DNA of 64,000 nucleotides from Bacteroides sp. M10 (lineage in GTDB: Bacteria; Bacteroidota; Bacteroidia; Bacteroidales; Bacteroidaceae): the NCBI RefSeq assembly GCF_014334015.1, contig NZ_CP060488.1:4422501-4486500 (forward strand), given 5' to 3'. A program made the translations under genes and the position numbers. Below the pieces are notes generated by a model. The model was given only the letters and a program-made list of their open reading frames with translations. It had not been told where the DNA came from and did no database searches. This document shows positions 1 to 64,000 of this stretch, piece by piece (within the stretch, counting starts at the first letter, position 1; each line of letters opens with the position of its first letter).

Positions 1-38
1 CGAAGAATAAGAAAAGGATGCGTAACGCGCAGGTATAG
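1..38 (+). CDS. infC: Translation initiation factor IF-3, 3' end only
   Basis: Only the last codons are inside the window. The frame starting at base 3 reads [11 protein letters not shown] and stops at 36-38. The basic C-terminus and its position directly before rpmI and rplT fit the conserved infC-rpmI-rplT order. The call rests mainly on gene order because so little of the protein is visible. Confidence 0.6.
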
Positions 39-79
39 TGCGTTGCCATTATATATTTAATAATTTAAAAACAAGTAAG

Positions 80-277
80 ATGCCAAAGATGAAGACTAAC
101 TCCGGTTCTAAAAAAAGGTTTACCCTTACCGGAACAGGTAAAATCAAAAGAAAGCACGCTTTTCACAGTCACATTTTGACTAAGAAATCCAAGAAGAGAA
201 AAAGAAATCTGTGCTACTCTACAACTGTTGATACAACAAATGTAAGCCAGGTTAAGGAACTCTTAGCAATGAAGTAA
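80..277 (+). CDS. rpmI: 50S ribosomal protein L35
   Basis: This 65-residue, very basic protein begins [14 protein letters not shown] and carries the L35 features [14 protein letters not shown] and [13 protein letters not shown]35 binds 23S rRNA in the large subunit. The ATG at 80 is chosen because family members begin MPKMKT; an upstream in-frame extension to 38 would overlap the infC stop and adds non-family residues. It is the middle gene of the infC-rpmI-rplT operon. In many bacteria this operon is controlled by L20 binding its own mRNA; no such site was identified here. Confidence 0.97.
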
Positions 278-375
278 TCAAAAGCGTAAAAGTATTATTA
301 AAGTATTAACCGAATGCATTAGCCTGAAGTTCGCTGCGTGAAGTAGCGGCGCTAACATTCAAAAAAAGTAAAACT

Positions 376-726
376 ATGCCAAGATCAGTAAATCATGTTG
401 CTTCAAAAGCAAGAAGAAAGAAAATTTTGAAATTGACCAGAGGTTACTTTGGTGCAAGAAAGAATGTATGGACCGTAGCTAAAAACACTTGGGAAAAGGG
501 TTTGACTTACGCGTTCCGTGACCGTAGAAATAAGAAAAGAAACTTCCGCGCTCTTTGGATACAACGTATCAACGCTGCTGCACGTCTTGAAGGAATGTCT
601 TATTCTAAATTGATGGGCGGTCTGCACAAAGCCGGTATTGAAATAAACCGTAAGGTTTTGGCTGATTTAGCTATGAATCACCCGGAAGCTTTCAAAGCTG
701 TAGTTGCTAAAGCTAAAGCTGCTTAA
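376..726 (+). CDS. rplT: 50S ribosomal protein L20
   Basis: The 116-residue protein begins [20 protein letters not shown] and has the basic N-terminal extension and the globular part ([20 protein letters not shown]) expected of L20, at normal family length. L20 is needed for early 50S assembly and binds 23S rRNA. It is the last gene of the infC-rpmI-rplT operon, 98 bp after rpmI, and is followed by a strong terminator at 751. Confidence 0.98.
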
Positions 727-750
727 GCATCAATAGTTTACGAGTTACAA

Positions 751-790
751 AGTGTCAGTTACTAAGCTAGTAACTGACACTTTTCTTTTG
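751..790 (+). terminator. Rho-independent terminator of the infC-rpmI-rplT operon
   Basis: A perfect 13-bp stem pairs 751-763 with 769-781 around the loop AAGCT and is followed by a T-rich run (TTTCTTTTGTT). It lies 24 bp after the rplT stop. Confidence 0.9.
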
Positions 791-849
791 TTAGGCGGAT
801 AAAAGGGAGTGAAAAAAATGTTAGTAGGTAAACAAATTCCTTTTTTTTC

Positions 850-880
850 TTGTTAGTCTCATAGATTCTTATTACATTTG
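850..880 (+). promoter_or_regulatory. Bacteroidota promoter for the 6S-like RNA
   Basis: A TACATTTG box (873-880) matches the -7 consensus TAnnTTTG, and TTG (850-852) lies 20 nt upstream in the -33 position. The predicted start is about 886-888, just before the terminal stem of the RNA. Confidence 0.7.
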
Positions 881-885
881 TGATA

Positions 886-1073
886 CAAAAATATTAGCCG
901 TATCGACTGGATCGGGAAACTCTTCAAATTAATCTGATGCACCGAGAAAGCTTCGTTCTTCAATGGCGGGCCACATCCTTCGGGACAGCTTTAAGCCGGT
1001 GGATTACAAAGAGGGCGAGCGCTCAAATCTTGTTCTATCAGAGTTTCATCACATCGTCGATGCGGCTTTTTTT
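886..1073 (+). ncRNA. ssrS: 6S-like RNA (Bacteroidales-1 type)
   Basis: A stem of 11 pairs closes the region: 897-907 (GCCGTATCGAC) pairs with 1056-1066 (GTCGATGCGGC) with one G-U pair, followed by seven Ts (1067-1073). A Bacteroidota promoter lies just upstream, giving a transcript of about 185 nt. The Bacteroidales-1 RNA motif is described as usually lying downstream of the L20 gene with such a promoter and terminator, and has been proposed to be the Bacteroidetes 6S RNA, which binds RNA polymerase holoenzyme. Position, size and closing stem all fit; the internal bulge was not modelled. No protein gene is supported across 886-1085. Confidence 0.75.
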
Positions 1074-1085
1074 ATATACTTTTCT

Positions 1086-1862
1086 ATGATATTTTATTTC
1101 TCCGGTACAGGTAATTCTAAGTGGATTGCAAATCAGCTTTCCAAAGAGCAAAAAGAAGAGTTGGTTTTTATTCCCGATGCGCTAAAGAATGAAGCATTGG
1201 AGTTTAGTTTGCAGGCAGATGAAAAGATCGGCTTTGTATTTCCTATCTATTCGTGGGGACCTCCTGAAATAGTATTGAACTTTGTTCGACAGCTCTCTTT
1301 AAGGGGGTATAAAAGACAATATTTGTTTTTTGTTTGTTCCTGTGGTGATGATACCGGGCTTACCCAGCAAGTACTGGCGAAGGCATTAAAGAATAAAGGT
1401 TGGGAATGTCACGCTGGTTTCTCGGTGACTATGCCTAATAATTATGTCTTGCTTCCCGGTTTCGACGTGGATAATAAAGAGTTGGAAGAGAAAAAACTAG
1501 CGGATGCTGTTTCGACTGTCAATAAAATAAATGCTTCGATAAGTAGAAGGGAAGAGCTGTTTCTCTGTCATGAAGGGAGTATGCCTTTTATCAAGACGAG
1601 GATTATAAATCCGTTGTTTAATCGTTTTCAGATGTCTCCTAAGCATTTTTATGCTACCGATGCTTGTATTGGGTGTAAGCGTTGTGAGAAGAGTTGCCCG
1701 GTGGAGAATGTTACAGTTGTGGACGGAAGGCCTGTTTGGGGAATGGATTGCACCTCATGCTTGGCATGTTATCATGTTTGTCCGCAGCATGCGGTGCAAT
1801 ATGGAAAAAGGACGAAAGATAAAGGGCAGTATTTCAACCCCAATCAATCTACTCGTCTTTGA
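1086..1862 (+). CDS. EFR1-family flavodoxin/ferredoxin protein
   Basis: This 258-residue protein starts with a flavodoxin-like FMN phosphate loop ([13 protein letters not shown], residues 4-16) and ends with two 4Fe-4S cluster motifs, [12 protein letters not shown] and [15 protein letters not shown]1-type proteins are thought to pass electrons between flavin and iron-sulfur partners; the substrate is unknown. The ATG at 1086 is chosen because longer in-frame starts lie inside the 6S-like RNA. Its start is only 12 bp after that RNA's T-run, so it may depend on read-through. Its 3' end overlaps the convergent xpt gene by 14 bp. Confidence 0.88.
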
Positions 1863-2421
1863 TTTTAATACAGCAGTTGGATAAGTCTTCAATGATGGCC
1901 AGACTTTCTACTCTGACACCTTGTTCCTCAAGCATTTTGCGGCCATTCTGGAAGGCTTTTTCAATAATGAAGCCCATTCCTACCAAATTTGCTCCGGATT
2001 GCTTGATGAGGTCGATAATGCCCAATGCAGCATTTCCGTATGCGAGAAAGTCATCCACGAAAAGAACATTGTCGTTCGGGGTGAGGAAATCTGCACTGAT
2101 AACGACTTCATAATCACGGTCTTTGGTGAATGAGTGCACGGTGGTGCTTAGTGCGTTCTGGATGGTTTTAGGAGACTTTTTCTTTACAAATACAACTGGT
2201 AAATCCATCAGGTAGCCTGTCATGATAGCAGGGGCGATGCCGCTGGCTTCGATTGTCATAATCTTATTTACGTTTGTGGCTGCAAAACGGCGGACAAACT
2301 CAACTCCGATTGATTTCATCAGGACAGGGTCCATTTGATGATTAATAAAACCGTCTACTTTCAGGATACCTCCTTCGTAGCACTTTCCGTCTTGCAGAAT
2401 TCTTTTTTTAAGTAATTGCAT
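1849..2421 (-). CDS. xpt: Xanthine phosphoribosyltransferase
   Basis: At 190 residues this matches Xpt, a cytosolic purine-salvage enzyme that makes XMP from xanthine and PRPP. The PRPP-binding loop is visible as [13 protein letters not shown], and the N-terminus ([23 protein letters not shown]) fits the family. It is a single gene on the minus strand, overlapping the end of the convergent EFR1 gene. A strong hairpin (2444-2496) lies in its upstream region; no purine riboswitch could be recognised there. Confidence 0.95.
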
Positions 2422-2443
2422 GCTGTATGATATTAATTAAATA

Positions 2444-2496
2444 ATGTGCTAATATTCCATTCCGCATGGTGAACAGCGGTTGGTATATTAGCACAT
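2444..2496 (-). other. Large hairpin between paaK and xpt
   Basis: A perfect 12-bp stem pairs 2444-2455 with 2485-2496, with a nested CCGC/GCGG helix (2462-2465 with 2476-2479). There is no T-run on either side. It could be a weak terminator for the iorA-iorB-paaK operon or a 5' structure on xpt mRNA. Confidence 0.5.
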
Positions 2497-2510
2497 GGAA
2501 ATTTGAATTG

Positions 2511-3818
2511 TTACTTGTTGTCTCTTAAGTCTTTTACTCGGACGGCTTTTCCTTCGCTTTGCGGGAGAGAGCCTTTTTTTACCAGTTTAACTTTGGGAGT
2601 CACCAATATTTCATCCTTTAATTGGCGGGTTATATCCTTGCGGATCTTCTCCAGTTCAATATAATTGTCAGTGGAAAGGTCGCTTAATTCTACTTCGACG
2701 ATCATCTCGTCTTGGTTGTTGACTGTTTCCAGTGTAATCAGGTAATTGCTGCCTAATTCGGGAAATTGTACGAGTATCTTTTCTACTTGCATCGGGAAGA
2801 TATTTACTCCCTTGATAATGAACATATCATCACTGCGTCCCTTGATACGATCAATACGGATGTGCGTGCGGCCGCAGGGGCATTTTCCCGGAAGAATACG
2901 GGTTAAGTCACGGGTGCGATAGCGGATTAACGGCATCATCTCCCGGTCGAGAGTCGTAAGTACTAATTCTCCGATTTCTCCTTCCTGAACGGGTTCTCCT
3001 GTTTCCGGATCGATAATTTCTACCAGATAACAGTCTTCCCAGAAGTGCATTCCGTTTTGTTCCTGACATTCGAAAGCAACACCGGGACCGTTCATTTCTG
3101 TCATACCGAAGCTGTTGTATGCTTTTACGCCCAGCATCTTTTCTATTTTCCGGCGTTGTTCGTCGGTGTGAGGTTCAGCACCGATAACCAGCGTTTTCAG
3201 TGTGGTTCCTTTGGGATCAAGGCCTTCTTCCTGAAAGACTTCGGCAAGGCGGATGGCATAGCTGGGGATAGCATGTAAAGCGGTAGTCTTGAAGTCGTTG
3301 ATGAATTTAATCTGTCGTTTACTGTTTCCGGCTGCGGCAGGGACTGTCAGACAGCCCAGGCGTTCTGCACCGTATTGGAAGCCTAACCCTCCTGTAAACA
3401 TACCGTATCCGGAGCTGTTTTGGAAGACGTCGGTCTTGCGTATTCCTACTGCGTACAGGCAGCGGGCTACCAGGTTGGCCCAGGAGTCGAGATCGTGCTG
3501 TGAATGAACAATAACTGTCGGGTTTCCGGTAGTACCACTAGAAGAGTGAATACGTACACCATCATTGCTCATATCACCTGCTACCAGCCCGAAAGGATAG
3601 TGGGCACGCATATCGGCTTTGGTAGTAAAGGGCAATTTGCGGATATCGTCTAATGATTGTATGCTATCTGCAGTGATGCCATGTTTGCTGAAAACTTCTT
3701 TGTAATATGGGGAGTTTGCAGCTATATTGATTGTTTTCTTAAGCCGTCGAAGTTGTAATTCCTGCAACTTCTCCCGGCTCATGGTTTCTAGTTCTTCTTC
3801 CCAGTATTGTGTATTCAT
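2511..3818 (-). CDS. paaK: Phenylacetate-CoA ligase
   Basis: The 435-residue protein has the AMP-binding signature SSSGTTGNPTVIVHS, the motif YNSFGMTEMNGPGVAFEC and a C-terminal AMP-dependent synthetase domain (GRSDDMFIIKGVNIFP). PaaK activates phenylacetate and related aryl acids to CoA thioesters with ATP. It follows iorB by 14 bp on the same strand. The known pairing with indolepyruvate oxidoreductase suggests either CoA-thioester-linked use of aryl acids or reductive synthesis of aromatic amino acids, a role reported for this gene pair in Bacteroides. Confidence 0.95.
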   Translation of the reverse strand: MNTQYWEEELETMSREKLQELQLRRLKKTINIAANSPYYKEVFSKHGITADSIQSLDDIRKLPFTTKADMRAHYPFGLVAGDMSNDGVRIHSSSGTTGNPTVIVHSQHDLDSWANLVARCLYAVGIRKTDVFQNSSGYGMFTGGLGFQYGAERLGCLTVPAAAGNSKRQIKFINDFKTTALHAIPSYAIRLAEVFQEEGLDPKGTTLKTLVIGAEPHTDEQRRKIEKMLGVKAYNSFGMTEMNGPGVAFECQEQNGMHFWEDCYLVEIIDPETGEPVQEGEIGELVLTTLDREMMPLIRYRTRDLTRILPGKCPCGRTHIRIDRIKGRSDDMFIIKGVNIFPMQVEKILVQFPELGSNYLITLETVNNQDEMIVEVELSDLSTDNYIELEKIRKDITRQLKDEILVTPKVKLVKKGSLPQSEGKAVRVKDLRDNK

Positions 3819-3832
3819 GATAATGCCTGTTA

Positions 3833-4414
3833 TTACATTAGCTTTTCTGCAATTTCCTTGCCGGCAGCCAATGCTTTAAGATTCATTTCTACAATTGCTT
3901 CTCCCTTGCGCAGGAAGATTTCACGGATGCTGTCTTGTACTTTTCCGTAGTCGATGCCAAGGAATGGAATGGTTGCTCCCAGTAAGACTATGTTGGCAAC
4001 GCGGGCGGAGCCTACTTCTTTGGCTACTTTGTCTACGTTCAACACAATTTTGTGAGGCAGCTTATTGATTTCTGCCATTACTTTGTCTGCTTCCGGATAA
4101 TTGGGGATATTGACAAACGGAGTTTCGTTAGTCACTAACCAACCGTTAGGGCTAAGATAAGGGAGGTAGCGCAATCCTTCCATGGGTTCCAATGAAATGA
4201 TAAGGTCGCATTTACCTGATGGGATCAAGTCTGAAGCAATCGGCTGGTCGCTGATACGGAGGTTGGATTGAACATCTCCTCCGCGTTGGCTCATTCCGTG
4301 CACTTCTGCTTGTTTCATATATAATCCTTCTTTCAAGGCAGCTTTGCCGATCACTGTAGCAATAGACAGAATTCCCTGTCCACCGACTCCTGATAATATA
4401 ATGTCTTTCTTCAT
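3833..4414 (-). CDS. iorB: Indolepyruvate:ferredoxin oxidoreductase, beta subunit
   Basis: This 193-residue protein is the gamma-type domain of 2-oxoacid:acceptor oxidoreductases, with the typical IILSGVGGQGILSIATVIGK start and the VHGMSQRGGDVQS segment. With IorA it converts arylpyruvates to aryl-acetyl-CoA with reduction of ferredoxin, or the reverse. It lies 3 bp after iorA and 14 bp before paaK, so the three genes form one operon. Confidence 0.93.
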   Translation of the reverse strand: MKKDIILSGVGGQGILSIATVIGKAALKEGLYMKQAEVHGMSQRGGDVQSNLRISDQPIASDLIPSGKCDLIISLEPMEGLRYLPYLSPNGWLVTNETPFVNIPNYPEADKVMAEINKLPHKIVLNVDKVAKEVGSARVANIVLLGATIPFLGIDYGKVQDSIREIFLRKGEAIVEMNLKALAAGKEIAEKLM

Positions 4415-4417
4415 GGC

Positions 4418-6010
4418 TTACTTACTTCTTTTTTTGCGTGCTAATGTCTGGATACACTCTCTACGTGGAATAATGACAGATACACCACGGTATTCGATCT
4501 CTTCGCGAATGATTTGCTTCATCTCCTCATAGTTTTTCTTCAACGGAGTAACGACGCGGATATGAGCCGGATCTACTCCGATACCTGCACAGATCGCTTC
4601 GATACGTCCGGTTCCGGCAGAGTCCTGTCCGCCTGTCATGGCGGTAGTTTCATTGTCGGAGATGACGATGGTTACACTGGCATTCTCGTTCACACAATCT
4701 AATAGTCCGGTCATTCCGGAATGGGTGAATGTGGAGTCTCCGATGACAGCTACAGCCGGGAAAAGACCTCCGTCAGCCGCACCTTTCGCCATCGTGATGG
4801 AGGCGCCCATGTCTACGCATGAGTTGATTGCATTGAAAGGAGCATTCGCGCCTAATGTGTAACAGCCGATGTCGCTGAATACTTTATGAGATGGGTATTC
4901 TTCTTTCAGAACTTCGGTTAGTGTGATATACATATCGCGATGTCCGCAACCTTCGCAAAGTGCAGGCGGACGCATTTCTACGACAGAAGGAATGCCGAAT
5001 TCCGATTTATTCTCTTTGCCTACGGCGCGGGCTACAGAGTCCGGATTTAATTCTCCATCCTGTGACAGAGTGCCGTCCAAGCGTCCTTTTACTTTAACGC
5101 CGATGCCCAGATAACCTTTCAATTGTTTTTCTACAAATGGTTGTCCGTCTTCCAGAACGAGGATTTCGTCACAGGAGTCAATCAATTGATGTAATTGCTT
5201 TTTAGGCAATGGATACTGGCCGATTTTAAGTACCGGATATTCGCAACCTTCAGGATAGTTTTCCATCAGATAGTTGTAGCCGATGCCACAAGCGATAATT
5301 CCTAACTTTTTGTTAGGACCATCTGTATATTTATTATAAGGTGATTCTTCCGAAGCTTTGATAAACTCGTCTTGGCGCGCAAGTAATACTTTGTAGCGTT
5401 TACGGGCATTTCCAGGTAACAAGATGAACTGACGAGGATCTTCGCTGAAAGAGATGCCATTCTGTGGTTTTTGTGCTTTGCGTTCTACTCCAGAGCGGGA
5501 GTGTGCAAGGCGGGTTACCATACGCATCAAGATAGGTTCGCCCAATTTTTCAGAGAATTCGAAACCACTGTATACCATATCATACGCTTCCTGCTGATTG
5601 CTGGGTTCGTACATGGGAATCAGTGAGAAATCTCCGTAGAAACGGCTGTCTTGTTCGTTCTGCGAAGAGTGCATACTGGGGTCGTCTGCTGCTATCACGA
5701 TCAATCCGCCTTTCACGCCTGTGATGGCAGAGTTGACAAAACAGTCGGCAGCTACATTCATACCTACGTGCTTCATACAAACTAATGCCCGTTTACCAAC
5801 GAATGACATACCCAACGCAGCTTCCATCGCTGTTTTTTCATTGGCACACCAACGGTTGTGTATATTCTGTTCGGTCGTTATTGGGGCCATTTGAATATAT
5901 TCCGTAATTTCAGTTGAAGGAGTACCAGGATAGGCATAAACACCTGAAAGTCCGGCATCCAGTGCAGCTTGTGCAATGGCTTCATCGCCAAGTAAGAGTT
6001 GCTTGCTCAT
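4418..6010 (-). CDS. iorA: Indolepyruvate:ferredoxin oxidoreductase, alpha subunit, without C-terminal ferredoxin domain
   Basis: The 530-residue protein contains the pyrimidine-binding domain (YAYPGTPSTEITEY near the N-terminus) and the thiamin-diphosphate-binding domain (PPALCEGCGHRD, DIGCYTLG, GDSTFTHSGMTGLLD). Many archaeal IorA proteins continue into a C-terminal 2[4Fe-4S] domain; this one stops at RRECIQTLARKKRSK, so those clusters must come from another protein or are not used. It is the first gene of iorA-iorB-paaK, behind a TATCTTTG promoter. Confidence 0.93.
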   Translation of the reverse strand: MSKQLLLGDEAIAQAALDAGLSGVYAYPGTPSTEITEYIQMAPITTEQNIHNRWCANEKTAMEAALGMSFVGKRALVCMKHVGMNVAADCFVNSAITGVKGGLIVIAADDPSMHSSQNEQDSRFYGDFSLIPMYEPSNQQEAYDMVYSGFEFSEKLGEPILMRMVTRLAHSRSGVERKAQKPQNGISFSEDPRQFILLPGNARKRYKVLLARQDEFIKASEESPYNKYTDGPNKKLGIIACGIGYNYLMENYPEGCEYPVLKIGQYPLPKKQLHQLIDSCDEILVLEDGQPFVEKQLKGYLGIGVKVKGRLDGTLSQDGELNPDSVARAVGKENKSEFGIPSVVEMRPPALCEGCGHRDMYITLTEVLKEEYPSHKVFSDIGCYTLGANAPFNAINSCVDMGASITMAKGAADGGLFPAVAVIGDSTFTHSGMTGLLDCVNENASVTIVISDNETTAMTGGQDSAGTGRIEAICAGIGVDPAHIRVVTPLKKNYEEMKQIIREEIEYRGVSVIIPRRECIQTLARKKRSK

Positions 6011-6058
6011 ATATATTTCTTTTATTTAGTGTTGATCACAGTTTGTTAATCTATCGGG

Positions 6059-6092
6059 CAAAGATAGGCTTTTCCGTTCGTTTTATCACAAA
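6059..6092 (-). promoter_or_regulatory. Promoter of iorA-iorB-paaK
   Basis: On the minus strand TATCTTTG (6059-6066) matches TAnnTTTG, with TTTG (6089-6092) about 22 nt upstream, slightly wider than the usual 19-21. The predicted start lies about 40-45 nt before the iorA ATG. The element sits directly against the end of mltG. Confidence 0.65.
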
Positions 6093-6093
6093 T

Positions 6094-7131
6094 TTACTTG
6101 AAAATCTTTCTTTCATTCAGGGCTTTCCAGTATTTTCTTGCATTTGCCATGTGGTCGGCATAATTGGATGCAAAGTTGTGAGTTCCGGAAAAATCTTCTT
6201 TAGCACACATGTAGATATAGTTATGTTTGGTATAGTTCAATACGCTGTCTATTCCCTTTTTAGAAGGGATACGGATGGGGCCTGGAGGCAGACCGGTATT
6301 TATATAGGTGTTATAGGGGGAATTGACTTTTAAATTTTCGTTGGTGATTCGGCGCAGACCGAAATCCTGTAGTGCAAATTTGATGGTAGGATCTGCCTGC
6401 AAAGGCATATCTTGATGTAAACGATTGATATACAATCCGGCTACCATTGGCTTTTCTTCATTGTTGTTGGTTTCTTCTTCAACGATGGAAGCAAGAGTGC
6501 TGACTTCTTCCGGTGTCATGCCGATGGCGGTGGCTTGTGCCAGACGTTCTTTGTTCCAGAAGCGTTCGTGCTCATTCTTCATCCGTTTAAAGAAGTCGTC
6601 TACGCTCATGTCCCAATATACCTGATAGGTTTCAGGTATGAAAAGGCTGGGGAGTGTTATGGTTGTGTATCCCATTTGAGCCTGGAAAGTAGAGTCGAAT
6701 AACTGGCTGGCGATTTCGGCAGAGTCTATCATGAGTTGTTTTCCAATGCTTCGTGCTAACCGGTCTAATGTCCGGACACTTCCTATGGTAAGGTTGATCG
6801 CTTCCTGATAGCCTCTGGAAAAGCGACTATATACGTGATAGACATTGTCATTGGGGCGAATGGCATAACGTCCGGTATGGATATTCTGATCGAAATCTTT
6901 GTATTTTGCCATCCACTGGAAACCGGTGAACTTATTGACATGCCCGATTTTTTGTATTTTATGATAGATAGAGTCGGCTGTATCATCCCGGTCTACATAA
7001 ATATATACGGTTTTAGATGGATGAAATTGAGGAGCAAACAGATAGTAATAAAAGGTGCCTCCGGCAATTGCACAAAGGAGGAATGCTCCGATTAGAATTG
7101 ATAGTAGAATATTTCTCTTTTTTCTCTTCAT
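6094..7131 (-). CDS. mltG: Endolytic murein transglycosylase MltG (YceG-like)
   Basis: This 345-residue inner-membrane protein has one N-terminal transmembrane segment (ILLSILIGAFLLCAIAGGTF) and a periplasmic YceG domain with VEEETNNNEEKPMVAGLYINRL, LQADPTIKFAL and a C-terminal NTGLPPGPIRIPS segment. MltG cleaves nascent glycan strands and probably sets their length. The ATG at 7131 is preferred over a TTG at 7161 because it gives the usual short basic start MKRKKRN before the membrane helix. Confidence 0.93.
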   Translation of the reverse strand: MKRKKRNILLSILIGAFLLCAIAGGTFYYYLFAPQFHPSKTVYIYVDRDDTADSIYHKIQKIGHVNKFTGFQWMAKYKDFDQNIHTGRYAIRPNDNVYHVYSRFSRGYQEAINLTIGSVRTLDRLARSIGKQLMIDSAEIASQLFDSTFQAQMGYTTITLPSLFIPETYQVYWDMSVDDFFKRMKNEHERFWNKERLAQATAIGMTPEEVSTLASIVEEETNNNEEKPMVAGLYINRLHQDMPLQADPTIKFALQDFGLRRITNENLKVNSPYNTYINTGLPPGPIRIPSKKGIDSVLNYTKHNYIYMCAKEDFSGTHNFASNYADHMANARKYWKALNERKIFK

Positions 7132-7296
7132 CTTTTGAGGTATATTTAAAAAGTTCGTCAAAGATAAAAAGAATTTGGATAGGTGTAATCCCTTTCTATA
7201 ATGAATCGTTGAAAAGAGGATGAATTACTCCGGACTTTTCTAATATTTAAAGATTGAATGTGCTGATTGTATTAGGTTGTATTGCGATTATTAATT

Positions 7297-7388
7297 CGTT
7301 CTACAATTGTTTTTCTTTCGTTCCACAGCTGTAGAACTGAAAGATAACAACTGTGGAACTAAAGGATGACAGCTGTGGAACGAATAAG
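7297..7388. repeat. 22-bp-phased repeat array with central dyad
   Basis: Three direct copies of ACAGCTGTGGAACTAAAGGA-like units start at 7325, 7347 and 7369, exactly 22 bp apart. On the other strand, units beginning CGTTCTACAATTGT (7297) and CGTTCCACAGCTGT (7319) have the same 22-bp step. The two arms meet at the palindrome ACAGCTGT (7325-7332). The array fills the 300-bp gap between the nuclease gene and mltG. No gene is seen in that gap. Confidence 0.75.
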
Positions 7389-7432
7389 CATTTGTATGTA
7401 GATAAGTTAGTCTTAGTGAAGCGAGTTGTTAA

Positions 7433-8311
7433 TTAGTTCGGCCAGAGGGAATAATTTGCATTTGCTTCTATTTTGTTTTCTATCTCATCGGGTAAAGGTG
7501 CGAAGAAATCCATATTAGTCAGGCTCTCGATGCTATCCACTGTGACTACATATGAAGATAGAGGTTCTACTGCCTGCTCATTGTTGAATAAGAAGCCGAT
7601 AGCCCGTATCGGTTTGGCAAAAGGAGATAGGACTACTTTGAAAAACCGTTGAGGTACTACGACCTTATTTTTCCCAATCGTTTTAGGCTGTTTTTCAATA
7701 ATAGGTCCACATATAATAATAATGGCACTATCTGCTATAGCCCAATTCCGGATTTTTTCTTCCAGATTTTTCCATCCTCTTCTATTTAACTGGGGGTGTT
7801 GGGGGCACATATTGCTGAAATAGAATGATTCTTTCATGGCTTCAGGACTCCATTTCATATCTGCTGCAGGAGCCATGTGCCCTTTATCATATCCTGAACG
7901 GGTGTAGTCGGCGTTAGTTGCAATCGGGCCTGTCACTAATGGGTCGGCGATAAAACGATTGCCTCTTTTTTCTTTTCCTTTGGTTTCTTCCCGGGTTAGT
8001 TCGTAAGAGACCCAGTTGGGTATTTTTAAATCTTTGTTATATGATACGGTATATCCGCTATGCCGGATGATTTGTTCTTGCCGGGGAACTAATGATATGG
8101 GTGTCTCCAGATCTTTGCCAAGTGGAATTTGAAGGGATGCATCGGTTTGCAGTTCATTATTTTTCTGGATATTAATCTGTTGGCAATATAAGTAGACGCC
8201 AAAAAGGATAGGAATGAGCACAATGATGGCGATGATACATCCTAATCTGTTATTGGAATGTGATTTCTTTTTAAATAGCTTTCTGTTCTTATCTTTTTTA
8301 TTTCGATTCAT
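7433..8311 (-). CDS. Membrane-anchored DNA/RNA non-specific endonuclease
   Basis: The 292-residue protein has a basic N-terminus, one membrane segment (CIIAIIVLIPILFGVYLYC) and a beta-beta-alpha-metal nuclease domain. The catalytic DRGH-type motif appears as DKGHMAPAADM, and the downstream NMCPQHPQLNRRGW carries the metal-binding Asn region. It should act outside the inner membrane, probably degrading nucleic acid in the periplasm. It appears to be a single gene. Confidence 0.88.
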   Translation of the reverse strand: MNRNKKDKNRKLFKKKSHSNNRLGCIIAIIVLIPILFGVYLYCQQINIQKNNELQTDASLQIPLGKDLETPISLVPRQEQIIRHSGYTVSYNKDLKIPNWVSYELTREETKGKEKRGNRFIADPLVTGPIATNADYTRSGYDKGHMAPAADMKWSPEAMKESFYFSNMCPQHPQLNRRGWKNLEEKIRNWAIADSAIIIICGPIIEKQPKTIGKNKVVVPQRFFKVVLSPFAKPIRAIGFLFNNEQAVEPLSSYVVTVDSIESLTNMDFFAPLPDEIENKIEANANYSLWPN

Positions 8312-8338
8312 TGGTTAGCTGGTGATGGCGGGTTTGTT

Positions 8339-8920
8339 TTATTCTTCTTTTCTCATGCTGAATTCACAACCGCAATATTGTTGGTTGTAGAAGTTATACT
8401 CTTTAATGATGGCGATGCGCCGTTCGCTAAGTCCGCCTTTCCGCCAATTCTGTTCCCAGTATGTGACATCCGGATATGAAGCGGTGGCATATTGCCCAGC
8501 TTCATTAATCTGCTCCAGACTTTTCCAGCGGCTGGAAGCAAGCGTTGTGGTTATTACGGAAAGGCCATGTTCGTGTGCATAACGGGCGGTCTCCAATAAG
8601 CGTAGTTTAAAGCAACGTAGGCAGCGTCCTCCTCTTTCGGGTTCCTGTTCCATTCCTGCTATATGGCATCGCCAGTTTTCATGATCGTAATCAGCATCTA
8701 TTATCTCCAATCCCAATGATTGGGCATAGCGTGTACATTCGTCTTTTCTTATCATATACTCTTCCAGCGGATAGATATTAGGATTGCAATAATAGATAAC
8801 AGGGGTGATGTGATGTTGCATCATACATTCAATAATGGCTGATGAACAAGGAGCACAACAGGTATGAAGTAAGACTTTATCGGCTCCTCCCGGAACTTCG
8901 AGTTGGAATTTCTTTTTCAT
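8339..8920 (-). CDS. queH: Epoxyqueuosine reductase QueH
   Basis: The 193-residue protein fits the QueH/DUF208 family: an N-terminal HTCCAPCSS motif (about residues 19-27), a CLRCFKLRL pair and a C-terminal QQYCGCEFS cysteine motif. QueH catalyses the last step of queuosine synthesis in tRNA, reducing epoxyqueuosine, and is the non-homologous replacement of QueG. The gene lies 27 bp upstream of the nuclease gene on the same strand. Confidence 0.92.
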   Translation of the reverse strand: MKKKFQLEVPGGADKVLLHTCCAPCSSAIIECMMQHHITPVIYYCNPNIYPLEEYMIRKDECTRYAQSLGLEIIDADYDHENWRCHIAGMEQEPERGGRCLRCFKLRLLETARYAHEHGLSVITTTLASSRWKSLEQINEAGQYATASYPDVTYWEQNWRKGGLSERRIAIIKEYNFYNQQYCGCEFSMRKEE

Positions 8921-9097
8921 GCTGTAAAGTTAGCACATATTTACGATACGAGTCAATGGTTTATGCTTTATTCAGAATAGTTTTTTATAAAAATAGGAGG
9001 GAGGATATCTCCTTTATACTGTTTTTTATAAAATCTTGTTTATTGAACTAATTCACTAAATGAGTATGAATTAACTAATTAATCTCATCTTTTTTAC

Positions 9098-9105
9098 TAT
9101 TTTTG
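9098..9105 (+). promoter_or_regulatory. -7 box of the DUF3352-like gene
   Basis: TATTTTTG matches TAnnTTTG. The predicted start is about 9112, giving a leader of about 20 nt before the ATG at 9133 and ruling out the upstream TTG at 9103 as the start codon. Confidence 0.6.
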
Positions 9106-9132
9106 TCCATTCAAGTTTATAACAATTCAATA

Positions 9133-11175
9133 ATGGATGAATTAAATTGCGGGCAAGGAGAGCAAAATGCAGGCCCGGAGAAGAAAAAAAGTACCTCGAA
9201 AATAGTGAAGAGAACTTTAGTTGTGACTGCATTGGCTTTGACGGTATATGTTGTATATTCCGTAGTTTATTTATTTGTCTCGCCTGATCGTAATATTCAG
9301 CAGATCTATTTGGTTCCGGAAGATGCGGCATTTATTATTCAGTCATCGGCTCCGATTGAAGATTGGGAGAAGTTTAGTGGAAGCGAGACGTGGCAATGTC
9401 TGAAGAAAGCGAAATCTTTTGAGGAGGTGACGCAAAGTGTGGAGAAGCTGGATTCCGTTGTCAAAAGCAATAAGGTATTATTGTCGCTTGTTGGTGAGCG
9501 GGATATGCTTATTTCGCTCCATAAGACTCGTCCCGCTAATTGGGATTTTCTACTTATCCTGGATATGCAGAAGACATCAAAGATGGACTTATTGAAAGAC
9601 CAGGTTGAAACCGTATTGGTTATGAGTGGTTTTACTGTGACTAATCGGATGCATAATAGCATTAATATCCTTGAAATGCGCGATCCCGAGACGAGGGATA
9701 TTTTCTATATTGCTTTTGTTGATAATCATTTGGTAGGTTCTTATACATCTGGACTTGTCGAGTCGGCTATTGATTCTCGTAATAAACCTAAAATCGGGCT
9801 TGATCAGTCTTTTATTGAAACGGAGAAGTTGGTTTCCGGTAAGGGACTTGTCAGGGTTTTCGTCAATTATGCGCGTGTACCTCAATTTATGTCTATTTAT
9901 TTAGGTACAAGAAATGAGTACATTGATCTGTTTAGCAATTCCATGAATTTTGCCGGACTTTATTTAAATACGAATAAGGAGCGGATGGAGGTGAAAGGAT
10001 ATACGTTGAAAAAAGATTCTGCCGATCCTTATGTCACTGCTTTGTTGAATTCGGGAAAACATAAAATGAAAGCACATGAGATTCTGTCCGGGCGGACAGC
10101 TCTTTATACGAATATAGGTTTCAATAGTCCGGTGACCTTTGTAAAGGAACTGGAGAATGCGCTGTCGGTTCATAATAAACAGCTGTATGATTCTTATCAA
10201 AGTTCCCGGAAAAAGATAGAAGGGTTATTCGGTATATCTTTAGAAGAAAACTTTTTGAGTTGGATGTCAGGAGAGTTTGCTATTACCCAATCCGAACCTG
10301 GTTTGTTAGGGCATGATCCCGAACTGATTCTGGCTATCAGGGCTAAAAGTATTAAAGATGCCCGTAAGAACATGGAATTCATTGAAAAGAAGATAAAGCG
10401 ACGTACTCCGGTTAAGATTAAGACTGCTAATTATAAGGATTTCGAGATTAATTATGTCGAGATGAAAGGCTTTTTCCGCTTGTTCTTTGGAAAGCTATTT
10501 GATAAATTTGAGAAGCCATACTATACTTATGTTGACGATTATGTCGTTTTTAGTAATAAAGCAGCTTCTTTACTTTCTTTTGTAGAAGATTACGAGCAGA
10601 AGAATTTATTGAAAAATAATCCGGGTTTTGAAAATGCACTGTCATATTTAAAATCAAGTTCTACTATTTTCTTATATACAGATGTGCGCAAGTTTTATTC
10701 CCAGTTGAAACCGATGATGAATCCTGCCACATGGAATGAAATACAATCAAACAAAGACGTTTTGTATTCATTCCCTTACTGGACTATGCAGATTATAGGA
10801 GAGGATCAGTCGGCTTCTTTGCAGTATGTGATGGATTATAGCCCATATCAACCGGAAGAGGTTACCGTTGCTATTGCTACTGATGAAGATGATAAGGAAA
10901 TGAATGAAGATGCTGAAACCGAAAAAGAGCAGATGAGCGAATTGAAACGCTTCTATGTCGAAAAGTTTGAAGGGAATGTTTTGCGGGAGTTTTACCCGGA
11001 AGGAGCGTTGAAGAGTGAAGCGGAAGTAAAAGAAGGGAAACGTCATGGTCGTTACCGTGAATATTATGAAGATGGTACATTGAAACTTCGTGGAAAGTAT
11101 GCAAATAATAAACCGAAAGGTACATGGAAATATTATACCGAGGACGGGAAATTTGAGCACAAAGAAAAGTTTTAG
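9133..11175 (+). CDS. Large anchored protein, DUF3352-like, with C-terminal MORN-type tail
   Basis: This 680-residue protein has one N-terminal transmembrane segment (LVVTALALTVYVVYSVVYLFV) and a long extracytoplasmic part with features of DUF3352 proteins (VPEDAAFIIQS, two similar halves with SYLKSSSTIFLYTDVRKFY). An acidic linker (DEDDKEMNEDAETEKEQ) is followed by MORN/YwqK-type repeats (FYPEGALKSEAEVKEGKRHG, YYEDGTLKLRGKY). The function is unknown; MORN repeats often mediate surface or membrane contacts. The ATG at 9133 is chosen over TTG 9103. It is a single gene between divergent queH and tRNA-Thr. Confidence 0.8.
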   Translation: MDELNCGQGEQNAGPEKKKSTSKIVKRTLVVTALALTVYVVYSVVYLFVSPDRNIQQIYLVPEDAAFIIQSSAPIEDWEKFSGSETWQCLKKAKSFEEVTQSVEKLDSVVKSNKVLLSLVGERDMLISLHKTRPANWDFLLILDMQKTSKMDLLKDQVETVLVMSGFTVTNRMHNSINILEMRDPETRDIFYIAFVDNHLVGSYTSGLVESAIDSRNKPKIGLDQSFIETEKLVSGKGLVRVFVNYARVPQFMSIYLGTRNEYIDLFSNSMNFAGLYLNTNKERMEVKGYTLKKDSADPYVTALLNSGKHKMKAHEILSGRTALYTNIGFNSPVTFVKELENALSVHNKQLYDSYQSSRKKIEGLFGISLEENFLSWMSGEFAITQSEPGLLGHDPELILAIRAKSIKDARKNMEFIEKKIKRRTPVKIKTANYKDFEINYVEMKGFFRLFFGKLFDKFEKPYYTYVDDYVVFSNKAASLLSFVEDYEQKNLLKNNPGFENALSYLKSSSTIFLYTDVRKFYSQLKPMMNPATWNEIQSNKDVLYSFPYWTMQIIGEDQSASLQYVMDYSPYQPEEVTVAIATDEDDKEMNEDAETEKEQMSELKRFYVEKFEGNVLREFYPEGALKSEAEVKEGKRHGRYREYYEDGTLKLRGKYANNKPKGTWKYYTEDGKFEHKEKF

Positions 11176-11230
11176 ATTACGTCAACAAAAGTTGATTTAA
11201 AAATTAAGCTCAAAAAATAATCGGATTCTT

Positions 11231-11260
11231 TTTGTTTTCTCAAATAAAGCTGTAATTTTG
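11231..11260 (+). promoter_or_regulatory. Promoter of tRNA-Thr
   Basis: TTTG (11231-11234) and TAATTTTG (11253-11260) are 18 nt apart and match the -33 and -7 Bacteroidota elements. The start is predicted about 17 nt before the tRNA. Confidence 0.75.
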
Positions 11261-11283
11261 CACGCCGTAAACGAGAGACAAAC

Positions 11284-11356
<73 letters not shown>

Positions 11357-11364
11357 CTCAAATA

Positions 11365-11405
11365 AAACGCTGATTATTAGTTCTTTAATCAGCGTTTCTC
11401 TTTTC
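11365..11405 (+). terminator. Terminator after tRNA-Thr
   Basis: A perfect 12-bp stem pairs 11365-11376 with 11386-11397 around a 9-nt loop and is followed by CTCTTTTCT. Confidence 0.8.
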
Positions 11406-11445
11406 TAAAAATTCAATTCCGAATAAAAAAACATAAATCTGCGTA

Positions 11446-11453
11446 TATATTTG
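11446..11453 (+). promoter_or_regulatory. -7 box of the integrase gene
   Basis: TATATTTG matches TAnnTTTG; the start is predicted near 11460, about 35 nt before the integrase ATG. No clear -33 element is seen. Confidence 0.6.
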
Positions 11454-11494
11454 CACAAAATTGTATAGTAGAATTGTGTTTTGATTATTCGACT

Positions 11495-12727
11495 ATGGCA
11501 ACAATCAGATTAACAATTTTAAGTTCTATTAAGGAACATGATGGCAGGCTTCCCATCTTAGTCTGCATCTCCCAAAAGAAAGAACGCGCCTACATCAAAA
11601 CAGAGTTTCTGTTAGATGATATTGCAGAATTCGATAACGGTAAAGTCGCTTACCGGAAGGATGCGAACGTCATGAATAAAAGGCTTGAATTTGTGTTTTC
11701 ACAATACAAAGAGAAATTTAATTCTATTGAATGTATAGACTATTTTTCTGCAATTCAGATAAAGCGGATTATAATGTCCAAGGAACGCCCTTCACATATT
11801 TCGTTTCTGGAGTTCTGGAAACAGCGCATAAATGAAATTAGGGAAGAGGGGAGGGAAAGCTATGCAAAAATGAATGAGGAGACTGTACGGGTGTTTACTA
11901 ATGCGGAAGGAGATGTACCTATTCCTGCAATTAATACTTTATTGGTAGAGCATTTTAAAAAGTGGATGATAAAGAAAGGCTATGCTAATGGAAACATCGG
12001 ATTGAGATTAACCCATCTGAAAGCCCGGATAAACGAGTTGATAAAATCAGGTGTTCTGAAAACGGATGTACATCCATTTGCGTACACGAAAATACCAACA
12101 GCAGAACCTAAAGAGTGCGATCTTTCAATAGAAGAATTTCAGAAAATACAAAGAACGGAAGTCGAAGGAAAACGATTGAATTTAGGTAGGGATATGTTTC
12201 TACTCTCTTTCTATTTGTGCGGTATCAATCTGAAAGATTTATTATCAGTCGATTTGTCGGTGGATATACTTTCTTTTGAAAGAATCAAGACTGTTCATGC
12301 TAAGACTGGAAAATCAGTCATAACGATACCTATACATAGTGAAGCGAAAGCAATTATCAGTAAGTACATAAATAAAAGGGGATTTTTGGATTTGGGGTAT
12401 TCTTATACCTATTCTAATTTGCAAAAATATATCAATCTTTGCATGAGGGAACTAAAAGAGCACTTAGGGATTAAACAGACATTGTGCTTTTATTCTGCCC
12501 GTAAGACTTTTGCGCAATTCGCCTCTGAACTTGGCATACCAGACGGAGTGATAGATTATTGTCTCGGTCATTCGGACAAGAATCGAGGAATCATCCGATA
12601 TTATACGAAGGTAAAGCAAAAGCAAGCAGAAATAGCCATAAACAGAGTAATTGACTATGTGAACAACCCGGACAAATATAAGGACTATATAGAGATGAGA
12701 GCGGATATCATGATGATGAAAGGATAA
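11495..12727 (+). CDS. int: Prophage tyrosine recombinase (integrase)
   Basis: The 410-residue protein has the Bacteroidota integrase layout: an arm-binding domain (MATIRLTILSS...), a core-binding SAM-like domain, and a C-terminal catalytic domain with HAKTGKSVITIPIH, SARKTFAQFA, the LGHSD box and the nucleophile in RYYTK. Two usual residues differ: the box-I Arg position reads GINLKDLL, and the HxxR His is replaced (YSAR). Such changes occur in some Bacteroidota recombinases. The ATG at 11495 is preferred to TTG 11474. It should insert the phage into tRNA-Thr. Confidence 0.93.
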   Translation: MATIRLTILSSIKEHDGRLPILVCISQKKERAYIKTEFLLDDIAEFDNGKVAYRKDANVMNKRLEFVFSQYKEKFNSIECIDYFSAIQIKRIIMSKERPSHISFLEFWKQRINEIREEGRESYAKMNEETVRVFTNAEGDVPIPAINTLLVEHFKKWMIKKGYANGNIGLRLTHLKARINELIKSGVLKTDVHPFAYTKIPTAEPKECDLSIEEFQKIQRTEVEGKRLNLGRDMFLLSFYLCGINLKDLLSVDLSVDILSFERIKTVHAKTGKSVITIPIHSEAKAIISKYINKRGFLDLGYSYTYSNLQKYINLCMRELKEHLGIKQTLCFYSARKTFAQFASELGIPDGVIDYCLGHSDKNRGIIRYYTKVKQKQAEIAINRVIDYVNNPDKYKDYIEMRADIMMMKG

Positions 12728-12741
12728 CCGAACCTTTTTCT

Positions 12742-12749
12742 TATATTTG
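12742..12749 (+). promoter_or_regulatory. -7 box before the 95-residue gene
   Basis: TATATTTG matches TAnnTTTG and lies 16 nt before the ATG at 12766, giving a very short leader. Confidence 0.55.
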
Positions 12750-12765
12750 CTGGAAAATAATCTAT

Positions 12766-13053
12766 ATGACATTTGAAGAAGCAATTGCTCTCATTGAGCG
12801 AATAAAAGACCAGGTTGTCGGGGCTCCAGTTAAAGGTCGGTTCATTGAATCTTTGTTTATTGGGCCAACCAACTGGGATGAAATGCATATCTTTATGAAT
12901 ATCTGTCTTCAAAAAGGAGAAGATGAAGCTATTAGTGAGTTTCTCGGGAAGAGTTTCTCTGTGTATGGCAGGTCAGTAACCTATATTAATCCGGATCTTC
13001 CTCGGTGGGATGTAACTGTGCTGGATGACTGGGAAAAAACTATTTATAATTAA
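12766..13053 (+). CDS. Hypothetical 95-residue acidic protein
   Basis: The protein (MTFEEAIALIERIKDQVVGAP...) is soluble, has no signal peptide or metal motif, and is not recognised. It lies between the integrase and the umuD-umuC-SRAP set, on the same strand, with its own -7 box. The neighbourhood suggests a phage accessory role, but nothing in the sequence shows one. Confidence 0.7.
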   Translation: MTFEEAIALIERIKDQVVGAPVKGRFIESLFIGPTNWDEMHIFMNICLQKGEDEAISEFLGKSFSVYGRSVTYINPDLPRWDVTVLDDWEKTIYN

Positions 13054-13116
13054 AAACGAGTATCTTTAGTGAGCAAACCCTGACCTCTTTTGTTCTTAAT
13101 GAAAAGAAGCAGAGTT

Positions 13117-13557
13117 ATGAAAAAACAAATAGAAATACATAAAATAGATATATCCAGCAATCTGCCGCTTAAATTTGCAGATGAAGGTATAAAGGCCGGT
13201 TTTCCTTCACCAGCACAAGACTATTTGGAACAGGCTATAGACTTGAATAAAGAACTTATTCGACATCCGGCTAGCACATTTTACGGACGCGTAGTCGGAG
13301 ATTCAATGAAGGATGAGGGAATAGAAGAAGGTGATATACTTGTAATTGACAAGTCACTTGAATTACTGGATGATGATCTTGCCGTGTGCTTTATAGACGG
13401 GGAATTTACTGTCAAAAGAGTAAGATTAGAACCTGATGCAGCTTGGTTGGTTCCCTCCAATCCTGATTATCCCTTGATTAAGGTAACAAGAGATAATGAG
13501 TTTATGGTGTGGGGAATAGTAACTTATACAATTAAAAAGAATCGGAGGAAAAGATAA
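13117..13557 (+). CDS. umuD: UmuD-like SOS mutagenesis protein (LexA/UmuD peptidase)
   Basis: With the ATG at 13117 the protein is 146 residues and aligns with E. coli UmuD at a constant offset of three: cleavage pair Ala27-Gly28 (KAGFPSP), catalytic Ser63 (GDSM) and Lys100 (TVKR). That fit decides this start over ATG 13099 and TTG 13090. RecA-stimulated self-cleavage would give UmuD', the accessory subunit of polymerase V. Its stop overlaps the umuC start (TAATG). E. coli has Cys at the cleavage position where this protein has Ala. Confidence 0.93.
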   Translation: MKKQIEIHKIDISSNLPLKFADEGIKAGFPSPAQDYLEQAIDLNKELIRHPASTFYGRVVGDSMKDEGIEEGDILVIDKSLELLDDDLAVCFIDGEFTVKRVRLEPDAAWLVPSNPDYPLIKVTRDNEFMVWGIVTYTIKKNRRKR

Positions 13558-14807
13558 TGTTCGGATTGATGGACTGCAATAACTTCTACGCTTCCTGTGA
13601 GCGGGTATTTAACCCGTTGCTTAATGGGAAGCCTGTCGTCGTACTTAGTAACAATGATGGGTGTGTTATTGCACGAAGTAATGAATCTAAATTACTAGGT
13701 ATCAAAATGGGAGTACCTGTTTATCAGATTAAGGATTTAGTAAGCAGTCACGGAGTTGCCGTATTCAGTAGCAATTATACGCTGTATGGTGATATGTCCG
13801 GACGAGTGATGTCTATTTTAGCAGGATTAGTACCCGAACTGGAAGTTTATTCTATCGACGAAGCGTTTATCAACCTTGACGGCATTCAATATATTCAATC
13901 ACTTGGAACAAAAATAGTAAACCAGGTAACACGTGGGACAGGCATTCCTGTTAGTTTAGGTATTGCCCCTACCAAGACGCTTGCAAAGGTAGCTAATAAG
14001 TTCGCAAAGAAATATCCCGCATATAATCGGCTATGCATTATAGACACTGAAGATAAACGAATCAAAGCCCTACAACTGACGAATATCGGTGATGTGTGGG
14101 GAATCGGACGTAGACAAGCAGCAAAGCTCGAAAAGCAAGGAGTGAAAACAGCATACGACTTTACGCTGCTTTCCGGTGCATGGGTACGCAAGAATATGAC
14201 TGTTGTAGGAGAACGTACATGGAAAGAACTTCGCGGTATATCATGTATTGATATGGAATCAGCTCCACCGGCCAAGAAGCAAATTTGCACTAGTCGCTCA
14301 TTTGGCAAAATGCTCACTGATATAGACACGATGGTTGAAGCTATTGCTACTCATGCCTCTACTTGTGCAAGAAAACTCCGGAAACAAAAATCTTATGCAA
14401 TGTCTCTGATGGTATTCATTCATACGAATAACTTCCGAGAAGATTTACCACAATACTGGAAGAATACAGTAATACAGCTTCCGGTACCAACAAATGACAC
14501 TCAAGAGATAGTACATTATGCGCTAGCTGGATTAAAGACAATATTCATGCAAGGTTATCAGTATAAGAAAGCCGGGGTTATCATCACTGAAATAACCGAA
14601 GGTGCCCAGCTTGGACTTTTTGATTCAGTGGATCGTGAAAAGCGGGAAAGACTTCAACAGGCAATAGATAAGATTAACGGTGAACACAGTCAACTCGTTA
14701 AATTAGCAATCCAAGGAACGGGGAGAGACTGGAAACTTAAACAAGAACAACTCTCCGGGCGTTATACTACTGACATCAGTCAGATTATAAACATTAATTG
14801 CCTATAA
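13557..14807 (+). CDS. umuC: Y-family DNA polymerase V catalytic subunit
   Basis: The 416-residue protein begins MFGLMDCNNFYASCERVFNP with the first catalytic Asp, followed by VYSIDEAFINLD (the SxDE motif), a helix-hairpin-helix (IGDVWGIGRRQAAKLEKQG) and a UmuC C-terminal domain. It carries out error-prone translesion synthesis with UmuD'. The one-base overlap with umuD and the following SRAP gene make a compact SOS operon carried by the prophage. Confidence 0.95.
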   Translation: MFGLMDCNNFYASCERVFNPLLNGKPVVVLSNNDGCVIARSNESKLLGIKMGVPVYQIKDLVSSHGVAVFSSNYTLYGDMSGRVMSILAGLVPELEVYSIDEAFINLDGIQYIQSLGTKIVNQVTRGTGIPVSLGIAPTKTLAKVANKFAKKYPAYNRLCIIDTEDKRIKALQLTNIGDVWGIGRRQAAKLEKQGVKTAYDFTLLSGAWVRKNMTVVGERTWKELRGISCIDMESAPPAKKQICTSRSFGKMLTDIDTMVEAIATHASTCARKLRKQKSYAMSLMVFIHTNNFREDLPQYWKNTVIQLPVPTNDTQEIVHYALAGLKTIFMQGYQYKKAGVIITEITEGAQLGLFDSVDREKRERLQQAIDKINGEHSQLVKLAIQGTGRDWKLKQEQLSGRYTTDISQIININCL

Positions 14808-14808
14808 T

Positions 14809-15507
14809 ATGTGTTTTCACAATAGTATGAGTGCTAAGGCTATCAAATTAGCAGCCCGGTACGGTCGTAAATCAGATATCGTTGAAATATATCAAGATAT
14901 GCTAAACGAACAGTACCATGTGAATGCTTTCAATTTTCCGAAATATCCTATAATTACAAAGAGTGACGAGATTCAGGTGTTCAATTGGGGATTAATACCA
15001 TTTTGGACGAAAGATGAAGCCAATGCAGATGATATCCGCCGAATGACTCTAAATGCACGTGCGGATACCATATTTGAGAAACCTTCATTCCGGGAACCAA
15101 TTATGAAGAAACGGTGCATTGTGCCATCAACCGGATACTTTGAATGGAGACATGGAGGAAACAATAAGATTCCTTATTACATCTATCTGAAAGATGAACC
15201 AATCTTTTCGATGGCAGGTATTTACGATCGTTGGCTAGACAAAGAGACAGGAGAAGAATATGATACATTCTCTATTATTACCACTGACGCCAACCCTTTG
15301 ACCGATTATATCCATAATACGAAACATCGGATGCCGGCTATCCTATCTAAAGAGGACGAAGAAAAATGGCTGGATTCTGACTTACAGAAAGCGGATGTTA
15401 CTTCTTTACTTAAACCGTTTGATGCTAATAAAATGGACGCTTATATAATAGAGAGAGATTTTATTAAGAAGATTTCAACTGACCCAACCATTTTACAAAA
15501 AGCATAA
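14809..15507 (+). CDS. SRAP/HMCES-type abasic-site shield protein (YedK-like)
   Basis: The 232-residue protein begins MCFHN, so Cys2 is available to form the thiazolidine link to abasic sites in single-stranded DNA after Met removal. Other family motifs are visible: LNARADT, TGYFEWRH and KHRMPAIL (active-site Asn, Glu and His). It starts 1 bp after umuC and completes the umuD-umuC-SRAP set, which is consistent with handling damaged single-stranded DNA during SOS induction. Confidence 0.93.
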   Translation: MCFHNSMSAKAIKLAARYGRKSDIVEIYQDMLNEQYHVNAFNFPKYPIITKSDEIQVFNWGLIPFWTKDEANADDIRRMTLNARADTIFEKPSFREPIMKKRCIVPSTGYFEWRHGGNNKIPYYIYLKDEPIFSMAGIYDRWLDKETGEEYDTFSIITTDANPLTDYIHNTKHRMPAILSKEDEEKWLDSDLQKADVTSLLKPFDANKMDAYIIERDFIKKISTDPTILQKA

Positions 15508-15526
15508 AGAGGTAGTAATCCCCCTT

Positions 15527-16357
15527 TTATTTTTTAGCTTCCTTAGAAAAAAACATTATTTCACCACTTAATGCATCCTTGAGTATTGCTTTTGTTATAC
15601 TCCTCGCATCAAGAGTTATTAATGTCTGTTTATGTGTCTTGCTATTAATAAATTTGACCGTTTTTATTTTTACTTTTCCCCAATTACAGGTAATAACATA
15701 AGCGTTCTTAAAATCAAATACCTGTGCTGTTTTTTGAGGAAGTTCACTTTCTAATTTATCAAAAGTCGTAATAATATTACCTTTTTCATCAAGAATGTCA
15801 TCTTCAGCGGTATCTAAAGGAAGATAATCTTCTCCCCAATCATCACCTCGTTGCGAAAAATGGGCAATGAAATTTCTATATGATAGCCAATTTATATTAT
15901 TTGCTTTTGCCCAATCATTATCAAGTGAAAAAAGACGTTGGGTAAGAGATATGCCGAAACTAAGATTTATTTCTGCTACTATGCAATCATCTTCTTCACT
16001 AGGAGTTCTTAATTCTTTTAGATTAATTCCGCATGAATCTGCTATTTTTTTTGCTCCAGCTTGGTAGCCTTTTGGGGTTATCATAATTCCTTTAACATCA
16101 ATAAGGTCAGCCAATACACCACGAAATGCATTTACTTTATCAACAGAGAGCTTACGGTTATAATTTTTACATTCGATGGCTACTTTGTACTGAACACCAG
16201 CTATTTTATATTCCCAGTATACATCTATTTGATGTTTTTGTCCTGATTTACCAGTGAGCTTGACATTGTGTTCAACGTTGGTTGTAATACCACGAGCATT
16301 GCTTAACTCCTGATATATTTCTTGTGTAAACTTCTCGTATTCGATATTTTGATTCAT
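15527..16357 (-). CDS. Mrr-like PD-(D/E)xK restriction endonuclease
   Basis: The 276-residue protein has an N-terminal nuclease fold: TGKSGQKHQIDVYWEY supplies the Asp and VAIECKNYNRKLSVDKV the ExK pair, followed by LADLIDVKGIMITPKGYQAGA, the Mrr_cat pattern. The C-terminal half has no motif I recognise. It lies 29 bp before AbiH in transcription direction reversed, that is, downstream of abiH on the same strand. A role in restricting foreign DNA is inferred from fold and neighbours. Confidence 0.75.
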   Translation of the reverse strand: MNQNIEYEKFTQEIYQELSNARGITTNVEHNVKLTGKSGQKHQIDVYWEYKIAGVQYKVAIECKNYNRKLSVDKVNAFRGVLADLIDVKGIMITPKGYQAGAKKIADSCGINLKELRTPSEEDDCIVAEINLSFGISLTQRLFSLDNDWAKANNINWLSYRNFIAHFSQRGDDWGEDYLPLDTAEDDILDEKGNIITTFDKLESELPQKTAQVFDFKNAYVITCNWGKVKIKTVKFINSKTHKQTLITLDARSITKAILKDALSGEIMFFSKEAKK

Positions 16358-16386
16358 AAAACTATAATTTATTGATTCTATATTCG

Positions 16387-17301
16387 TTAAAACAAGCCTT
16401 TCTCATATTCTTCCCAAGACAACAACTTACGTGAGTCTGCAGCAACTCCTATATTTCCCATTACTGTTTTTGCACGCTGTCTATCATCGTCAGTATAACA
16501 GACTATTATCCAACTAGAACTATCTGAAATAGAATCTCTAATTTTACAAATATATGGCATATCTATTTCATTAAGAGAATGTCCTAGCACAACTACCTTT
16601 TCTATATATTTTAAAGAATCAAAAAAACTTTGGTTTTCGTCAATAATATTCTTCACTGGCTTTTGAAATTTATAAAAAAGAGCATGAGAAGCTGCTTCTG
16701 CATCATAACTGGGAGTTCTATTGTTTTCTCCATTTTCATCTAGTTCAGATGTTTCACCTTCTGAAACTTCCACTCCATGACCAAAAACAAGATTTTCCTC
16801 ATTGTCATCGCCTATATATCCATGTATATGAAAAACTTTTGGAATATTGTAAAATTTTTCAAGTGTAGGGGTATAGTTAAAAGACAAAAAGAGAGCATTT
16901 TTTTCAAAATGCATATTTTTTCGTTCTATTTCGGTTTCAGATATTTCATTAATCCAGTCCCTAAATGATTGTTTTATTCCAAGACGCATTTTCTCAGACT
17001 CTTCATTAATTTCGTCTAATACTCCAAAATAATCGCTCCACTGTGGATGTTCCTGTTCCATAAATCTTTCAGAAACGTTATCATGGTTATCATAAAATTG
17101 CCTCGCATCAAAATTCTCAAAATTTTCTTCAAAATGAGACCACCAATCGTCTTTGTTTTTTGGGGGAAAGTATACTTCCAAAAACTCTTCAACATTCGGC
17201 GTATTTATCTTTGCAAATTCAGAATAATCTTTGTAGGAGGATTTTAAACCGTGAAATAGGTCGAAGCCATTCCCGATTATATATAATGTACTATCTTTCA
17301 T
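16387..17301 (-). CDS. abiH: AbiH-family abortive infection protein
   Basis: The 304-residue protein starts MKDSTLYIIGNGFDLFHGLK, the AbiH signature, with SYKDY just after it, and later has LSFNYTPTLEKFYNIPKVFHIHG and VVLGHSLNEIDMPY, also typical. AbiH gives abortive infection in Lactococcus; its mechanism is not settled. The ATG at 17301 is preferred to upstream alternatives because it places the signature at the N-terminus. It precedes the Mrr-like nuclease on the same strand, forming a small defence pair. Confidence 0.88.
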   Translation of the reverse strand: MKDSTLYIIGNGFDLFHGLKSSYKDYSEFAKINTPNVEEFLEVYFPPKNKDDWWSHFEENFENFDARQFYDNHDNVSERFMEQEHPQWSDYFGVLDEINEESEKMRLGIKQSFRDWINEISETEIERKNMHFEKNALFLSFNYTPTLEKFYNIPKVFHIHGYIGDDNEENLVFGHGVEVSEGETSELDENGENNRTPSYDAEAASHALFYKFQKPVKNIIDENQSFFDSLKYIEKVVVLGHSLNEIDMPYICKIRDSISDSSSWIIVCYTDDDRQRAKTVMGNIGVAADSRKLLSWEEYEKGLF

Positions 17302-17386
17302 AATTATGTATTTTAGATTATGACACAAAGATAATATATCGTTAGTCATTAGCATTTCGTTAGCACATCAAATTCATAAAACTTAT

Positions 17387-17420
17387 AAAAAAAAGCCCCG
17401 ACTACACTTAGTCGAGGCTC
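17387..17420 (-). terminator. Terminator of the candidate small RNA
   Basis: On the minus strand AGCCTCGACTA pairs with TAGTCGGGGCT around a short loop and is followed by eight Ts. Confidence 0.75.
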
Positions 17421-17511
17421 ATTCCTTTTGGAGTAAATAACGCATTGTCTCTCTCCTCTGAAATCTAGCAACTTTTCTATAGAGAGATGATACAACAGAC
17501 ATCCACGTCTG
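17388..17511 (-). ncRNA. Candidate small RNA of about 120 nt
   Basis: On the minus strand a TATATTTG -7 box (17516-17523) is followed by a 5' hairpin (17496-17511, CAGAC/GTCTG), a second possible stem (TCTCTCT with AGAGAGA), and a strong terminator whose GCCTCGACTA arm pairs around 17394-17420 and runs into eight Ts. The unit is self-contained between two protein genes. It also encloses a possible 8-codon ORF (MRYLLQKE) after an AGGAGAGAGA stretch, so a tiny mRNA cannot be excluded. No other gene is seen in 17302-17691. Confidence 0.55.
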
Positions 17512-17515
17512 TACG

Positions 17516-17523
17516 CAAATATA
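17516..17523 (-). promoter_or_regulatory. -7 box of the candidate small RNA
   Basis: TATATTTG on the minus strand matches TAnnTTTG; a start near 17510 is predicted. No good -33 element is seen. Confidence 0.5.
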
Positions 17524-17691
17524 TTAATTATTTTTTAATTTGAATACTATTCCGCCAATTATTTATGAAAATGAAGATTTACGATTCTAGTATTCTGCAG
17601 AGAGCATAAAAATAGGTGACTATTCAGCTACCGATTATTTATAGCAAATTTAGCAAGCGCTTCGTTTTTTCTTAACTTCCTGAACCGTATC

Positions 17692-18021
17692 TTACTCAAT
17701 GATGCCGACGGACTTTAGTAAGCCTACAAATGGACTTTGCTTTCTATCAATATATGGCTTGACATTTTTTGTATTGATACATTCCATGTCACGGATTTGC
17801 CTAAATGCGGAAATAAATTGATTCTTACTGATAGACTCTCCTTCAGTGGCTCTAACACTTCCTTCCCTTCCACCTTTGTATTCTATAGAATCAATTATGA
17901 CCTTGGCGTTATATTTAATACCAGTAGAGGACAAAAACTGCTTGTTCTTATTAATATAAGCTACTACTACATTCCAAACTTCATTGGCCGGCATTCTTTC
18001 ATATTCATGTTTGACTTTCAT
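17692..18021 (-). CDS. Hypothetical 109-residue protein
   Basis: The protein (MKVKHEYERMPANEVWNVVVAYINKNK...) is basic, without membrane segments. It is not recognised. The ATG at 18021 is chosen because a TATCTTTG promoter box lies just upstream (18039-18046), which excludes the longer in-frame start at 18105. It sits between the small RNA and the regulator region of the prophage. Confidence 0.65.
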   Translation of the reverse strand: MKVKHEYERMPANEVWNVVVAYINKNKQFLSSTGIKYNAKVIIDSIEYKGGREGSVRATEGESISKNQFISAFRQIRDMECINTKNVKPYIDRKQSPFVGLLKSVGIIE

Positions 18022-18038
18022 TATGGATCTTTTTTTTG

Positions 18039-18046
18039 CAAAGATA
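18039..18046 (-). promoter_or_regulatory. -7 box of the 109-residue gene
   Basis: TATCTTTG on the minus strand matches TAnnTTTG and lies 17 nt before the ATG at 18021. Confidence 0.55.
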
Positions 18047-18168
18047 CGAGAAGTTTGATTATGAATAAGAAAAAAGCCCCGAATCTTTCGTACCGAGCCG
18101 ATCACATGACTATCACATAAAATAATCTTTTATAGCATAAAGATAGCGATACTTTGGAGGTGGATAAA

Positions 18169-18196
18169 GAAAAACCCCGAATCAAAGAGACGGGGC
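18169..18196 (-). terminator. Probable terminator after the 87-residue gene
   Basis: On the minus strand GCCCCG pairs with CGGGG around a 10-11 nt loop (18175-18195) and is followed by TTTTTC. Confidence 0.5.
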
Positions 18197-18250
18197 AATA
18201 TAAAAAGGATTTATCATTAATAGAACACAACTTATCTCTAAAATAATAAA

Positions 18251-18514
18251 TCAATAATGATTGTTTGGTACAATTACTTTAGAATCTTTCATCATACTAA
18301 TATATGCTTTCAAAAATGCTTCAGCAGTATCAAGATTAGACTCAACATTAGAAGGATTATATATTCCTATTCCATCTGCATCTTGCGGTTTTGTCAAATG
18401 ACTTGTATACCAGTAATACAAACCACCTTCCTTTTCAATTCTTGCATACACAGTTACCATATTATCATATTTATCTTTCACCGCATAAGTGAATTTTTTT
18501 ATTGTTTTAGCCAT
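18251..18514 (-). CDS. Hypothetical 87-residue protein
   Basis: The protein begins MAKTIKKFTYAVKDKYDNMV and is predicted soluble and beta-rich in its first half. It is not recognised. The start at 18514 is preferred because an extension to 18589 would overlap the end of the upstream regulator gene. It follows that regulator by about 30 bp on the same strand and may be cotranscribed with it. Confidence 0.6.
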   Translation of the reverse strand: MAKTIKKFTYAVKDKYDNMVTVYARIEKEGGLYYWYTSHLTKPQDADGIGIYNPSNVESNLDTAEAFLKAYISMMKDSKVIVPNNHY

Positions 18515-18543
18515 ATGATGATTATATTTATAAGATATACAGA

Positions 18544-19605
18544 TTATATACTCAATCTTAATTTCAAATTGGTTTTTGTAGGACAGCAAAATCTAGTAAG
18601 AACATCAATAGGCAAACTAAATGCAGTTGCCATTTCCTCATTTGAGTATTCCAATTCATTCTTATGAAGTTTATAAGCTTCATTGTACATATTCGGCATA
18701 TCAATATATACATTCACAGGTTCGCTTTTTCTATATCCTCTTCTACTTAGTTCAATACTAAAATATTTATATTTTTCGTTAGTAATACATTTCAAATCTT
18801 TTGCCCTACGTACAATAGATGCCATGGAGGTTAACCAATATCTTTTTAATTCCACCAAATACTGCAGTTTTAGTCCACGTAAGGAATTTGATATAGCATC
18901 AGAAGGCATAAGGAATTCTGAAGCAAATCTATTTGCTTCATCTTCTTTATCCCTATATTCAGAGATTAGAAACTCATTTGAAGTATGCATGATCAAATGT
19001 CCCAGTTCATGTGCTAAAGTGAATCTTTTATGGTCATTACTAAAATTCTTATTAATAATAATCACATAATATCCACCATCTGTCAAAAAAGAAACCCCGT
19101 CAAATAGATCCACATCATAATCCAATTCTATGATTATAATCCCATTTCTTTCCAGCAAAGAGAATATATTCCGAACCGGTTCATCTTTCAAGCCTAAATA
19201 CTTCCTGGTGTACTGAGCCACGGTTTCGGGTGTATATCCATCTTCAAGGTCAATCATTCGAAATGACATATCTGGAAATTCCACAGACTCCCCCATTTGG
19301 TCTACAATATAACCTAATAACTTGTTTGAAAGGTCTATTTGGGAACGTTCATTTTTAGTCATTCCTTTCTTCCTTCGGTAATGCGCATTTTCTGCAATAT
19401 TTGAGATTTTCTTCTCATAAAAGTCAGTTGGAAATCCCAGAAAATCAATTATGCGATTAAGCACATCGGTAGATAAAGGACCAATACCCTTCTCATACTT
19501 AGATAAATTGGATTGTGACAATCCAACAATCTTAGAAGCAAGCTCGGTTTGTGAGTAACCTCGATATTCACGAGCAAATATTATCTGCTTATAGTTGATT
19601 TCCAT
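18544..19605 (-). CDS. XRE repressor fused to ImmA/IrrE metallopeptidase
   Basis: The 353-residue protein has an N-terminal XRE helix-turn-helix (about residues 12-50, YSQTELASKIVGLSQSNLSKYE) and a zinc peptidase domain with HELGH at 199-203 and a downstream Glu in DKEDEANRFASEF. ImmA/IrrE proteases cleave phage or stress repressors to trigger induction. As a single chain, this protein could bind DNA and cleave either itself or a partner. The adjacent 204-residue gene is the nearest candidate partner. One arm of a 16-bp inverted repeat lies 31 bp before its ATG. Confidence 0.9.
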   Translation of the reverse strand: MEINYKQIIFAREYRGYSQTELASKIVGLSQSNLSKYEKGIGPLSTDVLNRIIDFLGFPTDFYEKKISNIAENAHYRRKKGMTKNERSQIDLSNKLLGYIVDQMGESVEFPDMSFRMIDLEDGYTPETVAQYTRKYLGLKDEPVRNIFSLLERNGIIIIELDYDVDLFDGVSFLTDGGYYVIIINKNFSNDHKRFTLAHELGHLIMHTSNEFLISEYRDKEDEANRFASEFLMPSDAISNSLRGLKLQYLVELKRYWLTSMASIVRRAKDLKCITNEKYKYFSIELSRRGYRKSEPVNVYIDMPNMYNEAYKLHKNELEYSNEEMATAFSLPIDVLTRFCCPTKTNLKLRLSI

Positions 19606-19635
19606 TTTTGCTATCAGTATTGTTGTTTTCTAAAA

Positions 19636-20309
19636 TAAATTCGGTGATGTATTATATTATTAATTATTTGTTCCTTCTTTCTTTTTGATATTTTGGCGTA
19701 CAGAGAGAGACGCAGCGGCTGGCTGAACATCCATTGTTCTATTAACTGTAGAAATATCATTTTCAGAAATAGTCCATCTCACTTTGTTTTCATCGATATA
19801 AACCAATTTTGGATTTATAATCTCCCCAAAACGACTTTTATTATATCCAAAAAATAAAATAGGTTCTATCCCGTTATCATACATATCAAACAAATAACCT
19901 TGCTCTTGGTTCTGAATAGATGATGAAAAACGAGTTGGAACATTCATTGGCATATTTTTACTATTTAATTTCTTAAAAAGCATAATATATCCATTAACTC
20001 TAAGCATAAATCTTTTGTACTTTCCAAATGTCCAGTCATCTTTAAAAACAGACTGAACACTTTGAATTATTTTTGAGTTTAAGAGGGAGGCTTCAAATCC
20101 TCGACAACGAGCTGTAAACGGGGTTTGTATTACCTCTTTTTCATAATTACGTACAGCATTCCAAAAAGCATCAAATAGCTTTTCTAACGACTCACGAAGT
20201 TCGTATTCACATTCTTTAGCGTTTATTATACGCTTCCTTTTGGCTGTTTCAGCCACATTCTTTATTTTTGCCATAAATACAATTTTATATTTTTACATCA
20301 CCGAATTTA
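19636..20309. repeat. 16-bp perfect inverted repeat flanking the 204-residue gene
   Basis: TAAATTCGGTGATGTA at 19636-19651 recurs as its exact reverse complement at 20294-20309. One arm lies just before the ImmA/IrrE gene and the other just before the 204-residue gene, with the latter gene enclosed. The arms could be operators or recombination sites. Confidence 0.8.
19660..20274 (-). CDS. Hypothetical 204-residue protein beside the ImmA/IrrE regulator
   Basis: The protein has a basic start (MAKIKNVAETAKRKRI), a helical middle and the motif GYLFDMYDNGIEPILFFGY, and ends with a basic tail. No family is recognised. It is followed 54 bp later by the XRE-ImmA/IrrE gene on the same strand and is enclosed by perfect 16-bp inverted repeats. 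It may be the protease's target or an inhibitor, but this rests on position alone. Confidence 0.7.
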   Translation of the reverse strand: MAKIKNVAETAKRKRIINAKECEYELRESLEKLFDAFWNAVRNYEKEVIQTPFTARCRGFEASLLNSKIIQSVQSVFKDDWTFGKYKRFMLRVNGYIMLFKKLNSKNMPMNVPTRFSSSIQNQEQGYLFDMYDNGIEPILFFGYNKSRFGEIINPKLVYIDENKVRWTISENDISTVNRTMDVQPAAASLSVRQNIKKKEGTNN

Positions 20310-20347
20310 AAGTTTATCTCTGCGCCAACAGAGATATTCTTTTGCTG

Positions 20348-20355
20348 CAAAGATA
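20348..20355 (-). promoter_or_regulatory. -7 box of the regulator operon
   Basis: TATCTTTG on the minus strand lies about 75 nt before the 204-residue gene. The predicted transcript would carry one inverted-repeat arm (20294-20309) in its leader. Confidence 0.55.
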
Positions 20356-20430
20356 TATATTATTTCCACAATATTGTATTTTCTCACATATAATTTCGCC
20401 AAAAAATTGTATTTTCAATAGAAGAAAGCC

Positions 20431-20937
20431 TTATTTCTTAAATTTACACACCAACCATCCCGCAAGAATCAAGCCAATGACATAGCAATAAACTTTATCT
20501 TTATGCAAATCCCACCAAGATAATTCGACTACCTTCTCTCTTTGATTTAGTAAAGCATTCACCTTGTTACTTATAGTATCAAGGCGATTCGAGAACTGCT
20601 GCAAAGTAATGGATAATGTTTCATCAACTTCTGTTCGTTCCTGATCCTGCTTGGATGCAGTAGTAGTACTTTCTTTAATCGGATATTGCTTTCCTGTTGA
20701 ATCGGGAGGAGAAAGATAAACAGTTGTATTTTCAATCTTTAGATCACTCAACTTGTCGGTAGTAATCTTCGTCTGCTTATTCACGTTCATCTGTAGAGAC
20801 TCAATCATGTTTCGCAGGTATTGGAACTCTCCGTAATAGTCCACCTGCTTTTGCATCTCGATGTTACGGGAAGCCTTGCAGGAACTTAACCATATTGCTG
20901 ACGTTAACAATATGGTAATGTATATTATTCGATTCAT
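20431..20937 (-). CDS. Unimolecular spanin candidate (lipoprotein with C-terminal membrane anchor)
   Basis: The 168-residue protein has a lipoprotein signal ending in the lipobox LSSC (about residues 18-21), a periplasmic stretch rich in helix and Ser/Thr, and a C-terminal hydrophobic segment (VYCYVIGLILAGWLVCKF) followed by lysines. An outer-membrane lipid at one end and an inner-membrane helix at the other is the defining topology of u-spanins such as T1 gp11. It overlaps the amidase gene by 4 bp and ends the holin-amidase-spanin lysis cassette. Confidence 0.72.
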   Translation of the reverse strand: MNRIIYITILLTSAIWLSSCKASRNIEMQKQVDYYGEFQYLRNMIESLQMNVNKQTKITTDKLSDLKIENTTVYLSPPDSTGKQYPIKESTTTASKQDQERTEVDETLSITLQQFSNRLDTISNKVNALLNQREKVVELSWWDLHKDKVYCYVIGLILAGWLVCKFKK

Positions 20938-21428
20938 GGCCGGATCACTGTATTGCGTAAGAAATTGGAAAATTCACTTCGGACATCGAAGCAGGGACAC
21001 GCTTTGATATATTCTGCCGGCTCTACTTCACCGCTGCCATCCAAATCGGGCGAAGTATCACGATGTCCAAGAACCTCGATAATAGGATACTCTTTACAGA
21101 GCTTCGCAACCAATTCACGCAAAGTTACCTTTTGAGCGATCGTTCTTGTGTCTGCGGGCTTTCCGTTTGCATCCAAACCACCTATGTAGCAGATGCCAAC
21201 ACTATGCTTATTATACGAAGATTCGCTAAAACCTTTCGTATTGCAATGTGCCCCGTCAATGGATAGCGGGCGACCGTTCTCTATCATTCCGTCCAGGTCA
21301 ATGACGAAGTTATAACCGATCTGATTGAATCCCCGAGCCCGGTGCATCCGGTCAATATCTTTGGCTCGTAGAGCCTGTCCGGCACGCGTGGCCGAACAAT
21401 GGATGATAATTGCATCAATAGTTTTCAT
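20934..21428 (-). CDS. Endolysin: N-acetylmuramoyl-L-alanine amidase (Amidase_2)
   Basis: The 164-residue protein has the zinc-ligand pattern of type-2 amidases: IIIHCSATR (His10), IDGAHCNTKG, and LGHRDTSPD. ACPCFDV supplies the third metal ligand position. It cleaves the bond between MurNAc and L-Ala in peptidoglycan. There is no signal peptide, so release depends on the holin encoded just upstream (4-bp overlap at 21425-21428). Confidence 0.93.
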   Translation of the reverse strand: MKTIDAIIIHCSATRAGQALRAKDIDRMHRARGFNQIGYNFVIDLDGMIENGRPLSIDGAHCNTKGFSESSYNKHSVGICYIGGLDANGKPADTRTIAQKVTLRELVAKLCKEYPIIEVLGHRDTSPDLDGSGEVEPAEYIKACPCFDVRSEFSNFLRNTVIRP

Positions 21429-21883
21429 TTTGCGTCTCCTTTTTGTAAGTAGTTCGTTAAATAGGGGATGTTCTTTATAAACTCAACACTTAATACATAG
21501 TGCAAGAAAGCTACTACCTTATGGCCATTGCTAGAGTTGGGTAGAATTTCTTTGATGTTCCTTAGAATGTTCACCCCGTAGAAATAGAAAACGCTATACG
21601 TAATAAATGAAACACATTGTAGCGCACCTTCCGGATTTCCTTTGTGTTCACCAATAAAGTAGATGCAGCTAACCAAGGCAAAGAAAATAGTTGCTTCTAC
21701 GATACACCTCCAAGCCTTTTTAAAAGAAAAACTCTCATGATTGATAAGGAGTGCAGTAAGCAGTCCACAAATGAAATTGAGGGCAAATACAGCAATAAGG
21801 CTTTTGATTTCCCCAGAGATAGGATTGAGATAAGCAGCTATGCCGGTAACCAATCCAATAAGTAAGTTTTTAAAATAATCCAT
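21425..21883 (-). CDS. Phage holin (toxin secretion/phage lysis family)
   Basis: This 152-residue membrane protein has at least three hydrophobic segments (LLIGLVTGIAAYLNPI, IAVFALNFICGLLTALLI, ATIFFALVSCIYFIG) and resembles phage_holin_4. It should form the inner-membrane hole that lets the amidase reach the wall. It is directly followed by the amidase gene with a 4-bp overlap. Confidence 0.88.
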   Translation of the reverse strand: MDYFKNLLIGLVTGIAAYLNPISGEIKSLIAVFALNFICGLLTALLINHESFSFKKAWRCIVEATIFFALVSCIYFIGEHKGNPEGALQCVSFITYSVFYFYGVNILRNIKEILPNSSNGHKVVAFLHYVLSVEFIKNIPYLTNYLQKGDAK

Positions 21884-21910
21884 ATCATTTTTATCTAAAA
21901 TATTAATACT

Positions 21911-22177
21911 TTATTTTAATACCTCGCTACAATCATCAATAGCTGTCTGAAATACTTGTTTCACTTCGCCAGAGGTTAGCCCATGATCCTCATGTAGCGA
22001 GAATCCAGTTACTCCATTTCGAGAAATATTGAAGAAGCCGACAGTCGTTTCATCTTTGACAATCTCGGCAGTAATATCTTTCACCGCTTCGGTACCACGG
22101 GTTGACATTCTGTACTTAATCCTGATAGCGTCCGTAACCTTAGTTGTTGCAGTACTGTTAGTTGCTGTGATGTTCAT
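21911..22177 (-). CDS. Hypothetical 88-residue phage protein
   Basis: A small Thr-rich, probably beta-rich protein (MNITATNSTATTKVTDAIRIKYRM...). It overlaps the preceding gene by 4 bp and lies between the tail-tip gene and the holin. Position suggests a tail accessory or lysis-related role. The family is not recognised. Confidence 0.7.
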   Translation of the reverse strand: MNITATNSTATTKVTDAIRIKYRMSTRGTEAVKDITAEIVKDETTVGFFNISRNGVTGFSLHEDHGLTSGEVKQVFQTAIDDCSEVLK

Positions 22178-22497
22178 TCCTTGTTTCCTCCTTCTATTAA
22201 ATCATAAATTTGTCCGTACGTACCTGCAGTAAGATACTCTCCACAAATTTCTTTTAATAGAGCAGCATCTTCCGTTTCAATATCAAGTACTCCACGATTG
22301 TTAATAATCTGTTGTAGCATTTTATATGCTCGTAATTTCTTGGAAGTTTCCATATTCTTCTGTGGATTAGAGCCTGCTGCAAATAATGCCTCTGCCACCA
22401 AATCACGAAGAGATTTCTTACTTTCCTTACCATTCACCAATTCGATAAACTCCCGACCTCTAAAGTCAAGTAAGTTTCTGTTTAGATTTACTTTCAT
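22174..22497 (-). CDS. Hypothetical 107-residue phage protein
   Basis: A soluble, helical, acidic protein (MKVNLNRNLLDFRGREFIEL...). It follows the tail-tip gene by 7 bp and overlaps the next gene by 4 bp (ATGA), so it belongs to the tail-tip/lysis operon. Its size and place resemble small proteins seen before holins in other tailed phages, but no domain is recognised. Confidence 0.7.
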   Translation of the reverse strand: MKVNLNRNLLDFRGREFIELVNGKESKKSLRDLVAEALFAAGSNPQKNMETSKKLRAYKMLQQIINNRGVLDIETEDAALLKEICGEYLTAGTYGQIYDLIEGGNKE

Positions 22498-22504
22498 TTC
22501 TATT

Positions 22505-25500
22505 TTATGTGTTAGTCATTTCTATCACCATACCTTTTACTATATGTATCTTTTGCTTATAAACCTTTCCTGGAGAATCCAGATTAGTAATCCATACATC
22601 GGACAATACGGATAATGAATTACCATTACCATCACGAGGGTAAAATCCATTCGCAGAAACATCACCCAATACTTCTACATTCCCATCAAAATAACCAGCA
22701 TAAATGTAATTACTCGGATATGTAGGATTTGATCGCGAAGAACCATAGATGGCCGCACTTCCTCCTGCTGTTGCTCCTACTGCACAAACACCAAATTTGC
22801 CATCAGTTGCAGCATTAAAAGTCACATTAACAACACCTTCTTTCGCAGTTCCAGAGCCGAGCTTTAAACTTCTTGATGTTCCTCCGAAATAATCTGAACG
22901 CGTCCAAACGAGACGTCCATTTTCGATAGTAAAACCACCTATGAACCCGGAGTCAGCATCTATCCTGCGAACCTTTATCAAATCAGTATTCAAATACCCG
23001 CCTACAACAATTGTAGTACCAAGTTTTGCATATTCGACTGCATCCTCAAATGCTAATTTGCCCAATCCGTCTCTATCAATTTTGGAGTTAATCATTGTCT
23101 GCAGATCACTATGCAGTGCGGTGATTGTAACAGCACCTTCCAAATTAATTTTAGATGAGTGAATCGTCGTTTCACCTGCTGCCTGGTTAATATAAGATAT
23201 AAGCGTATTGCCGTTTTCCAGTTCTTTAGAAGCATATATCTTATTACCGTCAGCTGTAGTAATCCAACCTGCAGTATCTATCCGCTGCGTCAGGCTGTCA
23301 ACTCGAGTTACTTGTGCGGAGATTTGAGTATTGAGTACTTTCAAATCGGCTGTACACTCATCGGAATAGCTTTTCAGTTTGTCGTGAATAGCTTTGTTTG
23401 CTTCTTCAACAGCTGTATTAAAACTAGCTAAAGCAGAGTTGAATAGAGTAAACTTATCATCTACATTCTTTTTTTCCTCAATAGTCGTTTGTCCATCTGC
23501 AATAGCCGTATTTATTGCAGCAATAAGATTATCAATAGCACCAAATAAGTAAACCTTGGCATTAAGTAAGGCTGTTTTTGCAGAACCTTCCAAATAGGTG
23601 TTTACATATAGTTTGCTATATGTCGCTTCAACGGCAGATTTCGTATTTTTGACTGTATTCAAATACTTCTCTATCGCTTTCGCTTCCGCCCCGTCAATGA
23701 TACCGTCCGCAAATGCGCCATCCACATAATCATGTAAGCCATCGACTGAATCGGCAGCGTCCTGCGCAGCTTTAGCAGCGTTCGCTGCATCCTCTAAAGC
23801 TTGTATTGCTTGTTGCAGTGCCTCGTCAGAATATTCCTTTAGTTTATCCTGTATTGCCTTATTTGCTTCTTCAACAGCTGTATTGAAAGTTGCTAAGGCT
23901 GAATTAAACAGAGTAAACTTATTATCTACATCTCTTTTTTCCTCTACAGTGGTCTGTCCGTCAGCGATGGCTGTATTGATCGCATTTATAAGGTTCTCAA
24001 TACTTCCCATCAATGTAACCTTAGCATTGAGCAAACCAACCTTTGCAGAGCCGGATAAATAAACATTCGTGTAGAGTTTATTGTAAGTTGCTTCGATAGC
24101 TTGTTTAGTGTTGTTGATCGTATTGATATACTTTTCAATAGCTTTTGCCTCTGCTTCGTCTATAAGACCGTCAGCGAAGGCTCCATCTACATAGTTATGA
24201 AGTCCTTCCACTGAATCGGCAGCATCTTTGGCCGCTTTAGCTGCATCCTTTATTTCCTGATGAGCAGCTTCCCATTCAGACAGATTTTCCAATCCGGAAG
24301 AACCTGCTTTTATTTGAATGTTACCGCCTATCTCACTTTTTACCAGATCGAAATATGTATCACCGTCCGGCGAAAGGATTCTTTCTGTTGTTACGCGACC
24401 CGGCAGAATTTCAGTAAATCCGTATAGCTGAACAAAACTTCTACTACCTTCATACTCGCTGTTAAGCACTCCGGTGAGTAAATGATAATATCCAGTTATC
24501 TGTTCCATTTTAATAGCTGTTTCACTCAAGAGGAATGTTCCGGTTTGATTCTCCTTGCCAACTTTAGCATATAGATAATATTTCTTTTCCGGGTCAATGA
24601 GTGCCGGAGAATTGTATTCAGCCATATCCCAGTACTTATATTCGTCTGCCTTATGTGAAGAAGAAAGAGAACTAATGCCGAGTGTTAAATGCTGAAGGAT
24701 TCCTGCCGGAGCGTTCAGTATTCTTGTGCTGGCATTATAAGTAATATTGTGAGATACCTGAACTGGATTCGTTTTTGAATTGACAAAACGGAATTGCAGG
24801 CTTTCATCACCTACAAGCAGTTGCATGGTTGAAACGGTTATTGGATTGACAGAGCCGGAGAAGTTCAGCAGTGCATCTTCAAGCATGGACATCGTTTCCT
24901 TTGCATCCCGGAACCGACGCTTAGTAAATTGCAGGGCGTCCTTATGCTTGATATCTACCTCTACTTTGTTCGTCTCAATCTTATTCAGATCACTTGAAAC
25001 AGATGTACTGATTGGTTCGTTTGACAACTCTATTTCCGGAGAATATGGATTATTAATATAGCGCTTGATTCCGATCATGCGAATAAGAGAACCTTCCGGA
25101 TGAAATTGCGTATCATAGAAATCAACATACCCTCCGAGTACTATTTTACCGCCTATCTCCAACCAGCGTTTTTTAGCCCAAATACCGTCCAATGTCCCGG
25201 TAAATATGAATGCTTTATCTTCATGTTCATACAGGTATTTTGCTGCTTCCTTGAAAGCTTCCCAGCTCGCACCTGTTTGTGTGCTGTCATTACAGATATA
25301 AGCCTTCGGCAATTGCATTCCGAACACTGCGTATGTATCACCAACCTTCGGGCGCCAGACTTCCGGTTCCGGCATTGTTATCCCATCGATTTCTTGCGGA
25401 ACAATTTCAAATCGACGTGCCTCTTTCTTGTCTTTCGCTTCATGGATATACTTTACTTCGAACTCCTTGCCTGTAAGCATGCCGGTTTGGAAAATGACAG

Positions 25501-26503
25501 TCATACTTTCTCCAGCTATGAGACAATCTTCGAAATTCAACTCTTCTGGGATGTCTTTATCTACAAAGTCAAAGAAGTTATTCTTCTTGTTCACTTCAAT
25601 AACAGCACTGACAGTACCGACACGGGAAGGATAAATAGCTGTACAATCCAGACTATCTTCCTTTGCTGTTGTAAGTTCTTTATCGGCACGCATGACACAA
25701 GTTCCATCCGCATCGGTCTTATAGATACGCGCCTTAGTAGAATCGAAGCCCTCTTCATTCTCAAATTTGATTCCATCAAATCGGATAGTCTTATTCTTTG
25801 GAAGTAACAGGTACTTAGATCCGTATGTAGAATAATCAATATTGCGATCTGTAGTTTCTACCAAAATTATTTCGGGTGGTATCTCCCCGGATTCGCGACC
25901 AACACCGACCTTAAAACCGTGGCCTTTACCATACGACAGTTTCAAAGGGTTCTCCTTGTTATACTCAACTTTACGCAGATGGATAGTCTTAATTTGGTTT
26001 CCTTCAACCGTTTCTTCAATGATCTGCCATTCTGTTTCATATAGTTCTGCAAGTTGATTGAAAGCATCAAGAATATAGGTGTGATTGTAGTTGATTACTT
26101 TTTCCGTTCCTTCAATGCAATCACCGACTTTCCAACCGGTACTCCGACGGTTCAGGTTTTCAACGAGTAGACGTAGGTGTTCATGTGGCTTGGCTGTATA
26201 TGAGAATTTAATACTTCTGTCAACGGTATGACGTACTTTCCACAGCATAGCATCAGCCTCCCCAGTTTCCAGAATCAGAGTATATTCGAAGTTACGTTCA
26301 CCGTTCTTCTTGAAATTGCTATCCCTCTTCAAAGAATAACGCTTCCCGTAGAAGTCACACCAGGAGCCAACCGGAATTTCAATATATCCGGGATAATCGA
26401 AATATAAAGTTAATGAGCACTCCTCCATGATAGCTTCATAAGAGTAGCTTTCATCCTTTACTTCGATTTTTATTTCCTTATCATCATTATATAAAGTTAC
26501 CAT
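22505..26503 (-). CDS. Tail-tip/host-specificity protein (prophage tail protein)
   Basis: The 1332-residue protein begins MVTLYNDDKEIKIEVKDESY. Its first 500 residues look like the baseplate-hub region of tail-associated proteins. A helical middle contains two tandem copies of a 155-residue unit (each with GLHxYVDGAFADG and DKFTLFNSALA), 465 bp apart in DNA. The C-terminus is Gly/Ser-rich and beta-like (GGFTIENGRLVWTRSDYFGG). It should contact the host surface and lead the tail tip. The ATG at 26503 is chosen because an extension to 26647 adds a hydrophobic stretch that would cover the predicted late promoter. Confidence 0.8.
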   Translation of the reverse strand: MVTLYNDDKEIKIEVKDESYSYEAIMEECSLTLYFDYPGYIEIPVGSWCDFYGKRYSLKRDSNFKKNGERNFEYTLILETGEADAMLWKVRHTVDRSIKFSYTAKPHEHLRLLVENLNRRSTGWKVGDCIEGTEKVINYNHTYILDAFNQLAELYETEWQIIEETVEGNQIKTIHLRKVEYNKENPLKLSYGKGHGFKVGVGRESGEIPPEIILVETTDRNIDYSTYGSKYLLLPKNKTIRFDGIKFENEEGFDSTKARIYKTDADGTCVMRADKELTTAKEDSLDCTAIYPSRVGTVSAVIEVNKKNNFFDFVDKDIPEELNFEDCLIAGESMTVIFQTGMLTGKEFEVKYIHEAKDKKEARRFEIVPQEIDGITMPEPEVWRPKVGDTYAVFGMQLPKAYICNDSTQTGASWEAFKEAAKYLYEHEDKAFIFTGTLDGIWAKKRWLEIGGKIVLGGYVDFYDTQFHPEGSLIRMIGIKRYINNPYSPEIELSNEPISTSVSSDLNKIETNKVEVDIKHKDALQFTKRRFRDAKETMSMLEDALLNFSGSVNPITVSTMQLLVGDESLQFRFVNSKTNPVQVSHNITYNASTRILNAPAGILQHLTLGISSLSSSHKADEYKYWDMAEYNSPALIDPEKKYYLYAKVGKENQTGTFLLSETAIKMEQITGYYHLLTGVLNSEYEGSRSFVQLYGFTEILPGRVTTERILSPDGDTYFDLVKSEIGGNIQIKAGSSGLENLSEWEAAHQEIKDAAKAAKDAADSVEGLHNYVDGAFADGLIDEAEAKAIEKYINTINNTKQAIEATYNKLYTNVYLSGSAKVGLLNAKVTLMGSIENLINAINTAIADGQTTVEEKRDVDNKFTLFNSALATFNTAVEEANKAIQDKLKEYSDEALQQAIQALEDAANAAKAAQDAADSVDGLHDYVDGAFADGIIDGAEAKAIEKYLNTVKNTKSAVEATYSKLYVNTYLEGSAKTALLNAKVYLFGAIDNLIAAINTAIADGQTTIEEKKNVDDKFTLFNSALASFNTAVEEANKAIHDKLKSYSDECTADLKVLNTQISAQVTRVDSLTQRIDTAGWITTADGNKIYASKELENGNTLISYINQAAGETTIHSSKINLEGAVTITALHSDLQTMINSKIDRDGLGKLAFEDAVEYAKLGTTIVVGGYLNTDLIKVRRIDADSGFIGGFTIENGRLVWTRSDYFGGTSRSLKLGSGTAKEGVVNVTFNAATDGKFGVCAVGATAGGSAAIYGSSRSNPTYPSNYIYAGYFDGNVEVLGDVSANGFYPRDGNGNSLSVLSDVWITNLDSPGKVYKQKIHIVKGMVIEMTNT

Positions 26504-26562
26504 ATCCTTAGAATTATATCCTAAAATATAAATGTCAAATAGAAATGTATTGAATAATAGGC

Positions 26563-26635
26563 ATAAAAGTAAGGAAATGATAGACGAATCATTGATAAAA
26601 TAATATATTACACACAACATCAACTGCATTGTCAC
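26563..26635 (-). promoter_or_regulatory. Composite late-operon site A (tail tip/lysis operon)
   Basis: The inverted repeat ACAACAT-N8-TTGTCAC (26614-26635) is a degenerate match to the consensus found at three other late operons. Exactly 42 nt further in the direction of transcription lies TACTTTT (26565-26571 on the minus strand), a TAnnTTT -7-like box. It lies 111-132 bp before the tail-tip ATG. Confidence 0.6.
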
Positions 26636-26694
26636 GAAATAAATCAAAATGAAAAATATTTAAAAGAAATCACTCAAAATGTAGTTTAATTCAC

Positions 26695-26711
26695 CTAAGT
26701 TCTCTCGGGAC
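26695..26711 (+). repeat. Inversion site 1 (silent cassette 1)
   Basis: CTAAGTTCTCTCGGGAC is identical, in inverted orientation, to 28872-28888 within the active fibre gene. Confidence 0.85.
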
Positions 26712-27048
26712 AAATTGTGCGTTAAAAGATTTTTCCAATGTTACGACAAAGGACCTTGGACAAAATGGATATTATAAGCTACCAGATGGTCTATTGATTC
26801 AGTGGGGATATGGTGGTGGGTATTCAGGGGCTACTAATTATTTTTTTTCTACGTCTTTTTTAAACACTTACTATTCAATATCAATGTGTGCAGAATATGC
26901 CGTTACTGCTGAATCCGTCGTTTTATGCCCTTATATTAACACTAAAGCTACTACTTATTTCAAAGGTGGTATGACATATACAAGTGGTAATGTAGTATAT
27001 CCTACTTCTTGGAAATTCTTTTGGATAGCTATAGGCCGTTGGAAATAG
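26695..27048 (+). pseudogene. Silent tail-fibre tip cassette 1 (no own start)
   Basis: Starting at the recombination site, the frame reads LSSLGTNCALKDFSN and later GYYKLPDGLLIQWG and ends WIAIGRWK. It parallels the C-terminus of the active fibre on the other strand (LSSLGTTYALADLSN, GYAKFNNGLLVQWG, WFAIGRWK). There is no upstream in-frame start that would make the whole cassette, so it is read as an unexpressed alternative tip, about 117 codons, in reversed orientation. Unlike cassette 2 it is not followed by its own assembly gene. Confidence 0.8.
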
Positions 27049-27066
27049 AAATATTATAACATAAAT

Positions 27067-27465
27067 TTGATTATGGATAGATTTAGTAGAAAATTGGTAT
27101 TACTTTTATTGCTTGTAATTTGGCAAAGTTCTCTCGGAACTAATGCAATTCAATCATCTGGTCAAAGTTTCGGACAAAATTCATATATTAAGTTCAATAA
27201 TGGTCTATTAATCCAGTGGGGAGTAAAGGCTGGAGCTGTAGGATTCTCCTCATTATATCTACCTACAAGTTTCTATGATACGAATTATATCGTACAACTA
27301 ACGGGAGTATCAGCTAATACAACAGAGATTATAGTGTATGCTCCAACAATATATACTAAAACAGTTTCTTCATTTAAAGTAGGTACAAGGTATATAGCAA
27401 GCGGAGGAGAAATAGCTTGGACAGGTTGGCAGTTTACTTGGTTTGCAATAGGTAAATGGAAATAA
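27067..27465 (+). pseudogene. Silent tail-fibre tip cassette 2
   Basis: From the recombination site at 27124 the frame reads SSLGTNAIQSSGQ, YIKFNNGLLIQWG and ends WFAIGKWK, matching the active fibre tip (about 113 codons). Upstream, an in-frame ATG at 27067 would give a short hydrophobic start (LVLLLLLVIW); this may be chance or a way of exporting the unused tip. It is followed 16 bp later by its own fibre-assembly gene, forming a tip-plus-assembly pair in opposite orientation to the active pair. Confidence 0.8.
27124..27140 (+). repeat. Inversion site 2 (silent cassette 2)
   Basis: CAAAGTTCTCTCGGAAC matches the other two sites at 15 of 17 positions and contains the dyad AGTTC-TCTCG-GAACT, as expected of a recombinase core. 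Confidence 0.8.
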
Positions 27466-27481
27466 TTTAAAAACAAATATC

Positions 27482-28012
27482 ATGAAATATTGGAAAAATG
27501 GATTCTATGACGAACCGGTAGACGGTTCGGTAGAAATTACGGATGAATATTATCAAGAGTTACTGGCTGGTCAATCTACCGGCTTGATAATAACTGAAAG
27601 CAAAAAAGGATATCCTATTTTAGTTGTGCACGAGGCTACTATCGAAGAAACCAGAGCGCAAAAACTTGATGAATTACGATTGTTCGATTCATCTGAAGCA
27701 GTGAATCAATTCAGTATAAACGGAGTATTTGGATGGCTGAATAAGAATACTCGTGTAGGGCTTATGAACTCAATTAGTATTGAAAGAGAAACTGGACGAT
27801 CTGAAACAAGTATTTGGCTAGGTGATACGCAGTTTATTCTCTCTATCGAGAAGGCCGTTAATATGCTGCAACAACTAGAATTATATGCCCTTGCGTGCTA
27901 TGACACAACACAAAGGCATATCAACGCTATCAATCAATTAGAAACAAAAGAAGAAATTGAAGCATACAACTTCAAAACTGGTTATCCCGGAAAGCTCAAC
28001 TTTGCCGGATAA
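27482..28012 (+). CDS. Alternative tail-fibre assembly protein (DUF4376-like), silent side
   Basis: The 176-residue protein begins MKYWKNGFYDEPVDGSVEIT and resembles DUF4376 proteins found next to phage tail fibres (LFDSSEAVNQFSINGVFGWLNKNTR, LELYALACYDTTQRHINAIN). It is homologous along its whole length to the gene at 27982-28512 but differs in the middle. It lies behind silent tip cassette 2 and has no obvious promoter, so it is probably expressed only after inversion. Confidence 0.8.
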   Translation: MKYWKNGFYDEPVDGSVEITDEYYQELLAGQSTGLIITESKKGYPILVVHEATIEETRAQKLDELRLFDSSEAVNQFSINGVFGWLNKNTRVGLMNSISIERETGRSETSIWLGDTQFILSIEKAVNMLQQLELYALACYDTTQRHINAINQLETKEEIEAYNFKTGYPGKLNFAG

Positions 28013-28512
28013 CCTATCGTATAATCGTAGTTTTCGATTTCCTCAATAGTCTGCAATGATCTGACTGCTGCGATGTGCGATTGTGTCACATTGTAGCAGT
28101 TTAATGCATACATTTCAATCTCATTCAGCATTGATAAAGCGTCAGGTATAGGGATAACATACTTCACTGCATCATACCACAGGATTGTATGCGTTTTCCC
28201 TGCATTTTTCTCAATCGAAATTGAGTTAAATAATCCAACACGTGTGGATTTGTCTAACCACATACTTTCCCCTTTAATTTTAAAAGAATTGACATCGGCC
28301 GATTTGTCAAATATCTGTATTTTAGATATTTTCATTTTTCGCACTTCTTCGATGTCGTACTCATATTCTACCAAAATCGGGTATCCATTCTTACTTTCAA
28401 CTATCAGTAAACCGTTAGACTGCCCATCTAATAGCTGATTGTAATGCTCATCCGTTATTTCTACTGAACCGTCTACCGGTTCATCGTAGAATCCATTTTT
28501 CCAATACTTCAT
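27982..28512 (-). CDS. Tail-fibre assembly protein (DUF4376-like), active side
   Basis: The 176-residue protein begins MKYWKNGFYDEPVDGSVEIT and has the DUF4376-type features KSADVNSFKIKGESMWLDKSTR and EMYALNCYNVTQSHIAAV. It starts 17 bp after the active fibre gene, in the position of tail-fibre chaperones. Its first 66 bases are about 90% identical to those of the convergent copy, while the body diverges, which suggests each copy suits its own tip. Its 3' end overlaps the convergent copy by 31 bp. Confidence 0.82.
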   Translation of the reverse strand: MKYWKNGFYDEPVDGSVEITDEHYNQLLDGQSNGLLIVESKNGYPILVEYEYDIEEVRKMKISKIQIFDKSADVNSFKIKGESMWLDKSTRVGLFNSISIEKNAGKTHTILWYDAVKYVIPIPDALSMLNEIEMYALNCYNVTQSHIAAVRSLQTIEEIENYDYTIGYPAKLSFPG

Positions 28513-28528
28513 AATATTTGTTTTTTAG

Positions 28529-31210
28529 TTATTTCCAACGCCCGATCGCAAACCAGTCCCATGATTCTTGTGATAATCCAGTAGTACCCCCACTTGCATA
28601 ATTTCTATTCAAATAAAATCTACTAACTGTTTTATTTATTGCCAAAGGAGATGATGAATATACGGCGGAGTCACTACTAGGCTTATATACAGTTGCAAAT
28701 ATTTTATATTCAGTATTATAAAAAGATGTAGGCATAGTCACACTATACGAAGCTGTAGATGAACCTCCAACTCTGCCCCATTGTACAAGTAATCCATTAT
28801 TGAATTTTGCATAACCGTTCAAGGATAGGTTTACGCTCATTGCGTTCGATAGATCAGCTAAAGCATACGTAGTCCCGAGAGAACTTAGTAAAGTTTTCTC
28901 CGCATCCGTCATGAATTTTCTTGTAGTACTTTCTTCAATCATTGATGCTGGATGAGAAGCCGGATGAGAGTAATTATTAGCTCCGGAGGCTATTCCGCTA
29001 AGTTTTGTACGTTCTGCATCCGTCATAAAACGATGAGTCGAATCTTCTTCAACGTCCGTCGCTGTATGTTTATGAGAACTTGCAGCATAACTACCCTTGG
29101 GTTGGTATGCTGAATCGTGGTTGTGATTTCCTGCCGCCTTACTATTCCAAGTAGATCTTTCCGAATCTGTGACAAATCTATGTGTAGAATCGTCCGTAAT
29201 GTCAGTTGCTGCATGTTTATGAGAAGACGGTGCATAGCTACCTTTAGGTTGATATACTGAATCGTGATTATGGTTTCCCGCAGCTTTACTGTTCCAAGTG
29301 CTTTTTTCTGCATCAGTAACAAAGCGGTGAGTACTATCCGGAGTAATATCCGTTGCTTCGTGTTTATGCGAACTCGCTGCATAACTTCCTGCTGGCTGAT
29401 AGACCCCTGTATGAGTATGATTCGACGGGGACGCACCAACCTCGGAAGCTGTATAAGATGGTTTACTTGCAGCTTTCGCCCATGCAGGCACATCGCTTGC
29501 TGGCATAGAAGTTGGAAAATCACTTATTTCAGACTTCTTATGAGTATGCGCTTTAGGTGTACGTGCGTCACTTAGTCGACTATCATTTCCTTGGCAAACA
29601 GTTCCGGAAGTTGTGCCAAAGTTCTTATTGAAAGCTGTATTTTTTGAGAATACAGGTTCGTATATTCCTGCATGGTTATGTGTATCCAAAGCTGCTTTCA
29701 AAACCTTCCCTTGTTCGGCAGAAAGGACCTTGCCAGTACCACCACTTGTTAGGTTGTTGACAATATCGGAAACGTTGATTTTCTTCCCTAACTCTGTTGC
29801 CATGGTAGCGGCGAAGTTCGGATCATTATTAAGGGCATTAGCCAATTCAATAAGCGTGTCGAGGGCTTCCGGTGCTCCAGCTACAAGTGCATCCACTGCA
29901 TCTTTTACTTTAGCATCAACTCCAGAAACTGCGTTATTGGCGGCCTGTGCTGCCGCATTTGCGCTATCTGTGGCAGCTTTAGCAAGAGCTGTTTGCGCTA
30001 CTGATGCGTTTTTGGCTGTATTAGCATCATCAGTAGCTTTTTTCGCTAAAGCTGTTTGGGCTTCCGATGCAACTTTGGCAGCGTTAGCCTCTTCTGTTGC
30101 TTGGTGGGTTTCTTCTTTGGCAGCATTAATACTTATAATTGCTGCGTTAGCGTCATTAGTAGCTTTCTTTGCAAGAGCAGTCTGTTCAACTGATGCGTTT
30201 TTGGCAGCATTTGCATCATTCGTAGCTTTTTTTACAAGTTCTAGTTGTGCGGTAGCATCTCCTGTAGCAGATGTCATTTCTTGTATAATACCGCTATACT
30301 CTGACTTACGTTGGGATTCGGCTTCTACACGTTCTGTTTCAGCAGAGACACGCCTAGTCTCATTTGAGGAACGAGTATCTTCTGCAGCTTTGCGGGTATC
30401 TTCATTTTGCTTTCTTTTATTTTCTTCGGATACCCGGGCTGTCTCCGCTGATTTACGTTCTGTTTCAGCGGACTTTCTTTTGTTTTCTTCTGATACTCGG
30501 GCTGTCTCCGCTGATTTACGGTCTGTTTCAGCAGATACGCGTTCAGATTCGACAGTAACGCGATTATCTTCGGCTGTCACACGTGCAGTTTCATTCGTTT
30601 CTCTCGTGGATTCGGCTTCTTTTCGTTCATCTTCGGCTGTTACGCGATCTGTTTCAGCTGTAGAACGTGTTGTTTCAGCCGCTTTTCGTTTGTCTTCTTC
30701 CTTCACACGTTCCGATTCTGCAGAAGAACGTCCTGTTTCAGCGGTCTTACGTGCATCTTCATTACTTTTACGTGTTTGTTCATCTGACACTCGTTTATTT
30801 TCTGTTTCAACGCGGCTAAGTTCTGCAGATACACGTTGCCCTTCAGCGGTCGCACGAGCTGCTTCCTCTGCTTTACGGGTATTCTCATTTATGATACGTA
30901 CTGATTCTGCAGCTGACCGGGCTTGTTCTTCATTTGAACGATTTCTTTCAGCATCGATACGAGTAGCTTCATTGCGTTGTCGAGTATCTTCATTCGCTTC
31001 TATTTGGGTTCGGGAATCATCGGCCGTCTTTGCTGCGTCATTGGCCTTCTTTGTTGCTGCAACTACGTCATCATAGGCTTTCTTTATGAATTCAAGACTA
31101 ACTTTTACACTTGTTTGTACGCCATTCACCATTTTAACGCCAATAGTGTACAATCCTACCATGCTATCAGCAAGCGTTAATTCGCTGATTTTTTTCTTTT
31201 TAATTGGCAT
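28529..31210 (-). CDS. Tail fibre protein with heptad shaft and switchable tip
   Basis: The 893-residue protein has a head region (MPIKKKKISELTLADSMVGL), then about 30 repeats of seven residues with the pattern R-x3-E-x2 (about residues 70-290), an Ala-rich helical part, and His-rich repeats (SSHKHxATDIT...STHRFVTDAE and NHNHDSxYQPKGSYA) typical of trimeric fibre shafts. The tip after LLSSLGT (about the last 117 residues) is the switchable receptor-binding part. The crossover site 28872-28888 lies exactly at the end of the last shaft repeat. It overlaps the distal tail gene by 11 bp. Confidence 0.9.
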   Translation of the reverse strand: MPIKKKKISELTLADSMVGLYTIGVKMVNGVQTSVKVSLEFIKKAYDDVVAATKKANDAAKTADDSRTQIEANEDTRQRNEATRIDAERNRSNEEQARSAAESVRIINENTRKAEEAARATAEGQRVSAELSRVETENKRVSDEQTRKSNEDARKTAETGRSSAESERVKEEDKRKAAETTRSTAETDRVTAEDERKEAESTRETNETARVTAEDNRVTVESERVSAETDRKSAETARVSEENKRKSAETERKSAETARVSEENKRKQNEDTRKAAEDTRSSNETRRVSAETERVEAESQRKSEYSGIIQEMTSATGDATAQLELVKKATNDANAAKNASVEQTALAKKATNDANAAIISINAAKEETHQATEEANAAKVASEAQTALAKKATDDANTAKNASVAQTALAKAATDSANAAAQAANNAVSGVDAKVKDAVDALVAGAPEALDTLIELANALNNDPNFAATMATELGKKINVSDIVNNLTSGGTGKVLSAEQGKVLKAALDTHNHAGIYEPVFSKNTAFNKNFGTTSGTVCQGNDSRLSDARTPKAHTHKKSEISDFPTSMPASDVPAWAKAASKPSYTASEVGASPSNHTHTGVYQPAGSYAASSHKHEATDITPDSTHRFVTDAEKSTWNSKAAGNHNHDSVYQPKGSYAPSSHKHAATDITDDSTHRFVTDSERSTWNSKAAGNHNHDSAYQPKGSYAASSHKHTATDVEEDSTHRFMTDAERTKLSGIASGANNYSHPASHPASMIEESTTRKFMTDAEKTLLSSLGTTYALADLSNAMSVNLSLNGYAKFNNGLLVQWGRVGGSSTASYSVTMPTSFYNTEYKIFATVYKPSSDSAVYSSSPLAINKTVSRFYLNRNYASGGTTGLSQESWDWFAIGRWK
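28872..28888 (-). repeat. Inversion site 3 (active fibre gene)
   Basis: The minus strand reads CTAAGTTCTCTCGGGAC, encoding LSSLG at the junction of shaft and tip; it is identical to site 1 and 15/17 identical to site 2, both on the plus strand. Confidence 0.85.
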
Positions 31211-32165
31211 AATTTTTTAAGTCAATATAAAATATTCCATCTTCTGTTATGATAAATTCTCCTGCTTCGGATGCAAGCAGGAAGTCTGTTTCTCCAATCC
31301 GGAAACTAGTAAATACAAGTTTCAAGGTAAATTCCCACCATACCCCATTATTAAGAAGAAAATTGTTTGTCTGGCAACTCTTATAATAGCAAGGATAGCT
31401 TTCACTCCACTCATCACAATAAAATATACGTTCCGCATCGGAATACTCATATCCTTCATTATCTGTCTTAGCAGACAGTTTTGTGAGATCATAGAGTAGG
31501 GCATCGCGATTACGCCAGAACGTTTCAATCGTCCCGGCCCGCATCAGGCATTTGAGAGATACTTCTTTGGTTTGGAATTTCACAACTTCACCGTCATAGA
31601 TTGCTCCATCTTGACGTTTGAAATTCTGTAATAGGTTCTTTTTTACCGTCGGAGCCTTTAGTATTTCAGCATTGCTACCTTGCAATACGACTACGCCATA
31701 ATCGGATAAGTCTTTGTTATCAATCTCGTAACCTTTAGGCATTGGAAGCTCATTTACGGGCTCCTGGTATTCGTAATCGACTTCTCGGGGGAAGTCGTTA
31801 CTAAAAATAAATTTAGCAACTTCAAGGCTCGGATTAATAACATAGTTGCTTTGGGAAGACAGACGTAACTTATAACTCCTGCCGATTAAGGGAAAGTAAA
31901 ATTCATGATAACTCAAGTCAGAAAGTATATCAATCAGTCCACCAATACCCAAACTGCCTATATATGCAAACTCAATGCTTACTTCAGCTGTATTAAGAGT
32001 TGGTGTAGTCAGATCAAACTCCTTCCCGTCTTCTTCCGGCCAGTCGTTTTTGTCCGGCTCTTTCATAGCTGGAAATGCTACAAGATTATTGTAACTTCCC
32101 CTTGTAACACATATACCCAATCTGGTATAAGCATCTGTTCTGTCTATTAGTAATTGCCCTTTCAT
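31200..32165 (-). CDS. Distal tail protein (Dit-like)
   Basis: The 321-residue protein lies between tape measure and fibre genes, the usual place for the distal tail/hub adaptor. It is beta-rich (VSIEFAYIGSLGIGGLIDIL, YKLRLSSQSNY) with no catalytic motif. It overlaps the tape-measure gene by 4 bp and the fibre gene by 11 bp. The assignment rests on position and size more than on sequence motifs. Confidence 0.65.
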   Translation of the reverse strand: MKGQLLIDRTDAYTRLGICVTRGSYNNLVAFPAMKEPDKNDWPEEDGKEFDLTTPTLNTAEVSIEFAYIGSLGIGGLIDILSDLSYHEFYFPLIGRSYKLRLSSQSNYVINPSLEVAKFIFSNDFPREVDYEYQEPVNELPMPKGYEIDNKDLSDYGVVVLQGSNAEILKAPTVKKNLLQNFKRQDGAIYDGEVVKFQTKEVSLKCLMRAGTIETFWRNRDALLYDLTKLSAKTDNEGYEYSDAERIFYCDEWSESYPCYYKSCQTNNFLLNNGVWWEFTLKLVFTSFRIGETDFLLASEAGEFIITEDGIFYIDLKNYAN

Positions 32166-35100
32166 CGCTTAAGTGTTATCCCTTTAGTGTTAAGTGAATC
32201 AATTCCTAATTTCATAGAATACATGAATTGTCTAATGTCAACAAGATTTGCTGTATACCCTTCAATGTTAGAAAGATGGGCTACGATTATATCATGTCCT
32301 CTAACCATGTCGCTCATGTTCTTGTCCATGCTGGTAAGGAATGATAGTTTTTCGGCAATCTTCGCTGTATCCGACTGGATCACTTTCACACCACTGTTGA
32401 TTTCGTAGGTATGTCCCTGAATGACTGTAAAGCGTCCGTTAAGTTCATCAACAGAATCTTGTGAAGCCGTTGCAACACCCTTCTTTGAAGCTTCACGTGA
32501 TGATTCAGAACCAGAGCTACCTACTATTTTCTCCCAAGCTTCGCGGTCTGATAATGCACCGTTTACAATGTTATCCCATTTCGTTTTTAAATCATTGACA
32601 TCATCTGTTGTTATACCTCCTTCCTTATCATTTGCCTTGGCAAAATCCTTATACCAGTTTTCTAACTCTGTTTCATAGTTTTTGGCAAACATTGAAGTAA
32701 AAATCGCTTTTCTCATGTATTCTTCGAAATTATCAGCAAAGTCCTGAGAAGAAGCATCCATATCCATAAGAGTATTTACAAAACTATCAAATAGGCTATC
32801 AAAAGAAGTCTGGGTTAGTTGTTCATTGATAGATTTAATGATTTCATTTTCGGTATCCCCATACTCAATAATATCATCCAAATACCCCCTGAAATCACCA
32901 TCCATTTTTGACCATAACCCAGAATAATTGGTTTTTATCCATTCCAACTGTTCTGCTGACATATCAAGCATACTCCACATGCTACTGAAGTCAACACCGC
33001 CAAGGGATTTAGATATATCGCCAGCCACATCTTTCCAGTTAGTACCGTTGTAATCATAAGAACCTTTCCACATTCGATAATTCATAGAATGACTACCAGA
33101 ACTTGCACCTGCATCCAAGCGCGAACTAGCTAGTTCCCTTGTTATTTTCCTCTCGGAATTTAATAAGTCCAATGCCTCTTGTCCGGCTTTTGTCGCTTCT
33201 ATTCCGTAAGATTCTTTTATATATGCCTTTTTCTTATCTAGTAGCTGATCCCAGACATCTATCAAAGTGTCATACTGCTCAACAAGTTCGTTGTAGTCGT
33301 CATAATCAGCACTTTTCATGAAACTCATATCTAGTCCAGTTATGGATTCTGTGTCCCTCGCGAAAGCGTCGGTTACAGTACTTGATATGTTTTCGATAAT
33401 ATCCATACCATATTGAAAAGTACCCACTTCACCTGCAGCATCTATAATAGATAAGATAGCCGAAATGATTCCACCTATTTTGGTTCCTGAAGAGCTTAGG
33501 GCATCAACAAGGGCTCCAACTGTATTTCCAATATCAGACAAACTAACATTCTCTTTGCCGAGCTGCACGATGGCATTGGAGATAGCAGTAATATTACTGA
33601 TTGCCTTGTCTTTAGACTTTTCTACATTTGCCTGTGCATTAGCTTGATTTTGTTCTGCTGCGTTCTTTTTCTTCTTCGCTTTCTCTATAGCAACTTCATC
33701 GCCTGATTTCAATGCCTTTTCCAACTCCTCCTGTGCCTCTTTTACTTTATATACAGTGCCTTCATATTCAGTAAGAGAGTCCGTCAATCCTCCAAAGAAA
33801 CCACCTTTATCAACCAATGCTGTATTTATGTTATTCAAAGCTTCTTCTATCACTTTGATCTGTTCCGGGGTGGAGGTTTTGAACTCAGGAGACCTTTTAA
33901 ATTCTTGCAACTGTTTCTTTACCTGCTGTAATTGTTTCTTGGTAACTTTACTCATATCACCAAAGATCATCCCCCAATTTATATCCTCTTTGAGCTTACT
34001 TAGATCAAGGTTTGCTAATGCTTCATCCCATTCTTTTTGAATTACCCCCTTTCCACCGAATGTTGTTTCTTTATCCATAGCAGCACGGTACTTCTTGTCT
34101 ATGGCTTCTTTCTTTTGGGAGAACGTACCATATTTCAATAAATATTCATTCATGGCGTCCTCTCGTTTCTGCCATTCATCGATACCTTGTTTAGTTTTGG
34201 TGTTCTCAATCACTTCATCATACTTAGAAGTATTAACCTTAACGGTAGAATCGTTGAAGGTTTGTTTTTTATATCCCTTGATTCGTTTTGCTTTCAATTC
34301 CTCTTCAGCATCGAACTTTTCTTTCTCCGCTTGGATATAGGCACGGATATAATCTTCCTTTTGGCGTTGGAGGGCTTGGATTTCTTTCTTGTTGTTGAGT
34401 TCTCTTTGAGAATATTCTTTGAGGAAGCCGTCAGACATGGCGTCAATCTTGGATTGGGAAAGTTGAGTTTCCATGTCCTCTTGTTGGCGTTGACGCTCTA
34501 ACCCTTGCTTATCGAGAAGAAGTTTGTATTTCTCTGTTTCTTTACGGAGTTTTTCAGCTTGGTTTTCTTCTTTTGTAAGTTTACTTCCGGTCAGACCACC
34601 AAGTTTTTTATACGTCTTTTCAGCCGTTTCTTCCCGTTTTTTTGCTTCTTCATATTGTTTTGAAGTGAACTTGGACTTATCTTTTTCTATCTCAGATAAA
34701 GCTTTTTTGGCTTCATCCCATTCTTTCTTGGCTTTTTCATAATCTACTTTGTAGGTAGTCTTACTCCGTGAGTCGTATTCGGATTGAAGGATAGCTATCC
34801 TATTAGCTAATTCACTCTCCGTAGTTGAGCCTTTCATTGAGCCAATTCCTACATTTAAAGAATACCGTTTATTGTTTTTTCGAGCTTGTTGGAGTCGTTT
34901 CATCTCCTCAAGTTCTGTTTTAATTTGAATATCTGTGGATTTCTTTAAATCAAGTTGCCATTGTGCTAGCTCATCAGAACGAACATCTTCCTGATACAAG
35001 TCTCTTGACGGTTTTGCGAGTTCCAATTTTCTTCTTAAAGAAGATTCTGTTTCTCCTTTGTATTTTTCAGCCAATTCGAACTCTTTCTTAGATAGTCTAT

Positions 35101-37093
35101 TTTTGCGATAATAAGGATTTTCACCTAACTTCTTCCATAGTGATAACATCTTCTCATATTCTTCAATCCTCGCTGTAGAGTCACTAAGATTCTTTTTATT
35201 TGTCTCTACCTTATTTTTAGTAACTTCCTCATTATACTCTTTCCATAATCCGATAAGGTCTTTAATATGCCCTTTTTCGTCTATGTATTTTTGAAACAGA
35301 GAAGGATACTCTTTTTTTATGGCCTCTATAGCCTTCACTCTGTTCATGGAAGAGGTATATTCGTTTTGAATGGTTGCTATTAAGTTCTCTAACCTGGATT
35401 TATGTTCTTCTTCTTTCTGTAAAGAATCTGCTTTTGTCTTGTTGTATTTCTTTTGAGCCCTTTCCGCTGCAGTAGTAGAATCATGTAAAGCCCACATTGC
35501 GGTTGCTGCGCCAACAATTAAGGTTGCAGCCAAAACATAAGGATTTGCTTTCATTGCAGCATTCAAGGCTAGTTGAGCTACGGTCTGCGCTTTAGTTGCA
35601 ATAGTCTGTATTCCTTTGGCGACTGCATCAGCTCGTGCAGCTACTGTCCAGCTATGAGTTAATGCAATGTTCGTGATAAGAGCAGTTTTATACACCCCAT
35701 AGGTGGCAATCATTCCTACAAGCACTTTACCTATAGTTTCATAGTTTTCTATCAGGGAAGTAGTCAATTGAATACCAGACATAATAATACCTTCCGACTT
35801 TTGCCCCATCTCATTGAAAGCATTATCCATAGCATCTTGCATCATTGAAAGCTGACCGTTGATAGTCTTAGAGGCGTTTTCGGACATTCCAAAGAACTTG
35901 CCACCGGCAGAAGTAGCATCAATAAACGCCTGCTGTACCATTTCAGCGGAGATAGCCCCCTTGGACATTTCATCTTTCAATGTAGCAATAGACTTTCCTG
36001 TCTTTTCGGAAATGGTTTGCAGTGGATTAAATCCGGCATTGATCATTTGGTTAAGGTCTTGTCCCATCAGCTTGCCAGCAGCGGACATTTGGGAGAAAGC
36101 TAAGGTAAGAGAATTGAACTTATTGGATTCCCCCATGGAAATATCACTAATGGCTTTCAAGTACTTGATAGTGTCCTCTGCTTGAATATTGAAACCCAGC
36201 ATCATTTTTTCAGCACCTACCATATCAGTCAAAGTAAGAGGCGATATTTTTGCCAATTCTTTAATTTGGGGGATGATTTGACTAGCAACATCTTTTCCAA
36301 CCATTGTTTCAATTGCTGTCTGCATAGACTGAAACTCACCACGCACTCGGATTATTTCAGAGCCTAATTTCTTCAGAGCTGCAACGCCTCCAATAACACC
36401 TAACAATTTCCCGAAAGACAGAGACATCTTTTCATTTGCGTTTACCACTGTTTCTGTTTCTTTCTGATATAGCTTTTGTTCGTCTTTTAATTTACGCACT
36501 GACAAACGGGCTTGCGCTTGTTGAGTTTGAAGTTCGAACAATGCGCTCTTTTCCTCCTGTAATGCACTTTTTGCACCTTTAAAATCAGCAAACAAAGCAT
36601 TTTTCTTAGTTGTGCCTTCTCCTGCTTTTTTATATGCTTCGCCAAGTGTCCGAACATCATGTTCAATATCCTTTATCAAAACCTTCTGTTTGATGATTTT
36701 TTCAGTTAAGGTATTGACAGCCTGTGCCCCCTCATAAACCTGTTCTTTCAAGACATTACCAATATTGACATTGCCTGAAACATCGCTGAAAGTAGAGCCT
36801 AACTTGCCATTGCCAACACTCGCAATTCTCTGGTTTAATCGCTCAATATGCTTTTCAAGTCCATCAATTTGCCTTTGAAATGATGAAATACCCTGCACTT
36901 CATTAGGGAAGTTCTTCATTATTTGTTGCACACGTTCAAGACTTTTCAACGAAATCTTTTCAAATGCTGCATCAATCCTCCGCCCTTGAATTTCAGCCGA
37001 ATTTCCAAGTTCTACAAAAGCCTTTTGAGACTCACGAATTTTTCGCATTACTTCTTCATTGTTGTATGTCGCATCGAAATGTAAGTTTCCCAT
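32162..37093 (-). CDS. Tail tape measure protein
   Basis: The 1643-residue protein is long, helical and Lys/Glu-rich. It has the tape-measure N-terminal domain (SMQTAIETMVGKDVASQIIPQIKELAKISPLTL cut here to its key parts: MGQDLNQMINAGFNPLQ and GKSIATLKDEMSKGAIS) and hydrophobic segments near residues 450-550. Its length sets tail length, here suggesting a long non-contractile tail. The ATG at 37093 (MGNLHFDATYN) is preferred to TTG 37114. It is the first gene of the tail operon behind late site B. Confidence 0.93.
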   Translation of the reverse strand: MGNLHFDATYNNEEVMRKIRESQKAFVELGNSAEIQGRRIDAAFEKISLKSLERVQQIMKNFPNEVQGISSFQRQIDGLEKHIERLNQRIASVGNGKLGSTFSDVSGNVNIGNVLKEQVYEGAQAVNTLTEKIIKQKVLIKDIEHDVRTLGEAYKKAGEGTTKKNALFADFKGAKSALQEEKSALFELQTQQAQARLSVRKLKDEQKLYQKETETVVNANEKMSLSFGKLLGVIGGVAALKKLGSEIIRVRGEFQSMQTAIETMVGKDVASQIIPQIKELAKISPLTLTDMVGAEKMMLGFNIQAEDTIKYLKAISDISMGESNKFNSLTLAFSQMSAAGKLMGQDLNQMINAGFNPLQTISEKTGKSIATLKDEMSKGAISAEMVQQAFIDATSAGGKFFGMSENASKTINGQLSMMQDAMDNAFNEMGQKSEGIIMSGIQLTTSLIENYETIGKVLVGMIATYGVYKTALITNIALTHSWTVAARADAVAKGIQTIATKAQTVAQLALNAAMKANPYVLAATLIVGAATAMWALHDSTTAAERAQKKYNKTKADSLQKEEEHKSRLENLIATIQNEYTSSMNRVKAIEAIKKEYPSLFQKYIDEKGHIKDLIGLWKEYNEEVTKNKVETNKKNLSDSTARIEEYEKMLSLWKKLGENPYYRKNRLSKKEFELAEKYKGETESSLRRKLELAKPSRDLYQEDVRSDELAQWQLDLKKSTDIQIKTELEEMKRLQQARKNNKRYSLNVGIGSMKGSTTESELANRIAILQSEYDSRSKTTYKVDYEKAKKEWDEAKKALSEIEKDKSKFTSKQYEEAKKREETAEKTYKKLGGLTGSKLTKEENQAEKLRKETEKYKLLLDKQGLERQRQQEDMETQLSQSKIDAMSDGFLKEYSQRELNNKKEIQALQRQKEDYIRAYIQAEKEKFDAEEELKAKRIKGYKKQTFNDSTVKVNTSKYDEVIENTKTKQGIDEWQKREDAMNEYLLKYGTFSQKKEAIDKKYRAAMDKETTFGGKGVIQKEWDEALANLDLSKLKEDINWGMIFGDMSKVTKKQLQQVKKQLQEFKRSPEFKTSTPEQIKVIEEALNNINTALVDKGGFFGGLTDSLTEYEGTVYKVKEAQEELEKALKSGDEVAIEKAKKKKNAAEQNQANAQANVEKSKDKAISNITAISNAIVQLGKENVSLSDIGNTVGALVDALSSSGTKIGGIISAILSIIDAAGEVGTFQYGMDIIENISSTVTDAFARDTESITGLDMSFMKSADYDDYNELVEQYDTLIDVWDQLLDKKKAYIKESYGIEATKAGQEALDLLNSERKITRELASSRLDAGASSGSHSMNYRMWKGSYDYNGTNWKDVAGDISKSLGGVDFSSMWSMLDMSAEQLEWIKTNYSGLWSKMDGDFRGYLDDIIEYGDTENEIIKSINEQLTQTSFDSLFDSFVNTLMDMDASSQDFADNFEEYMRKAIFTSMFAKNYETELENWYKDFAKANDKEGGITTDDVNDLKTKWDNIVNGALSDREAWEKIVGSSGSESSREASKKGVATASQDSVDELNGRFTVIQGHTYEINSGVKVIQSDTAKIAEKLSFLTSMDKNMSDMVRGHDIIVAHLSNIEGYTANLVDIRQFMYSMKLGIDSLNTKGITLKR

Positions 37094-37170
37094 ATACTCT
37101 ATTTTATTAATCAAAAATCAACAACCTTTCAAACTTGTTTCAACACAAAGACTTCAACGAAAGATTCGAG

Positions 37171-37243
37171 ATAAAAGTAGACAAATGTGATGTAAAAAGA
37201 ACTTTTCAAATAGTTTGATATGCAACAAGACAAAGATTGTTGT
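37171..37243 (-). promoter_or_regulatory. Composite late-operon site B (tape measure operon)
   Basis: GCAACAA-N8-TTGTTGT (37222-37243) is followed exactly 42 nt later in transcription direction by TACTTTT (37173-37179, minus strand). The site lies 129-150 bp before the tape-measure ATG. Confidence 0.7.
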
Positions 37244-37273
37244 GAAATAATTGGGAGTAATTAGATTTCTTGG

Positions 37274-37281
37274 TAGTTTTG
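37274..37281 (+). promoter_or_regulatory. -7 box of the lipoprotein gene
   Basis: TAGTTTTG matches TAnnTTTG, 19 nt before the ATG at 37301, so the moron gene has its own promoter. Confidence 0.6.
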
Positions 37282-37300
37282 CAAGAAAAAAAGTAAGAAC

Positions 37301-37711
37301 ATGAATAAAATAACATTTCTATTACTATGTATTGCTCTGCTATGGGGTTGCTCTACAAATCATAATATTGACTCTGCTATAAAAGATATATACGGTTCAA
37401 ATGTGCCATCCAAAGAAGAGGATGGGGCTTATATTTATGTCTTAAACTATCTTGAAAAAGAAAATAAACAAGACGCAGATTTAGCAAAACTAAAGGATAA
37501 AATAGATAAATACACAAATTCTTTATCCGAGAATGTAGGAAACGATGTTTCTTCTAAATCAGATGCTAATACATCTGCAACATGTAAAGACGATTGTTTA
37601 AGTGACTTCTATAAATGGGAAACTCCATCTATTCGTGTTGTGCTTATTTCACGCAAGTGTATAGACAATAACGGTAGAGACATTACAATTATAATAACCA
37701 ATAAAGGGTGA
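37301..37711 (+). CDS. Moron-encoded lipoprotein
   Basis: The 136-residue protein has a lipoprotein signal (MNKITFLLLCIALLWGCS, lipobox LWGC) and a hydrophilic body with two cysteines close together (CKDDC). It is on the strand opposite to the structural genes and has its own promoter, the mark of a gene expressed in the lysogen. Phage lipoproteins of this kind can block superinfection or receptors, but nothing in the sequence shows that here. Confidence 0.78.
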   Translation: MNKITFLLLCIALLWGCSTNHNIDSAIKDIYGSNVPSKEEDGAYIYVLNYLEKENKQDADLAKLKDKIDKYTNSLSENVGNDVSSKSDANTSATCKDDCLSDFYKWETPSIRVVLISRKCIDNNGRDITIIITNKG

Positions 37712-37758
37712 TTCACTCACCCCTTACACTTAAAAGCATCTGTGCTGATACAAATTAA

Positions 37759-38205
37759 CTACTTATCTTTAACTTTGAAAGTTATTAAATCAAATAGTGC
37801 AATTCCTAAATCATATATTACTTCAAGATAATATATAAATGCAGCGATTACAAAAGAGTCAGAAACAATATTTATCACTGATTCTTCAATGATATTTTTA
37901 TTCTTAAGAAAGGCGCATAAAGTTTGAATTACGAACAAGCATACCAAAACAACTATTTGCATAATTAATCCATGCTTCAATTCATTAAAAGTTGCCGTAG
38001 AATGAATATCCATCTTTTCTTTTATCCTGTTTATTTCTGAAATAATAAGGGTACTTGTAGGTATGTTAATTGCTAGAATTGTGGTAAGTAATGATATAAT
38101 ATTTGAAGAGAATCCTTTTATAAACTCTCTATCACCATTATTTGCCAAATAACTCAATAATGATGCGATTGCTAAGTATGCTATTATTTTTATAGCTCTA
38201 TTCAT
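37759..38205 (-). CDS. Multi-span membrane protein of a two-gene moron unit
   Basis: The 148-residue protein has about four hydrophobic segments (IIAYLAIASLLSYLA, IISLLTTILAINIP, LIMQIVVLVCLFVIQTL, VIAAFIYYLEVIYDLGIALF) separated by a basic helix (SEINRIKEKMD). The ATG at 38205 shares one base with the stop of the upstream gene (TGATG), so the two are translationally linked. No family is recognised. A soluble sensor plus membrane effector would be a reasonable guess, from gene order only. Confidence 0.7.
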   Translation of the reverse strand: MNRAIKIIAYLAIASLLSYLANNGDREFIKGFSSNIISLLTTILAINIPTSTLIISEINRIKEKMDIHSTATFNELKHGLIMQIVVLVCLFVIQTLCAFLKNKNIIEESVINIVSDSFVIAAFIYYLEVIYDLGIALFDLITFKVKDK

Positions 38206-39029
38206 CAAACTATACTCTTTAAAATGTCTTTTATATCATTTGGATTTCCTATTATTTGTAGTTCATCCAATTCTATTTCCTTAGTAGTATGACCTGTTCT
38301 TATTTTCCTCCTAAATCCTTTGAGTCCAATAGCAACTTCTGATCCACAATCAGCTGCACCATTATTCAACTCTTGAATATCCTTATCGTTTTCATCGATA
38401 TATAGAGTTTTATCTTTTTCAGCTTCAAATTCAAGCGTAGTTGTAGAACTCCTTGTTCGTGCACTTGCATTTTTCAGCATTTCAGGAATCAACGACCTTA
38501 CTCTAGGTAAATTAGGATAATCAAATTTAAACTTAATACTTGTGATTTGATCTGAATTCGCATTTACAATATCCCAAAACTCACTTCTACTATACTCCCT
38601 TCTAATAGAGATTTGCAGAAAAGCATCCTGTAATACTTGTCGCACAGAATTTGCAATAATACTAGCAACAACATTAGTGTCTGAAAAAGCTAATAAATCT
38701 TGCTGAATAGCCATTCGTTGTACTTCTCTATCATTATGTATAATTACATAAGCACTTGGCTCATTCAATTCTTCACTCACTTGAAAAGACTTTTCTATGA
38801 TAATTTTTCTTGGATTAGATATCTGAAAAATAAAAAAATCATTTGTCTTAACTATGAAGTGAACGTTATGCTTTTTATTTCTGTATGCAAAGATAACATC
38901 TTTCAAAGCTTCAGCAAATTTAATATTCTTTTTCTCCATTGCTTTTTTAGCCTCCAAGTCAGGATCGCAAAATAAGGTACGTTCTTGATATATTGGTTTA
39001 AATTGGTATGTGTAAATATTGAAAATCAT
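38205..39029 (-). CDS. Soluble protein of a two-gene moron unit (DUF4747-like?)
   Basis: The 274-residue protein begins MIFNIYTYQFKPIYQERTLF and has the segments FAYRNKKHNVHFIVK and SEFWDIVNANSDQITSIKFKFDYPNLPR. It has no membrane segment. A faint likeness to DUF4747-type phage-island proteins was noted but not established. It is coupled to the membrane protein downstream by a one-base overlap. Confidence 0.65.
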   Translation of the reverse strand: MIFNIYTYQFKPIYQERTLFCDPDLEAKKAMEKKNIKFAEALKDVIFAYRNKKHNVHFIVKTNDFFIFQISNPRKIIIEKSFQVSEELNEPSAYVIIHNDREVQRMAIQQDLLAFSDTNVVASIIANSVRQVLQDAFLQISIRREYSRSEFWDIVNANSDQITSIKFKFDYPNLPRVRSLIPEMLKNASARTRSSTTTLEFEAEKDKTLYIDENDKDIQELNNGAADCGSEVAIGLKGFRRKIRTGHTTKEIELDELQIIGNPNDIKDILKSIV

Positions 39030-39101
39030 AGTACTTGATTTATATCATTATTTAATCGCGTTTCTTGAAATGTTTATACAATCACAAATAAACACACAAT
39101 T

Positions 39102-39173
39102 ATGAAGAAAATCAAGTTTTTACTATTTTTTTCTTTGATTCAAGCAACATTTTCTCAAAATACACTCAAATAG
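39102..39173 (+). pseudogene. Signal-peptide stub of a lost exported protein
   Basis: The frame reads MKKIKFLLFFSLIQATFSQ and stops five codons later. It is a complete export signal with no mature protein, directly before a strong terminator. Its start context ACACAATTATG resembles that of the neighbouring cargo genes. It is probably the remains of a deleted gene, though a 23-residue peptide could still be made. Confidence 0.5.
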
Positions 39174-39212
39174 AACATGCGCACGTCAATCTAACGACGT
39201 GCGCATGTTGTT
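39174..39212 (+). terminator. Strong terminator after the signal-peptide stub
   Basis: A perfect 14-bp stem pairs 39174-39187 with 39196-39209 around AATCTAAC. A short T-stretch follows; it could act on both strands. Confidence 0.75.
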
Positions 39213-39361
39213 TAATTCCTACTGTTAAAAAGCTTATGTAAAATATCCATATCTTTGAAGTTTCCTTCAAGTAAGCATGACATATCCTTTCCTATGGAAA
39301 TTAATTCAGCCTTATTATCTTTAAAATTATCAAGTGCCCTAATCTTTTCTATAATTAACTG
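39212..39361 (-). pseudogene. C-terminal remnant of a minus-strand gene
   Basis: The minus strand reads QLIIEKIRALDNFKDNKAEL, continues for about 29 more codons, and stops at 39212-39214. The coding-like composition has no start and ends abruptly at about 39361, where a second remnant on the other strand begins. Confidence 0.5.
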
Positions 39362-39444
39362 GATGGTCTAAAGATGATAAAGAAGCAGTGATAGAAGGTA
39401 TTTTTATTGGAGAAGTTAAAGCAATTGAAGACTGCACTAATTAG
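39362..39444 (+). pseudogene. C-terminal remnant of a plus-strand gene
   Basis: The plus strand reads WSKDDKEAVIEGIFIGEVKA, continues for six more codons, and stops at 39442-39444. It has no start and abuts the minus-strand remnant, so the point near 39362 looks like a deletion or recombination junction. Confidence 0.45.
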
Positions 39445-39475
39445 TTCAAATTCTCATAACATAATAAAAGTAATT

Positions 39476-39500
39476 AAAGCCGGATTTCTCCGGCTTTTAC
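39476..39500 (+). terminator. Hairpin terminator, same sequence as at 44647
   Basis: AAAGCCGGA pairs with TCCGGCTTT (39476-39484 and 39489-39497) around TTTC, followed by TAC. The core AGCCGGATTTCTCCGGCT recurs at the other end of the cargo region. Confidence 0.7.
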
Positions 39501-39518
39501 TTTACCTACCATAGTTCT

Positions 39519-39578
39519 ACAAAGTCACCACGATGGTCGAATTGGAGAAAATTGTGGCTGAAATCAAAGAAAAGTAGG
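39519..39578 (+). repeat. 60-bp cargo leader repeat, copy 1
   Basis: This segment and 41172-41230 agree at about 53 of 60 positions with one base deleted in copy 2. In one frame it encodes MVELEKIVAEIKEK and a stop, so it looks like the tail of a gene. In both copies a TAnnTTTG box and a gene starting ACGATTATG follow. Confidence 0.75.
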
Positions 39579-39607
39579 AAAATAGTTGATTAGTTAAATA
39601 TTGTTTC

Positions 39608-39615
39608 TACATTTG
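39608..39615 (+). promoter_or_regulatory. -7 box before the broken membrane gene
   Basis: TACATTTG matches TAnnTTTG, about 30 nt before the ATG at 39646. Confidence 0.55.
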
Positions 39616-39645
39616 TGTATTGTTTAATATTTAAAACACACGATT

Positions 39646-40122
39646 ATGGAAAATTTTCTGTCCTCACTAGGGTTTGATGTAATCACAACAATAGTATCTG
39701 CATTTATTATATTTTTATGTCGTAATTTTATTATGATTACCCTAAGTTATATTATCAATTTGTTTTCTACCGATGATGTTAATATAAATGGAGTATGATA
39801 TGGACGACCTATTGGAGATGATTACGAGGACCCTAATTACGAGGAGAAGATAATAATTCATCGACTAGGTAAGAATGTTATTGGAACAGTAGAAACGATA
39901 AATGGCATTTTTAAAAATAGAAAGTATTACTTTAAAGGCAAATTTTGCAATTTAACTTTTGTAGTCTGGTATAAATCAAAAGATAATAAAAACATGGAGA
40001 TGGGAAACTACTCTCTTTGCTTCTTAAATTGTGGTAGTGAAATGGAGGGATATGTTACATATTATCGGGATGATAAGAAGGAGATGAAAGCGGCAAAATA
40101 TATATTGAAGCGCAAAGGTTAG
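39646..40122 (+). pseudogene. Membrane-anchored protein gene interrupted by an in-frame TGA
   Basis: From ATG 39646 the frame gives an N-terminal membrane region (VITTIVSAFIIFLCRNFIMI), reaches TGA at 39796-39798 after 50 codons, and then runs open in the same frame for another 107 codons to TAG at 40120-40122 (GRPIGDDYEDPNY..., YYFKGKFCNLTFVVWYKSK, KAAKYILKRKG). Reading frame and composition continue past the TGA, so one nonsense mutation in a 158-codon gene is the simplest reading. The cytosolic part looks beta-rich. A likeness to small membrane effectors of defence systems is only a guess. Confidence 0.7.
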
Positions 40123-40156
40123 ATTCTAATATTTAGTGAATATTTCATTTAACATA

Positions 40157-40255
40157 ATGCAATTTAACGCAGTAGTGGGAGCTATCCGTATAGGAGACAA
40201 TACTCATGTAGTGAATAGTAAAGAGGATATTAAGAAACTGGCTGAGAAACTTTAA
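40157..40255 (+). CDS. Small 32-residue protein
   Basis: MQFNAVVGAIRIGDNTHVVN and twelve more residues, ending AEKL. It has a balanced coding-like composition and lies 12 bp before the next gene. It may be real or a fragment; no family is recognised. Confidence 0.35.
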   Translation: MQFNAVVGAIRIGDNTHVVNSKEDIKKLAEKL

Positions 40256-40267
40256 AATTAGAAGAAC

Positions 40268-40681
40268 ATGAAAAATAATAAAAAAATAAAATATAAAAAT
40301 AGATTTCGATGTCAATACCAGAAGGGCGATACATGCATAAGTGAGAATTTCAATAGCAATAATCCAATTTCTGCTCCAGATATTATATTGACATTATCAA
40401 AGTTAGCAGTAAAAGTTAAAGAGGAGATTAATTCAGAAGTCGGTGGAAGAGTTGCATTACAAGTACTCAAAATTCACGAATATTTCATTAAAACAGTAAA
40501 TTTGCAAAAACACGGAAATAGAAAAAACAAGAGTTACTATTTTGACCCCAAAGCAAAAAATAAAACAGATAGGTCTGAAAGGGTCGATTTAGAGATTTTA
40601 GGTGATTATGGCTTAGATAACAAAACTCTTACGCTCTCAACTTACATAAAAAGATATAGACAAATTAAAGGATGGGAATAA
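40268..40681 (+). CDS. Hypothetical 137-residue basic protein in the cargo region
   Basis: The protein is Lys-rich and soluble (MKNNKKIKYKNRFRCQYQKG...). It has a helical middle (IILTLSKLAVKVKEEI) and no recognised motif. It lies in the same direction as the other cargo genes, opposite to the phage structural genes. Confidence 0.6.
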   Translation: MKNNKKIKYKNRFRCQYQKGDTCISENFNSNNPISAPDIILTLSKLAVKVKEEINSEVGGRVALQVLKIHEYFIKTVNLQKHGNRKNKSYYFDPKAKNKTDRSERVDLEILGDYGLDNKTLTLSTYIKRYRQIKGWE

Positions 40682-40728
40682 TATTTTAACAGTCCACCCA
40701 ACGCCTGCAAAGGCCTGCCAATCAATAT

Positions 40729-41172
40729 ATGTCCAATAAAGATGATACTATGACAAATGAAGAAATAGAGGAAAGCTTGAAAGAGGCTGATGAAATGATT
40801 AATAACTTCAAAGAACAAGAAAAGCAAGGATTACGGGATATTCTCCGGTATTATGATAGAATACATGATAAACTTTTCTCCTTCAACAATATGCTAATTG
40901 CTGGATATTTCGTAATTATAGCTATGCCAAATTCTCAGACAAATCCATGGTGGATTTTACTACCCATTTTTAATATGCTAAATTTGGTCTTTGTTGATTA
41001 CGAAATGATGGAGAAAAGCCGTTTTGAAAGTGCAATAATGAGCAAATCACAGAAAGAGATACAAAATCATGGGAAAAGGATTAGCAAAACAACATGGCGT
41101 TCTTTGTTTACCATTATTTCGACATTGATAGTCACATTTGTTTTTGTAATACAATTAATAAAGCTAACATAA
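40729..41172 (+). CDS. Membrane protein, 147 residues, cargo region
   Basis: An acidic helical start (EEIEESLKEADEMINNFKEQE) is followed by a hairpin of two membrane segments (NMLIAGYFVIIAMP, WWILLPIFNMLNLVFV) and a third near the C-terminus (LFTIISTLIVTFVFVIQLI). Small membrane proteins with a coiled-coil start occur often in phage-defence loci, but this one is not recognised. Copy 2 of the cargo leader repeat begins at its stop codon. Confidence 0.65.
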   Translation: MSNKDDTMTNEEIEESLKEADEMINNFKEQEKQGLRDILRYYDRIHDKLFSFNNMLIAGYFVIIAMPNSQTNPWWILLPIFNMLNLVFVDYEMMEKSRFESAIMSKSQKEIQNHGKRISKTTWRSLFTIISTLIVTFVFVIQLIKLT

Positions 41173-41230
41173 CAAAGCCACCACGATAGTCGAATTAGAA
41201 AAAATGTGGATGAAATCAAAGAAAAGTAGG
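41172..41230 (+). repeat. 60-bp cargo leader repeat, copy 2
   Basis: It is about 88% identical to 39519-39578 and is followed by a TAAATTTG box (41233-41240) and the AbiGi gene with its ACGATTATG start. This suggests cargo genes were exchanged between conserved flanks. Confidence 0.75.
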
Positions 41231-41297
41231 GATAAATTTGCTTTTGTGTGGTTTTGTATGTTGATTTGTAGAAGTATTAACACATAAAAGCACGATT

Positions 41298-42059
41298 ATG
41301 AGTGTACTCAGCGCAAATACTTTGTTTCATTTCACAAAAAGTAAAGAGAATCTTACGAGCATATTAAAAAGTAATTTCCGACCAAATTATTGTAATGAAA
41401 GGGCTTACTTTACAGATGAATACCCCAATTGGAATATTCCTATGGTATGTTTTTGTGATATTCCTTTATCCCAAATAAAAGAACACACATCATGGTATGG
41501 GGAATACGCCATAGGGATAACAAAAAAATGGGCTATTCAGAATAATGTTAATCCAATACTATATATTAATGATAATATTGAACTGATTAATACTTTAAAA
41601 GAAAACCTCAAATTTTTGCTTGATTTAAGAGATAAAGAAAACTGTATAAATAGTAACATACAGCCATATATTACCAATCTTTTTTATCAATGTGCTTATA
41701 TCAAACCTTATGAAGGAGAACAATATAACCACAAGCAAAAACAGGTAAAGACTAAACGTTTTTATGATGAAAGAGAGTGGAGGTACATTCCATCAAGAGC
41801 TAAATTTTCCGAACCCAATTCTATGTTTCGTTTTGGTAATGATTCATTTATTAAAGGTGGATTTAATAGCTATATCACAGATGATTTAGGATTGAGTTTT
41901 GAACCTAAATACATAAACTATATAATAGTATCAAAAGAAAAGGAAATATTAGAAATTAAAAGAGAAATCGAAATGATCAAAGGTGAATACTCTCGGAATG
42001 ATGTTGAATTACTTACTACCCGTATTATTTCAATGGAACGAATAAAAGAAGATTTTTAA
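41298..42059 (+). CDS. abiGi: AbiGi-family abortive infection protein
   Basis: The 253-residue protein has the AbiGi family start LFHFTKSKENLTSILKSNF, then IPMVCFCDIPLSQIKEHTSW and YGEYAIGITKKWAIQNNVNP. In Lactococcus AbiGi is the antitoxin-like partner of the AbiGii toxin. No AbiGii homologue is recognised next to it; the neighbours are putAbiC and DUF2971. The start has the ACGATTATG context shared with other genes in this element. Confidence 0.8.
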   Translation: MSVLSANTLFHFTKSKENLTSILKSNFRPNYCNERAYFTDEYPNWNIPMVCFCDIPLSQIKEHTSWYGEYAIGITKKWAIQNNVNPILYINDNIELINTLKENLKFLLDLRDKENCINSNIQPYITNLFYQCAYIKPYEGEQYNHKQKQVKTKRFYDEREWRYIPSRAKFSEPNSMFRFGNDSFIKGGFNSYITDDLGLSFEPKYINYIIVSKEKEILEIKREIEMIKGEYSRNDVELLTTRIISMERIKEDF

Positions 42060-42063
42060 TATA

Positions 42064-42120
42064 ATGCAAAACACTGTCACCTGCCCCAACTGTGGGAAGA
42101 AGTTTAAGATGAAGGAATAA
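42064..42120 (+). pseudogene. Zinc-ribbon fragment resembling the XRE regulator tail
   Basis: The 18-codon frame MQNTVTCPNCGKKFKMKE ends 22 bp before putAbiC. It matches the C-terminus of the XRE regulator at 61472-61726 (NTITCPHCGKKIKIEKGE) in 11 of 18 positions. It is either a remnant of such a regulator or a tiny zinc-binding peptide. Confidence 0.5.
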
Positions 42121-42141
42121 TACAATAAAAGTAAAAATACT

Positions 42142-43113
42142 ATGAAACGATTTAGAATACCTTTAATATTGTTAGGCATATTAGTTTTATATTGTTTAGC
42201 AATGTACTTCTCAAAAGATGTTGCAACATGGATATATGGAGAAGTTCCAACAGATTGCAACAACGACACCCTCACAAGAACTGGACAATTTGGAGATAGT
42301 GCAGGGGCGATAAATGCACTATTCTCAGCGCTAGCTTTCTTTGGTGTTCTTTGGGCCTTAATAATCCAAAGGCAAGATTCTAAAATTACTCGTTTTGAAA
42401 ACACCTTTTTTCAGATGTTAAGCTTACAACAAGAAATAGTTAAAGACTTATATTTCTCTTACGAAAAAGATGCAATAACGAGAATAGACGGTGACATTTC
42501 AGGACCAACTACACAAGAATCAAAAGAACAACGATCAATAATTGGACGAGAGCTCTTTAGGTATGCTTTTGAAGAAGCTAAACAGCGCTTGTATTTTGAC
42601 GATACCTGGCATTCCTATAAAGGTATGAAAGGATTAATCTATGCAAAAGGAAAAGAGATTTACGAGAATTCATATATCGTTCCATATTTTGACCACTATT
42701 TTAGACACTTATACCGAATAATTAAATTTGTCGATGAAACAGATTTATTGCCTAACAACACTGAAATACGTTACAAATATACTAGTATAGTAAGAGCGCA
42801 ATTATCAAGGTATGAGTTAATATGGATATTCTATAATTGCTTATCGGGTAATGGAATAACGAAATTCAAACGTCTTGTCGAAAACTACTCTCTATTAAAA
42901 AATATCCGCATTGAATTATTAGCTACTTCAGAAGATAGAGAACTTTATAACAAAAAATGCGAAGAGAACTATATTGAGCAAACAACAGATTTCAGCAAAG
43001 AGTACAAAAGAATAGCTTTTGTTCCAGAAGAACAACCTAAGAAAAAATACAGATATATATTACCTTTCATTTTGGACATTAATATACGAATATATCGCAC
43101 ACTGAAAAAGTAA
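42142..43113 (+). CDS. putAbiC-family abortive infection membrane protein
   Basis: The 323-residue protein has two N-terminal membrane segments (IPLILLGILVLYCLAMYF and INALFSALAFFGVLWALIIQ) and the family motif FENTFFQMLSLQQEIVKDL, followed by a helical cytosolic domain with YFDHYFRHLYRIIKF and RAQLSRYELIWIFYNCLS. This pattern is that of putative phage abortive infection proteins (putAbiC). It is expected to be a membrane-tethered defence effector. It lies between AbiGi and DUF2971 genes. Confidence 0.85.
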   Translation: MKRFRIPLILLGILVLYCLAMYFSKDVATWIYGEVPTDCNNDTLTRTGQFGDSAGAINALFSALAFFGVLWALIIQRQDSKITRFENTFFQMLSLQQEIVKDLYFSYEKDAITRIDGDISGPTTQESKEQRSIIGRELFRYAFEEAKQRLYFDDTWHSYKGMKGLIYAKGKEIYENSYIVPYFDHYFRHLYRIIKFVDETDLLPNNTEIRYKYTSIVRAQLSRYELIWIFYNCLSGNGITKFKRLVENYSLLKNIRIELLATSEDRELYNKKCEENYIEQTTDFSKEYKRIAFVPEEQPKKKYRYILPFILDINIRIYRTLKK

Positions 43114-43179
43114 CAAACTCACCAAACGCCCGCACCCAGTTTGCCGACCAGTGCGAGCGTTCAATAAAACACTAATACT

Positions 43180-43869
43180 ATGAAATTATATAAATATAGA
43201 GCTGATATATATAGAGATTTGTTGACTCTTGTCAATAATCAAATATATGCGCCAACCGTACAGAATCTTAACGATCCAGCTGAAACTATGGTCAATGATA
43301 GTAAGATATATGAAGTTTTTAACCTCATAGAGAAAAGTGGACTTCCTATAAATATAGCAAAAGATAATTATGCAAAGATAATAGCACAAGCTAGAACTAA
43401 ATTGGGAATATTCTCTTTAAGCAAAACAGTCTTTAATGAATTACTATGGGCATATTACGCTAATGGACACAAAGGTTTTTGTATTGAATATGATTTTGAA
43501 CAGCTACAAAAATCTTTTCCAGATGGACTCTTGCAAAGTACTTTTGAAGTTCAATATAATAATGATACCCCAGAATTTTCAATAAATAGTATAATTAATT
43601 ATTTAGAAAATGATGCACAATTTGTAAAATGCATAATTGCTACTAAATCAATGGCATGGGAACGTGAAGAAGAAATTAGAATAACTTTATATTCCTCTGG
43701 CTTATTTGAAATATCACCCGAATCTGTCACTGGGATATATTTTGGTCTTCGAATGGCTGAATCCGACAAAGAACTGGTAAAAAACTCTTTGAAAGGTCGA
43801 AATATAAAGTATTATCAAATGAAGCTAAAGCCTAATAGCTATCTATTAGAAGCTGAATTAATTAAATAG
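43180..43869 (+). CDS. DUF2971 protein
   Basis: The 229-residue protein begins MKLYKYRADIYRDLLTLVNN and has the DUF2971 landmarks NLNDPAET, ELLWAYYANGHKGFCIEYDF and SMAWEREEEIRI. The biochemical role of the family is unknown; it is frequent in defence and mobile islands. It lies 27 bp before the next membrane-anchored gene and may form an operon with it. Confidence 0.82.
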   Translation: MKLYKYRADIYRDLLTLVNNQIYAPTVQNLNDPAETMVNDSKIYEVFNLIEKSGLPINIAKDNYAKIIAQARTKLGIFSLSKTVFNELLWAYYANGHKGFCIEYDFEQLQKSFPDGLLQSTFEVQYNNDTPEFSINSIINYLENDAQFVKCIIATKSMAWEREEEIRITLYSSGLFEISPESVTGIYFGLRMAESDKELVKNSLKGRNIKYYQMKLKPNSYLLEAELIK

Positions 43870-43896
43870 AGTACTAAAATTAAGATGGAGGAATGA

Positions 43897-44637
43897 ATGA
43901 TGAATATTGGAATTTTGATAATAGGTATAATCCTGATAATAGGAGAGTTAGTTTTAGGCTTAATCTTATTATTTGGACAATCATATGTAAAAAAGAAAGG
44001 AGAACATGTTGCAGATAAAGAAGATTCGCGTGGAATTGCATATGAGCAAGAAAAAGGAAAGCAATTGGCTACACAAGAAGATCTCAAAAAAGTTACTGAA
44101 CTTATTGAAAACATCAAATCAGAGATTAGAGATATTTCATACAAAAAGCAAGACAAATTTATCCAATTCAAGGAAGCAGTAATTGATTTTAATCTTAGCG
44201 TTCGATTGTTGGTTGAATACAATATTAAAGATATTTCTGTCACAAACACGATCTCCCCTAGTTCTGAAAAAATAAGGAATAAGCTTAGCGATTTACAATT
44301 TAGATTTGGGGAATCATCACACCTATTAGGAAAAATATCCATTTACTCTGAAAAAGATGACGAAGAATGGGTTGCAAAGATGCACCAAACATTTAATAAA
44401 ATCCTCCCTCTATATAAGCTAACTATAACTATGCTAGATTCATGCGCATTATGTGCTGATAATATTTTGAAATTTAGAAATGAGAATGTTGATAGCATAC
44501 ATATATACAATGATTACAATAACATAATAAATCAATTCGTTCCGAAGCGAAATGAGATAGAAAAAGATGCCCACAATGCCATCAATGAAATAGAAGCACT
44601 GACAAAAGAAAAACTCAATATAAAATACAACTCGTAG
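43897..44637 (+). CDS. Membrane-anchored coiled-coil protein, 246 residues
   Basis: One N-terminal membrane segment (IGILIIGIILIIGELVLGLILLF, residues about 4-26) is followed by a charged helical cytosolic part (QEDLKKVTELIENIKSEIRD). No catalytic motif is seen and the family is not recognised. It is the last cargo gene and is followed by the AGCCGGATTTCTCCGGCT terminator. It could be the membrane partner of the DUF2971 protein. Confidence 0.65.
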   Translation: MMNIGILIIGIILIIGELVLGLILLFGQSYVKKKGEHVADKEDSRGIAYEQEKGKQLATQEDLKKVTELIENIKSEIRDISYKKQDKFIQFKEAVIDFNLSVRLLVEYNIKDISVTNTISPSSEKIRNKLSDLQFRFGESSHLLGKISIYSEKDDEEWVAKMHQTFNKILPLYKLTITMLDSCALCADNILKFRNENVDSIHIYNDYNNIINQFVPKRNEIEKDAHNAINEIEALTKEKLNIKYNS

Positions 44638-44646
44638 ACAAAAAAT

Positions 44647-44672
44647 AAGAAGCCGGATTTCTCCGGCTTCTT
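44647..44672. terminator. Bidirectional terminator between cargo and tail-tube operon
   Basis: A perfect 11-bp stem (44647-44657 with 44662-44672) around TTTC ends both the cargo genes and the capsid/tail-tube operon, whose last gene stops at 44675. The core is identical to 39478-39495. Confidence 0.8.
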
Positions 44673-44674
44673 AT

Positions 44675-45379
44675 TTACTCTCTAATCATCTCCCTGACTA
44701 GTTCCCTATTTCTCGGATCATCTGCATTTATCACTTCTCCTGCACCTTTTCCAAGTAGTTTTCGTTCATCCTCACTCAAATAAATAGTAGTGATAGCATC
44801 AGCCATGAGCATCTTTAAATTGGCATAGCTGATTCCCCATACGACATAATCCATCGTCCATCCGTAACGCTGACAGGCAAAGTCTATCAATGTTCCATAG
44901 GTACTATTGCCCCCGAAAGTAATACTATTATTATCTTTCTTAACTGCAGCTATTCTGTTACGCTCTAAGCGTTCTTTATCTATCCCGAAGAACTTGATAA
45001 ACTCTTCTGTATTATCTCCGGATAGAACGATTGTAAACATGGTAGCAAGCTCCTCCACTTCCAATTCTGAAAACTCTTTTGTCCGCGCCTCTATCTTAAC
45101 ACTATCAAAGACATCCTCCTTCCGGTTGAACGTAAAGTTAGACAGTATTCGGCAAACGACCTCTTTCTTTTCAGTACATAATCGAATGGCTTCCAAATAT
45201 GGATTAGTAGATACCAATCTAGCATCAGCTCCCAAACTCTTGAACAATCCTGCAAGGTGATAAGTCATCCCCAACGTAGGAGGATATAGGTAAAATTGCT
45301 GACTACCAATATTGAAACCAATAGGTCTCTCAATGATGGTATCAGCAATGTTCATTTCAAGCAATTCTTTATCTTTCAT
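44675..45379 (-). CDS. Tail assembly chaperone candidate
   Basis: The 234-residue protein (FNIGSQQFYLYPPTLGMTYH...) lies between the major tail protein and the tape measure, where tail assembly chaperones are found. It has helical stretches and no enzyme motif. No slippery frameshift sequence was recognised. A hairpin (45394-45419) separates it from the tail-tube gene and may lower its expression. Confidence 0.6.
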   Translation of the reverse strand: MKDKELLEMNIADTIIERPIGFNIGSQQFYLYPPTLGMTYHLAGLFKSLGADARLVSTNPYLEAIRLCTEKKEVVCRILSNFTFNRKEDVFDSVKIEARTKEFSELEVEELATMFTIVLSGDNTEEFIKFFGIDKERLERNRIAAVKKDNNSITFGGNSTYGTLIDFACQRYGWTMDYVVWGISYANLKMLMADAITTIYLSEDERKLLGKGAGEVINADDPRNRELVREMIRE

Positions 45380-45393
45380 AATGCTGAATAATT

Positions 45394-45419
45394 AAAGAGT
45401 GCTGTTGAAAGCACTCTTT
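45394..45419 (-). other. Intercistronic hairpin, possible attenuator
   Basis: AAAGAGTGCT (45394-45403) pairs perfectly with AGCACTCTTT (45410-45419) around a 6-nt loop, between the abundant tail-tube gene and its chaperone. There is no strong T-run, so partial termination or mRNA protection is more likely than a full stop. Confidence 0.55.
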
Positions 45420-45433
45420 TAAAAACAATATTC

Positions 45434-45901
45434 TCAACCCTCTGGAGCAGTAGGTGCTGTATATGGTTTTACTTGATTACCCGTAGCTGGTTTCAAGACA
45501 TCAGCCGTATACTTCCACTTCTTACCTTCAGCCGTGTCAAATGTATCTTCTACTGACACAGTAGAGCGTTCAATCAAGAACCCTTCACATTCAGGATTCT
45601 CCGGTGTCAAACGGAAAGCATACTCATCTGCGACTACCCCATCTTCGTCTTCAATAGGCTTAGTACGTCCTTTAGCAGCACGAATTTCGAACTCAAACGT
45701 ATAAGTGTTCTTTGCATACTTAACAGCTTCATTCTCACCGCCTTCGACTTTAGCTTCTTTCTTCTCACCTTTGGTAGGTGTCAACTTTGTAGAGTTTTCT
45801 ACCGGATCATACGGTAACTTAGTCCATGTCGTAGGTGCAGCGCCATCAGCACCGCACTTACCGAATTCAATTGAGGGTTTACCCCATGATAATTGTGCCA
45901 T
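45434..45901 (-). CDS. Major tail tube protein candidate
   Basis: The 155-residue protein (MAQLSWGKPSIEFGKCG...) is acidic and beta-rich (AKNTYTFEFEIRAAKG, ERSTVSVEDTFDT). Size and place, after the tail terminator-like gene and before the chaperone and tape measure, fit the tail-tube subunit that polymerises around the tape measure. Confidence 0.75.
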   Translation of the reverse strand: MAQLSWGKPSIEFGKCGADGAAPTTWTKLPYDPVENSTKLTPTKGEKKEAKVEGGENEAVKYAKNTYTFEFEIRAAKGRTKPIEDEDGVVADEYAFRLTPENPECEGFLIERSTVSVEDTFDTAEGKKWKYTADVLKPATGNQVKPYTAPTAPEG

Positions 45902-45907
45902 AATCTT

Positions 45908-46309
45908 TTATTCGTTAGATATTTGAATTAATAATTTATTATTGATGAAGTGCTCGTCTTTACCGCTCACTTCTAATACACGCTGTTTGGAGCCTTTGGA
46001 ATCAACCCGAAAGCCAGCACCTCGGCAATTAAACAGAAGTTCATAAGACATCTTGCAAAGCTCGCGCAATCGGATGGTATTCTCTTCTGCTTGACCGTCC
46101 CGGATATAATCAGGAACATATATATTCACGTTAACAAAAGCCTTTTGCATCTGACCACTACCGTTGTCGAGAATGGAAATGACAATATCCTCTTTATCAG
46201 AGCTGGTAGGGCGTTTTGTTTTCTTCAACTTCCCGGTAACAGCTTTTTCTAAAGAAGAGCCTTTTATAACCGCATAAATCGCGTCCTTTATTTCTATATC
46301 CGATTTCAT
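45908..46309 (-). CDS. Tail terminator/completion protein candidate
   Basis: A 133-residue protein (MKSDIEIKDAIYAVIKGSSL...) with the segment KAFVNVNIYVPDYIRDGQAEEN. It overlaps the gp10-like gene by 4 bp and precedes the tail tube by 6 bp. That position is typical of tail terminators that cap the tube. Sequence support is weak. Confidence 0.6.
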   Translation of the reverse strand: MKSDIEIKDAIYAVIKGSSLEKAVTGKLKKTKRPTSSDKEDIVISILDNGSGQMQKAFVNVNIYVPDYIRDGQAEENTIRLRELCKMSYELLFNCRGAGFRVDSKGSKQRVLEVSGKDEHFINNKLLIQISNE

Positions 46310-46767
46310 TTCGCAACTTGATTTCTAAGTTTCTCCATCACATTGTAAAATTCTGCATGTGCTAATAGTTCAGCAGATGCAAGAACAGATTTATTGTCTC
46401 TGGCTTCTACAAGTTCGGCATAGTTCATTCCAGCAACAACGATAAGAGCATAACCGTTTGAATACTTCTTCGCACGTTCTTCAGCCAAAGCCTTTCCCGC
46501 CCTTGAACCTTCCGAGCCATGAAGTACAGTTCCAAAATCAGAGCTTTTAACAATACGACCATGAGCGACAACCACATAACCTACAGAACTTCTTAGATTA
46601 CCAGTTTGATTGAACCAGCTTTCTTCTTGTGCTCTATCTCTAGCTTCAGCGACACACATATCACCCAAATTTGAGAGAGCCTGAATAGCTATTTTATCTA
46701 CCCGTTCAGTTTCTGCTTTAATCAAAGCGTCAATTTCACTCATTGATGTAGTAATTCTTATAGCCAT
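46306..46767 (-). CDS. HK97 gp10-like head-tail joining protein
   Basis: The 153-residue protein has gp10-family features: AEARDRAQEESWFNQTGNLR SS-type segment, FGTVLHGSEGSRAGKALAEE and NYAELVEARDNKSVL. It helps join tail to head. It overlaps its neighbours on both sides (10 bp and 4 bp), showing a tightly packed operon. Confidence 0.78.
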   Translation of the reverse strand: MAIRITTSMSEIDALIKAETERVDKIAIQALSNLGDMCVAEARDRAQEESWFNQTGNLRSSVGYVVVAHGRIVKSSDFGTVLHGSEGSRAGKALAEERAKKYSNGYALIVVAGMNYAELVEARDNKSVLASAELLAHAEFYNVMEKLRNQVAK

Positions 46768-47078
46768 AACTTTGCATTTAGTTGCCCTCTGTGGAATCCT
46801 TGAACCTGCTTTTCAGCTACAATAGCCCCATTATTCAGAAGTCGGATAATATCGCCACATTTGAACTCTCTACAGTCCTGATTCAAATAGACTACATACT
46901 GATACACATAAGTCTTCCCATCTTCGAAGGCTATTGTATTGGCTTTCCCGTTCGGTTCATATCGGCAGGGAATGCTACCTTCAAATGAAGATGTACCGGG
47001 ATGATAATCACCGTTATTATCTTCGTAACCTCCAGTGTTTACTTGGTATTGCAATATATGAGGTCTGAACTGTATCAT
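46758..47078 (-). CDS. Head-closure protein candidate
   Basis: The 106-residue protein is beta-rich (IPCRYEPNGKANTIAFEDGK, CGDIIRLLNNGAIVAEKQV) and sits between the adaptor-like and gp10-like genes, where head-closure proteins lie. It overlaps them by 4 and 10 bp. The role is inferred from position and fold-like pattern. Confidence 0.62.
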   Translation of the reverse strand: MIQFRPHILQYQVNTGGYEDNNGDYHPGTSSFEGSIPCRYEPNGKANTIAFEDGKTYVYQYVVYLNQDCREFKCGDIIRLLNNGAIVAEKQVQGFHRGQLNAKLWL

Positions 47079-47401
47079 AAATAATCTGCTATATCAAGTA
47101 CTTTAATCCTATTCCCTAACGCATTGGGTAAATCATACTCACGGCATAATACTGTATAGTAATCCTTAATTCCCTGGATATTCCAAGACATAGAGAAACC
47201 ACTTTCGCTGATTGAAGTGGCACGGAGTAGGAGAGAGGGGATGAACTTTGCGATAGCCACCGACACCCGCATGCGGTTATCCTCATTCATTTCATCCTCT
47301 CCGCTTATCTTCGAGTTCAGACACATATCCAAAAGGTCAGCCTCCGACAAGTTAATGCCGAAGGTTTGGAACTTTTGTTTTATGTAGTCTCTTGCTTTCA
47401 T
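47075..47401 (-). CDS. Head-tail adaptor candidate
   Basis: A helical 108-residue protein (MKARDYIKQKFQTFGINLSE...) in the position of adaptor proteins that extend the portal. It overlaps the head-closure candidate by 4 bp. No motif beyond size and helical content supports the call; a DUF6706-type protein is possible. Confidence 0.6.
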   Translation of the reverse strand: MKARDYIKQKFQTFGINLSEADLLDMCLNSKISGEDEMNEDNRMRVSVAIAKFIPSLLLRATSISESGFSMSWNIQGIKDYYTVLCREYDLPNALGNRIKVLDIADYL

Positions 47402-47402
47402 G

Positions 47403-47741
47403 TTAATATGGTGTAATCAGTCGGCTATAGGAAGTATTACTATAATGCGTGCAATACTTTGACCTGTATAGATATCGGAACGGACATTTAGGCACTACGG
47501 TTGGTTTGTTCTCAATGGTTATAATTTCAATACTGCATAGAGGTGGAGCGATATTTATCGCAAGAACGTTCATCGGAGCAATAGAAATGACACCAGCTTG
47601 AACAGTAGGCGTATCAACAAAGCTAATAGGCGCATCTACAGACTTAGACGGGATTGATTCACTGAAACTGGACGCTTGCACACCTAGAGATGTAAACAGC
47701 ATCATAAACGAGCAAAACAGAAAACAAATAAACTTTTTCAT
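47403..47741 (-). CDS. Exported protein inside the connector operon
   Basis: The 112-residue protein has a clear Sec signal peptide (MKKFICFLFCSFMMLFTSLG, cleavage likely after VQA) and a hydrophobic, Pro/Ile-rich mature part with three cysteines. It lies one base before the adaptor gene and is embedded in late structural genes on the same strand, unlike the morons on the plus strand. A late-expressed periplasmic protein is unusual here; roles in lysis or envelope remodelling are possible. Confidence 0.65.
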   Translation of the reverse strand: MKKFICFLFCSFMMLFTSLGVQASSFSESIPSKSVDAPISFVDTPTVQAGVISIAPMNVLAINIAPPLCSIEIITIENKPTVVPKCPFRYLYRSKYCTHYSNTSYSRLITPY

Positions 47742-47800
47742 CTTTTCTTGATTTATAAATTATACATTTGTCAGGGTGTAGTCTCCCACACCCTGACCTT

Positions 47801-48130
47801 TTACTCAATACCAAGAGCAATTTTTAGTTTGGAATTTGCTTCTTCGTCAAGTTCGGCAACCTTATCAAGAAGAGTTTTCTCCCCCATGTTTCCAGTCACT
47901 TGAACACCGATACCCTTCAACGCATCAACCAAACCCTTTTTCTCAAATTCCTTTTCAAAGAGGGAGATTTTAACCTCTTTCTTTTCTTCGGGAACTTCGA
48001 CCCGTTTAGCGAGTTTGCGACTTTCCAAGTCCTGTACACGGGCTTCATCCTTGATGTCAAAGGAATCTCCACAGTTATATAACCGATGAGTGAATTTATC
48101 GCGGAAAACACTAGTCACTATTACTTTCAT
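47801..48130 (-). CDS. Hypothetical 109-residue head-region protein
   Basis: Begins MKVIVTSVFRDKFTHRLYNC and has a charged middle (PEEKKEVKISLFEKEFEKKG). The first part resembles short beta domains found after capsid genes in many phages. It overlaps the major capsid gene by 4 bp. The role is unknown. Confidence 0.65.
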   Translation of the reverse strand: MKVIVTSVFRDKFTHRLYNCGDSFDIKDEARVQDLESRKLAKRVEVPEEKKEVKISLFEKEFEKKGLVDALKGIGVQVTGNMGEKTLLDKVAELDEEANSKLKIALGIE

Positions 48131-49203
48131 GCCTGTACAGTTTTAGAGTCCATACAATAAATTCTATCAACATTGTCGATTACAGGAACTACCATAGCCT
48201 GAGAAGAAGTAAATTCCTGAAGAGGATCGTTCTTCGCATACTTAGACAATAAAATGAAGTCATCAGCTTCCTGATAGACTACCCCGGCAACCGGTCTTGT
48301 CTTTTCTGCAAGTGTGGTCCATACCAAAGAGCCTAACTTTTCATCACAAGTAAATACGGCCGTACCATCCTTCCAGGGTTTGTGAGACTGGCGTACGCCA
48401 TTAATCTCAGTCTTGATCTTGCGGTTAATACGATGGAGGGTAATACTAAACTTCTTCTTTAAAGTTTCAGTGGCAGAATCCAAGTCCAAGGCCGGAACAG
48501 AGGTGCCGACAAACTTATTGATAAAGGCCCATTGTTCTCTAGCCTGCTGATTGGTATAGAAAGCATTCAGCCAAGTATCATCAGCCCAAACGTCAGTAAT
48601 GGTATTGCTGTCTTCGTCTGCCTTATCCATTACACGTTTGATATCATCCACAACTTTAGCATCTGCACTACTCCACAAAGCAGCAACACCAAACTGATTT
48701 TCATCCTTATACCCATAAGATAACCTAATCCCGGTTCCGTTATTTCTCGTTGATAGAGCAACACCAGTAGAAAGGCCGGACAAGAACATATCTTCAATAC
48801 GCTCCCAAACACCTTCAAGACATCGTGGGGTATCAGCAAAGATTTTATTGATAATAAGATTCACTGAAAGTCCCTGTGCAATCATATTATCAATATCCTT
48901 CATCTGCTTTTCAGTCAGGTAAAGTTTCATTCCCAACTTGGGAATATCACCTGTGGCAGTGGAAAGAGAATCACGCTTTTTCAGCGGAAGTTCTGAATCT
49001 AAAGATACAACATCGGCAGCCACACGGCTGTAATCAGCTAATATGCTGGCCCACTTCCCATCAGCAGAGAAATCTGGATTAAGCAGATTTTTATACATAT
49101 AAGTCTGCTTAGTCTTGTTTCTTTCATTTATCTTCTCAACAATGGATAACACCAACTGAGGAAAGAACTTTTGAGCGTACTCGAAATAAAATGATTTTTC
49201 CAT
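48127..49203 (-). CDS. Major capsid protein (lambda gpE-like)
   Basis: The 358-residue protein begins MEKSFYFEYAQKFFPQLVLS and has the pattern of the phage_cap_E family: an E-loop-like stretch (YSRVAADVVSLDSELPLKKR), a long middle with EDMFLSGLSTGVAL, and the C-terminal DPLQEFTSSQAMVVPVIDN. It forms the icosahedral shell. It is preceded by decoration and scaffold genes, the usual order. Confidence 0.85.
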   Translation of the reverse strand: MEKSFYFEYAQKFFPQLVLSIVEKINERNKTKQTYMYKNLLNPDFSADGKWASILADYSRVAADVVSLDSELPLKKRDSLSTATGDIPKLGMKLYLTEKQMKDIDNMIAQGLSVNLIINKIFADTPRCLEGVWERIEDMFLSGLSTGVALSTRNNGTGIRLSYGYKDENQFGVAALWSSADAKVVDDIKRVMDKADEDSNTITDVWADDTWLNAFYTNQQAREQWAFINKFVGTSVPALDLDSATETLKKKFSITLHRINRKIKTEINGVRQSHKPWKDGTAVFTCDEKLGSLVWTTLAEKTRPVAGVVYQEADDFILLSKYAKNDPLQEFTSSQAMVVPVIDNVDRIYCMDSKTVQA

Positions 49204-49607
49204 TATGCTTCCTCGTCTTTTCTAAATTCAACCAAAGGCAACGCTGCTTTCAACGCATCCAAAATAGCATTGTAAGGGTACGGAGCTGCTGCCGGATTAA
49301 CTCTACCTCGTGTCATGATTGCAGCAAAAGGTTTTGCAGTACGGATAGTACCTTTAATAATACCTGCATAGGAATATCCTTCAGGAAGTGCCGCAAATGC
49401 AGTTCCTTCTGCATTAAGGGGCATAGGTTTGTATGTCCCGGCACCATCAGTAATGGCAGGAACACCAGCCTTAATTACCTTCAATGGATAACCGGTCACA
49501 TCCAAAGAACGCCCACCGTCAATACCGTCAAGGTATTTAGCAATAACGATGTTATCATTTCCTGTGATAATCTCGTTCGGTTCATTGTTTAGATTCACTT
49601 TTGTCAT
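49203..49607 (-). CDS. Head decoration protein (gpD-like)
   Basis: The 134-residue protein is beta-rich, ending in Ala/Pro-rich segments (GRVNPAAAPYPYNAILD). Size and place directly before the major capsid gene (1-bp overlap) fit a lambda gpD-type decoration protein that stabilises the expanded head. Confidence 0.72.
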   Translation of the reverse strand: MTKVNLNNEPNEIITGNDNIVIAKYLDGIDGGRSLDVTGYPLKVIKAGVPAITDGAGTYKPMPLNAEGTAFAALPEGYSYAGIIKGTIRTAKPFAAIMTRGRVNPAAAPYPYNAILDALKAALPLVEFRKDEEA

Positions 49608-49617
49608 CTTTCAATTT

Positions 49618-50292
49618 TTAATGGATTAAAGAATTTGCAATGTCTGAAATCTGTTCCTTAGACGGTTTTCCGTCATCAAGGACGTGTCCCAGTCTATTGC
49701 TTGGTAAATTTGCCGTCTTTAGGTTTGTTGCGACTGTAGTAAGGTGTGAGTTGATTGCTGCTTCATCCGCTTCTGCAGAAATAGCAAACCCCTCTTTGAT
49801 ACGCCATTCGGGGATACCTAACTCTTTGGCTTTAGACAAAATCGTATTGGCTCTGGCAGACTCGGCTTTTTCCTTCTCAAGAGCTTCGTATTTTTCTTGC
49901 AAAGCCTTGAATTCCTTCTCGCGCTCGACCTCTTTCTTCGAGAACTCTTCGAAGCGTTTGTCCATCTCCTTTTGCCATTCCGGTTTGTCCTTGTTTTCAG
50001 CGGCTTTCTTGGCATCTTCCTCAGCTTTCTTTCTCTCGGCTTCTGCTTTCGCTTCGTCTTCGGTCTTTTTAGCGTCAGCTAATGCCTTTTCACGTGCTGT
50101 TGTTACTCGTTTGTCAATTCCGCTTTGAAGACCTGTCAAAAAATCTTTTTGAGCGGCAACGACAACACTAAGGTTTTCGTCAGTTACAAGTCCTATTGCT
50201 GCAAGTGCATTGGCGTGTCCCTGCAAAATTTCATCACTTAACCCAAGGGCTTTATACTCTTGTTTTAAAGCATTGAAAATCTTTTCTTTCAT
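49618..50292 (-). CDS. Capsid scaffold protein candidate
   Basis: The 224-residue protein is mostly coiled coil with Lys/Glu/Ala repeats (AEAERKKAEEDAKKAAENKD, REKEFKALQEKYEALEKEKA), as in phage scaffolds. It is the first gene of the head operon behind late site C. No protease domain is seen, so scaffold removal would need another protein. Confidence 0.78.
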   Translation of the reverse strand: MKEKIFNALKQEYKALGLSDEILQGHANALAAIGLVTDENLSVVVAAQKDFLTGLQSGIDKRVTTAREKALADAKKTEDEAKAEAERKKAEEDAKKAAENKDKPEWQKEMDKRFEEFSKKEVEREKEFKALQEKYEALEKEKAESARANTILSKAKELGIPEWRIKEGFAISAEADEAAINSHLTTVATNLKTANLPSNRLGHVLDDGKPSKEQISDIANSLIH

Positions 50293-50334
50293 ATTGTATA
50301 AATATTAATTTGTTAGAAGTTTAATTTGTGAAAG

Positions 50335-50406
50335 TAAAAATACCACCAATACAGATAATTAGTTAATATTTAGACATTCCATTCACAACAAGTTGACTAT
50401 TGTTGT
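50335..50406 (-). promoter_or_regulatory. Composite late-operon site C (head operon)
   Basis: ACAACAA-N8-TTGTTGT (50385-50406; the arms extend to a perfect 11-bp inverted repeat, 50381-50391 with 50400-50410) is followed exactly 42 nt later in transcription direction by TATTTTT (50336-50342, minus strand). The site lies 93-114 bp before the scaffold ATG. Confidence 0.72.
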
Positions 50407-50493
50407 GAATACGGTATAAAAGTAGTGAGTAAGTGGGTGAAAGGGAGATTATTGGATGGTTAAGAATTTACTAAGAAGAGATTGTGAAGAAGT

Positions 50494-50530
50494 AGAATAA
50501 AAAAGGCGTGAAACCAATGGAATCACGCCT
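50494..50530 (-). terminator. Terminator of the DUF4062 gene
   Basis: AGGCGTGA (50504-50511) pairs with TCACGCCT (50523-50530). On the minus strand the stem is followed by TTTTTTATTC. Confidence 0.8.
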
Positions 50531-50544
50531 ATACTTAGATAAAA

Positions 50545-51528
50545 CTATTTATTTCTCCTTCGAACTCTTAATCTAACCATCTCTTTTCTTCCGTATGGAG
50601 TTAATATCCAATAGGAATACGGTCCATCAGTTTTTAACAAATCTGTTTCTATCAACCCGAGAGACATGAGTTGAATTAAGATTGTCTGAAAACATTCATC
50701 ATCTATTGTATCAAAGCCACCTAAGTTTAATTTAGAATGCAATATTTCCATAATTTGCTCTTTAGACTTTGGTGTTAACAAACTATCAGATAAATACAGA
50801 AACAATTTGTTCCATGTTTCTTCAATAGTATAATACCCTACATTTAAACAGCTGCAATCAAACGGGTCTTCACTATGAAAATACGCTACATCAAATTTAT
50901 CCTCACCATGTTCTAAATCCTCAATATCAACTGGTGCACTTGCATCTATTTCCTTAATCCTAGACAATAAATAATCTTTTTCTTTTTTAAGTTGAAGCAA
51001 TTCTTTATTCGCTTCAGCAGAAGAAACTTCATCTGCTTTAACCCATCCTATACGAGGATGGATTTTTATCTCATTATTTAATCCTAACACTACTTGGGAC
51101 GCCAATTCATCAGCATTACTCCAAAATTTACAAGACTTCTTTTTTACACATAATTTAAAATTTTCTAGCTTATAACGTTTAGATTGTTCTTGCTCTATTT
51201 TGGTGCCAGGCAAAGATTCGGGATTCTTATGCACAAACGAAATGACTGGAACTCCTTGCTCAATTGCATATTCAAACTCCTTTTGGGTATAGCTCTTCCC
51301 TGATTCTTCTTCAATAGAACCATAACGACCTGCAACTATAAGAACATAGTAGTCACACTCCCGAATGAGGCTCTTTATAACCTCCCATTGTGATGAATCA
51401 GAAGCATTAAAATATTCCATTCCGACAGGAAAACAATTCATTTGTAGAAGAGCCTCCATCACTTTTTTACGTTCTTCCTGTAAATCCTCGTATGTTGAGC
51501 TAACAAACACTTGATATTTCTTTTCCAT
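50545..51528 (-). CDS. DUF4062 protein (predicted nucleotide-handling N-terminal domain)
   Basis: The 327-residue protein begins YQVFVSSTYEDLQEERKKVM, the DUF4062 signature, with LIRECDYYVLIVAGRYGSI and SYTQKEFEYAIEQGVPVISF, a TIR-like alpha/beta pattern. A coiled coil (KELLQLKKEKDYLLSRI) and a winged-helix-like C-terminus (EQIMEILHSKLNLGGFDTID) follow. DUF4062 is common in antiviral NTPases. It has its own terminator and sits between late operons with a toxin-antitoxin set, so it is read as lysogen-expressed defence cargo. Confidence 0.75.
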   Translation of the reverse strand: MEKKYQVFVSSTYEDLQEERKKVMEALLQMNCFPVGMEYFNASDSSQWEVIKSLIRECDYYVLIVAGRYGSIEEESGKSYTQKEFEYAIEQGVPVISFVHKNPESLPGTKIEQEQSKRYKLENFKLCVKKKSCKFWSNADELASQVVLGLNNEIKIHPRIGWVKADEVSSAEANKELLQLKKEKDYLLSRIKEIDASAPVDIEDLEHGEDKFDVAYFHSEDPFDCSCLNVGYYTIEETWNKLFLYLSDSLLTPKSKEQIMEILHSKLNLGGFDTIDDECFQTILIQLMSLGLIETDLLKTDGPYSYWILTPYGRKEMVRLRVRRRNK

Positions 51529-51579
51529 AGTAATTTTATCGTAAATATAAATTTCAGTTACTTTTCTTATTTGTTGATT

Positions 51580-51756
51580 TCAGTTTTTTTTAATCGAATA
51601 ATGTTCCTCTTCATACTCAATAACCAACTCAGATAGAATCCTTAACTCTATCAATCTCGGATCAGTCAATGGAGTTTCATCATCTGTCAAAGGAAGAAGT
51701 TCTTCTATTCTTTGACAGATTGCATCATGTTCTACCTCATTTTCTATCTTAGCCAT
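51580..51756 (-). CDS. Small acidic third gene of the toxin-antitoxin set (HigA N-terminal-like)
   Basis: The 58-residue protein (MAKIENEVEHDAICQRIEEL...) ends LVIEYEEEHYSIKKN. It resembles the N-terminal, toxin-facing part of COG5499 HigA-type antitoxins (pattern RIEEL...E...LVExYEEEHYPI) without a DNA-binding domain. It shares one base with the upstream XRE gene (TGATG), so the two are coupled. It was found by direct translation and is short, but composition and overlap support it. Confidence 0.65.
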   Translation of the reverse strand: MAKIENEVEHDAICQRIEELLPLTDDETPLTDPRLIELRILSELVIEYEEEHYSIKKN

Positions 51757-52058
51757 CACATAGCTGGAGTTAACTCAACTGTCAATCCCAATGCGGAAGC
51801 GATACGATAAAAAGTAGAAACTTTTGGTTCCGTTCTTCCTGTTTCAACACGGGAAATATAAGACTTATTAGTTCCGATCTTTGCAGCAAGTTCCGCCTGT
51901 GTCATATTAGCTTTCTTTCTGGCTTCCTCAATTAGTTGACCTGTAAAGAAAGCATTAGCTCTATCCTCAGCAGCTTTACGCTCCGGGGTTCCTTCTTTGC
52001 CGAATGCGGCATCTAATTGCGCATCGACATCAAACATCTTTAGTTCTTTTTCGCTCAT
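51756..52058 (-). CDS. XRE-family antitoxin (HigA-like)
   Basis: The 100-residue protein has a C-terminal helix-turn-helix (KANMTQAELAAKIGTNKSYI and SRVETGRTEPKVSTFYRIAS). Its start lies inside the end of the toxin gene (29-bp overlap), the toxin-first order of higBA. It should neutralise the toxin and repress the operon. Confidence 0.88.
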   Translation of the reverse strand: MSEKELKMFDVDAQLDAAFGKEGTPERKAAEDRANAFFTGQLIEEARKKANMTQAELAAKIGTNKSYISRVETGRTEPKVSTFYRIASALGLTVELTPAM

Positions 52059-52371
52059 AATATTCTTTCTTTAATTTTAATGCTTTATCTATTTCTTTAT
52101 CGGGCGTTTTCTGTGTTTTCTTCTGAAAGCCATTGAATAAAATCACAATCTGTCCTTCATCAAAACAGAAGAAAATCCGATAAATATTACTTTGCCACTC
52201 AATTCTTAACTCAAACAGGCCGTCTTTAATAGACTTCACATATTTAGCAGATAGCCTGTCTACGGTCTTTAACATGAGTAAACCGTATAATACCTTTTCT
52301 TGCGCACCTTTGTTCAAGGTGTCAAAAAAATCTTTATAGTAGTTTTCGTATGCTATTATCTTTCTGTTCAT
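52030..52371 (-). CDS. RelE/HigB-family toxin (Gp49-like)
   Basis: The 113-residue protein shows the RelE-fold pattern GLFELRIEWQSNIYRIFFCF followed by VILFNGFQKKTQKTPDKEID, the Gp49-like/HigB signature. Such toxins cut mRNA on the ribosome. The ATG at 52371 is chosen; a -7 box (52376-52383) just upstream means the transcript is nearly leaderless and excludes the longer start. Confidence 0.88.
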   Translation of the reverse strand: MNRKIIAYENYYKDFFDTLNKGAQEKVLYGLLMLKTVDRLSAKYVKSIKDGLFELRIEWQSNIYRIFFCFDEGQIVILFNGFQKKTQKTPDKEIDKALKLKKEYYERKRTKDV

Positions 52372-52375
52372 GTAG

Positions 52376-52383
52376 CAAAGATA
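52376..52383 (-). promoter_or_regulatory. -7 box of the toxin-antitoxin set
   Basis: TATCTTTG on the minus strand matches TAnnTTTG and is only 4 bp from the toxin ATG, predicting a leaderless or near-leaderless mRNA. Confidence 0.6.
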
Positions 52384-52483
52384 GTAAAAGTTTATCAGTT
52401 GAGCAACTTTTGCGAGATGAATTTTAGCCAATAAACAAAAAATAACGGCAACTCTATCGAATCACCGCTATCCAAAAGAAGGC

Positions 52484-52528
52484 CTAACAGCCTTTACCTT
52501 TTTTCTTTGAACCTTTCTTCTTTCCCAT
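52484..52528 (-). CDS. Possible 14-residue lysine-rich peptide
   Basis: The frame MGKKKGSKKKGKGC lies between the portal gene and the toxin promoter. It has a GGC...GCC hairpin over its stop. It is too short to be sure of; it may be translated at the end of the portal operon. Confidence 0.3.
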   Translation of the reverse strand: MGKKKGSKKKGKGC

Positions 52529-52584
52529 GATTAAAATGTTCTATTTATCCTATTAGAAAATTATAACCCTCGTAATTTTTATGA

Positions 52585-53985
52585 CTAAGATGTCGGCTGA
52601 TGTTCTTTTTCACTGATTTTTTTCTTTTCTGCCGCTTCTCTTAGAATCTTTTCTACCTCTTCATCTGGCTTATCAGTTATACCCAAGAGCCTAACAGCGG
52701 TATTCAATGATATTATTCCATTGGAATAAGCACTACCAATAGATGACCACCGAGTTTGTCTGTCTTCTTCAAATGGTTCTTGAAACTCAAACGAGACAAC
52801 CAACTCGTCAAGGAGCTTCGCTTTATCTGGATGAAGGAATTTCAATACTGATATAATAACCTTTACTTCTCGGTCAACCAAGATGTCATATATCTCAAGA
52901 TTCTTCAACCGCTTGATATAGCCGATAATCAAAGCCCTCTTTATGGCTTCTCCCGAAAGAGTACCCATACCTTTCATTCCTTCAAAAGACATATCAGGGG
53001 TAAGGGAGTCTTCGAGGATAGATGATTTCAAATCTTTCTTCTCGGCTTCACGTGTTTCAGAAGAAAGAGGAGGGTCTATGTATTCAAACTTAGAATCTTT
53101 CCCATAGTACTGAATCAATGTACCTATTGCATCCGGATCTTTTAAGTTTTCGATAACATCTGCTGTAGCTGCTGCCATAGGATCAGAGAAATAGTTATTG
53201 ATATCTCCGGTTTTAGAATCAAGCATTTCCTCTCTTTCTGCCCGATGTTGCACACCCATCCAAGCCTTTTCCTGCTGATAGAATATAATGTTTATCTTTC
53301 CAGTAGGGTTCTGGTAAGTCTCCACTTCCCATCCCACTGTTCCCTTTTTACAGTTGAAATAAAAGTCTTTAGTTTGAATATCCCAATGTTGCACGGACTT
53401 ACCTGATGATTTAACGGAATACCCGAAAGCAAAGGCAACCAATGTGCCAAACTGGTCAAACAAAGGTCTTAGTTTATACCCTGTGGAGCGGGCCAGCACA
53501 ACCACCTTGACTTCTGCCTGGTTACTTTCGTTCCTGTATAGATGATAAAGCTTTGCACTCTCTGTTTCCGCTCCGGCAAGCCTCTTTACTTTGCGCATGG
53601 TGACATTAAACCTCGTTTTATCAATGAAGTCAAGAAACATCTGATAAACATCATCATTGCCGTTTTTCTTTTCCCACTTAATCGGTTTACCAAGAAGAAA
53701 GAATAATTCTACTTCATTGATGAATTGCTGCCTGTTCCGGGGAAGCTTCTCGCTGATATACGGGTCTTTGTTCTTTCTGAACTTATTAGGACGCTTCATA
53801 ACCTTGTGAAGTTCCGGCTTGTACTCACTTAAAGCGATATCCACTTCATCCTCCCTATTCTGCATCAGAGCGATGGCTGTACTAATATCACCATCCTTTA
53901 TAAGTTGGAATATGTCTCTCTCAACACCCATTGAGTTAAGGGCCTTATTCCTGAATAGTGTTAATAATTCCTGTATATAATTCAT
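52585..53985 (-). CDS. Portal protein (SPP1 gp6-like)
   Basis: The 466-residue protein has portal features: LRPLFDQFGTLVAFAFGYSV, IIFYQQEKAWMGVQHRAERE and a C-terminal helical region with LLDELVVSFEFQEPFEEDRQ. It forms the dodecameric ring through which DNA is packed. The ATG at 53985 is preferred to TTG 54003. It follows the large terminase by 11 bp. Confidence 0.88.
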   Translation of the reverse strand: MNYIQELLTLFRNKALNSMGVERDIFQLIKDGDISTAIALMQNREDEVDIALSEYKPELHKVMKRPNKFRKNKDPYISEKLPRNRQQFINEVELFFLLGKPIKWEKKNGNDDVYQMFLDFIDKTRFNVTMRKVKRLAGAETESAKLYHLYRNESNQAEVKVVVLARSTGYKLRPLFDQFGTLVAFAFGYSVKSSGKSVQHWDIQTKDFYFNCKKGTVGWEVETYQNPTGKINIIFYQQEKAWMGVQHRAEREEMLDSKTGDINNYFSDPMAAATADVIENLKDPDAIGTLIQYYGKDSKFEYIDPPLSSETREAEKKDLKSSILEDSLTPDMSFEGMKGMGTLSGEAIKRALIIGYIKRLKNLEIYDILVDREVKVIISVLKFLHPDKAKLLDELVVSFEFQEPFEEDRQTRWSSIGSAYSNGIISLNTAVRLLGITDKPDEEVEKILREAAEKKKISEKEHQPTS

Positions 53986-53996
53986 AGTCTGTAAAT

Positions 53997-56297
53997 TTAC
54001 CAAATTCCTAATTCTTCTTTTGAAACTTTTTGTGACTTTATTATCTTACCAAGAAGCTCACCCAAAACCCAGTAACGAGCGGCATCTATTCCGTGATTAT
54101 CATGGTCTTCCGGCTCGTTGATATAGTTTCCGTCTTTATCCTTTGCCCATACATATTTTCTATACTCTCTTTGTAAGTTATACGAACGTTTGGTTATGTA
54201 TATTTCATACTCCTTCATCTTATCTATACCCGCTACAACAGAACCGGGGTATTTACTTACAGCATATATCCTCACACCTCCGTTATGAATCTCTTGAATG
54301 GTTCTTGGGTCTGCACTATCAGCTATAGTTTTTAATCCCCAAGGGCGTATAGATTTAACAATGTCGGATGACAGCAGTCCAGTTCGATAGTCTACTTCAT
54401 CAAGATATAGGCGATTATCAATAACTCCACACCGAATTGCTGCCGTTGGATCATTGGTGAAACCAAAGTCAAGACCTAAACCGACTTTTTTGCATTCCTG
54501 CGGGAATTCGTCAATAATACCCCACTTCTTGAATACAGCACCCTCTGCCACGTCAGCCCAACGACCGATAACCACGTGAGCATACTTTTCAGGATTCTTC
54601 TCTTTCATTTCCTGCACTTCCCGAAGGAACTCAGGAGAAAGGTTCTCTAAGTTGTCAAAGTAGGTAGTGTGAATATGAAGTACATTCGGATGGGTAGAAA
54701 CCTGAACTTGCACACCGTCAATCTCTACGAGCTTGTGAGTATTCTCGATGTACTTTTTATAAATGAAGTGATTAGAGTCGCAGGGGTTCATTATGATGAT
54801 AATCCGGTTCTGAATCCCCTTTTTACGGATGGAGAGCATTATCTTATCAAATTCTTCTTCATTCGTCCACTCTTCCGCTTCATCACAGACGAAAGTAGTA
54901 ATCCCCTGAATAGATTTTAGTTTTGCCGTCTGATTACCGGAAGAAGTCTTGATGCCTCGAAACATGATACGGCTATTAGTCATTTTATTGACTATATCCG
55001 TCTTGGTAGTCTTGAAATACTTAGTTGTTCCGTCTAGTTCTATCTTCTCCATCATTTCCGGGATGATAGACATACCAGCGGAAACCATCGTGTAACGGGT
55101 GTAGAGAACCTGATGCACTATCTTTTCGGCTTCCGTCATTTCAAAGGTCAGACGTTCAATGAAGGTGGAAGCATTGAAGGATTTCCCCGAATTATGTGTC
55201 ACAGTGCCATCTGAGTGCAAATAGCGTTGATTTCCATCAAGACAGATACCACACCAATCGCCCATGCCAACTGACTCTATTGAAAGCTGAGATAGATGCC
55301 AATCCTTATTTTTACGCACTTCGTCTTTATTGATTTTCTTCCTTGATATCTTGCACGGGATTCTCCATACATCTCCGTTTATGAAAACACGATATACAAA
55401 ACCGCAATCCTTACCATTACATCTTGCCAGCTTTTTATTGATACTTGTCCTAAACCCAAGTGTGTCGGCAACATATTTTATTTGCTTTGCAAGTTTCTCA
55501 TTCTTTTGAATAATCTCATACCCATTCCTAAGCATACAACCATCCGTATCTATAAGTCCTGCAAGCAAATCAAGCCTTACATTTTCGCTATTTGATATAT
55601 AATCTTGTGGAATATGCTTATTACTAATCAAATTATATTCACGCAGAGTGTCCATTAATGGATTTGTCAGACCTCCGTTCTTTGCAAGTCTATAAGTTAT
55701 GGCATTTCCTCTTATCCCATTTATGGCTAATCTCATATTATTTCTATCCGCATATTCTCGCAAATAGTCTTTTATCTCAAAATCAGCGGTTGTTACTTGA
55801 GGAAACATGCTTGTTCCATCACCCAACCACACACCAAGAAGATAAGGCTCAATGTTCACATATTTTTCAATGTATGGTATTGAGTTTGATTTATAGCCAC
55901 GGAAACGGTCTCTGAAACGCTTACTTTGATTCACAAAGTCGGTAATGCGCATATCCAAAAACTCAGGATAAGCGGTATATCTTCCATCTCTAATTGAATC
56001 TCCACTCTTTCTTAAGCTTATTATATGCGCATCATTCACAAAATAATCTTCCGCACTTGTTTGCTGGACACGAAACATTTCACTTTGTCCTCGCATCGTC
56101 CCAATTACCTTTCGTGGGCATCCATCATCACCCATGACAAAATCGCCTACTTTAATATCCTTGATTTGCTTTACCGTCAAATCAGACATTATTACTTCTT
56201 GCGTGGGTGTTTCACATCCACGACCGCCAGTGATAAGGATAATGAATTTCTCATTATCGGTGTAAAGGGGGTGATATATCGCTTGGGGTTCTATCAT
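53997..56297 (-). CDS. terL: Terminase large subunit interrupted by an intein
   Basis: The 766-codon frame encodes a 424-residue terminase plus a 342-residue intein. After splicing, residues TGGRG and SGKS join to give the Walker A loop GGRGSGKS. Walker B is TTFVCDEAEEW, and nuclease motifs are GLGLDFGFTNDPTAAI and SADPRTIQEIHNGG. The enzyme cuts concatemers and drives DNA into the head. Without splicing the P-loop is broken, so packaging depends on the intein. It overlaps terS by 4 bp. Confidence 0.95.
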   Translation of the reverse strand: MIEPQAIYHPLYTDNEKFIILITGGRGCETPTQEVIMSDLTVKQIKDIKVGDFVMGDDGCPRKVIGTMRGQSEMFRVQQTSAEDYFVNDAHIISLRKSGDSIRDGRYTAYPEFLDMRITDFVNQSKRFRDRFRGYKSNSIPYIEKYVNIEPYLLGVWLGDGTSMFPQVTTADFEIKDYLREYADRNNMRLAINGIRGNAITYRLAKNGGLTNPLMDTLREYNLISNKHIPQDYISNSENVRLDLLAGLIDTDGCMLRNGYEIIQKNEKLAKQIKYVADTLGFRTSINKKLARCNGKDCGFVYRVFINGDVWRIPCKISRKKINKDEVRKNKDWHLSQLSIESVGMGDWCGICLDGNQRYLHSDGTVTHNSGKSFNASTFIERLTFEMTEAEKIVHQVLYTRYTMVSAGMSIIPEMMEKIELDGTTKYFKTTKTDIVNKMTNSRIMFRGIKTSSGNQTAKLKSIQGITTFVCDEAEEWTNEEEFDKIMLSIRKKGIQNRIIIIMNPCDSNHFIYKKYIENTHKLVEIDGVQVQVSTHPNVLHIHTTYFDNLENLSPEFLREVQEMKEKNPEKYAHVVIGRWADVAEGAVFKKWGIIDEFPQECKKVGLGLDFGFTNDPTAAIRCGVIDNRLYLDEVDYRTGLLSSDIVKSIRPWGLKTIADSADPRTIQEIHNGGVRIYAVSKYPGSVVAGIDKMKEYEIYITKRSYNLQREYRKYVWAKDKDGNYINEPEDHDNHGIDAARYWVLGELLGKIIKSQKVSKEELGIW
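55191..56216 (-). other. Intein with LAGLIDADG homing endonuclease in TerL
   Basis: The element covers residues 28-369. It starts with Cys28 (CETPTQEVIMSD), has a block-B-like stretch (DYFVNDAHIISL), two LAGLIDADG motifs (YLLGVWLGDGT and LLAGLIDTDGC) and ends VTHN before Ser+1. All splice residues are present: Cys1, the block-B His, the penultimate His, the terminal Asn and Ser+1. The two endonuclease motifs appear intact, so it may still be mobile. Confidence 0.93.
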
Positions 56298-56809
56298 TTC
56301 AGTTTATCTTTAATCCAGGAATCAATACTGATACCGTGTTTTATGTCGGTAGGAATGTCAGCTTCTTCATCCTGCTTACGTTCAACCTTTCTCCAATCTT
56401 CATCGTAATGGTAGAGCCAAACAGACTGCGCCTGCAAACTGGGAGCCAGCTCACCTTCTACAACTTGAACTTCTTCTTCACCTGTCAGATTTCCGTCCCT
56501 ATCCTTTATCTTTCGTATAGTGGTACTTTTCGTCTTGACACCCCCCAAAGCCATAGCTAGGAACTTTGCCCGGACTGTTGCAGTTATGGTCGCTCGCCCG
56601 CGCGTTAATACTTCACTTAATTCAGAGTACTGACTTTTCTTCTCACAAAATGTCTGTGGGGCCAATCCTACAGCAAAAGCAATTTCCTTATCTGTGAATC
56701 CCTTTTTTGCATACGATTCTATGAGAGAAAGAAAGTCTTTATTTGTATAGTCAAACTTAGGCTTTCTTCCTCCACGACCTTTTGTATTTTGAGATTCACT
56801 ATTATTCAT
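56294..56809 (-). CDS. terS: Terminase small subunit
   Basis: The 171-residue protein has an N-terminal helix-turn-helix (GFTDKEIAFAVGLAPQTFCE) and a helical oligomerisation part (TRGRATITATVRAKFLAMAL), followed by a charged tail. It binds the packaging site and hands DNA to TerL. The ATGA overlap with terL confirms the start of terL. Confidence 0.88.
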   Translation of the reverse strand: MNNSESQNTKGRGGRKPKFDYTNKDFLSLIESYAKKGFTDKEIAFAVGLAPQTFCEKKSQYSELSEVLTRGRATITATVRAKFLAMALGGVKTKSTTIRKIKDRDGNLTGEEEVQVVEGELAPSLQAQSVWLYHYDEDWRKVERKQDEEADIPTDIKHGISIDSWIKDKLK

Positions 56810-56813
56810 AAAT

Positions 56814-56972
56814 TTATCCGTTACTTAATCCCCTGCTCGAGGTTGTTTTTTCCATCCTGCTTCTTGTATTGATAAAAGCGTTTCGTACTCTCAACTCATT
56901 CCTTAAAGCATTTCTTCCAAGCATGTGCTCACTGTTTCTCAATCTTTCATATTGATTTTCGAGTTGTTTCAC
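56814..56972 (-). CDS. Small basic protein ending GLSNG (copy 3)
   Basis: A GTG at 56970-56972 opens a 52-residue Arg/Asn-rich frame (MKQLENQYERLRNSEHMLGR...) ending SSRGLSNG just before terS. It shares the C-terminal GLSxG and the basic character with 57759-57974 and 58681-58809. Each copy follows an AESxEE-coding stretch on the same strand. No family is recognised; a role in DNA binding or packaging is possible. Confidence 0.5.
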   Translation of the reverse strand: MKQLENQYERLRNSEHMLGRNALRNELRVRNAFINTRSRMEKTTSSRGLSNG

Positions 56973-57016
56973 CGTCTTTCTTCTTCTGACTCGGCTTTCC
57001 TCCTAATTTTAAGTTA

Positions 57017-57757
57017 TTAATCTATTCTTTCAATTTGCTCATCAAAGACTTCCCCCTTGATAAACTTCATATCCGGATCATAACCGAACCGTTTGCAGAA
57101 AGCCGCTTTAGCTTTATAGGAATCAAAGGATAACATTACATAAGCATCCATATTCTCGGCTTGCTTTTGTGCGTTCTCCTTGACTTGTTGCTTGACTTCT
57201 TTCATGTGGGCTACTTTTTCGGCACGTTCCAACTGTTTGGCGGCTTTATCGGCTTCTTTCTGTTCGGTGACAGGTGACATCATATCAGACAAAGCATCAG
57301 CAATGGAGCTTTCTTCTTCAGTCTGCAACAGATAATCAACACCAATCATGTTTAGGTCAGCATCAGTCAGACCTGCGTCTTTCCAATCAATATCAGGAAC
57401 AATCTGCGCAAGAGCGTCGAAATCCCAGGTACCTTGTGCATTTGGGTTATTCATCAGAATATTTAGTTCCTTCTCCTGTTTTTCGTCCACGTCTATCACA
57501 TCGACCCGGATGCGGTAATCGTTATCGGGGAACTTCTGCAATTCATCCATGACAGACAAACGCTGATGTCCGCTGACTACGGTCAATCCAGTACGCTTGT
57601 TCACGACAATTCCACCGACCAACCCGAATTTCTTGATACCACGTTTTAATGTCTTTCGTGATTCATCGGAAAGTTTTCGAGGATTATAATTTGCAAAGTG
57701 AATGGCAGAACGATTTAGTTCTACCGATTCGCTCTTTATGTACTTACTTAGTTCCAT
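57017..57757 (-). CDS. ParB/Srx-domain protein (IbrB-like)
   Basis: The 246-residue protein has the ParB N-terminal domain: NYNPRKLSDESRKTLKRGIK, LVGGIVVNKRTGLTVVSGHQ and the R-L after it. A helical C-terminal half follows. It lies close to a PAPS-reductase-like gene, the pairing known from IbrA-IbrB and many phages, where the ParB-type partner may be an ATPase or nuclease. Its location before terS suggests a link to DNA modification or packaging. Confidence 0.83.
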   Translation of the reverse strand: MELSKYIKSESVELNRSAIHFANYNPRKLSDESRKTLKRGIKKFGLVGGIVVNKRTGLTVVSGHQRLSVMDELQKFPDNDYRIRVDVIDVDEKQEKELNILMNNPNAQGTWDFDALAQIVPDIDWKDAGLTDADLNMIGVDYLLQTEEESSIADALSDMMSPVTEQKEADKAAKQLERAEKVAHMKEVKQQVKENAQKQAENMDAYVMLSFDSYKAKAAFCKRFGYDPDMKFIKGEVFDEQIERID

Positions 57758-57758
57758 G

Positions 57759-57974
57759 TTATCCGTTACTTAAACCTAATCCACCACTGCGTCCTTGACG
57801 AGCAGACCTTGAATATTGTTGGTACACGCTTCCGTTTCTTGCATAATTTAAACGGCTAAGGTTACGATACATGGCACCGCCAATACTGTTAATTCTTGCC
57901 TGCCTTCCTGGATTACCAGCTGCAGCATTACTCAAACGATTGGTTTGTACGCCTATATCGGCAGCACTTTTCAT
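57759..57974 (-). CDS. Small basic protein ending GLSNG (copy 2)
   Basis: The 71-residue Arg/Ser/Gly-rich protein begins MKSAADIGVQTNRLSNAAAG and ends GRSGGLGLSNG. It overlaps the PAPS-reductase-like gene by 4 bp and precedes the ParB-like gene by 1 bp, so it is cotranscribed with both. It is one of three related small proteins here. Confidence 0.65.
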   Translation of the reverse strand: MKSAADIGVQTNRLSNAAAGNPGRQARINSIGGAMYRNLSRLNYARNGSVYQQYSRSARQGRSGGLGLSNG

Positions 57975-58678
57975 TCTTCCTCTTCTTCTATTTCTGACTC
58001 GGCTATTTGTTTTTTATTATTATACTCAAATAAAATTCTTTCACTCATAGGAAATACCCGATAGATTCGTTGTAAATCCTGCGGATAGTTCTCTTTTAAC
58101 CAAAGCATACAATCAAGATTAAAACCCACTCCTGAACTGGCTTTTAAAGAATATCTAACTGGTTCTGGCAATCCATGTTGTCTCATGTATGCAAGAATAT
58201 CCATTTGCGTCCAGTCAGCCAAAGGATAACATAAGCCGTTGTTCTCATATCCGTTAGCTTCATACCCTTTCAGCATCAAACGTCTATTCATGCCATCGGC
58301 TTTCTTCATCCCCAAGAACGTGTAATAAACTCCATGGGCAAGTTGCATAGCTTTTACCACATCAGCAAGTTTCAGCAGCTTCACCTTTGGATTAGGGACA
58401 CAATACAACCCGCCACGAAGAATGTAAGTAAGATTCCAGTGAGGCGCTTGCACAAACTCAATCTTTGGATATTTGGCTTTAGTCCAGCCAATCCATCGGT
58501 TTATGTGCTCCAAGTCTTTGACGAAGTACATAAACACACAAACGATCCGATCAAACTTTGGATAGATTAAATCAAGTAAGACAAGCGAATCTTTACCCAA
58601 GGATAAAAACAGTAAAGCCTCATTCGATTTTACCCGAATGAGGTCTATATACCGGTTCGCTTGCTCTACTTTATTCAT
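57971..58678 (-). CDS. PAPS-reductase-like PP-loop protein (IbrA-like)
   Basis: The 235-residue protein has the PP-loop LFLSLGKDSLVLLDLI near its N-terminus and motifs LGMKKADGMNRRLML and CYPLADWTQMDILAYM seen in phage PAPS-reductase-like proteins. It ends with a run of acidic residues (AESEIEEEEE). These proteins adenylate a substrate with ATP; roles in sulfur-containing DNA or RNA modification are suspected for the family. It pairs with the ParB-like gene two genes downstream. Confidence 0.85.
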   Translation of the reverse strand: MNKVEQANRYIDLIRVKSNEALLFLSLGKDSLVLLDLIYPKFDRIVCVFMYFVKDLEHINRWIGWTKAKYPKIEFVQAPHWNLTYILRGGLYCVPNPKVKLLKLADVVKAMQLAHGVYYTFLGMKKADGMNRRLMLKGYEANGYENNGLCYPLADWTQMDILAYMRQHGLPEPVRYSLKASSGVGFNLDCMLWLKENYPQDLQRIYRVFPMSERILFEYNNKKQIAESEIEEEEE

Positions 58679-58680
58679 AG

Positions 58681-58809
58681 CTAACCACCAGATAATCCAA
58701 ATGAAACACGAAGATCACCGTAACGTTGTCTACGTGAACCTAACTGGGTGGCACTTGCCGTACCCCTACGATTAGCAACTAATCTACCACCAGCACCTGC
58801 GCCATTCAT
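58681..58809 (-). CDS. Small basic protein ending GLSGG (copy 1)
   Basis: The 42-residue frame MNGAGAGGRLVANRRGTASA continues to end FGLSGG, 2 bp before the PAPS-reductase-like gene. An in-frame open stretch upstream (VARRVNRVAGPRRN) has no usual start. Upstream DNA encodes IAESQEE in another frame, as at the other two copies. It was found by direct translation. Confidence 0.5.
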   Translation of the reverse strand: MNGAGAGGRLVANRRGTASATQLGSRRQRYGDLRVSFGLSGG

Positions 58810-58877
58810 ATTTCTGCGCGGTCCGGCTACTCTGTTTACTCTTCTTGCGACTCAGCAATAATTTTTAAATTAAACAA

Positions 58878-59267
58878 TCAATCTATATGTTTCTCTAATA
58901 CCTCGCCTAAAGTATAGTCCATTTGGGCTGTAAGGTATTCTTCGCCTTGGTGTTCGTAGACAATATCGTTACCATCTTCATTGGTAAGGATCGAAGCTTC
59001 TGCACCTTTAACCTCTACAATAGCATAAGGTCGTTTGCCTTTGTACTCACCAGTGAGAAATTTAATAGCATCGTACTTGATAGGCTTTAACTCGATTTCA
59101 CCCTCTTCGGGAAGTTCTTCATCAGCTTTATATTCTTTACCACCACATAAGTAGGTTATGTACTTTTTTGCATTGGTAGGTCTGATTTCGCGGTATTCGT
59201 GCGTTTTCTTACCAGCCAAAATTTCATCGAAATATATTTGCTTAATACTAAGCGTTAGAATGTTCAT
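58878..59267 (-). CDS. ASCH-domain-like protein
   Basis: The 129-residue protein begins MNILTLSIKQIYFDEILAGK and continues KTHEYREIRP, typical of ASCH domains, which have an RNA-binding PUA-like fold. A KGKRPYAIVEVKGAEAS strand region follows. Possible roles are RNA or modified-nucleotide binding. It starts with the ACGATTATG context and lies right after the tRNA in transcription order. Confidence 0.75.
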   Translation of the reverse strand: MNILTLSIKQIYFDEILAGKKTHEYREIRPTNAKKYITYLCGGKEYKADEELPEEGEIELKPIKYDAIKFLTGEYKGKRPYAIVEVKGAEASILTNEDGNDIVYEHQGEEYLTAQMDYTLGEVLEKHID

Positions 59268-59298
59268 AATCGTGTCTTTTAAATTAATAATTAAGTAG

Positions 59299-59372
59299 TT
59301 GCGGAAACAGGACTCGAACCTGTGACCACCGCCAAGTCAAAGCGGTAAGCTAACCAACTGCTCCATTCCGCG
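59299..59372 (-). tRNA. Phage tRNA, anticodon read as GAC (Val)
   Basis: A cloverleaf can be drawn on the minus strand: acceptor with six pairs and one mismatch, D-arm GAGC/GCTT, anticodon stem CCGCT/GGCGG, loop TTGACTT, and T-arm ACAGG-TTCGAGT-CCTGT. The loop places GAC at 34-36, but a pyrimidine at 37 is unusual, so identity is uncertain. It overlaps the end of the HNH gene by 23 bp. Confidence 0.65.
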
Positions 59373-59859
59373 ATATATTTCTTTTAAGTATATAATTCAA
59401 TGTGCCTTTGCTACTTATCGAATATTTTTTCATAAGCTCTCTATAATTAGAACCCTTTGAGTATTCTAATTGAATCTGTTGTGCTAATTCATCTGAGTAT
59501 TTTTTAATTGCCTCTGATGCTTTTTTAGCGCAGCGCATTCTTGTTTCTTTAGCCTTATCCATCGCATTTTCAAACGGTGTACCTATTGCTATATTCTCAT
59601 ACGAATTATCAAAAGAATCACCATTTAAATGTCTAACTTCAATGCCTTTGTCAAAAATAGCATCACCAAATTTTTGATAAGCCTGCAATCTATGTACATA
59701 GACCTTGATAACTTTCGTTTCACTCACCCTTATGCCAATATACATATACGGGTCACTGCCACGCGTACCGACTTTTTTACCGCGTGCAGAAAAGGCATTG
59801 CCTTGTGAATCGACATAATATCCTTTATCTTTGGCTAATATTTCATATCTGCTCTTCAT
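59350..59859 (-). CDS. HNH homing endonuclease
   Basis: The 169-residue protein has an HNH_3-type core (VYVHRLQAYQKFGDAIF and IEVRHLNGDSFDNSYENIAI) and a C-terminal helix-turn-helix-like part (YRELMKKYSISSKGTLNYIL). Homing enzymes of this kind insert near conserved genes in phages. Its last codons and stop lie inside the tRNA at 59299-59372. It is the first gene behind late site D. Confidence 0.85.
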   Translation of the reverse strand: MKSRYEILAKDKGYYVDSQGNAFSARGKKVGTRGSDPYMYIGIRVSETKVIKVYVHRLQAYQKFGDAIFDKGIEVRHLNGDSFDNSYENIAIGTPFENAMDKAKETRMRCAKKASEAIKKYSDELAQQIQLEYSKGSNYRELMKKYSISSKGTLNYILKRNISRNGAVG

Positions 59860-59876
59860 ATTTTAAATATTCACTT

Positions 59877-59948
59877 CAAAGGTACTATCACAACCAAAGA
59901 TAACGAAATTTATCTTAGTCTGATACACAACAACTGTCTTATTGTTGT
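59877..59948 (-). promoter_or_regulatory. Composite late-operon site D (terminase/portal operon)
   Basis: ACAACAA-N8-TTGTTGT (59927-59948) is followed exactly 42 nt later in transcription direction by TACCTTTG (59877-59884, minus strand), a perfect TAnnTTTG. The inverted repeat covers the end of the upstream DUF3873-like gene. It lies 68-89 bp before the HNH ATG. Confidence 0.72.
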
Positions 59949-60145
59949 AAACTAAGCCACTTATCACGTTTTTCTCTGCACTTTTCTAAGGTTGCCGCGC
60001 AACAGGTAAATAATTCACCACTTTCAGTACGGTAGTCATACTGGTACATTCTCACTCTCTTGCCTTTCAACTTAGCGTTGTAGGTACAGTAGTTCTCTTT
60101 ACCAGGGGTGCATACACTGCAGCCGTTTTTGTTTATTGAGTTCAT
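59939..60145 (-). CDS. DUF3873-like small protein
   Basis: The 68-residue protein begins MNSINKNGCSVCTPGKENYC and has YQYDYRTESGELFTCCAATL and EKCREKRDKWL, the DUF3873 pattern common in Bacteroides mobile elements. It starts with the ATCGTTATG-type context shared with the neighbouring early genes. Function unknown. Confidence 0.75.
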   Translation of the reverse strand: MNSINKNGCSVCTPGKENYCTYNAKLKGKRVRMYQYDYRTESGELFTCCAATLEKCREKRDKWLSLQQ

Positions 60146-60151
60146 AATCGT

Positions 60152-60397
60152 TTAATTTATTTGTTCGATAAATATGTACTTAGTATAACAATCATAACCA
60201 TTTGATTTGAAATGGTGTACATAAACACCGTCTACAAATGGATACGGGTAACTCTTAAAAATGCGGTGATATTCTTCTTCGGTGAATACTCTATCTTTAT
60301 TACGTTCATCTGTAGCAAAAGGTAGATTGTTTAAATCAGGCTGGCAGGCCAAAAATTTAGGGGCATAAATCTGCACCTGTATTGTACCTATTTTCAT
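60152..60397 (-). CDS. Hypothetical 81-residue early protein
   Basis: Soluble protein (MKIGTIQVQIYAPKFLACQP...) with aromatic-rich C-terminal half (YHRIFKSYPYPFVDGVYVHH). It is part of the small early genes read from the 61.3-kb control region. Not recognised. Confidence 0.65.
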   Translation of the reverse strand: MKIGTIQVQIYAPKFLACQPDLNNLPFATDERNKDRVFTEEEYHRIFKSYPYPFVDGVYVHHFKSNGYDCYTKYIFIEQIN

Positions 60398-60407
60398 AAG
60401 AGTGTTA

Positions 60408-60617
60408 TTAAAGATTCATATATAAACAAGTCAGATCACATTCTTCATCGTAGTCGTATTCAAGCGATACGGGTGCAAAGTATTGCTGTATCTTCTTTGC
60501 TGCTGTTTCATTCTTACCCTCAAAAGAGAAAGTAAAAGAGCGTTTGCCTCTGACTGTTATTTCAACCGGTATACCTGCTACCTTAGTCATGTTGTTTTCA
60601 AGTTCTTGTTTTGTCAT
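60408..60617 (-). CDS. Hypothetical 69-residue early protein
   Basis: Begins MTKQELENNMTKVAGIPVEI. The ATG at 60617 follows the conserved ACGATT context, so it is preferred to a longer frame reaching 60650. The beta-rich middle (ITVRGKRSFTFSFEGKN) suggests a small folded domain. Not recognised. Confidence 0.65.
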   Translation of the reverse strand: MTKQELENNMTKVAGIPVEITVRGKRSFTFSFEGKNETAAKKIQQYFAPVSLEYDYDEECDLTCLYMNL

Positions 60618-60627
60618 AATCGTATAT

Positions 60628-60810
60628 TTAAGCCTTAATACCAATTGCATTTCTCATAAAGTCACTCGCTTGCTCTACTGACATATTCAACTTCTTTTGG
60701 ATCAGAATAAGCATACAGCTTACTTGCTCTTTTGTATTTAAGTTGCCTTGTACAAATTCTGACATGATGAACTTTTCTATTGTTCTTTGTTTAATTACTG
60801 ATGTTGCCAT
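60628..60810 (-). CDS. Hypothetical 60-residue early protein
   Basis: A helical protein (MATSVIKQRTIEKFIMSEFV...) starting in the ACGATTATG context. Part of the small early gene row. Not recognised. Confidence 0.6.
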   Translation of the reverse strand: MATSVIKQRTIEKFIMSEFVQGNLNTKEQVSCMLILIQKKLNMSVEQASDFMRNAIGIKA

Positions 60811-60846
60811 AATCGTGTGTATTGTGGTAGCCCGAAGGCTACCGGA

Positions 60847-61056
60847 TTAAACCAAACCCAATCTTTTCGCAATGTAAGCGTCATGATTAATCTCGCCATA
60901 AGAGGCATATTCATTCGGGCTGTTTCTTTCAAGGGTTCTGCGATACTCATCGCATAATTCTTGCGCCTCAATCTGCGTGAGATTTGATGCTATTAGACAC
61001 TCTTTGTTGCCAACTATCTCTTGTATGTATACAAACCAAGTATTTTTGCTTTTCAT
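60847..61056 (-). CDS. Hypothetical 69-residue early protein
   Basis: Begins MKSKNTWFVYIQEIVGNKEC, with a helix EAQELCDEYRRTLER. Part of the small early gene row; upstream context AAGATTATG is a variant of the conserved one. Not recognised. Confidence 0.6.
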   Translation of the reverse strand: MKSKNTWFVYIQEIVGNKECLIASNLTQIEAQELCDEYRRTLERNSPNEYASYGEINHDAYIAKRLGLV

Positions 61057-61098
61057 AATCTTCTGTGTTACGCAGGGCTTTTGCCCTGCTGGTTAATA

Positions 61099-61278
61099 CT
61101 ATTGTTTAATACCGCAAAGTTTTGAAACTTTCAATAGCTCTTTATCGTTCATAAATATGAGGTCGAAGAAAACACCTTCATCAAAAGGTTTATTTTGTAA
61201 TATAGCTGCTGATTTCATTTCAACCATGATTCTAGTAATCAATTCACCTTTTACCTTATCACTCATTTTTGTTGCCAT
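61099..61278 (-). CDS. Hypothetical 59-residue early protein
   Basis: The first gene behind the leftward early promoter. It reads MATKMSDKVKGELITRIMVE and continues to end SKLCGIKQ. The ATG has the conserved ACGATT context. It was found by direct translation. Its place matches Cro-side early genes, but no DNA-binding motif is seen. Confidence 0.6.
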   Translation of the reverse strand: MATKMSDKVKGELITRIMVEMKSAAILQNKPFDEGVFFDLIFMNDKELLKVSKLCGIKQ

Positions 61279-61321
61279 AATCGTATATTTTTTAATTGTT
61301 ATTACTTCGTTTTTGATGATG

Positions 61322-61329
61322 CAAAGATA
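61322..61329 (-). promoter_or_regulatory. Leftward early promoter -7 box
   Basis: TATCTTTG on the minus strand matches TAnnTTTG. It overlaps operator 1 of the array by three bases, so binding there should block it. Confidence 0.65.
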
Positions 61330-61473
61330 AAGTAAACTTTATTAAATATAATATATATGATAAAGTTTTATTTATTAATTAAGAATATTTAATAAATTGG
61401 ACTTTATTAATATTAGGCTGTTTGATAAAGTTTGCATTACTTTGTAGAGTAATCAAAATAAAGTATAGTTTAT
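61327..61473. promoter_or_regulatory. Five-operator array with 32-33 bp spacing
   Basis: Sites related to ATAAAGTnnACTTTAT start at 61327 (perfect), 61360, 61392, 61425 (one good half) and 61458. Steps are 33, 32, 33 and 33 bp, about three helical turns, so all sites face the same side. Site 1 overlaps the leftward -7 box and site 5 overlaps the XRE start codon. The XRE protein next to it is the likely binder. Confidence 0.75.
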
Positions 61474-61726
61474 GGAATTGAAAATAAAAGAAACAATGAA
61501 TGAGAGAGGTGTTACTTCTGCATGGCTTGCAGAACAAGTAGGCATTTCAAAGGTGGCTGTTAGTAATATCGTAACCGGCAAATCTTCGCCATCACTGGAT
61601 AATATTCTAAAGATTGCTGATGCTTTGAATGTATCTATAACAGAATTAATAGGAGAAGAAAAAGCTGATAACACTATCACCTGTCCTCATTGCGGAAAGA
61701 AAATAAAAATAGAGAAAGGAGAATAA
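61472..61726 (+). CDS. XRE regulator with C-terminal zinc ribbon
   Basis: The 84-residue protein has an XRE helix-turn-helix (TSAWLAEQVGISKVAVSNIV, about residues 15-35) and a single CPHCGKK knuckle near the end, half of a zinc ribbon that may complete itself in a dimer. It is divergent from the early genes, and the operator array lies directly before it, so it is probably an autoregulated Cro/CI-type switch protein. Confidence 0.85.
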   Translation: MELKIKETMNERGVTSAWLAEQVGISKVAVSNIVTGKSSPSLDNILKIADALNVSITELIGEEKADNTITCPHCGKKIKIEKGE

Positions 61727-61729
61727 TAT

Positions 61730-62323
61730 ATGGAAAGTAAAATCTCAAAATTTATGCGTGATGACACGATTGACAAAGACGGGAAGCTGGAAACCATTAT
61801 GGATTACGTTATATCATGGACGCTAAGAATGGCCCAAAATTCATGCAGTACAGCAGATTCTCTACTATATGAATACTCGCGTGCCATTTTGGGAAAATTA
61901 CTTCATAGAAATATTGATAATTTGACTAATATAGAATCTGTCAAGGTTGAAAAGCAATGCTATAATATAGATTTATGGGTTAATGTAGTTTTAACTATCA
62001 ATGAGCAAAAGGAGAAACATGCCATATTAATAGAAAATAAGGCGTATTCTCCTATTCATAATGCAACAGACGAAGATGGAGCTTCTAGGTGTCAACTAGA
62101 AGTATATAAGAAAAAATTTAATAGAGACTATGCTAACGATGAAGATGTTATTAAGCACTACTGGTTGATAACATGTCATGAAGAAGAGAAATACCTGAAA
62201 CCTATTAGAGAAATATGTCAATTGCATGATTTCGAACTTATCCCATTAACCGAACTTCAAGATAATGGGGCTCCGGATACTCAAAGTGACATCTTTAATG
62301 AATTTTGGTTAAGGTATTGGTAA
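61730..62323 (+). CDS. PD-(D/E)xK nuclease-family protein
   Basis: The 197-residue protein resembles PDDEXK_4 proteins. The motif Asp is in CYNIDLWVNVVLTI and the ExK is in HAILIENKAYSPI, with a downstream QLEVYKKKF helix. It starts 3 bp after the XRE gene and is likely cotranscribed and repressed with it. A DNA-end or defence nuclease role is inferred from the fold only. Confidence 0.8.
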   Translation: MESKISKFMRDDTIDKDGKLETIMDYVISWTLRMAQNSCSTADSLLYEYSRAILGKLLHRNIDNLTNIESVKVEKQCYNIDLWVNVVLTINEQKEKHAILIENKAYSPIHNATDEDGASRCQLEVYKKKFNRDYANDEDVIKHYWLITCHEEEKYLKPIREICQLHDFELIPLTELQDNGAPDTQSDIFNEFWLRYW

Positions 62324-62356
62324 ACAAAGTATGCCGGAGTTAAGTGCTCCGGCACA

Positions 62357-62794
62357 TTAATTGATTAGCCCTTTGAATTTCAAACGATTTATAATTTCTG
62401 TGTAAAGATAGTCTATATCCTCGCTAAAATCACCGTAATTTTGATACAGAAACACAACATCTTCGCAGTTGTTGGAAATTGTACTTTCAGATTGAATGCC
62501 AACAACCTTTGCAATTTCCCCTCTTATCCCATAAACAGTCTTTCCACCGGCAAGTGTACTGGGTGAAAACAAGTATAGAATAATAAAGATGAACTTCTTT
62601 CTTTGGGTGACATTTTCGAGGCATGGGGGACAATCTCTTTCGTTGAGTATCTCAGCGAATATCTTATAGATTTCATAAATAAGGCTTTTATCAGATAGAA
62701 TAGGCGTAGATATTGCATTCTCTTCTTCGGAAAGTTCTGATTTCTTGATTCTAATCTTTTTTAAGCGAATAATTCTATCAAAATTCAGTTCCAT
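62357..62794 (-). CDS. Hypothetical 145-residue protein
   Basis: A charged protein with a basic start (IIRLKKIRIKKSELSEEENA) and the segment KKFIFIILYLFSPSTLAGGK, followed by EIAKVVGIQSESTISNNCED, which looks like a winged-helix or HTH stretch. It converges on the nuclease gene. A phage early regulator is possible. Not recognised. Confidence 0.62.
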   Translation of the reverse strand: MELNFDRIIRLKKIRIKKSELSEEENAISTPILSDKSLIYEIYKIFAEILNERDCPPCLENVTQRKKFIFIILYLFSPSTLAGGKTVYGIRGEIAKVVGIQSESTISNNCEDVVFLYQNYGDFSEDIDYLYTEIINRLKFKGLIN

Positions 62795-62801
62795 AACACG
62801 A

Positions 62802-62834
62802 TTATTTTAAAAGTAAATAGTATATTTGCATCAT
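62802..62834 (-). other. Possible 10-codon leader peptide
   Basis: After ACACGATT the minus strand reads MMQIYYLLLK and stops 7 bp before the next ATG. Two ACACGATTAT copies form an inverted repeat here (62797-62806 and 62833-62842). Whether the peptide is made is unknown. Confidence 0.3.
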
Positions 62835-62849
62835 AATCGTGTAAGATTT

Positions 62850-62887
62850 GGGAGAATCAATGCTTGGTCGTGCTGGCAGATTCTCCC
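62850..62887 (+). other. Hairpin behind a plus-strand -7 box
   Basis: GGGAGAATC (62850-62858) pairs perfectly with GATTCTCCC (62879-62887) around a 20-nt loop; TTTCTATTTT follows on the plus strand. TATATTTG (62821-62828) lies just upstream, so a short plus-strand RNA of about 60 nt is possible. It could also be a minus-strand mRNA structure between two genes. Confidence 0.4.
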
Positions 62888-62890
62888 TTT

Positions 62891-63076
62891 CTATTTTAAA
62901 GCCCTATTCCTTTTGAGAATGGCTTTATTTTTTTTGTCTACTTCTCTGCTCCATATTGAAGCATTATAGATAGAAGTTGCATATAATCTCAATTCCTCGC
63001 TATTAGCAAGAAAATCTACTCGTAATGCCTTTATCATAGATTCAGCATACAAATTTTTGTCAATATTATTATCCAT
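62891..63076 (-). CDS. Hypothetical 61-residue protein
   Basis: A helical charged protein (MDNNIDKNLYAESMIKALRV...) ending AILKRNRALK. It lies between the Nmad2-like gene terminator and the hairpin. Not recognised. Confidence 0.55.
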   Translation of the reverse strand: MDNNIDKNLYAESMIKALRVDFLANSEELRLYATSIYNASIWSREVDKKNKAILKRNRALK

Positions 63077-63100
63077 ATATCTATTGTTTTAATTAAAGCA

Positions 63101-63136
63101 TAAAAAACCGAATAATCCTTGATAAGAATTATTCGG
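63101..63136 (-). terminator. Terminator after the Nmad2-like gene
   Basis: CCGAATAAT (63108-63116) pairs with ATTATTCGG (63128-63136); on the minus strand the stem is followed by TTTTTT. Nothing else is seen in 63137-63307. Confidence 0.75.
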
Positions 63137-63307
63137 CATATCAAATTCCTGCTACATCATAGCCCAGAACAAAGAATTAATATATTGTGGGAGAAAGAAT
63201 GTATACAGAAATGCAACATCAAAATCCTCACATTAGAAATTTAAATGGCTAGTATCTTGCCTTTTATATGATACTATTGTAATTATGGTTAGTTTTATCC
63301 AAAAGGT

Positions 63308-63931
63308 TTATTCTAATTTAATTTCTGTATTATGCGAACAACTACCACATGAGTGTACCTTTTTCTGTGGTTCTCCAAAAAGTCTATTAAGCTCATAGCT
63401 ATTGATCCATTCCTCAAATTCATCCACTAAATTTTGAACTTTTATAATTCTATGCCCACGCCCTTTTTTTCGAAAATTCAAAAATTTAGTCGGCAAAAAT
63501 ATGGCAGAATCACCAAAATAATAAAAATGTGTTGATAACAAAACATTTATTCCACTTAAATCCCGCTCACTATCACACATATTATGGGCTCCGGCCCTTT
63601 GTATAGGAGAATCTCCCTTAGAATAATCATAGATACAATCTCCTCTACGTTCAATTATATCATCAGAATTTATTTGGGGAATTTTAATATGCAACTTAGA
63701 TCTGCATAGGATATCATACTCTTTAAAAGATAAAACTTCCGTTATTTTCATTGCATAAACCAAAGTATCACCTAAACCTAATTCAAATGATCCAGTTCCA
63801 ATAACCCAATCACCCACTTGGGCTTTTTTTCTAATGACAGGCTTGCATATTGCCAAAGTACAGACACCACCATAAGGGTTAGGCGCCACTCCATCATCAT
63901 ATCTTAGCACATACGAATAAATTTGACCCAT
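63308..63931 (-). CDS. Nmad2-like nucleotide-modification-associated protein
   Basis: The 207-residue protein begins IYSYVLRYDDGVAPNPYGGV and has CTLAICKPVIRKKAQVGDWV and IGTGS, the pattern of Nmad2 domains linked to modified-nucleotide systems. The C-terminus has a cysteine cluster (CGSCSHN). It may act with the ASCH and PAPS-reductase-like proteins in nucleic-acid modification, but no base-modifying enzyme is seen in the window. Confidence 0.72.
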   Translation of the reverse strand: MGQIYSYVLRYDDGVAPNPYGGVCTLAICKPVIRKKAQVGDWVIGTGSFELGLGDTLVYAMKITEVLSFKEYDILCRSKLHIKIPQINSDDIIERRGDCIYDYSKGDSPIQRAGAHNMCDSERDLSGINVLLSTHFYYFGDSAIFLPTKFLNFRKKGRGHRIIKVQNLVDEFEEWINSYELNRLFGEPQKKVHSCGSCSHNTEIKLE

Positions 63932-63968
63932 AACACATTTTTTTATAATAATATTATTAAGACATTTT

Positions 63969-63980
63969 ACTTTATAAAGT
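63969..63980. promoter_or_regulatory. Operator-like palindrome at the window edge
   Basis: ACTTTATAAAGT is a perfect palindrome built from the same half-sites as the array at 61.3 kb, in the reverse arrangement, 38 bp before the Nmad2-like gene. Confidence 0.35.
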
Positions 63981-64000
63981 AATAAGCAGTATTTCCTTCT

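Follow-up and report, generated by a model that had tools for sequence, protein, structure and literature searches.

How can a single tail-fibre gene be served by three different tips, two of them lying on the opposite strand, and what would exchange them? This question is raised by a prophage locus of Bacteroides sp. M10, which we examined in a stretch of 64,000 nucleotides (hereafter the window). The tail-fibre gene (28529..31210, minus strand; PF22337, PF21882 and PHROG tail-fibre matches) is made of a constant body (28889-31210) and the tip in use (28529-28888). On the plus strand lie tip A (26695..27048), identified from the list of open reading frames and from homology to tips of relatives, and a further tip belonging to a gene that we call leader-tip B (27073..27465). 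In the tip A cassette, which begins at 26695, the first start codon does not come before 26794. Two assembly genes complete the locus, P on the silent side (27482..28012, plus strand; PHROG 188 tail fiber assembly protein, 1.4e-8; P clade, 100/100) and M on the fibre side (27982..28512, minus strand; PHROG 188, 4.7e-7; M clade, 92/89). They are convergent, with a 31-base overlap of their 3′ ends, and one of them accompanies a silent cassette, in agreement with the original prediction. Oppositely oriented sets of tip and assembly gene are present around one constant fibre part.

All three tips are Gp53-like, show 41-46% pairwise identity and start with a 17-base site, one copy of which (F) faces the other two (A and B). 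This common start, already part of the prediction, was recovered: site F (28872..28888, minus strand), within the tail-fibre gene, is matched at 17 of 17 bases by site A (26695..26711, plus strand) and at 15 of 17 by site B (27124..27140, plus strand), which lies at the leader/tip junction of the leader-tip gene. With three tips and three short repeated sites, the locus holds more than two interchangeable cassettes. When up to 2 mismatches were allowed, AGTTCTCTCGGRAC occurred three times in the window, always exactly, for an expectation of 0.50, and this count was attained by 1 of 100 shuffles. Between 26501-27200 and 28501-29200, exact inverted repeats reach at most 17 bases, compared with 8-14 in 60 shuffles. 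Given the codon usage of 13 phage genes, where CTC makes up 7% of Leu codons, the codon set AGT TCT CTC GGR found at the site has a joint P of ~0.002. In addition, the left half of the site is kept at the silent A end, although it codes there for neither fibre nor leader. Read from the sequence, the exact inverted repeats are under DNA-level constraint. The dyad AGTTC-N5-GAACT, predicted for the crossover core in general, is perfect in the third copy (27127-27141), whereas the other two read GGACT and GGACA; a hairpin formed by the site is not stable (-0.3 kcal/mol, z 0.37).

These features probably define, with good confidence, a DNA inversion system with three sites, carried by the prophage and acting on the tail-fibre tip, and very probably a real site-specific inversion switch. 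A recombinase would join site F, inside the fibre gene, with the oppositely facing site A or B; from site orientation, the segment predicted to invert spans 26712..28871 (2,160 bp) for A x F and 27141-28871 (1,731 bp) for B x F. After the first event, the fibre would end in tip A and be followed by leader-tip B and assembly gene P. After the second, it would end in tip B, with P next to it; the former fibre tip, together with assembly gene M, would come to lie behind the leader. Particles differing in their receptor-binding tips would result, and at least three host-range forms are predicted. Inversion in Bacteroides sp. M10, the enzyme and the host-range effect are what we infer from the observed sites, cassettes and convergent assembly genes, from chimeras joined at the site and from the presence of M or P on either side in relatives.

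The chimeras were sought among database proteins, the best 120 of 384 matches being listed. Near-identical fibre bodies with different tips were found, and 11 of the 13 fibres whose body is similar to that of the window bear another tip. Pairs were formed from 157 of 200 proteins, 43 being excluded because they had no S[ST]LGT site or a tip of <90 aa. This gave 485 pairs with the same body and a different tip, 115 with the same leader and a different tip, and 67 pairs of a leader and a fibre protein with the same tip, the pairs not being independent. In the window-lineage comparison, 97 of 320 proteins were excluded. The window fibre tip recurs in 4 leader proteins at 97-99% identity, with SSLGT at the junction, and P0213/P0215 share their tip, at 100% identity, with leader proteins P0023/P0029. 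Protein P0024, classed as 'other' in the pair comparison, is a leader protein by eye. Compared in this way, the chimeras reveal an exchange of tips between fibre and leader, and we infer that a tip becomes joined to a second short N-terminus through recombination. As a prediction, an invertible switch of tail-fibre tip and assembly gene is well supported by this natural variation. It had been proposed that one inversion swaps tip and assembly gene together: the invertible layout stands, but a fixed pairing is weakened, because the same tips adjoin different upstream parts or slots in other proteins.

The layout of the window is also found at three related loci (L001, L004 and L040). On the fibre side, the assembly gene is M in the window and in L004, and P in L001, a related phage contig in which the order is reversed. 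Speaking against the switch, convergent assembly pairs were present in only 2 of the 36 IMG/VR loci having an assembly-gene relative. L040, from B. finegoldii, is a segment ending exactly at both 19-base inverted repeats; its record is labelled a circular plasmid. It may be the segment left over from two coexisting orientations, and is suggestive as to two orientations within one population. As proof of B-site inversion it was downgraded: L040 tips 1 and 2 are 33-55% like the L004 tips (the third is 80% like L004 tip A), and a 92% block inverted with respect to L004 spans the tip ends and the assembly pair and ends inside the tips, off the site. L040 also retains a remnant of a tip 3′ end. With this remnant, and with a block whose ends lie in tips and not at the site, homologous exchange occurs too. 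On a contig of the same B. finegoldii strain carrying a fibre body, homology is lost after ATACTAA, and neither site nor junction was seen, again a point against the switch.

Database scans gave few further relatives. MTAAGTTCTCTCGGRAC occurs in 9 IMG/VR contigs, 2 of which have tips and assembly genes, namely L004 and the L001 contig under the name L007; tblastn found no tips or assembly genes in the remaining 7. TAAGTACTCTCGGRACY was found in IMG/VR in L004 only, and CAAAGTTCTCTCGGRACY in 2 contigs, where the 0.7-0.8 kb around each site, inspected by eye, contained no part of the system. Two neighbouring tail proteins scanned against IMG/VR had no confirmed relatives. One scan of GTDB was without relatives and another gave one distant Paenibacillus tip. 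The leader-tip had no tblastn match in 50,697 phage records, and searches with assembly gene P matched 7 phage and 4 plasmid records.

Could the exchange be unprogrammed, inverted duplicate tip and assembly cassettes swapping by general homologous recombination only, with the 17-base match due to conserved SSLGT coding? A 211-base inverted repeat (76% identity) does extend over the tip ends and assembly-gene starts, and the L040 remnant and inverted block point the same way. However, the site is the sole exact stretch, its codon choice is improbable and its left half persists at the silent A end; moreover, the chimeras change over at SSLGT and L040 ends exactly at its repeats, so that we consider this explanation unlikely. 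As to the enzyme of a site-specific switch, no recombinase gene was found at the locus, the segment being flanked by tail genes, which is a further point against the switch; a Pfam scan of 27 window proteins gave no serine invertase (Resolvase). The only tyrosine integrase found (11474..12727, plus strand; PF13102, PF00589), one enzyme candidate, sits at 11.5 kb, 14 kb from the cassettes, and adjoins tRNA-Thr (11284-11357). Its integration site was rejected as origin of the crossover site: a shared att core is unsupported because, over 15 bases, 11201-11480 matches the site with no fewer than 5 mismatches, and nothing in 11300-11419 is repeated elsewhere in the window over a length of 14 bases or more. 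A Gin/Cin/Pin-type serine invertase encoded elsewhere in the host or in another prophage would fit the Mu G-like layout, and in the available parts of the sources PinQ flips a segment of another prophage (PMC12529663) and B. fragilis Mpi serves many scattered sites (PMC5903667). Such an enzyme is nonetheless unlikely here: none of the 5 related records, several being fragments, had a Resolvase-family match, among them the 56.8-kb provirus record G001 (one Phage_integrase match), and the centre of the 15-base dyad is odd, with 5 bases, where the available part of PMC4406740 places the Mu crossover at two central bases. The recombinase is most likely of the tyrosine type and would be either the integrase of the prophage itself or, in trans, an enzyme of the host.

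The cassette at 27124 is not headless but an open gene (plus strand; PF21882) from ATG 27073, with an 18-residue, mostly hydrophobic leader (27073-27126) directly followed by the tip; this leader had been overlooked in the first reading of the sequence. Many of its 122 homologues (the best 120 of 122 being listed) have a leader. The leader of the spare tip looks like a signal peptide, and the tip, when off the fibre, may be exported from the cell instead. A receptor-blocking role would be plausible, by analogy with StfE2 in E. coli. It is possible, if doubtful, that the switch has two outputs, one tip mounted on the virion and another fused in frame to a Sec-type leader, exported and occupying the receptor that it fits, either on the lysogen itself or on neighbours; since crossover would take place where leader and tip meet, mounted and exported tips would trade places at every B x F flip. 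We give about even chances to the leader being no export signal, a leftover or a merely translated stretch before a stored tip, and the protein functionless. The gene lies on the silent strand, its expression being predicted only, and the match upstream (27039..27069, plus strand) to TTG-N20-TAAATTTG, which we take to be the Bacteroides-type promoter consensus, is weak (12 such matches on the plus and 7 on the minus strand of the window). A common promoter ahead of leader-tip genes was rejected, the match being present in the window and absent before the other leaders read. Against a functionless leader, all 43 distinct versions retain a net charge of +1 to +3 and a hydrophobic stretch, a motif partly selected by requiring [SG][RS][KN] when leaders were taken from 200 proteins; the frame is open and has an ATG at all 4 loci read (L002, L004, L040 and the window); and in L002 it is placed between fibre tip and assembly gene, all in one row.

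Fibre-tip inversion is classical in enterobacterial phages. In the literature covered on Bacteroides and B. finegoldii, a scope leaving out most subscription papers, no such switch was described in a Bacteroides phage. As far as the available text goes, 4 species of Proteobacteria were found in a survey to have prophage inversions, chiefly near tail fibres (PMC5903667), and the nearest hint is B. fragilis phage ATCC 51477-B1, in which a tail gene known from a related phage is split into three rearranged pieces, with one of them inverted (PMC2535602). A phage that inverts its tip would directly mirror its Bacteroides hosts, in which surface genes are flipped. The presence of a leader-tip gene frames a testable question, whether a phage switch exchanges mounted and exported receptor binders, and would suggest an exit route from the cytoplasm for an StfE2-like fragment. 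If the two-output reading is true, host-range switching and receptor blocking of rival or sister phages would be a single recombination act.

Among known switches, the comparison with Mu G and P1 C (Gin, Cin), made on the accessible parts of the sources, extends to a constant fibre part and two opposed variable parts, each with an assembly gene (S-U, U'-S'), swapped by one inversion. The description 'Mu-G-like' thus suits layout and predicted effect but not membership: the window has three short sites and tips, a leader-tip gene, no adjoining recombinase and no serine invertase gene found, and its sites are of 15-17 bases with a 5-base dyad centre, whereas Mu has 34-bp repeats with a 2-base centre and gin adjoining (PMC4406740). 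With its three tips, the system would more closely resemble Min and Rin, shufflons with multiple sites. As described in the available part of PMC6109161, Rin of Bifidobacterium prophages, also from the gut, likewise has several tip cassettes that can replace one another and follow short crossover sites, and a predicted tyrosine-type inversion, as favoured here; it differs in its 11-bp sites and in having, next to the cassettes, a dedicated gene for a tyrosine invertase, and that part makes no mention of leader-tip or paired assembly genes. In the e14 P segment (PMC12529663, available part), inversion also provides a gp53-like tip with a second, short N-terminus, located at the far end, giving StfE2, a short product that blocks phage adsorption; there, a serine invertase (PinQ) acts from another prophage, and neither an StfE2 export signal nor a third tip is mentioned in that part. 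The Mpi and Tsr inversions share the host genus Bacteroides and are likened by function, not by site sequence, since what they alter, in the parts available, is the expression of capsule and surface proteins and not the tips of phage fibres (PMC5903667, PMC6109161); Mpi, acting in trans on many sites (PMC5903667), offers a model for the window's missing enzyme.

The fibre locus lies in a prophage that extends past the end of the window; relatives named B. finegoldii, B. thetaiotaomicron and B. ovatus point to Bacteroides or a near relative as its host. Its tyrosine integrase (11474-12727) adjoins a tRNA-Thr gene (11284-11357), and its tail genes include a tape measure gene (32162-37090, minus strand) and an amidase gene (20934-21428, minus). 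Beside the integrase, at 13090-17355, are UmuD/UmuC-like ORFs, recognized by eye, a Mrr-type restriction endonuclease and AbiH. Three plus-strand genes (41298-43869) stand among the minus-strand tail genes; they match AbiGi, putAbiC and DUF2971 and are likely phage-defence cargo of the prophage. Inspection of the translation also pointed to a large-terminase-like ORF (53997-56297, minus) with an apparent intein in its P-loop (GGRGC ... HN-SGKS). A tRNA-Val gene is found inside the prophage (59298-59372, minus), in a stretch that the related provirus G001 also retains.

The fibre gene (28529-31210, minus) carries a C-terminal Gp53-like_C tip (PF21882, Pfam). Behind it is assembly gene M (27982-28512, minus), toward which assembly gene P (27482-28012, plus) runs, in agreement with the convergent pair of the original prediction. 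Both have weak matches to the PHROG 'tail fiber assembly protein' (4.7e-7 for M, 1.4e-8 for P); relatives carry the annotation DUF4376, and a Pfam scan of M and P at 0.001 gave no family. Upstream of P, on the plus strand, are tip A (26695-27048) and tip B, within a leader-tip gene (27073-27465). The three tips share 41-46% identity, and a profile built from leader-tip proteins matched a solved tail-fibre chain, 4mtm (E 5.7e-9). The common start noted earlier for all three tips was confirmed, with copies F (28872-28888, minus), A (26695-26711, plus) and B (27124-27140, plus) at the positions given there.

Site F, inside the fibre gene, is oriented toward A and B. In the mechanism that we propose, inversion between A and F (2,160 bp) would create a fibre ending in tip A, with leader-tip B and P downstream, and inversion between B and F (1,731 bp) a fibre with tip B followed by P, the leader and the former fibre tip being then associated with M. 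After the A-F inversion, F and B would stand in direct orientation, permitting a possible loss of tip A plus leader. Locus L001, whose neighbouring genes differ from those of the window, has two tips, no leader, P on the fibre side and M silent, and would fit such a loss. The IMG/VR provirus record L004, whose integrase is by eye near-identical to that of the window, shares the window's three-tip arrangement, with M on the fibre side and a leader in front of the middle tip. In a tree built from ten assembly proteins, support was 100/100 for P and 92/89 for M.

We regard natural chimeras among database proteins as the strongest evidence. There were 320 such proteins; of the first 200, 157 had both the site and a tip 90 or more residues long (80 with a leader, 71 with a fibre body, 6 other). 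Among these 157, counting pairs of 90%-cluster representatives, which are not independent, 115 pairs had identical leaders and tips less than 60% identical, 485 had bodies at least 95% alike over 60 residues and tips less than 60% identical, and 67 joined a leader protein and a fibre protein with a common tip (at least 90%). Of 223 site-bearing proteins, 13 have a body at least 80% identical to the window's over its last 100 residues. The window's tip is retained by two of them (99%), and the other 11 bear tips that are 34-70% identical to it. The window's fibre tip recurs on four leader proteins (97-99%). The tips of P0213 and P0215, with bodies 95-97% like the window's, are 100% identical to those of leader proteins P0023 and P0029. 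Proteins were split at the S-S/T-L-G-T motif, so that an exchange point there is backed by the contrast on both sides, not base by base. Assembly errors are an unlikely source of these chimeras, since common assemblers use k-mers longer than 15-17 bases.

The 17-base inverted match is longer than any in 60 shuffles (8-14 bases), and codon usage makes the site codons improbable (P about 0.002 at each site). AGT-WCT-CTC-GGR is present at 11 of 12 sites in the window, L001, L002, L004 and L040, the exception, in L002, having CTT. The left half, TAAGTWC, also persists at the silent A end of the window, L001, L004 and L040, where it encodes neither fibre nor leader. The site is therefore constrained as DNA.

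Tip B has its own ATG, 54 bases ahead of the SSLGT codons, which rules out a headless cassette. The leader, MDRFSRKLVLLLLLVIWQ, apparently has the form of a Sec signal peptide. From the first 200 database proteins, 43 distinct 18-residue leaders were extracted; all have a net charge of +1 to +3 over the first eight residues, then a ten-residue stretch with a mean Kyte-Doolittle value of 2.4-3.9 and, after it, the site residues, and 38 of 43 have SRK, although the extraction pattern itself demanded [SG][RS][KN]. Between window and L002, 12 of 18 leader codons change the amino acid, nine of these 12 swapping one hydrophobic residue for another. We take SLG/T to be an allowed signal-peptide cleavage site.

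Among related records, L002 has a single assembly gene, which stands in line with a fibre tip and a leader-tip, all three on the same strand; the tip in this leader-tip is 96% identical to the fibre tip of the window. L040 (NZ_OY725882.1) is a B. finegoldii record of 2,286 bp, labelled 'plasmid 72, complete, circular'. It comprises tip 1, P and M together with a leader-tip and a third tip, and has the same 19-base inverted repeat at both ends. We read it as an invertible segment left as a separate contig, both orientations having been present in culture; counting against this, a 28.4-kb contig of the same strain with a fibre body continues into other sequence after ATACTAA, so that no junction is visible there. 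The leader-tip of L040 (1407-1907, minus) has GYGR at its end where GRWK is usual, and after it comes a 3' remnant from another tip, a trace of exchange inside tips. 'Complete circular plasmid' 44 of this strain (L044/L045, NZ_OY725946.1) holds capsid, portal and tail genes, and both public 'plasmids' look like prophage contigs.

Among 36 IMG/VR loci that contain a relative of an assembly gene, 2 (L004 and L001) have convergent pairs, which makes the switch uncommon in that database. No member of the system came up in two GTDB scans; these were insensitive, as the fibre is present in named Bacteroides proteins. In the crAss-like phage cr56_1 (L042, 1802-5531), a fibre gene encodes a related tip (33%) and precedes a related assembly gene (50%); the set is single and non-inverted, with a reverse-transcriptase gene downstream.

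As to the enzyme, the prophage integrase and a host enzyme acting in trans are about equally probable. The integrase is the only recombinase among 27 window proteins scanned with Pfam. G001, a 56.8-kb record of which L004 forms part, matches the right end of the window in reverse order (in the output portion shown, 18.0-22.6 kb against 63.1-58.3 kb) and has about 18 kb more past it; it gave one Phage_integrase match and no Resolvase match. Counting against the integrase, the attachment region has no likeness to the crossover site. In L004 and L040, the left half reads AGTA at fibre-type and A ends and AGTT at the leader, and the right-hand G/A is independent of the flank. For these few sites, the pattern agrees with crossover in a few bases between the halves, as would be made by a tyrosine recombinase with a short asymmetric centre.

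In Escherichia coli, PinQ inverts the e14 P segment and thereby places a gp53-like tip behind a second short N-terminus; the resulting protein, StfE2, blocks adsorption (PMC12529663). The Bacteroides leader-tip shares this design of a tip on a short N-terminus, with an additional apparent export signal. The Mu-G-like switch originally predicted holds for the way of working, with its S-U / U'-S' arrangement, and not for membership: gin, which defines Mu G, was looked for beside the segment and is not found there. Rin likewise works in a similar way, and differs in its defining adjacent rin, also sought and not found here. We file the locus as a putative variant distinct from Mu G and Rin, in which fibre tips would be exchanged by inversion among three sites, the locus itself having a leader-tip gene but no invertase.
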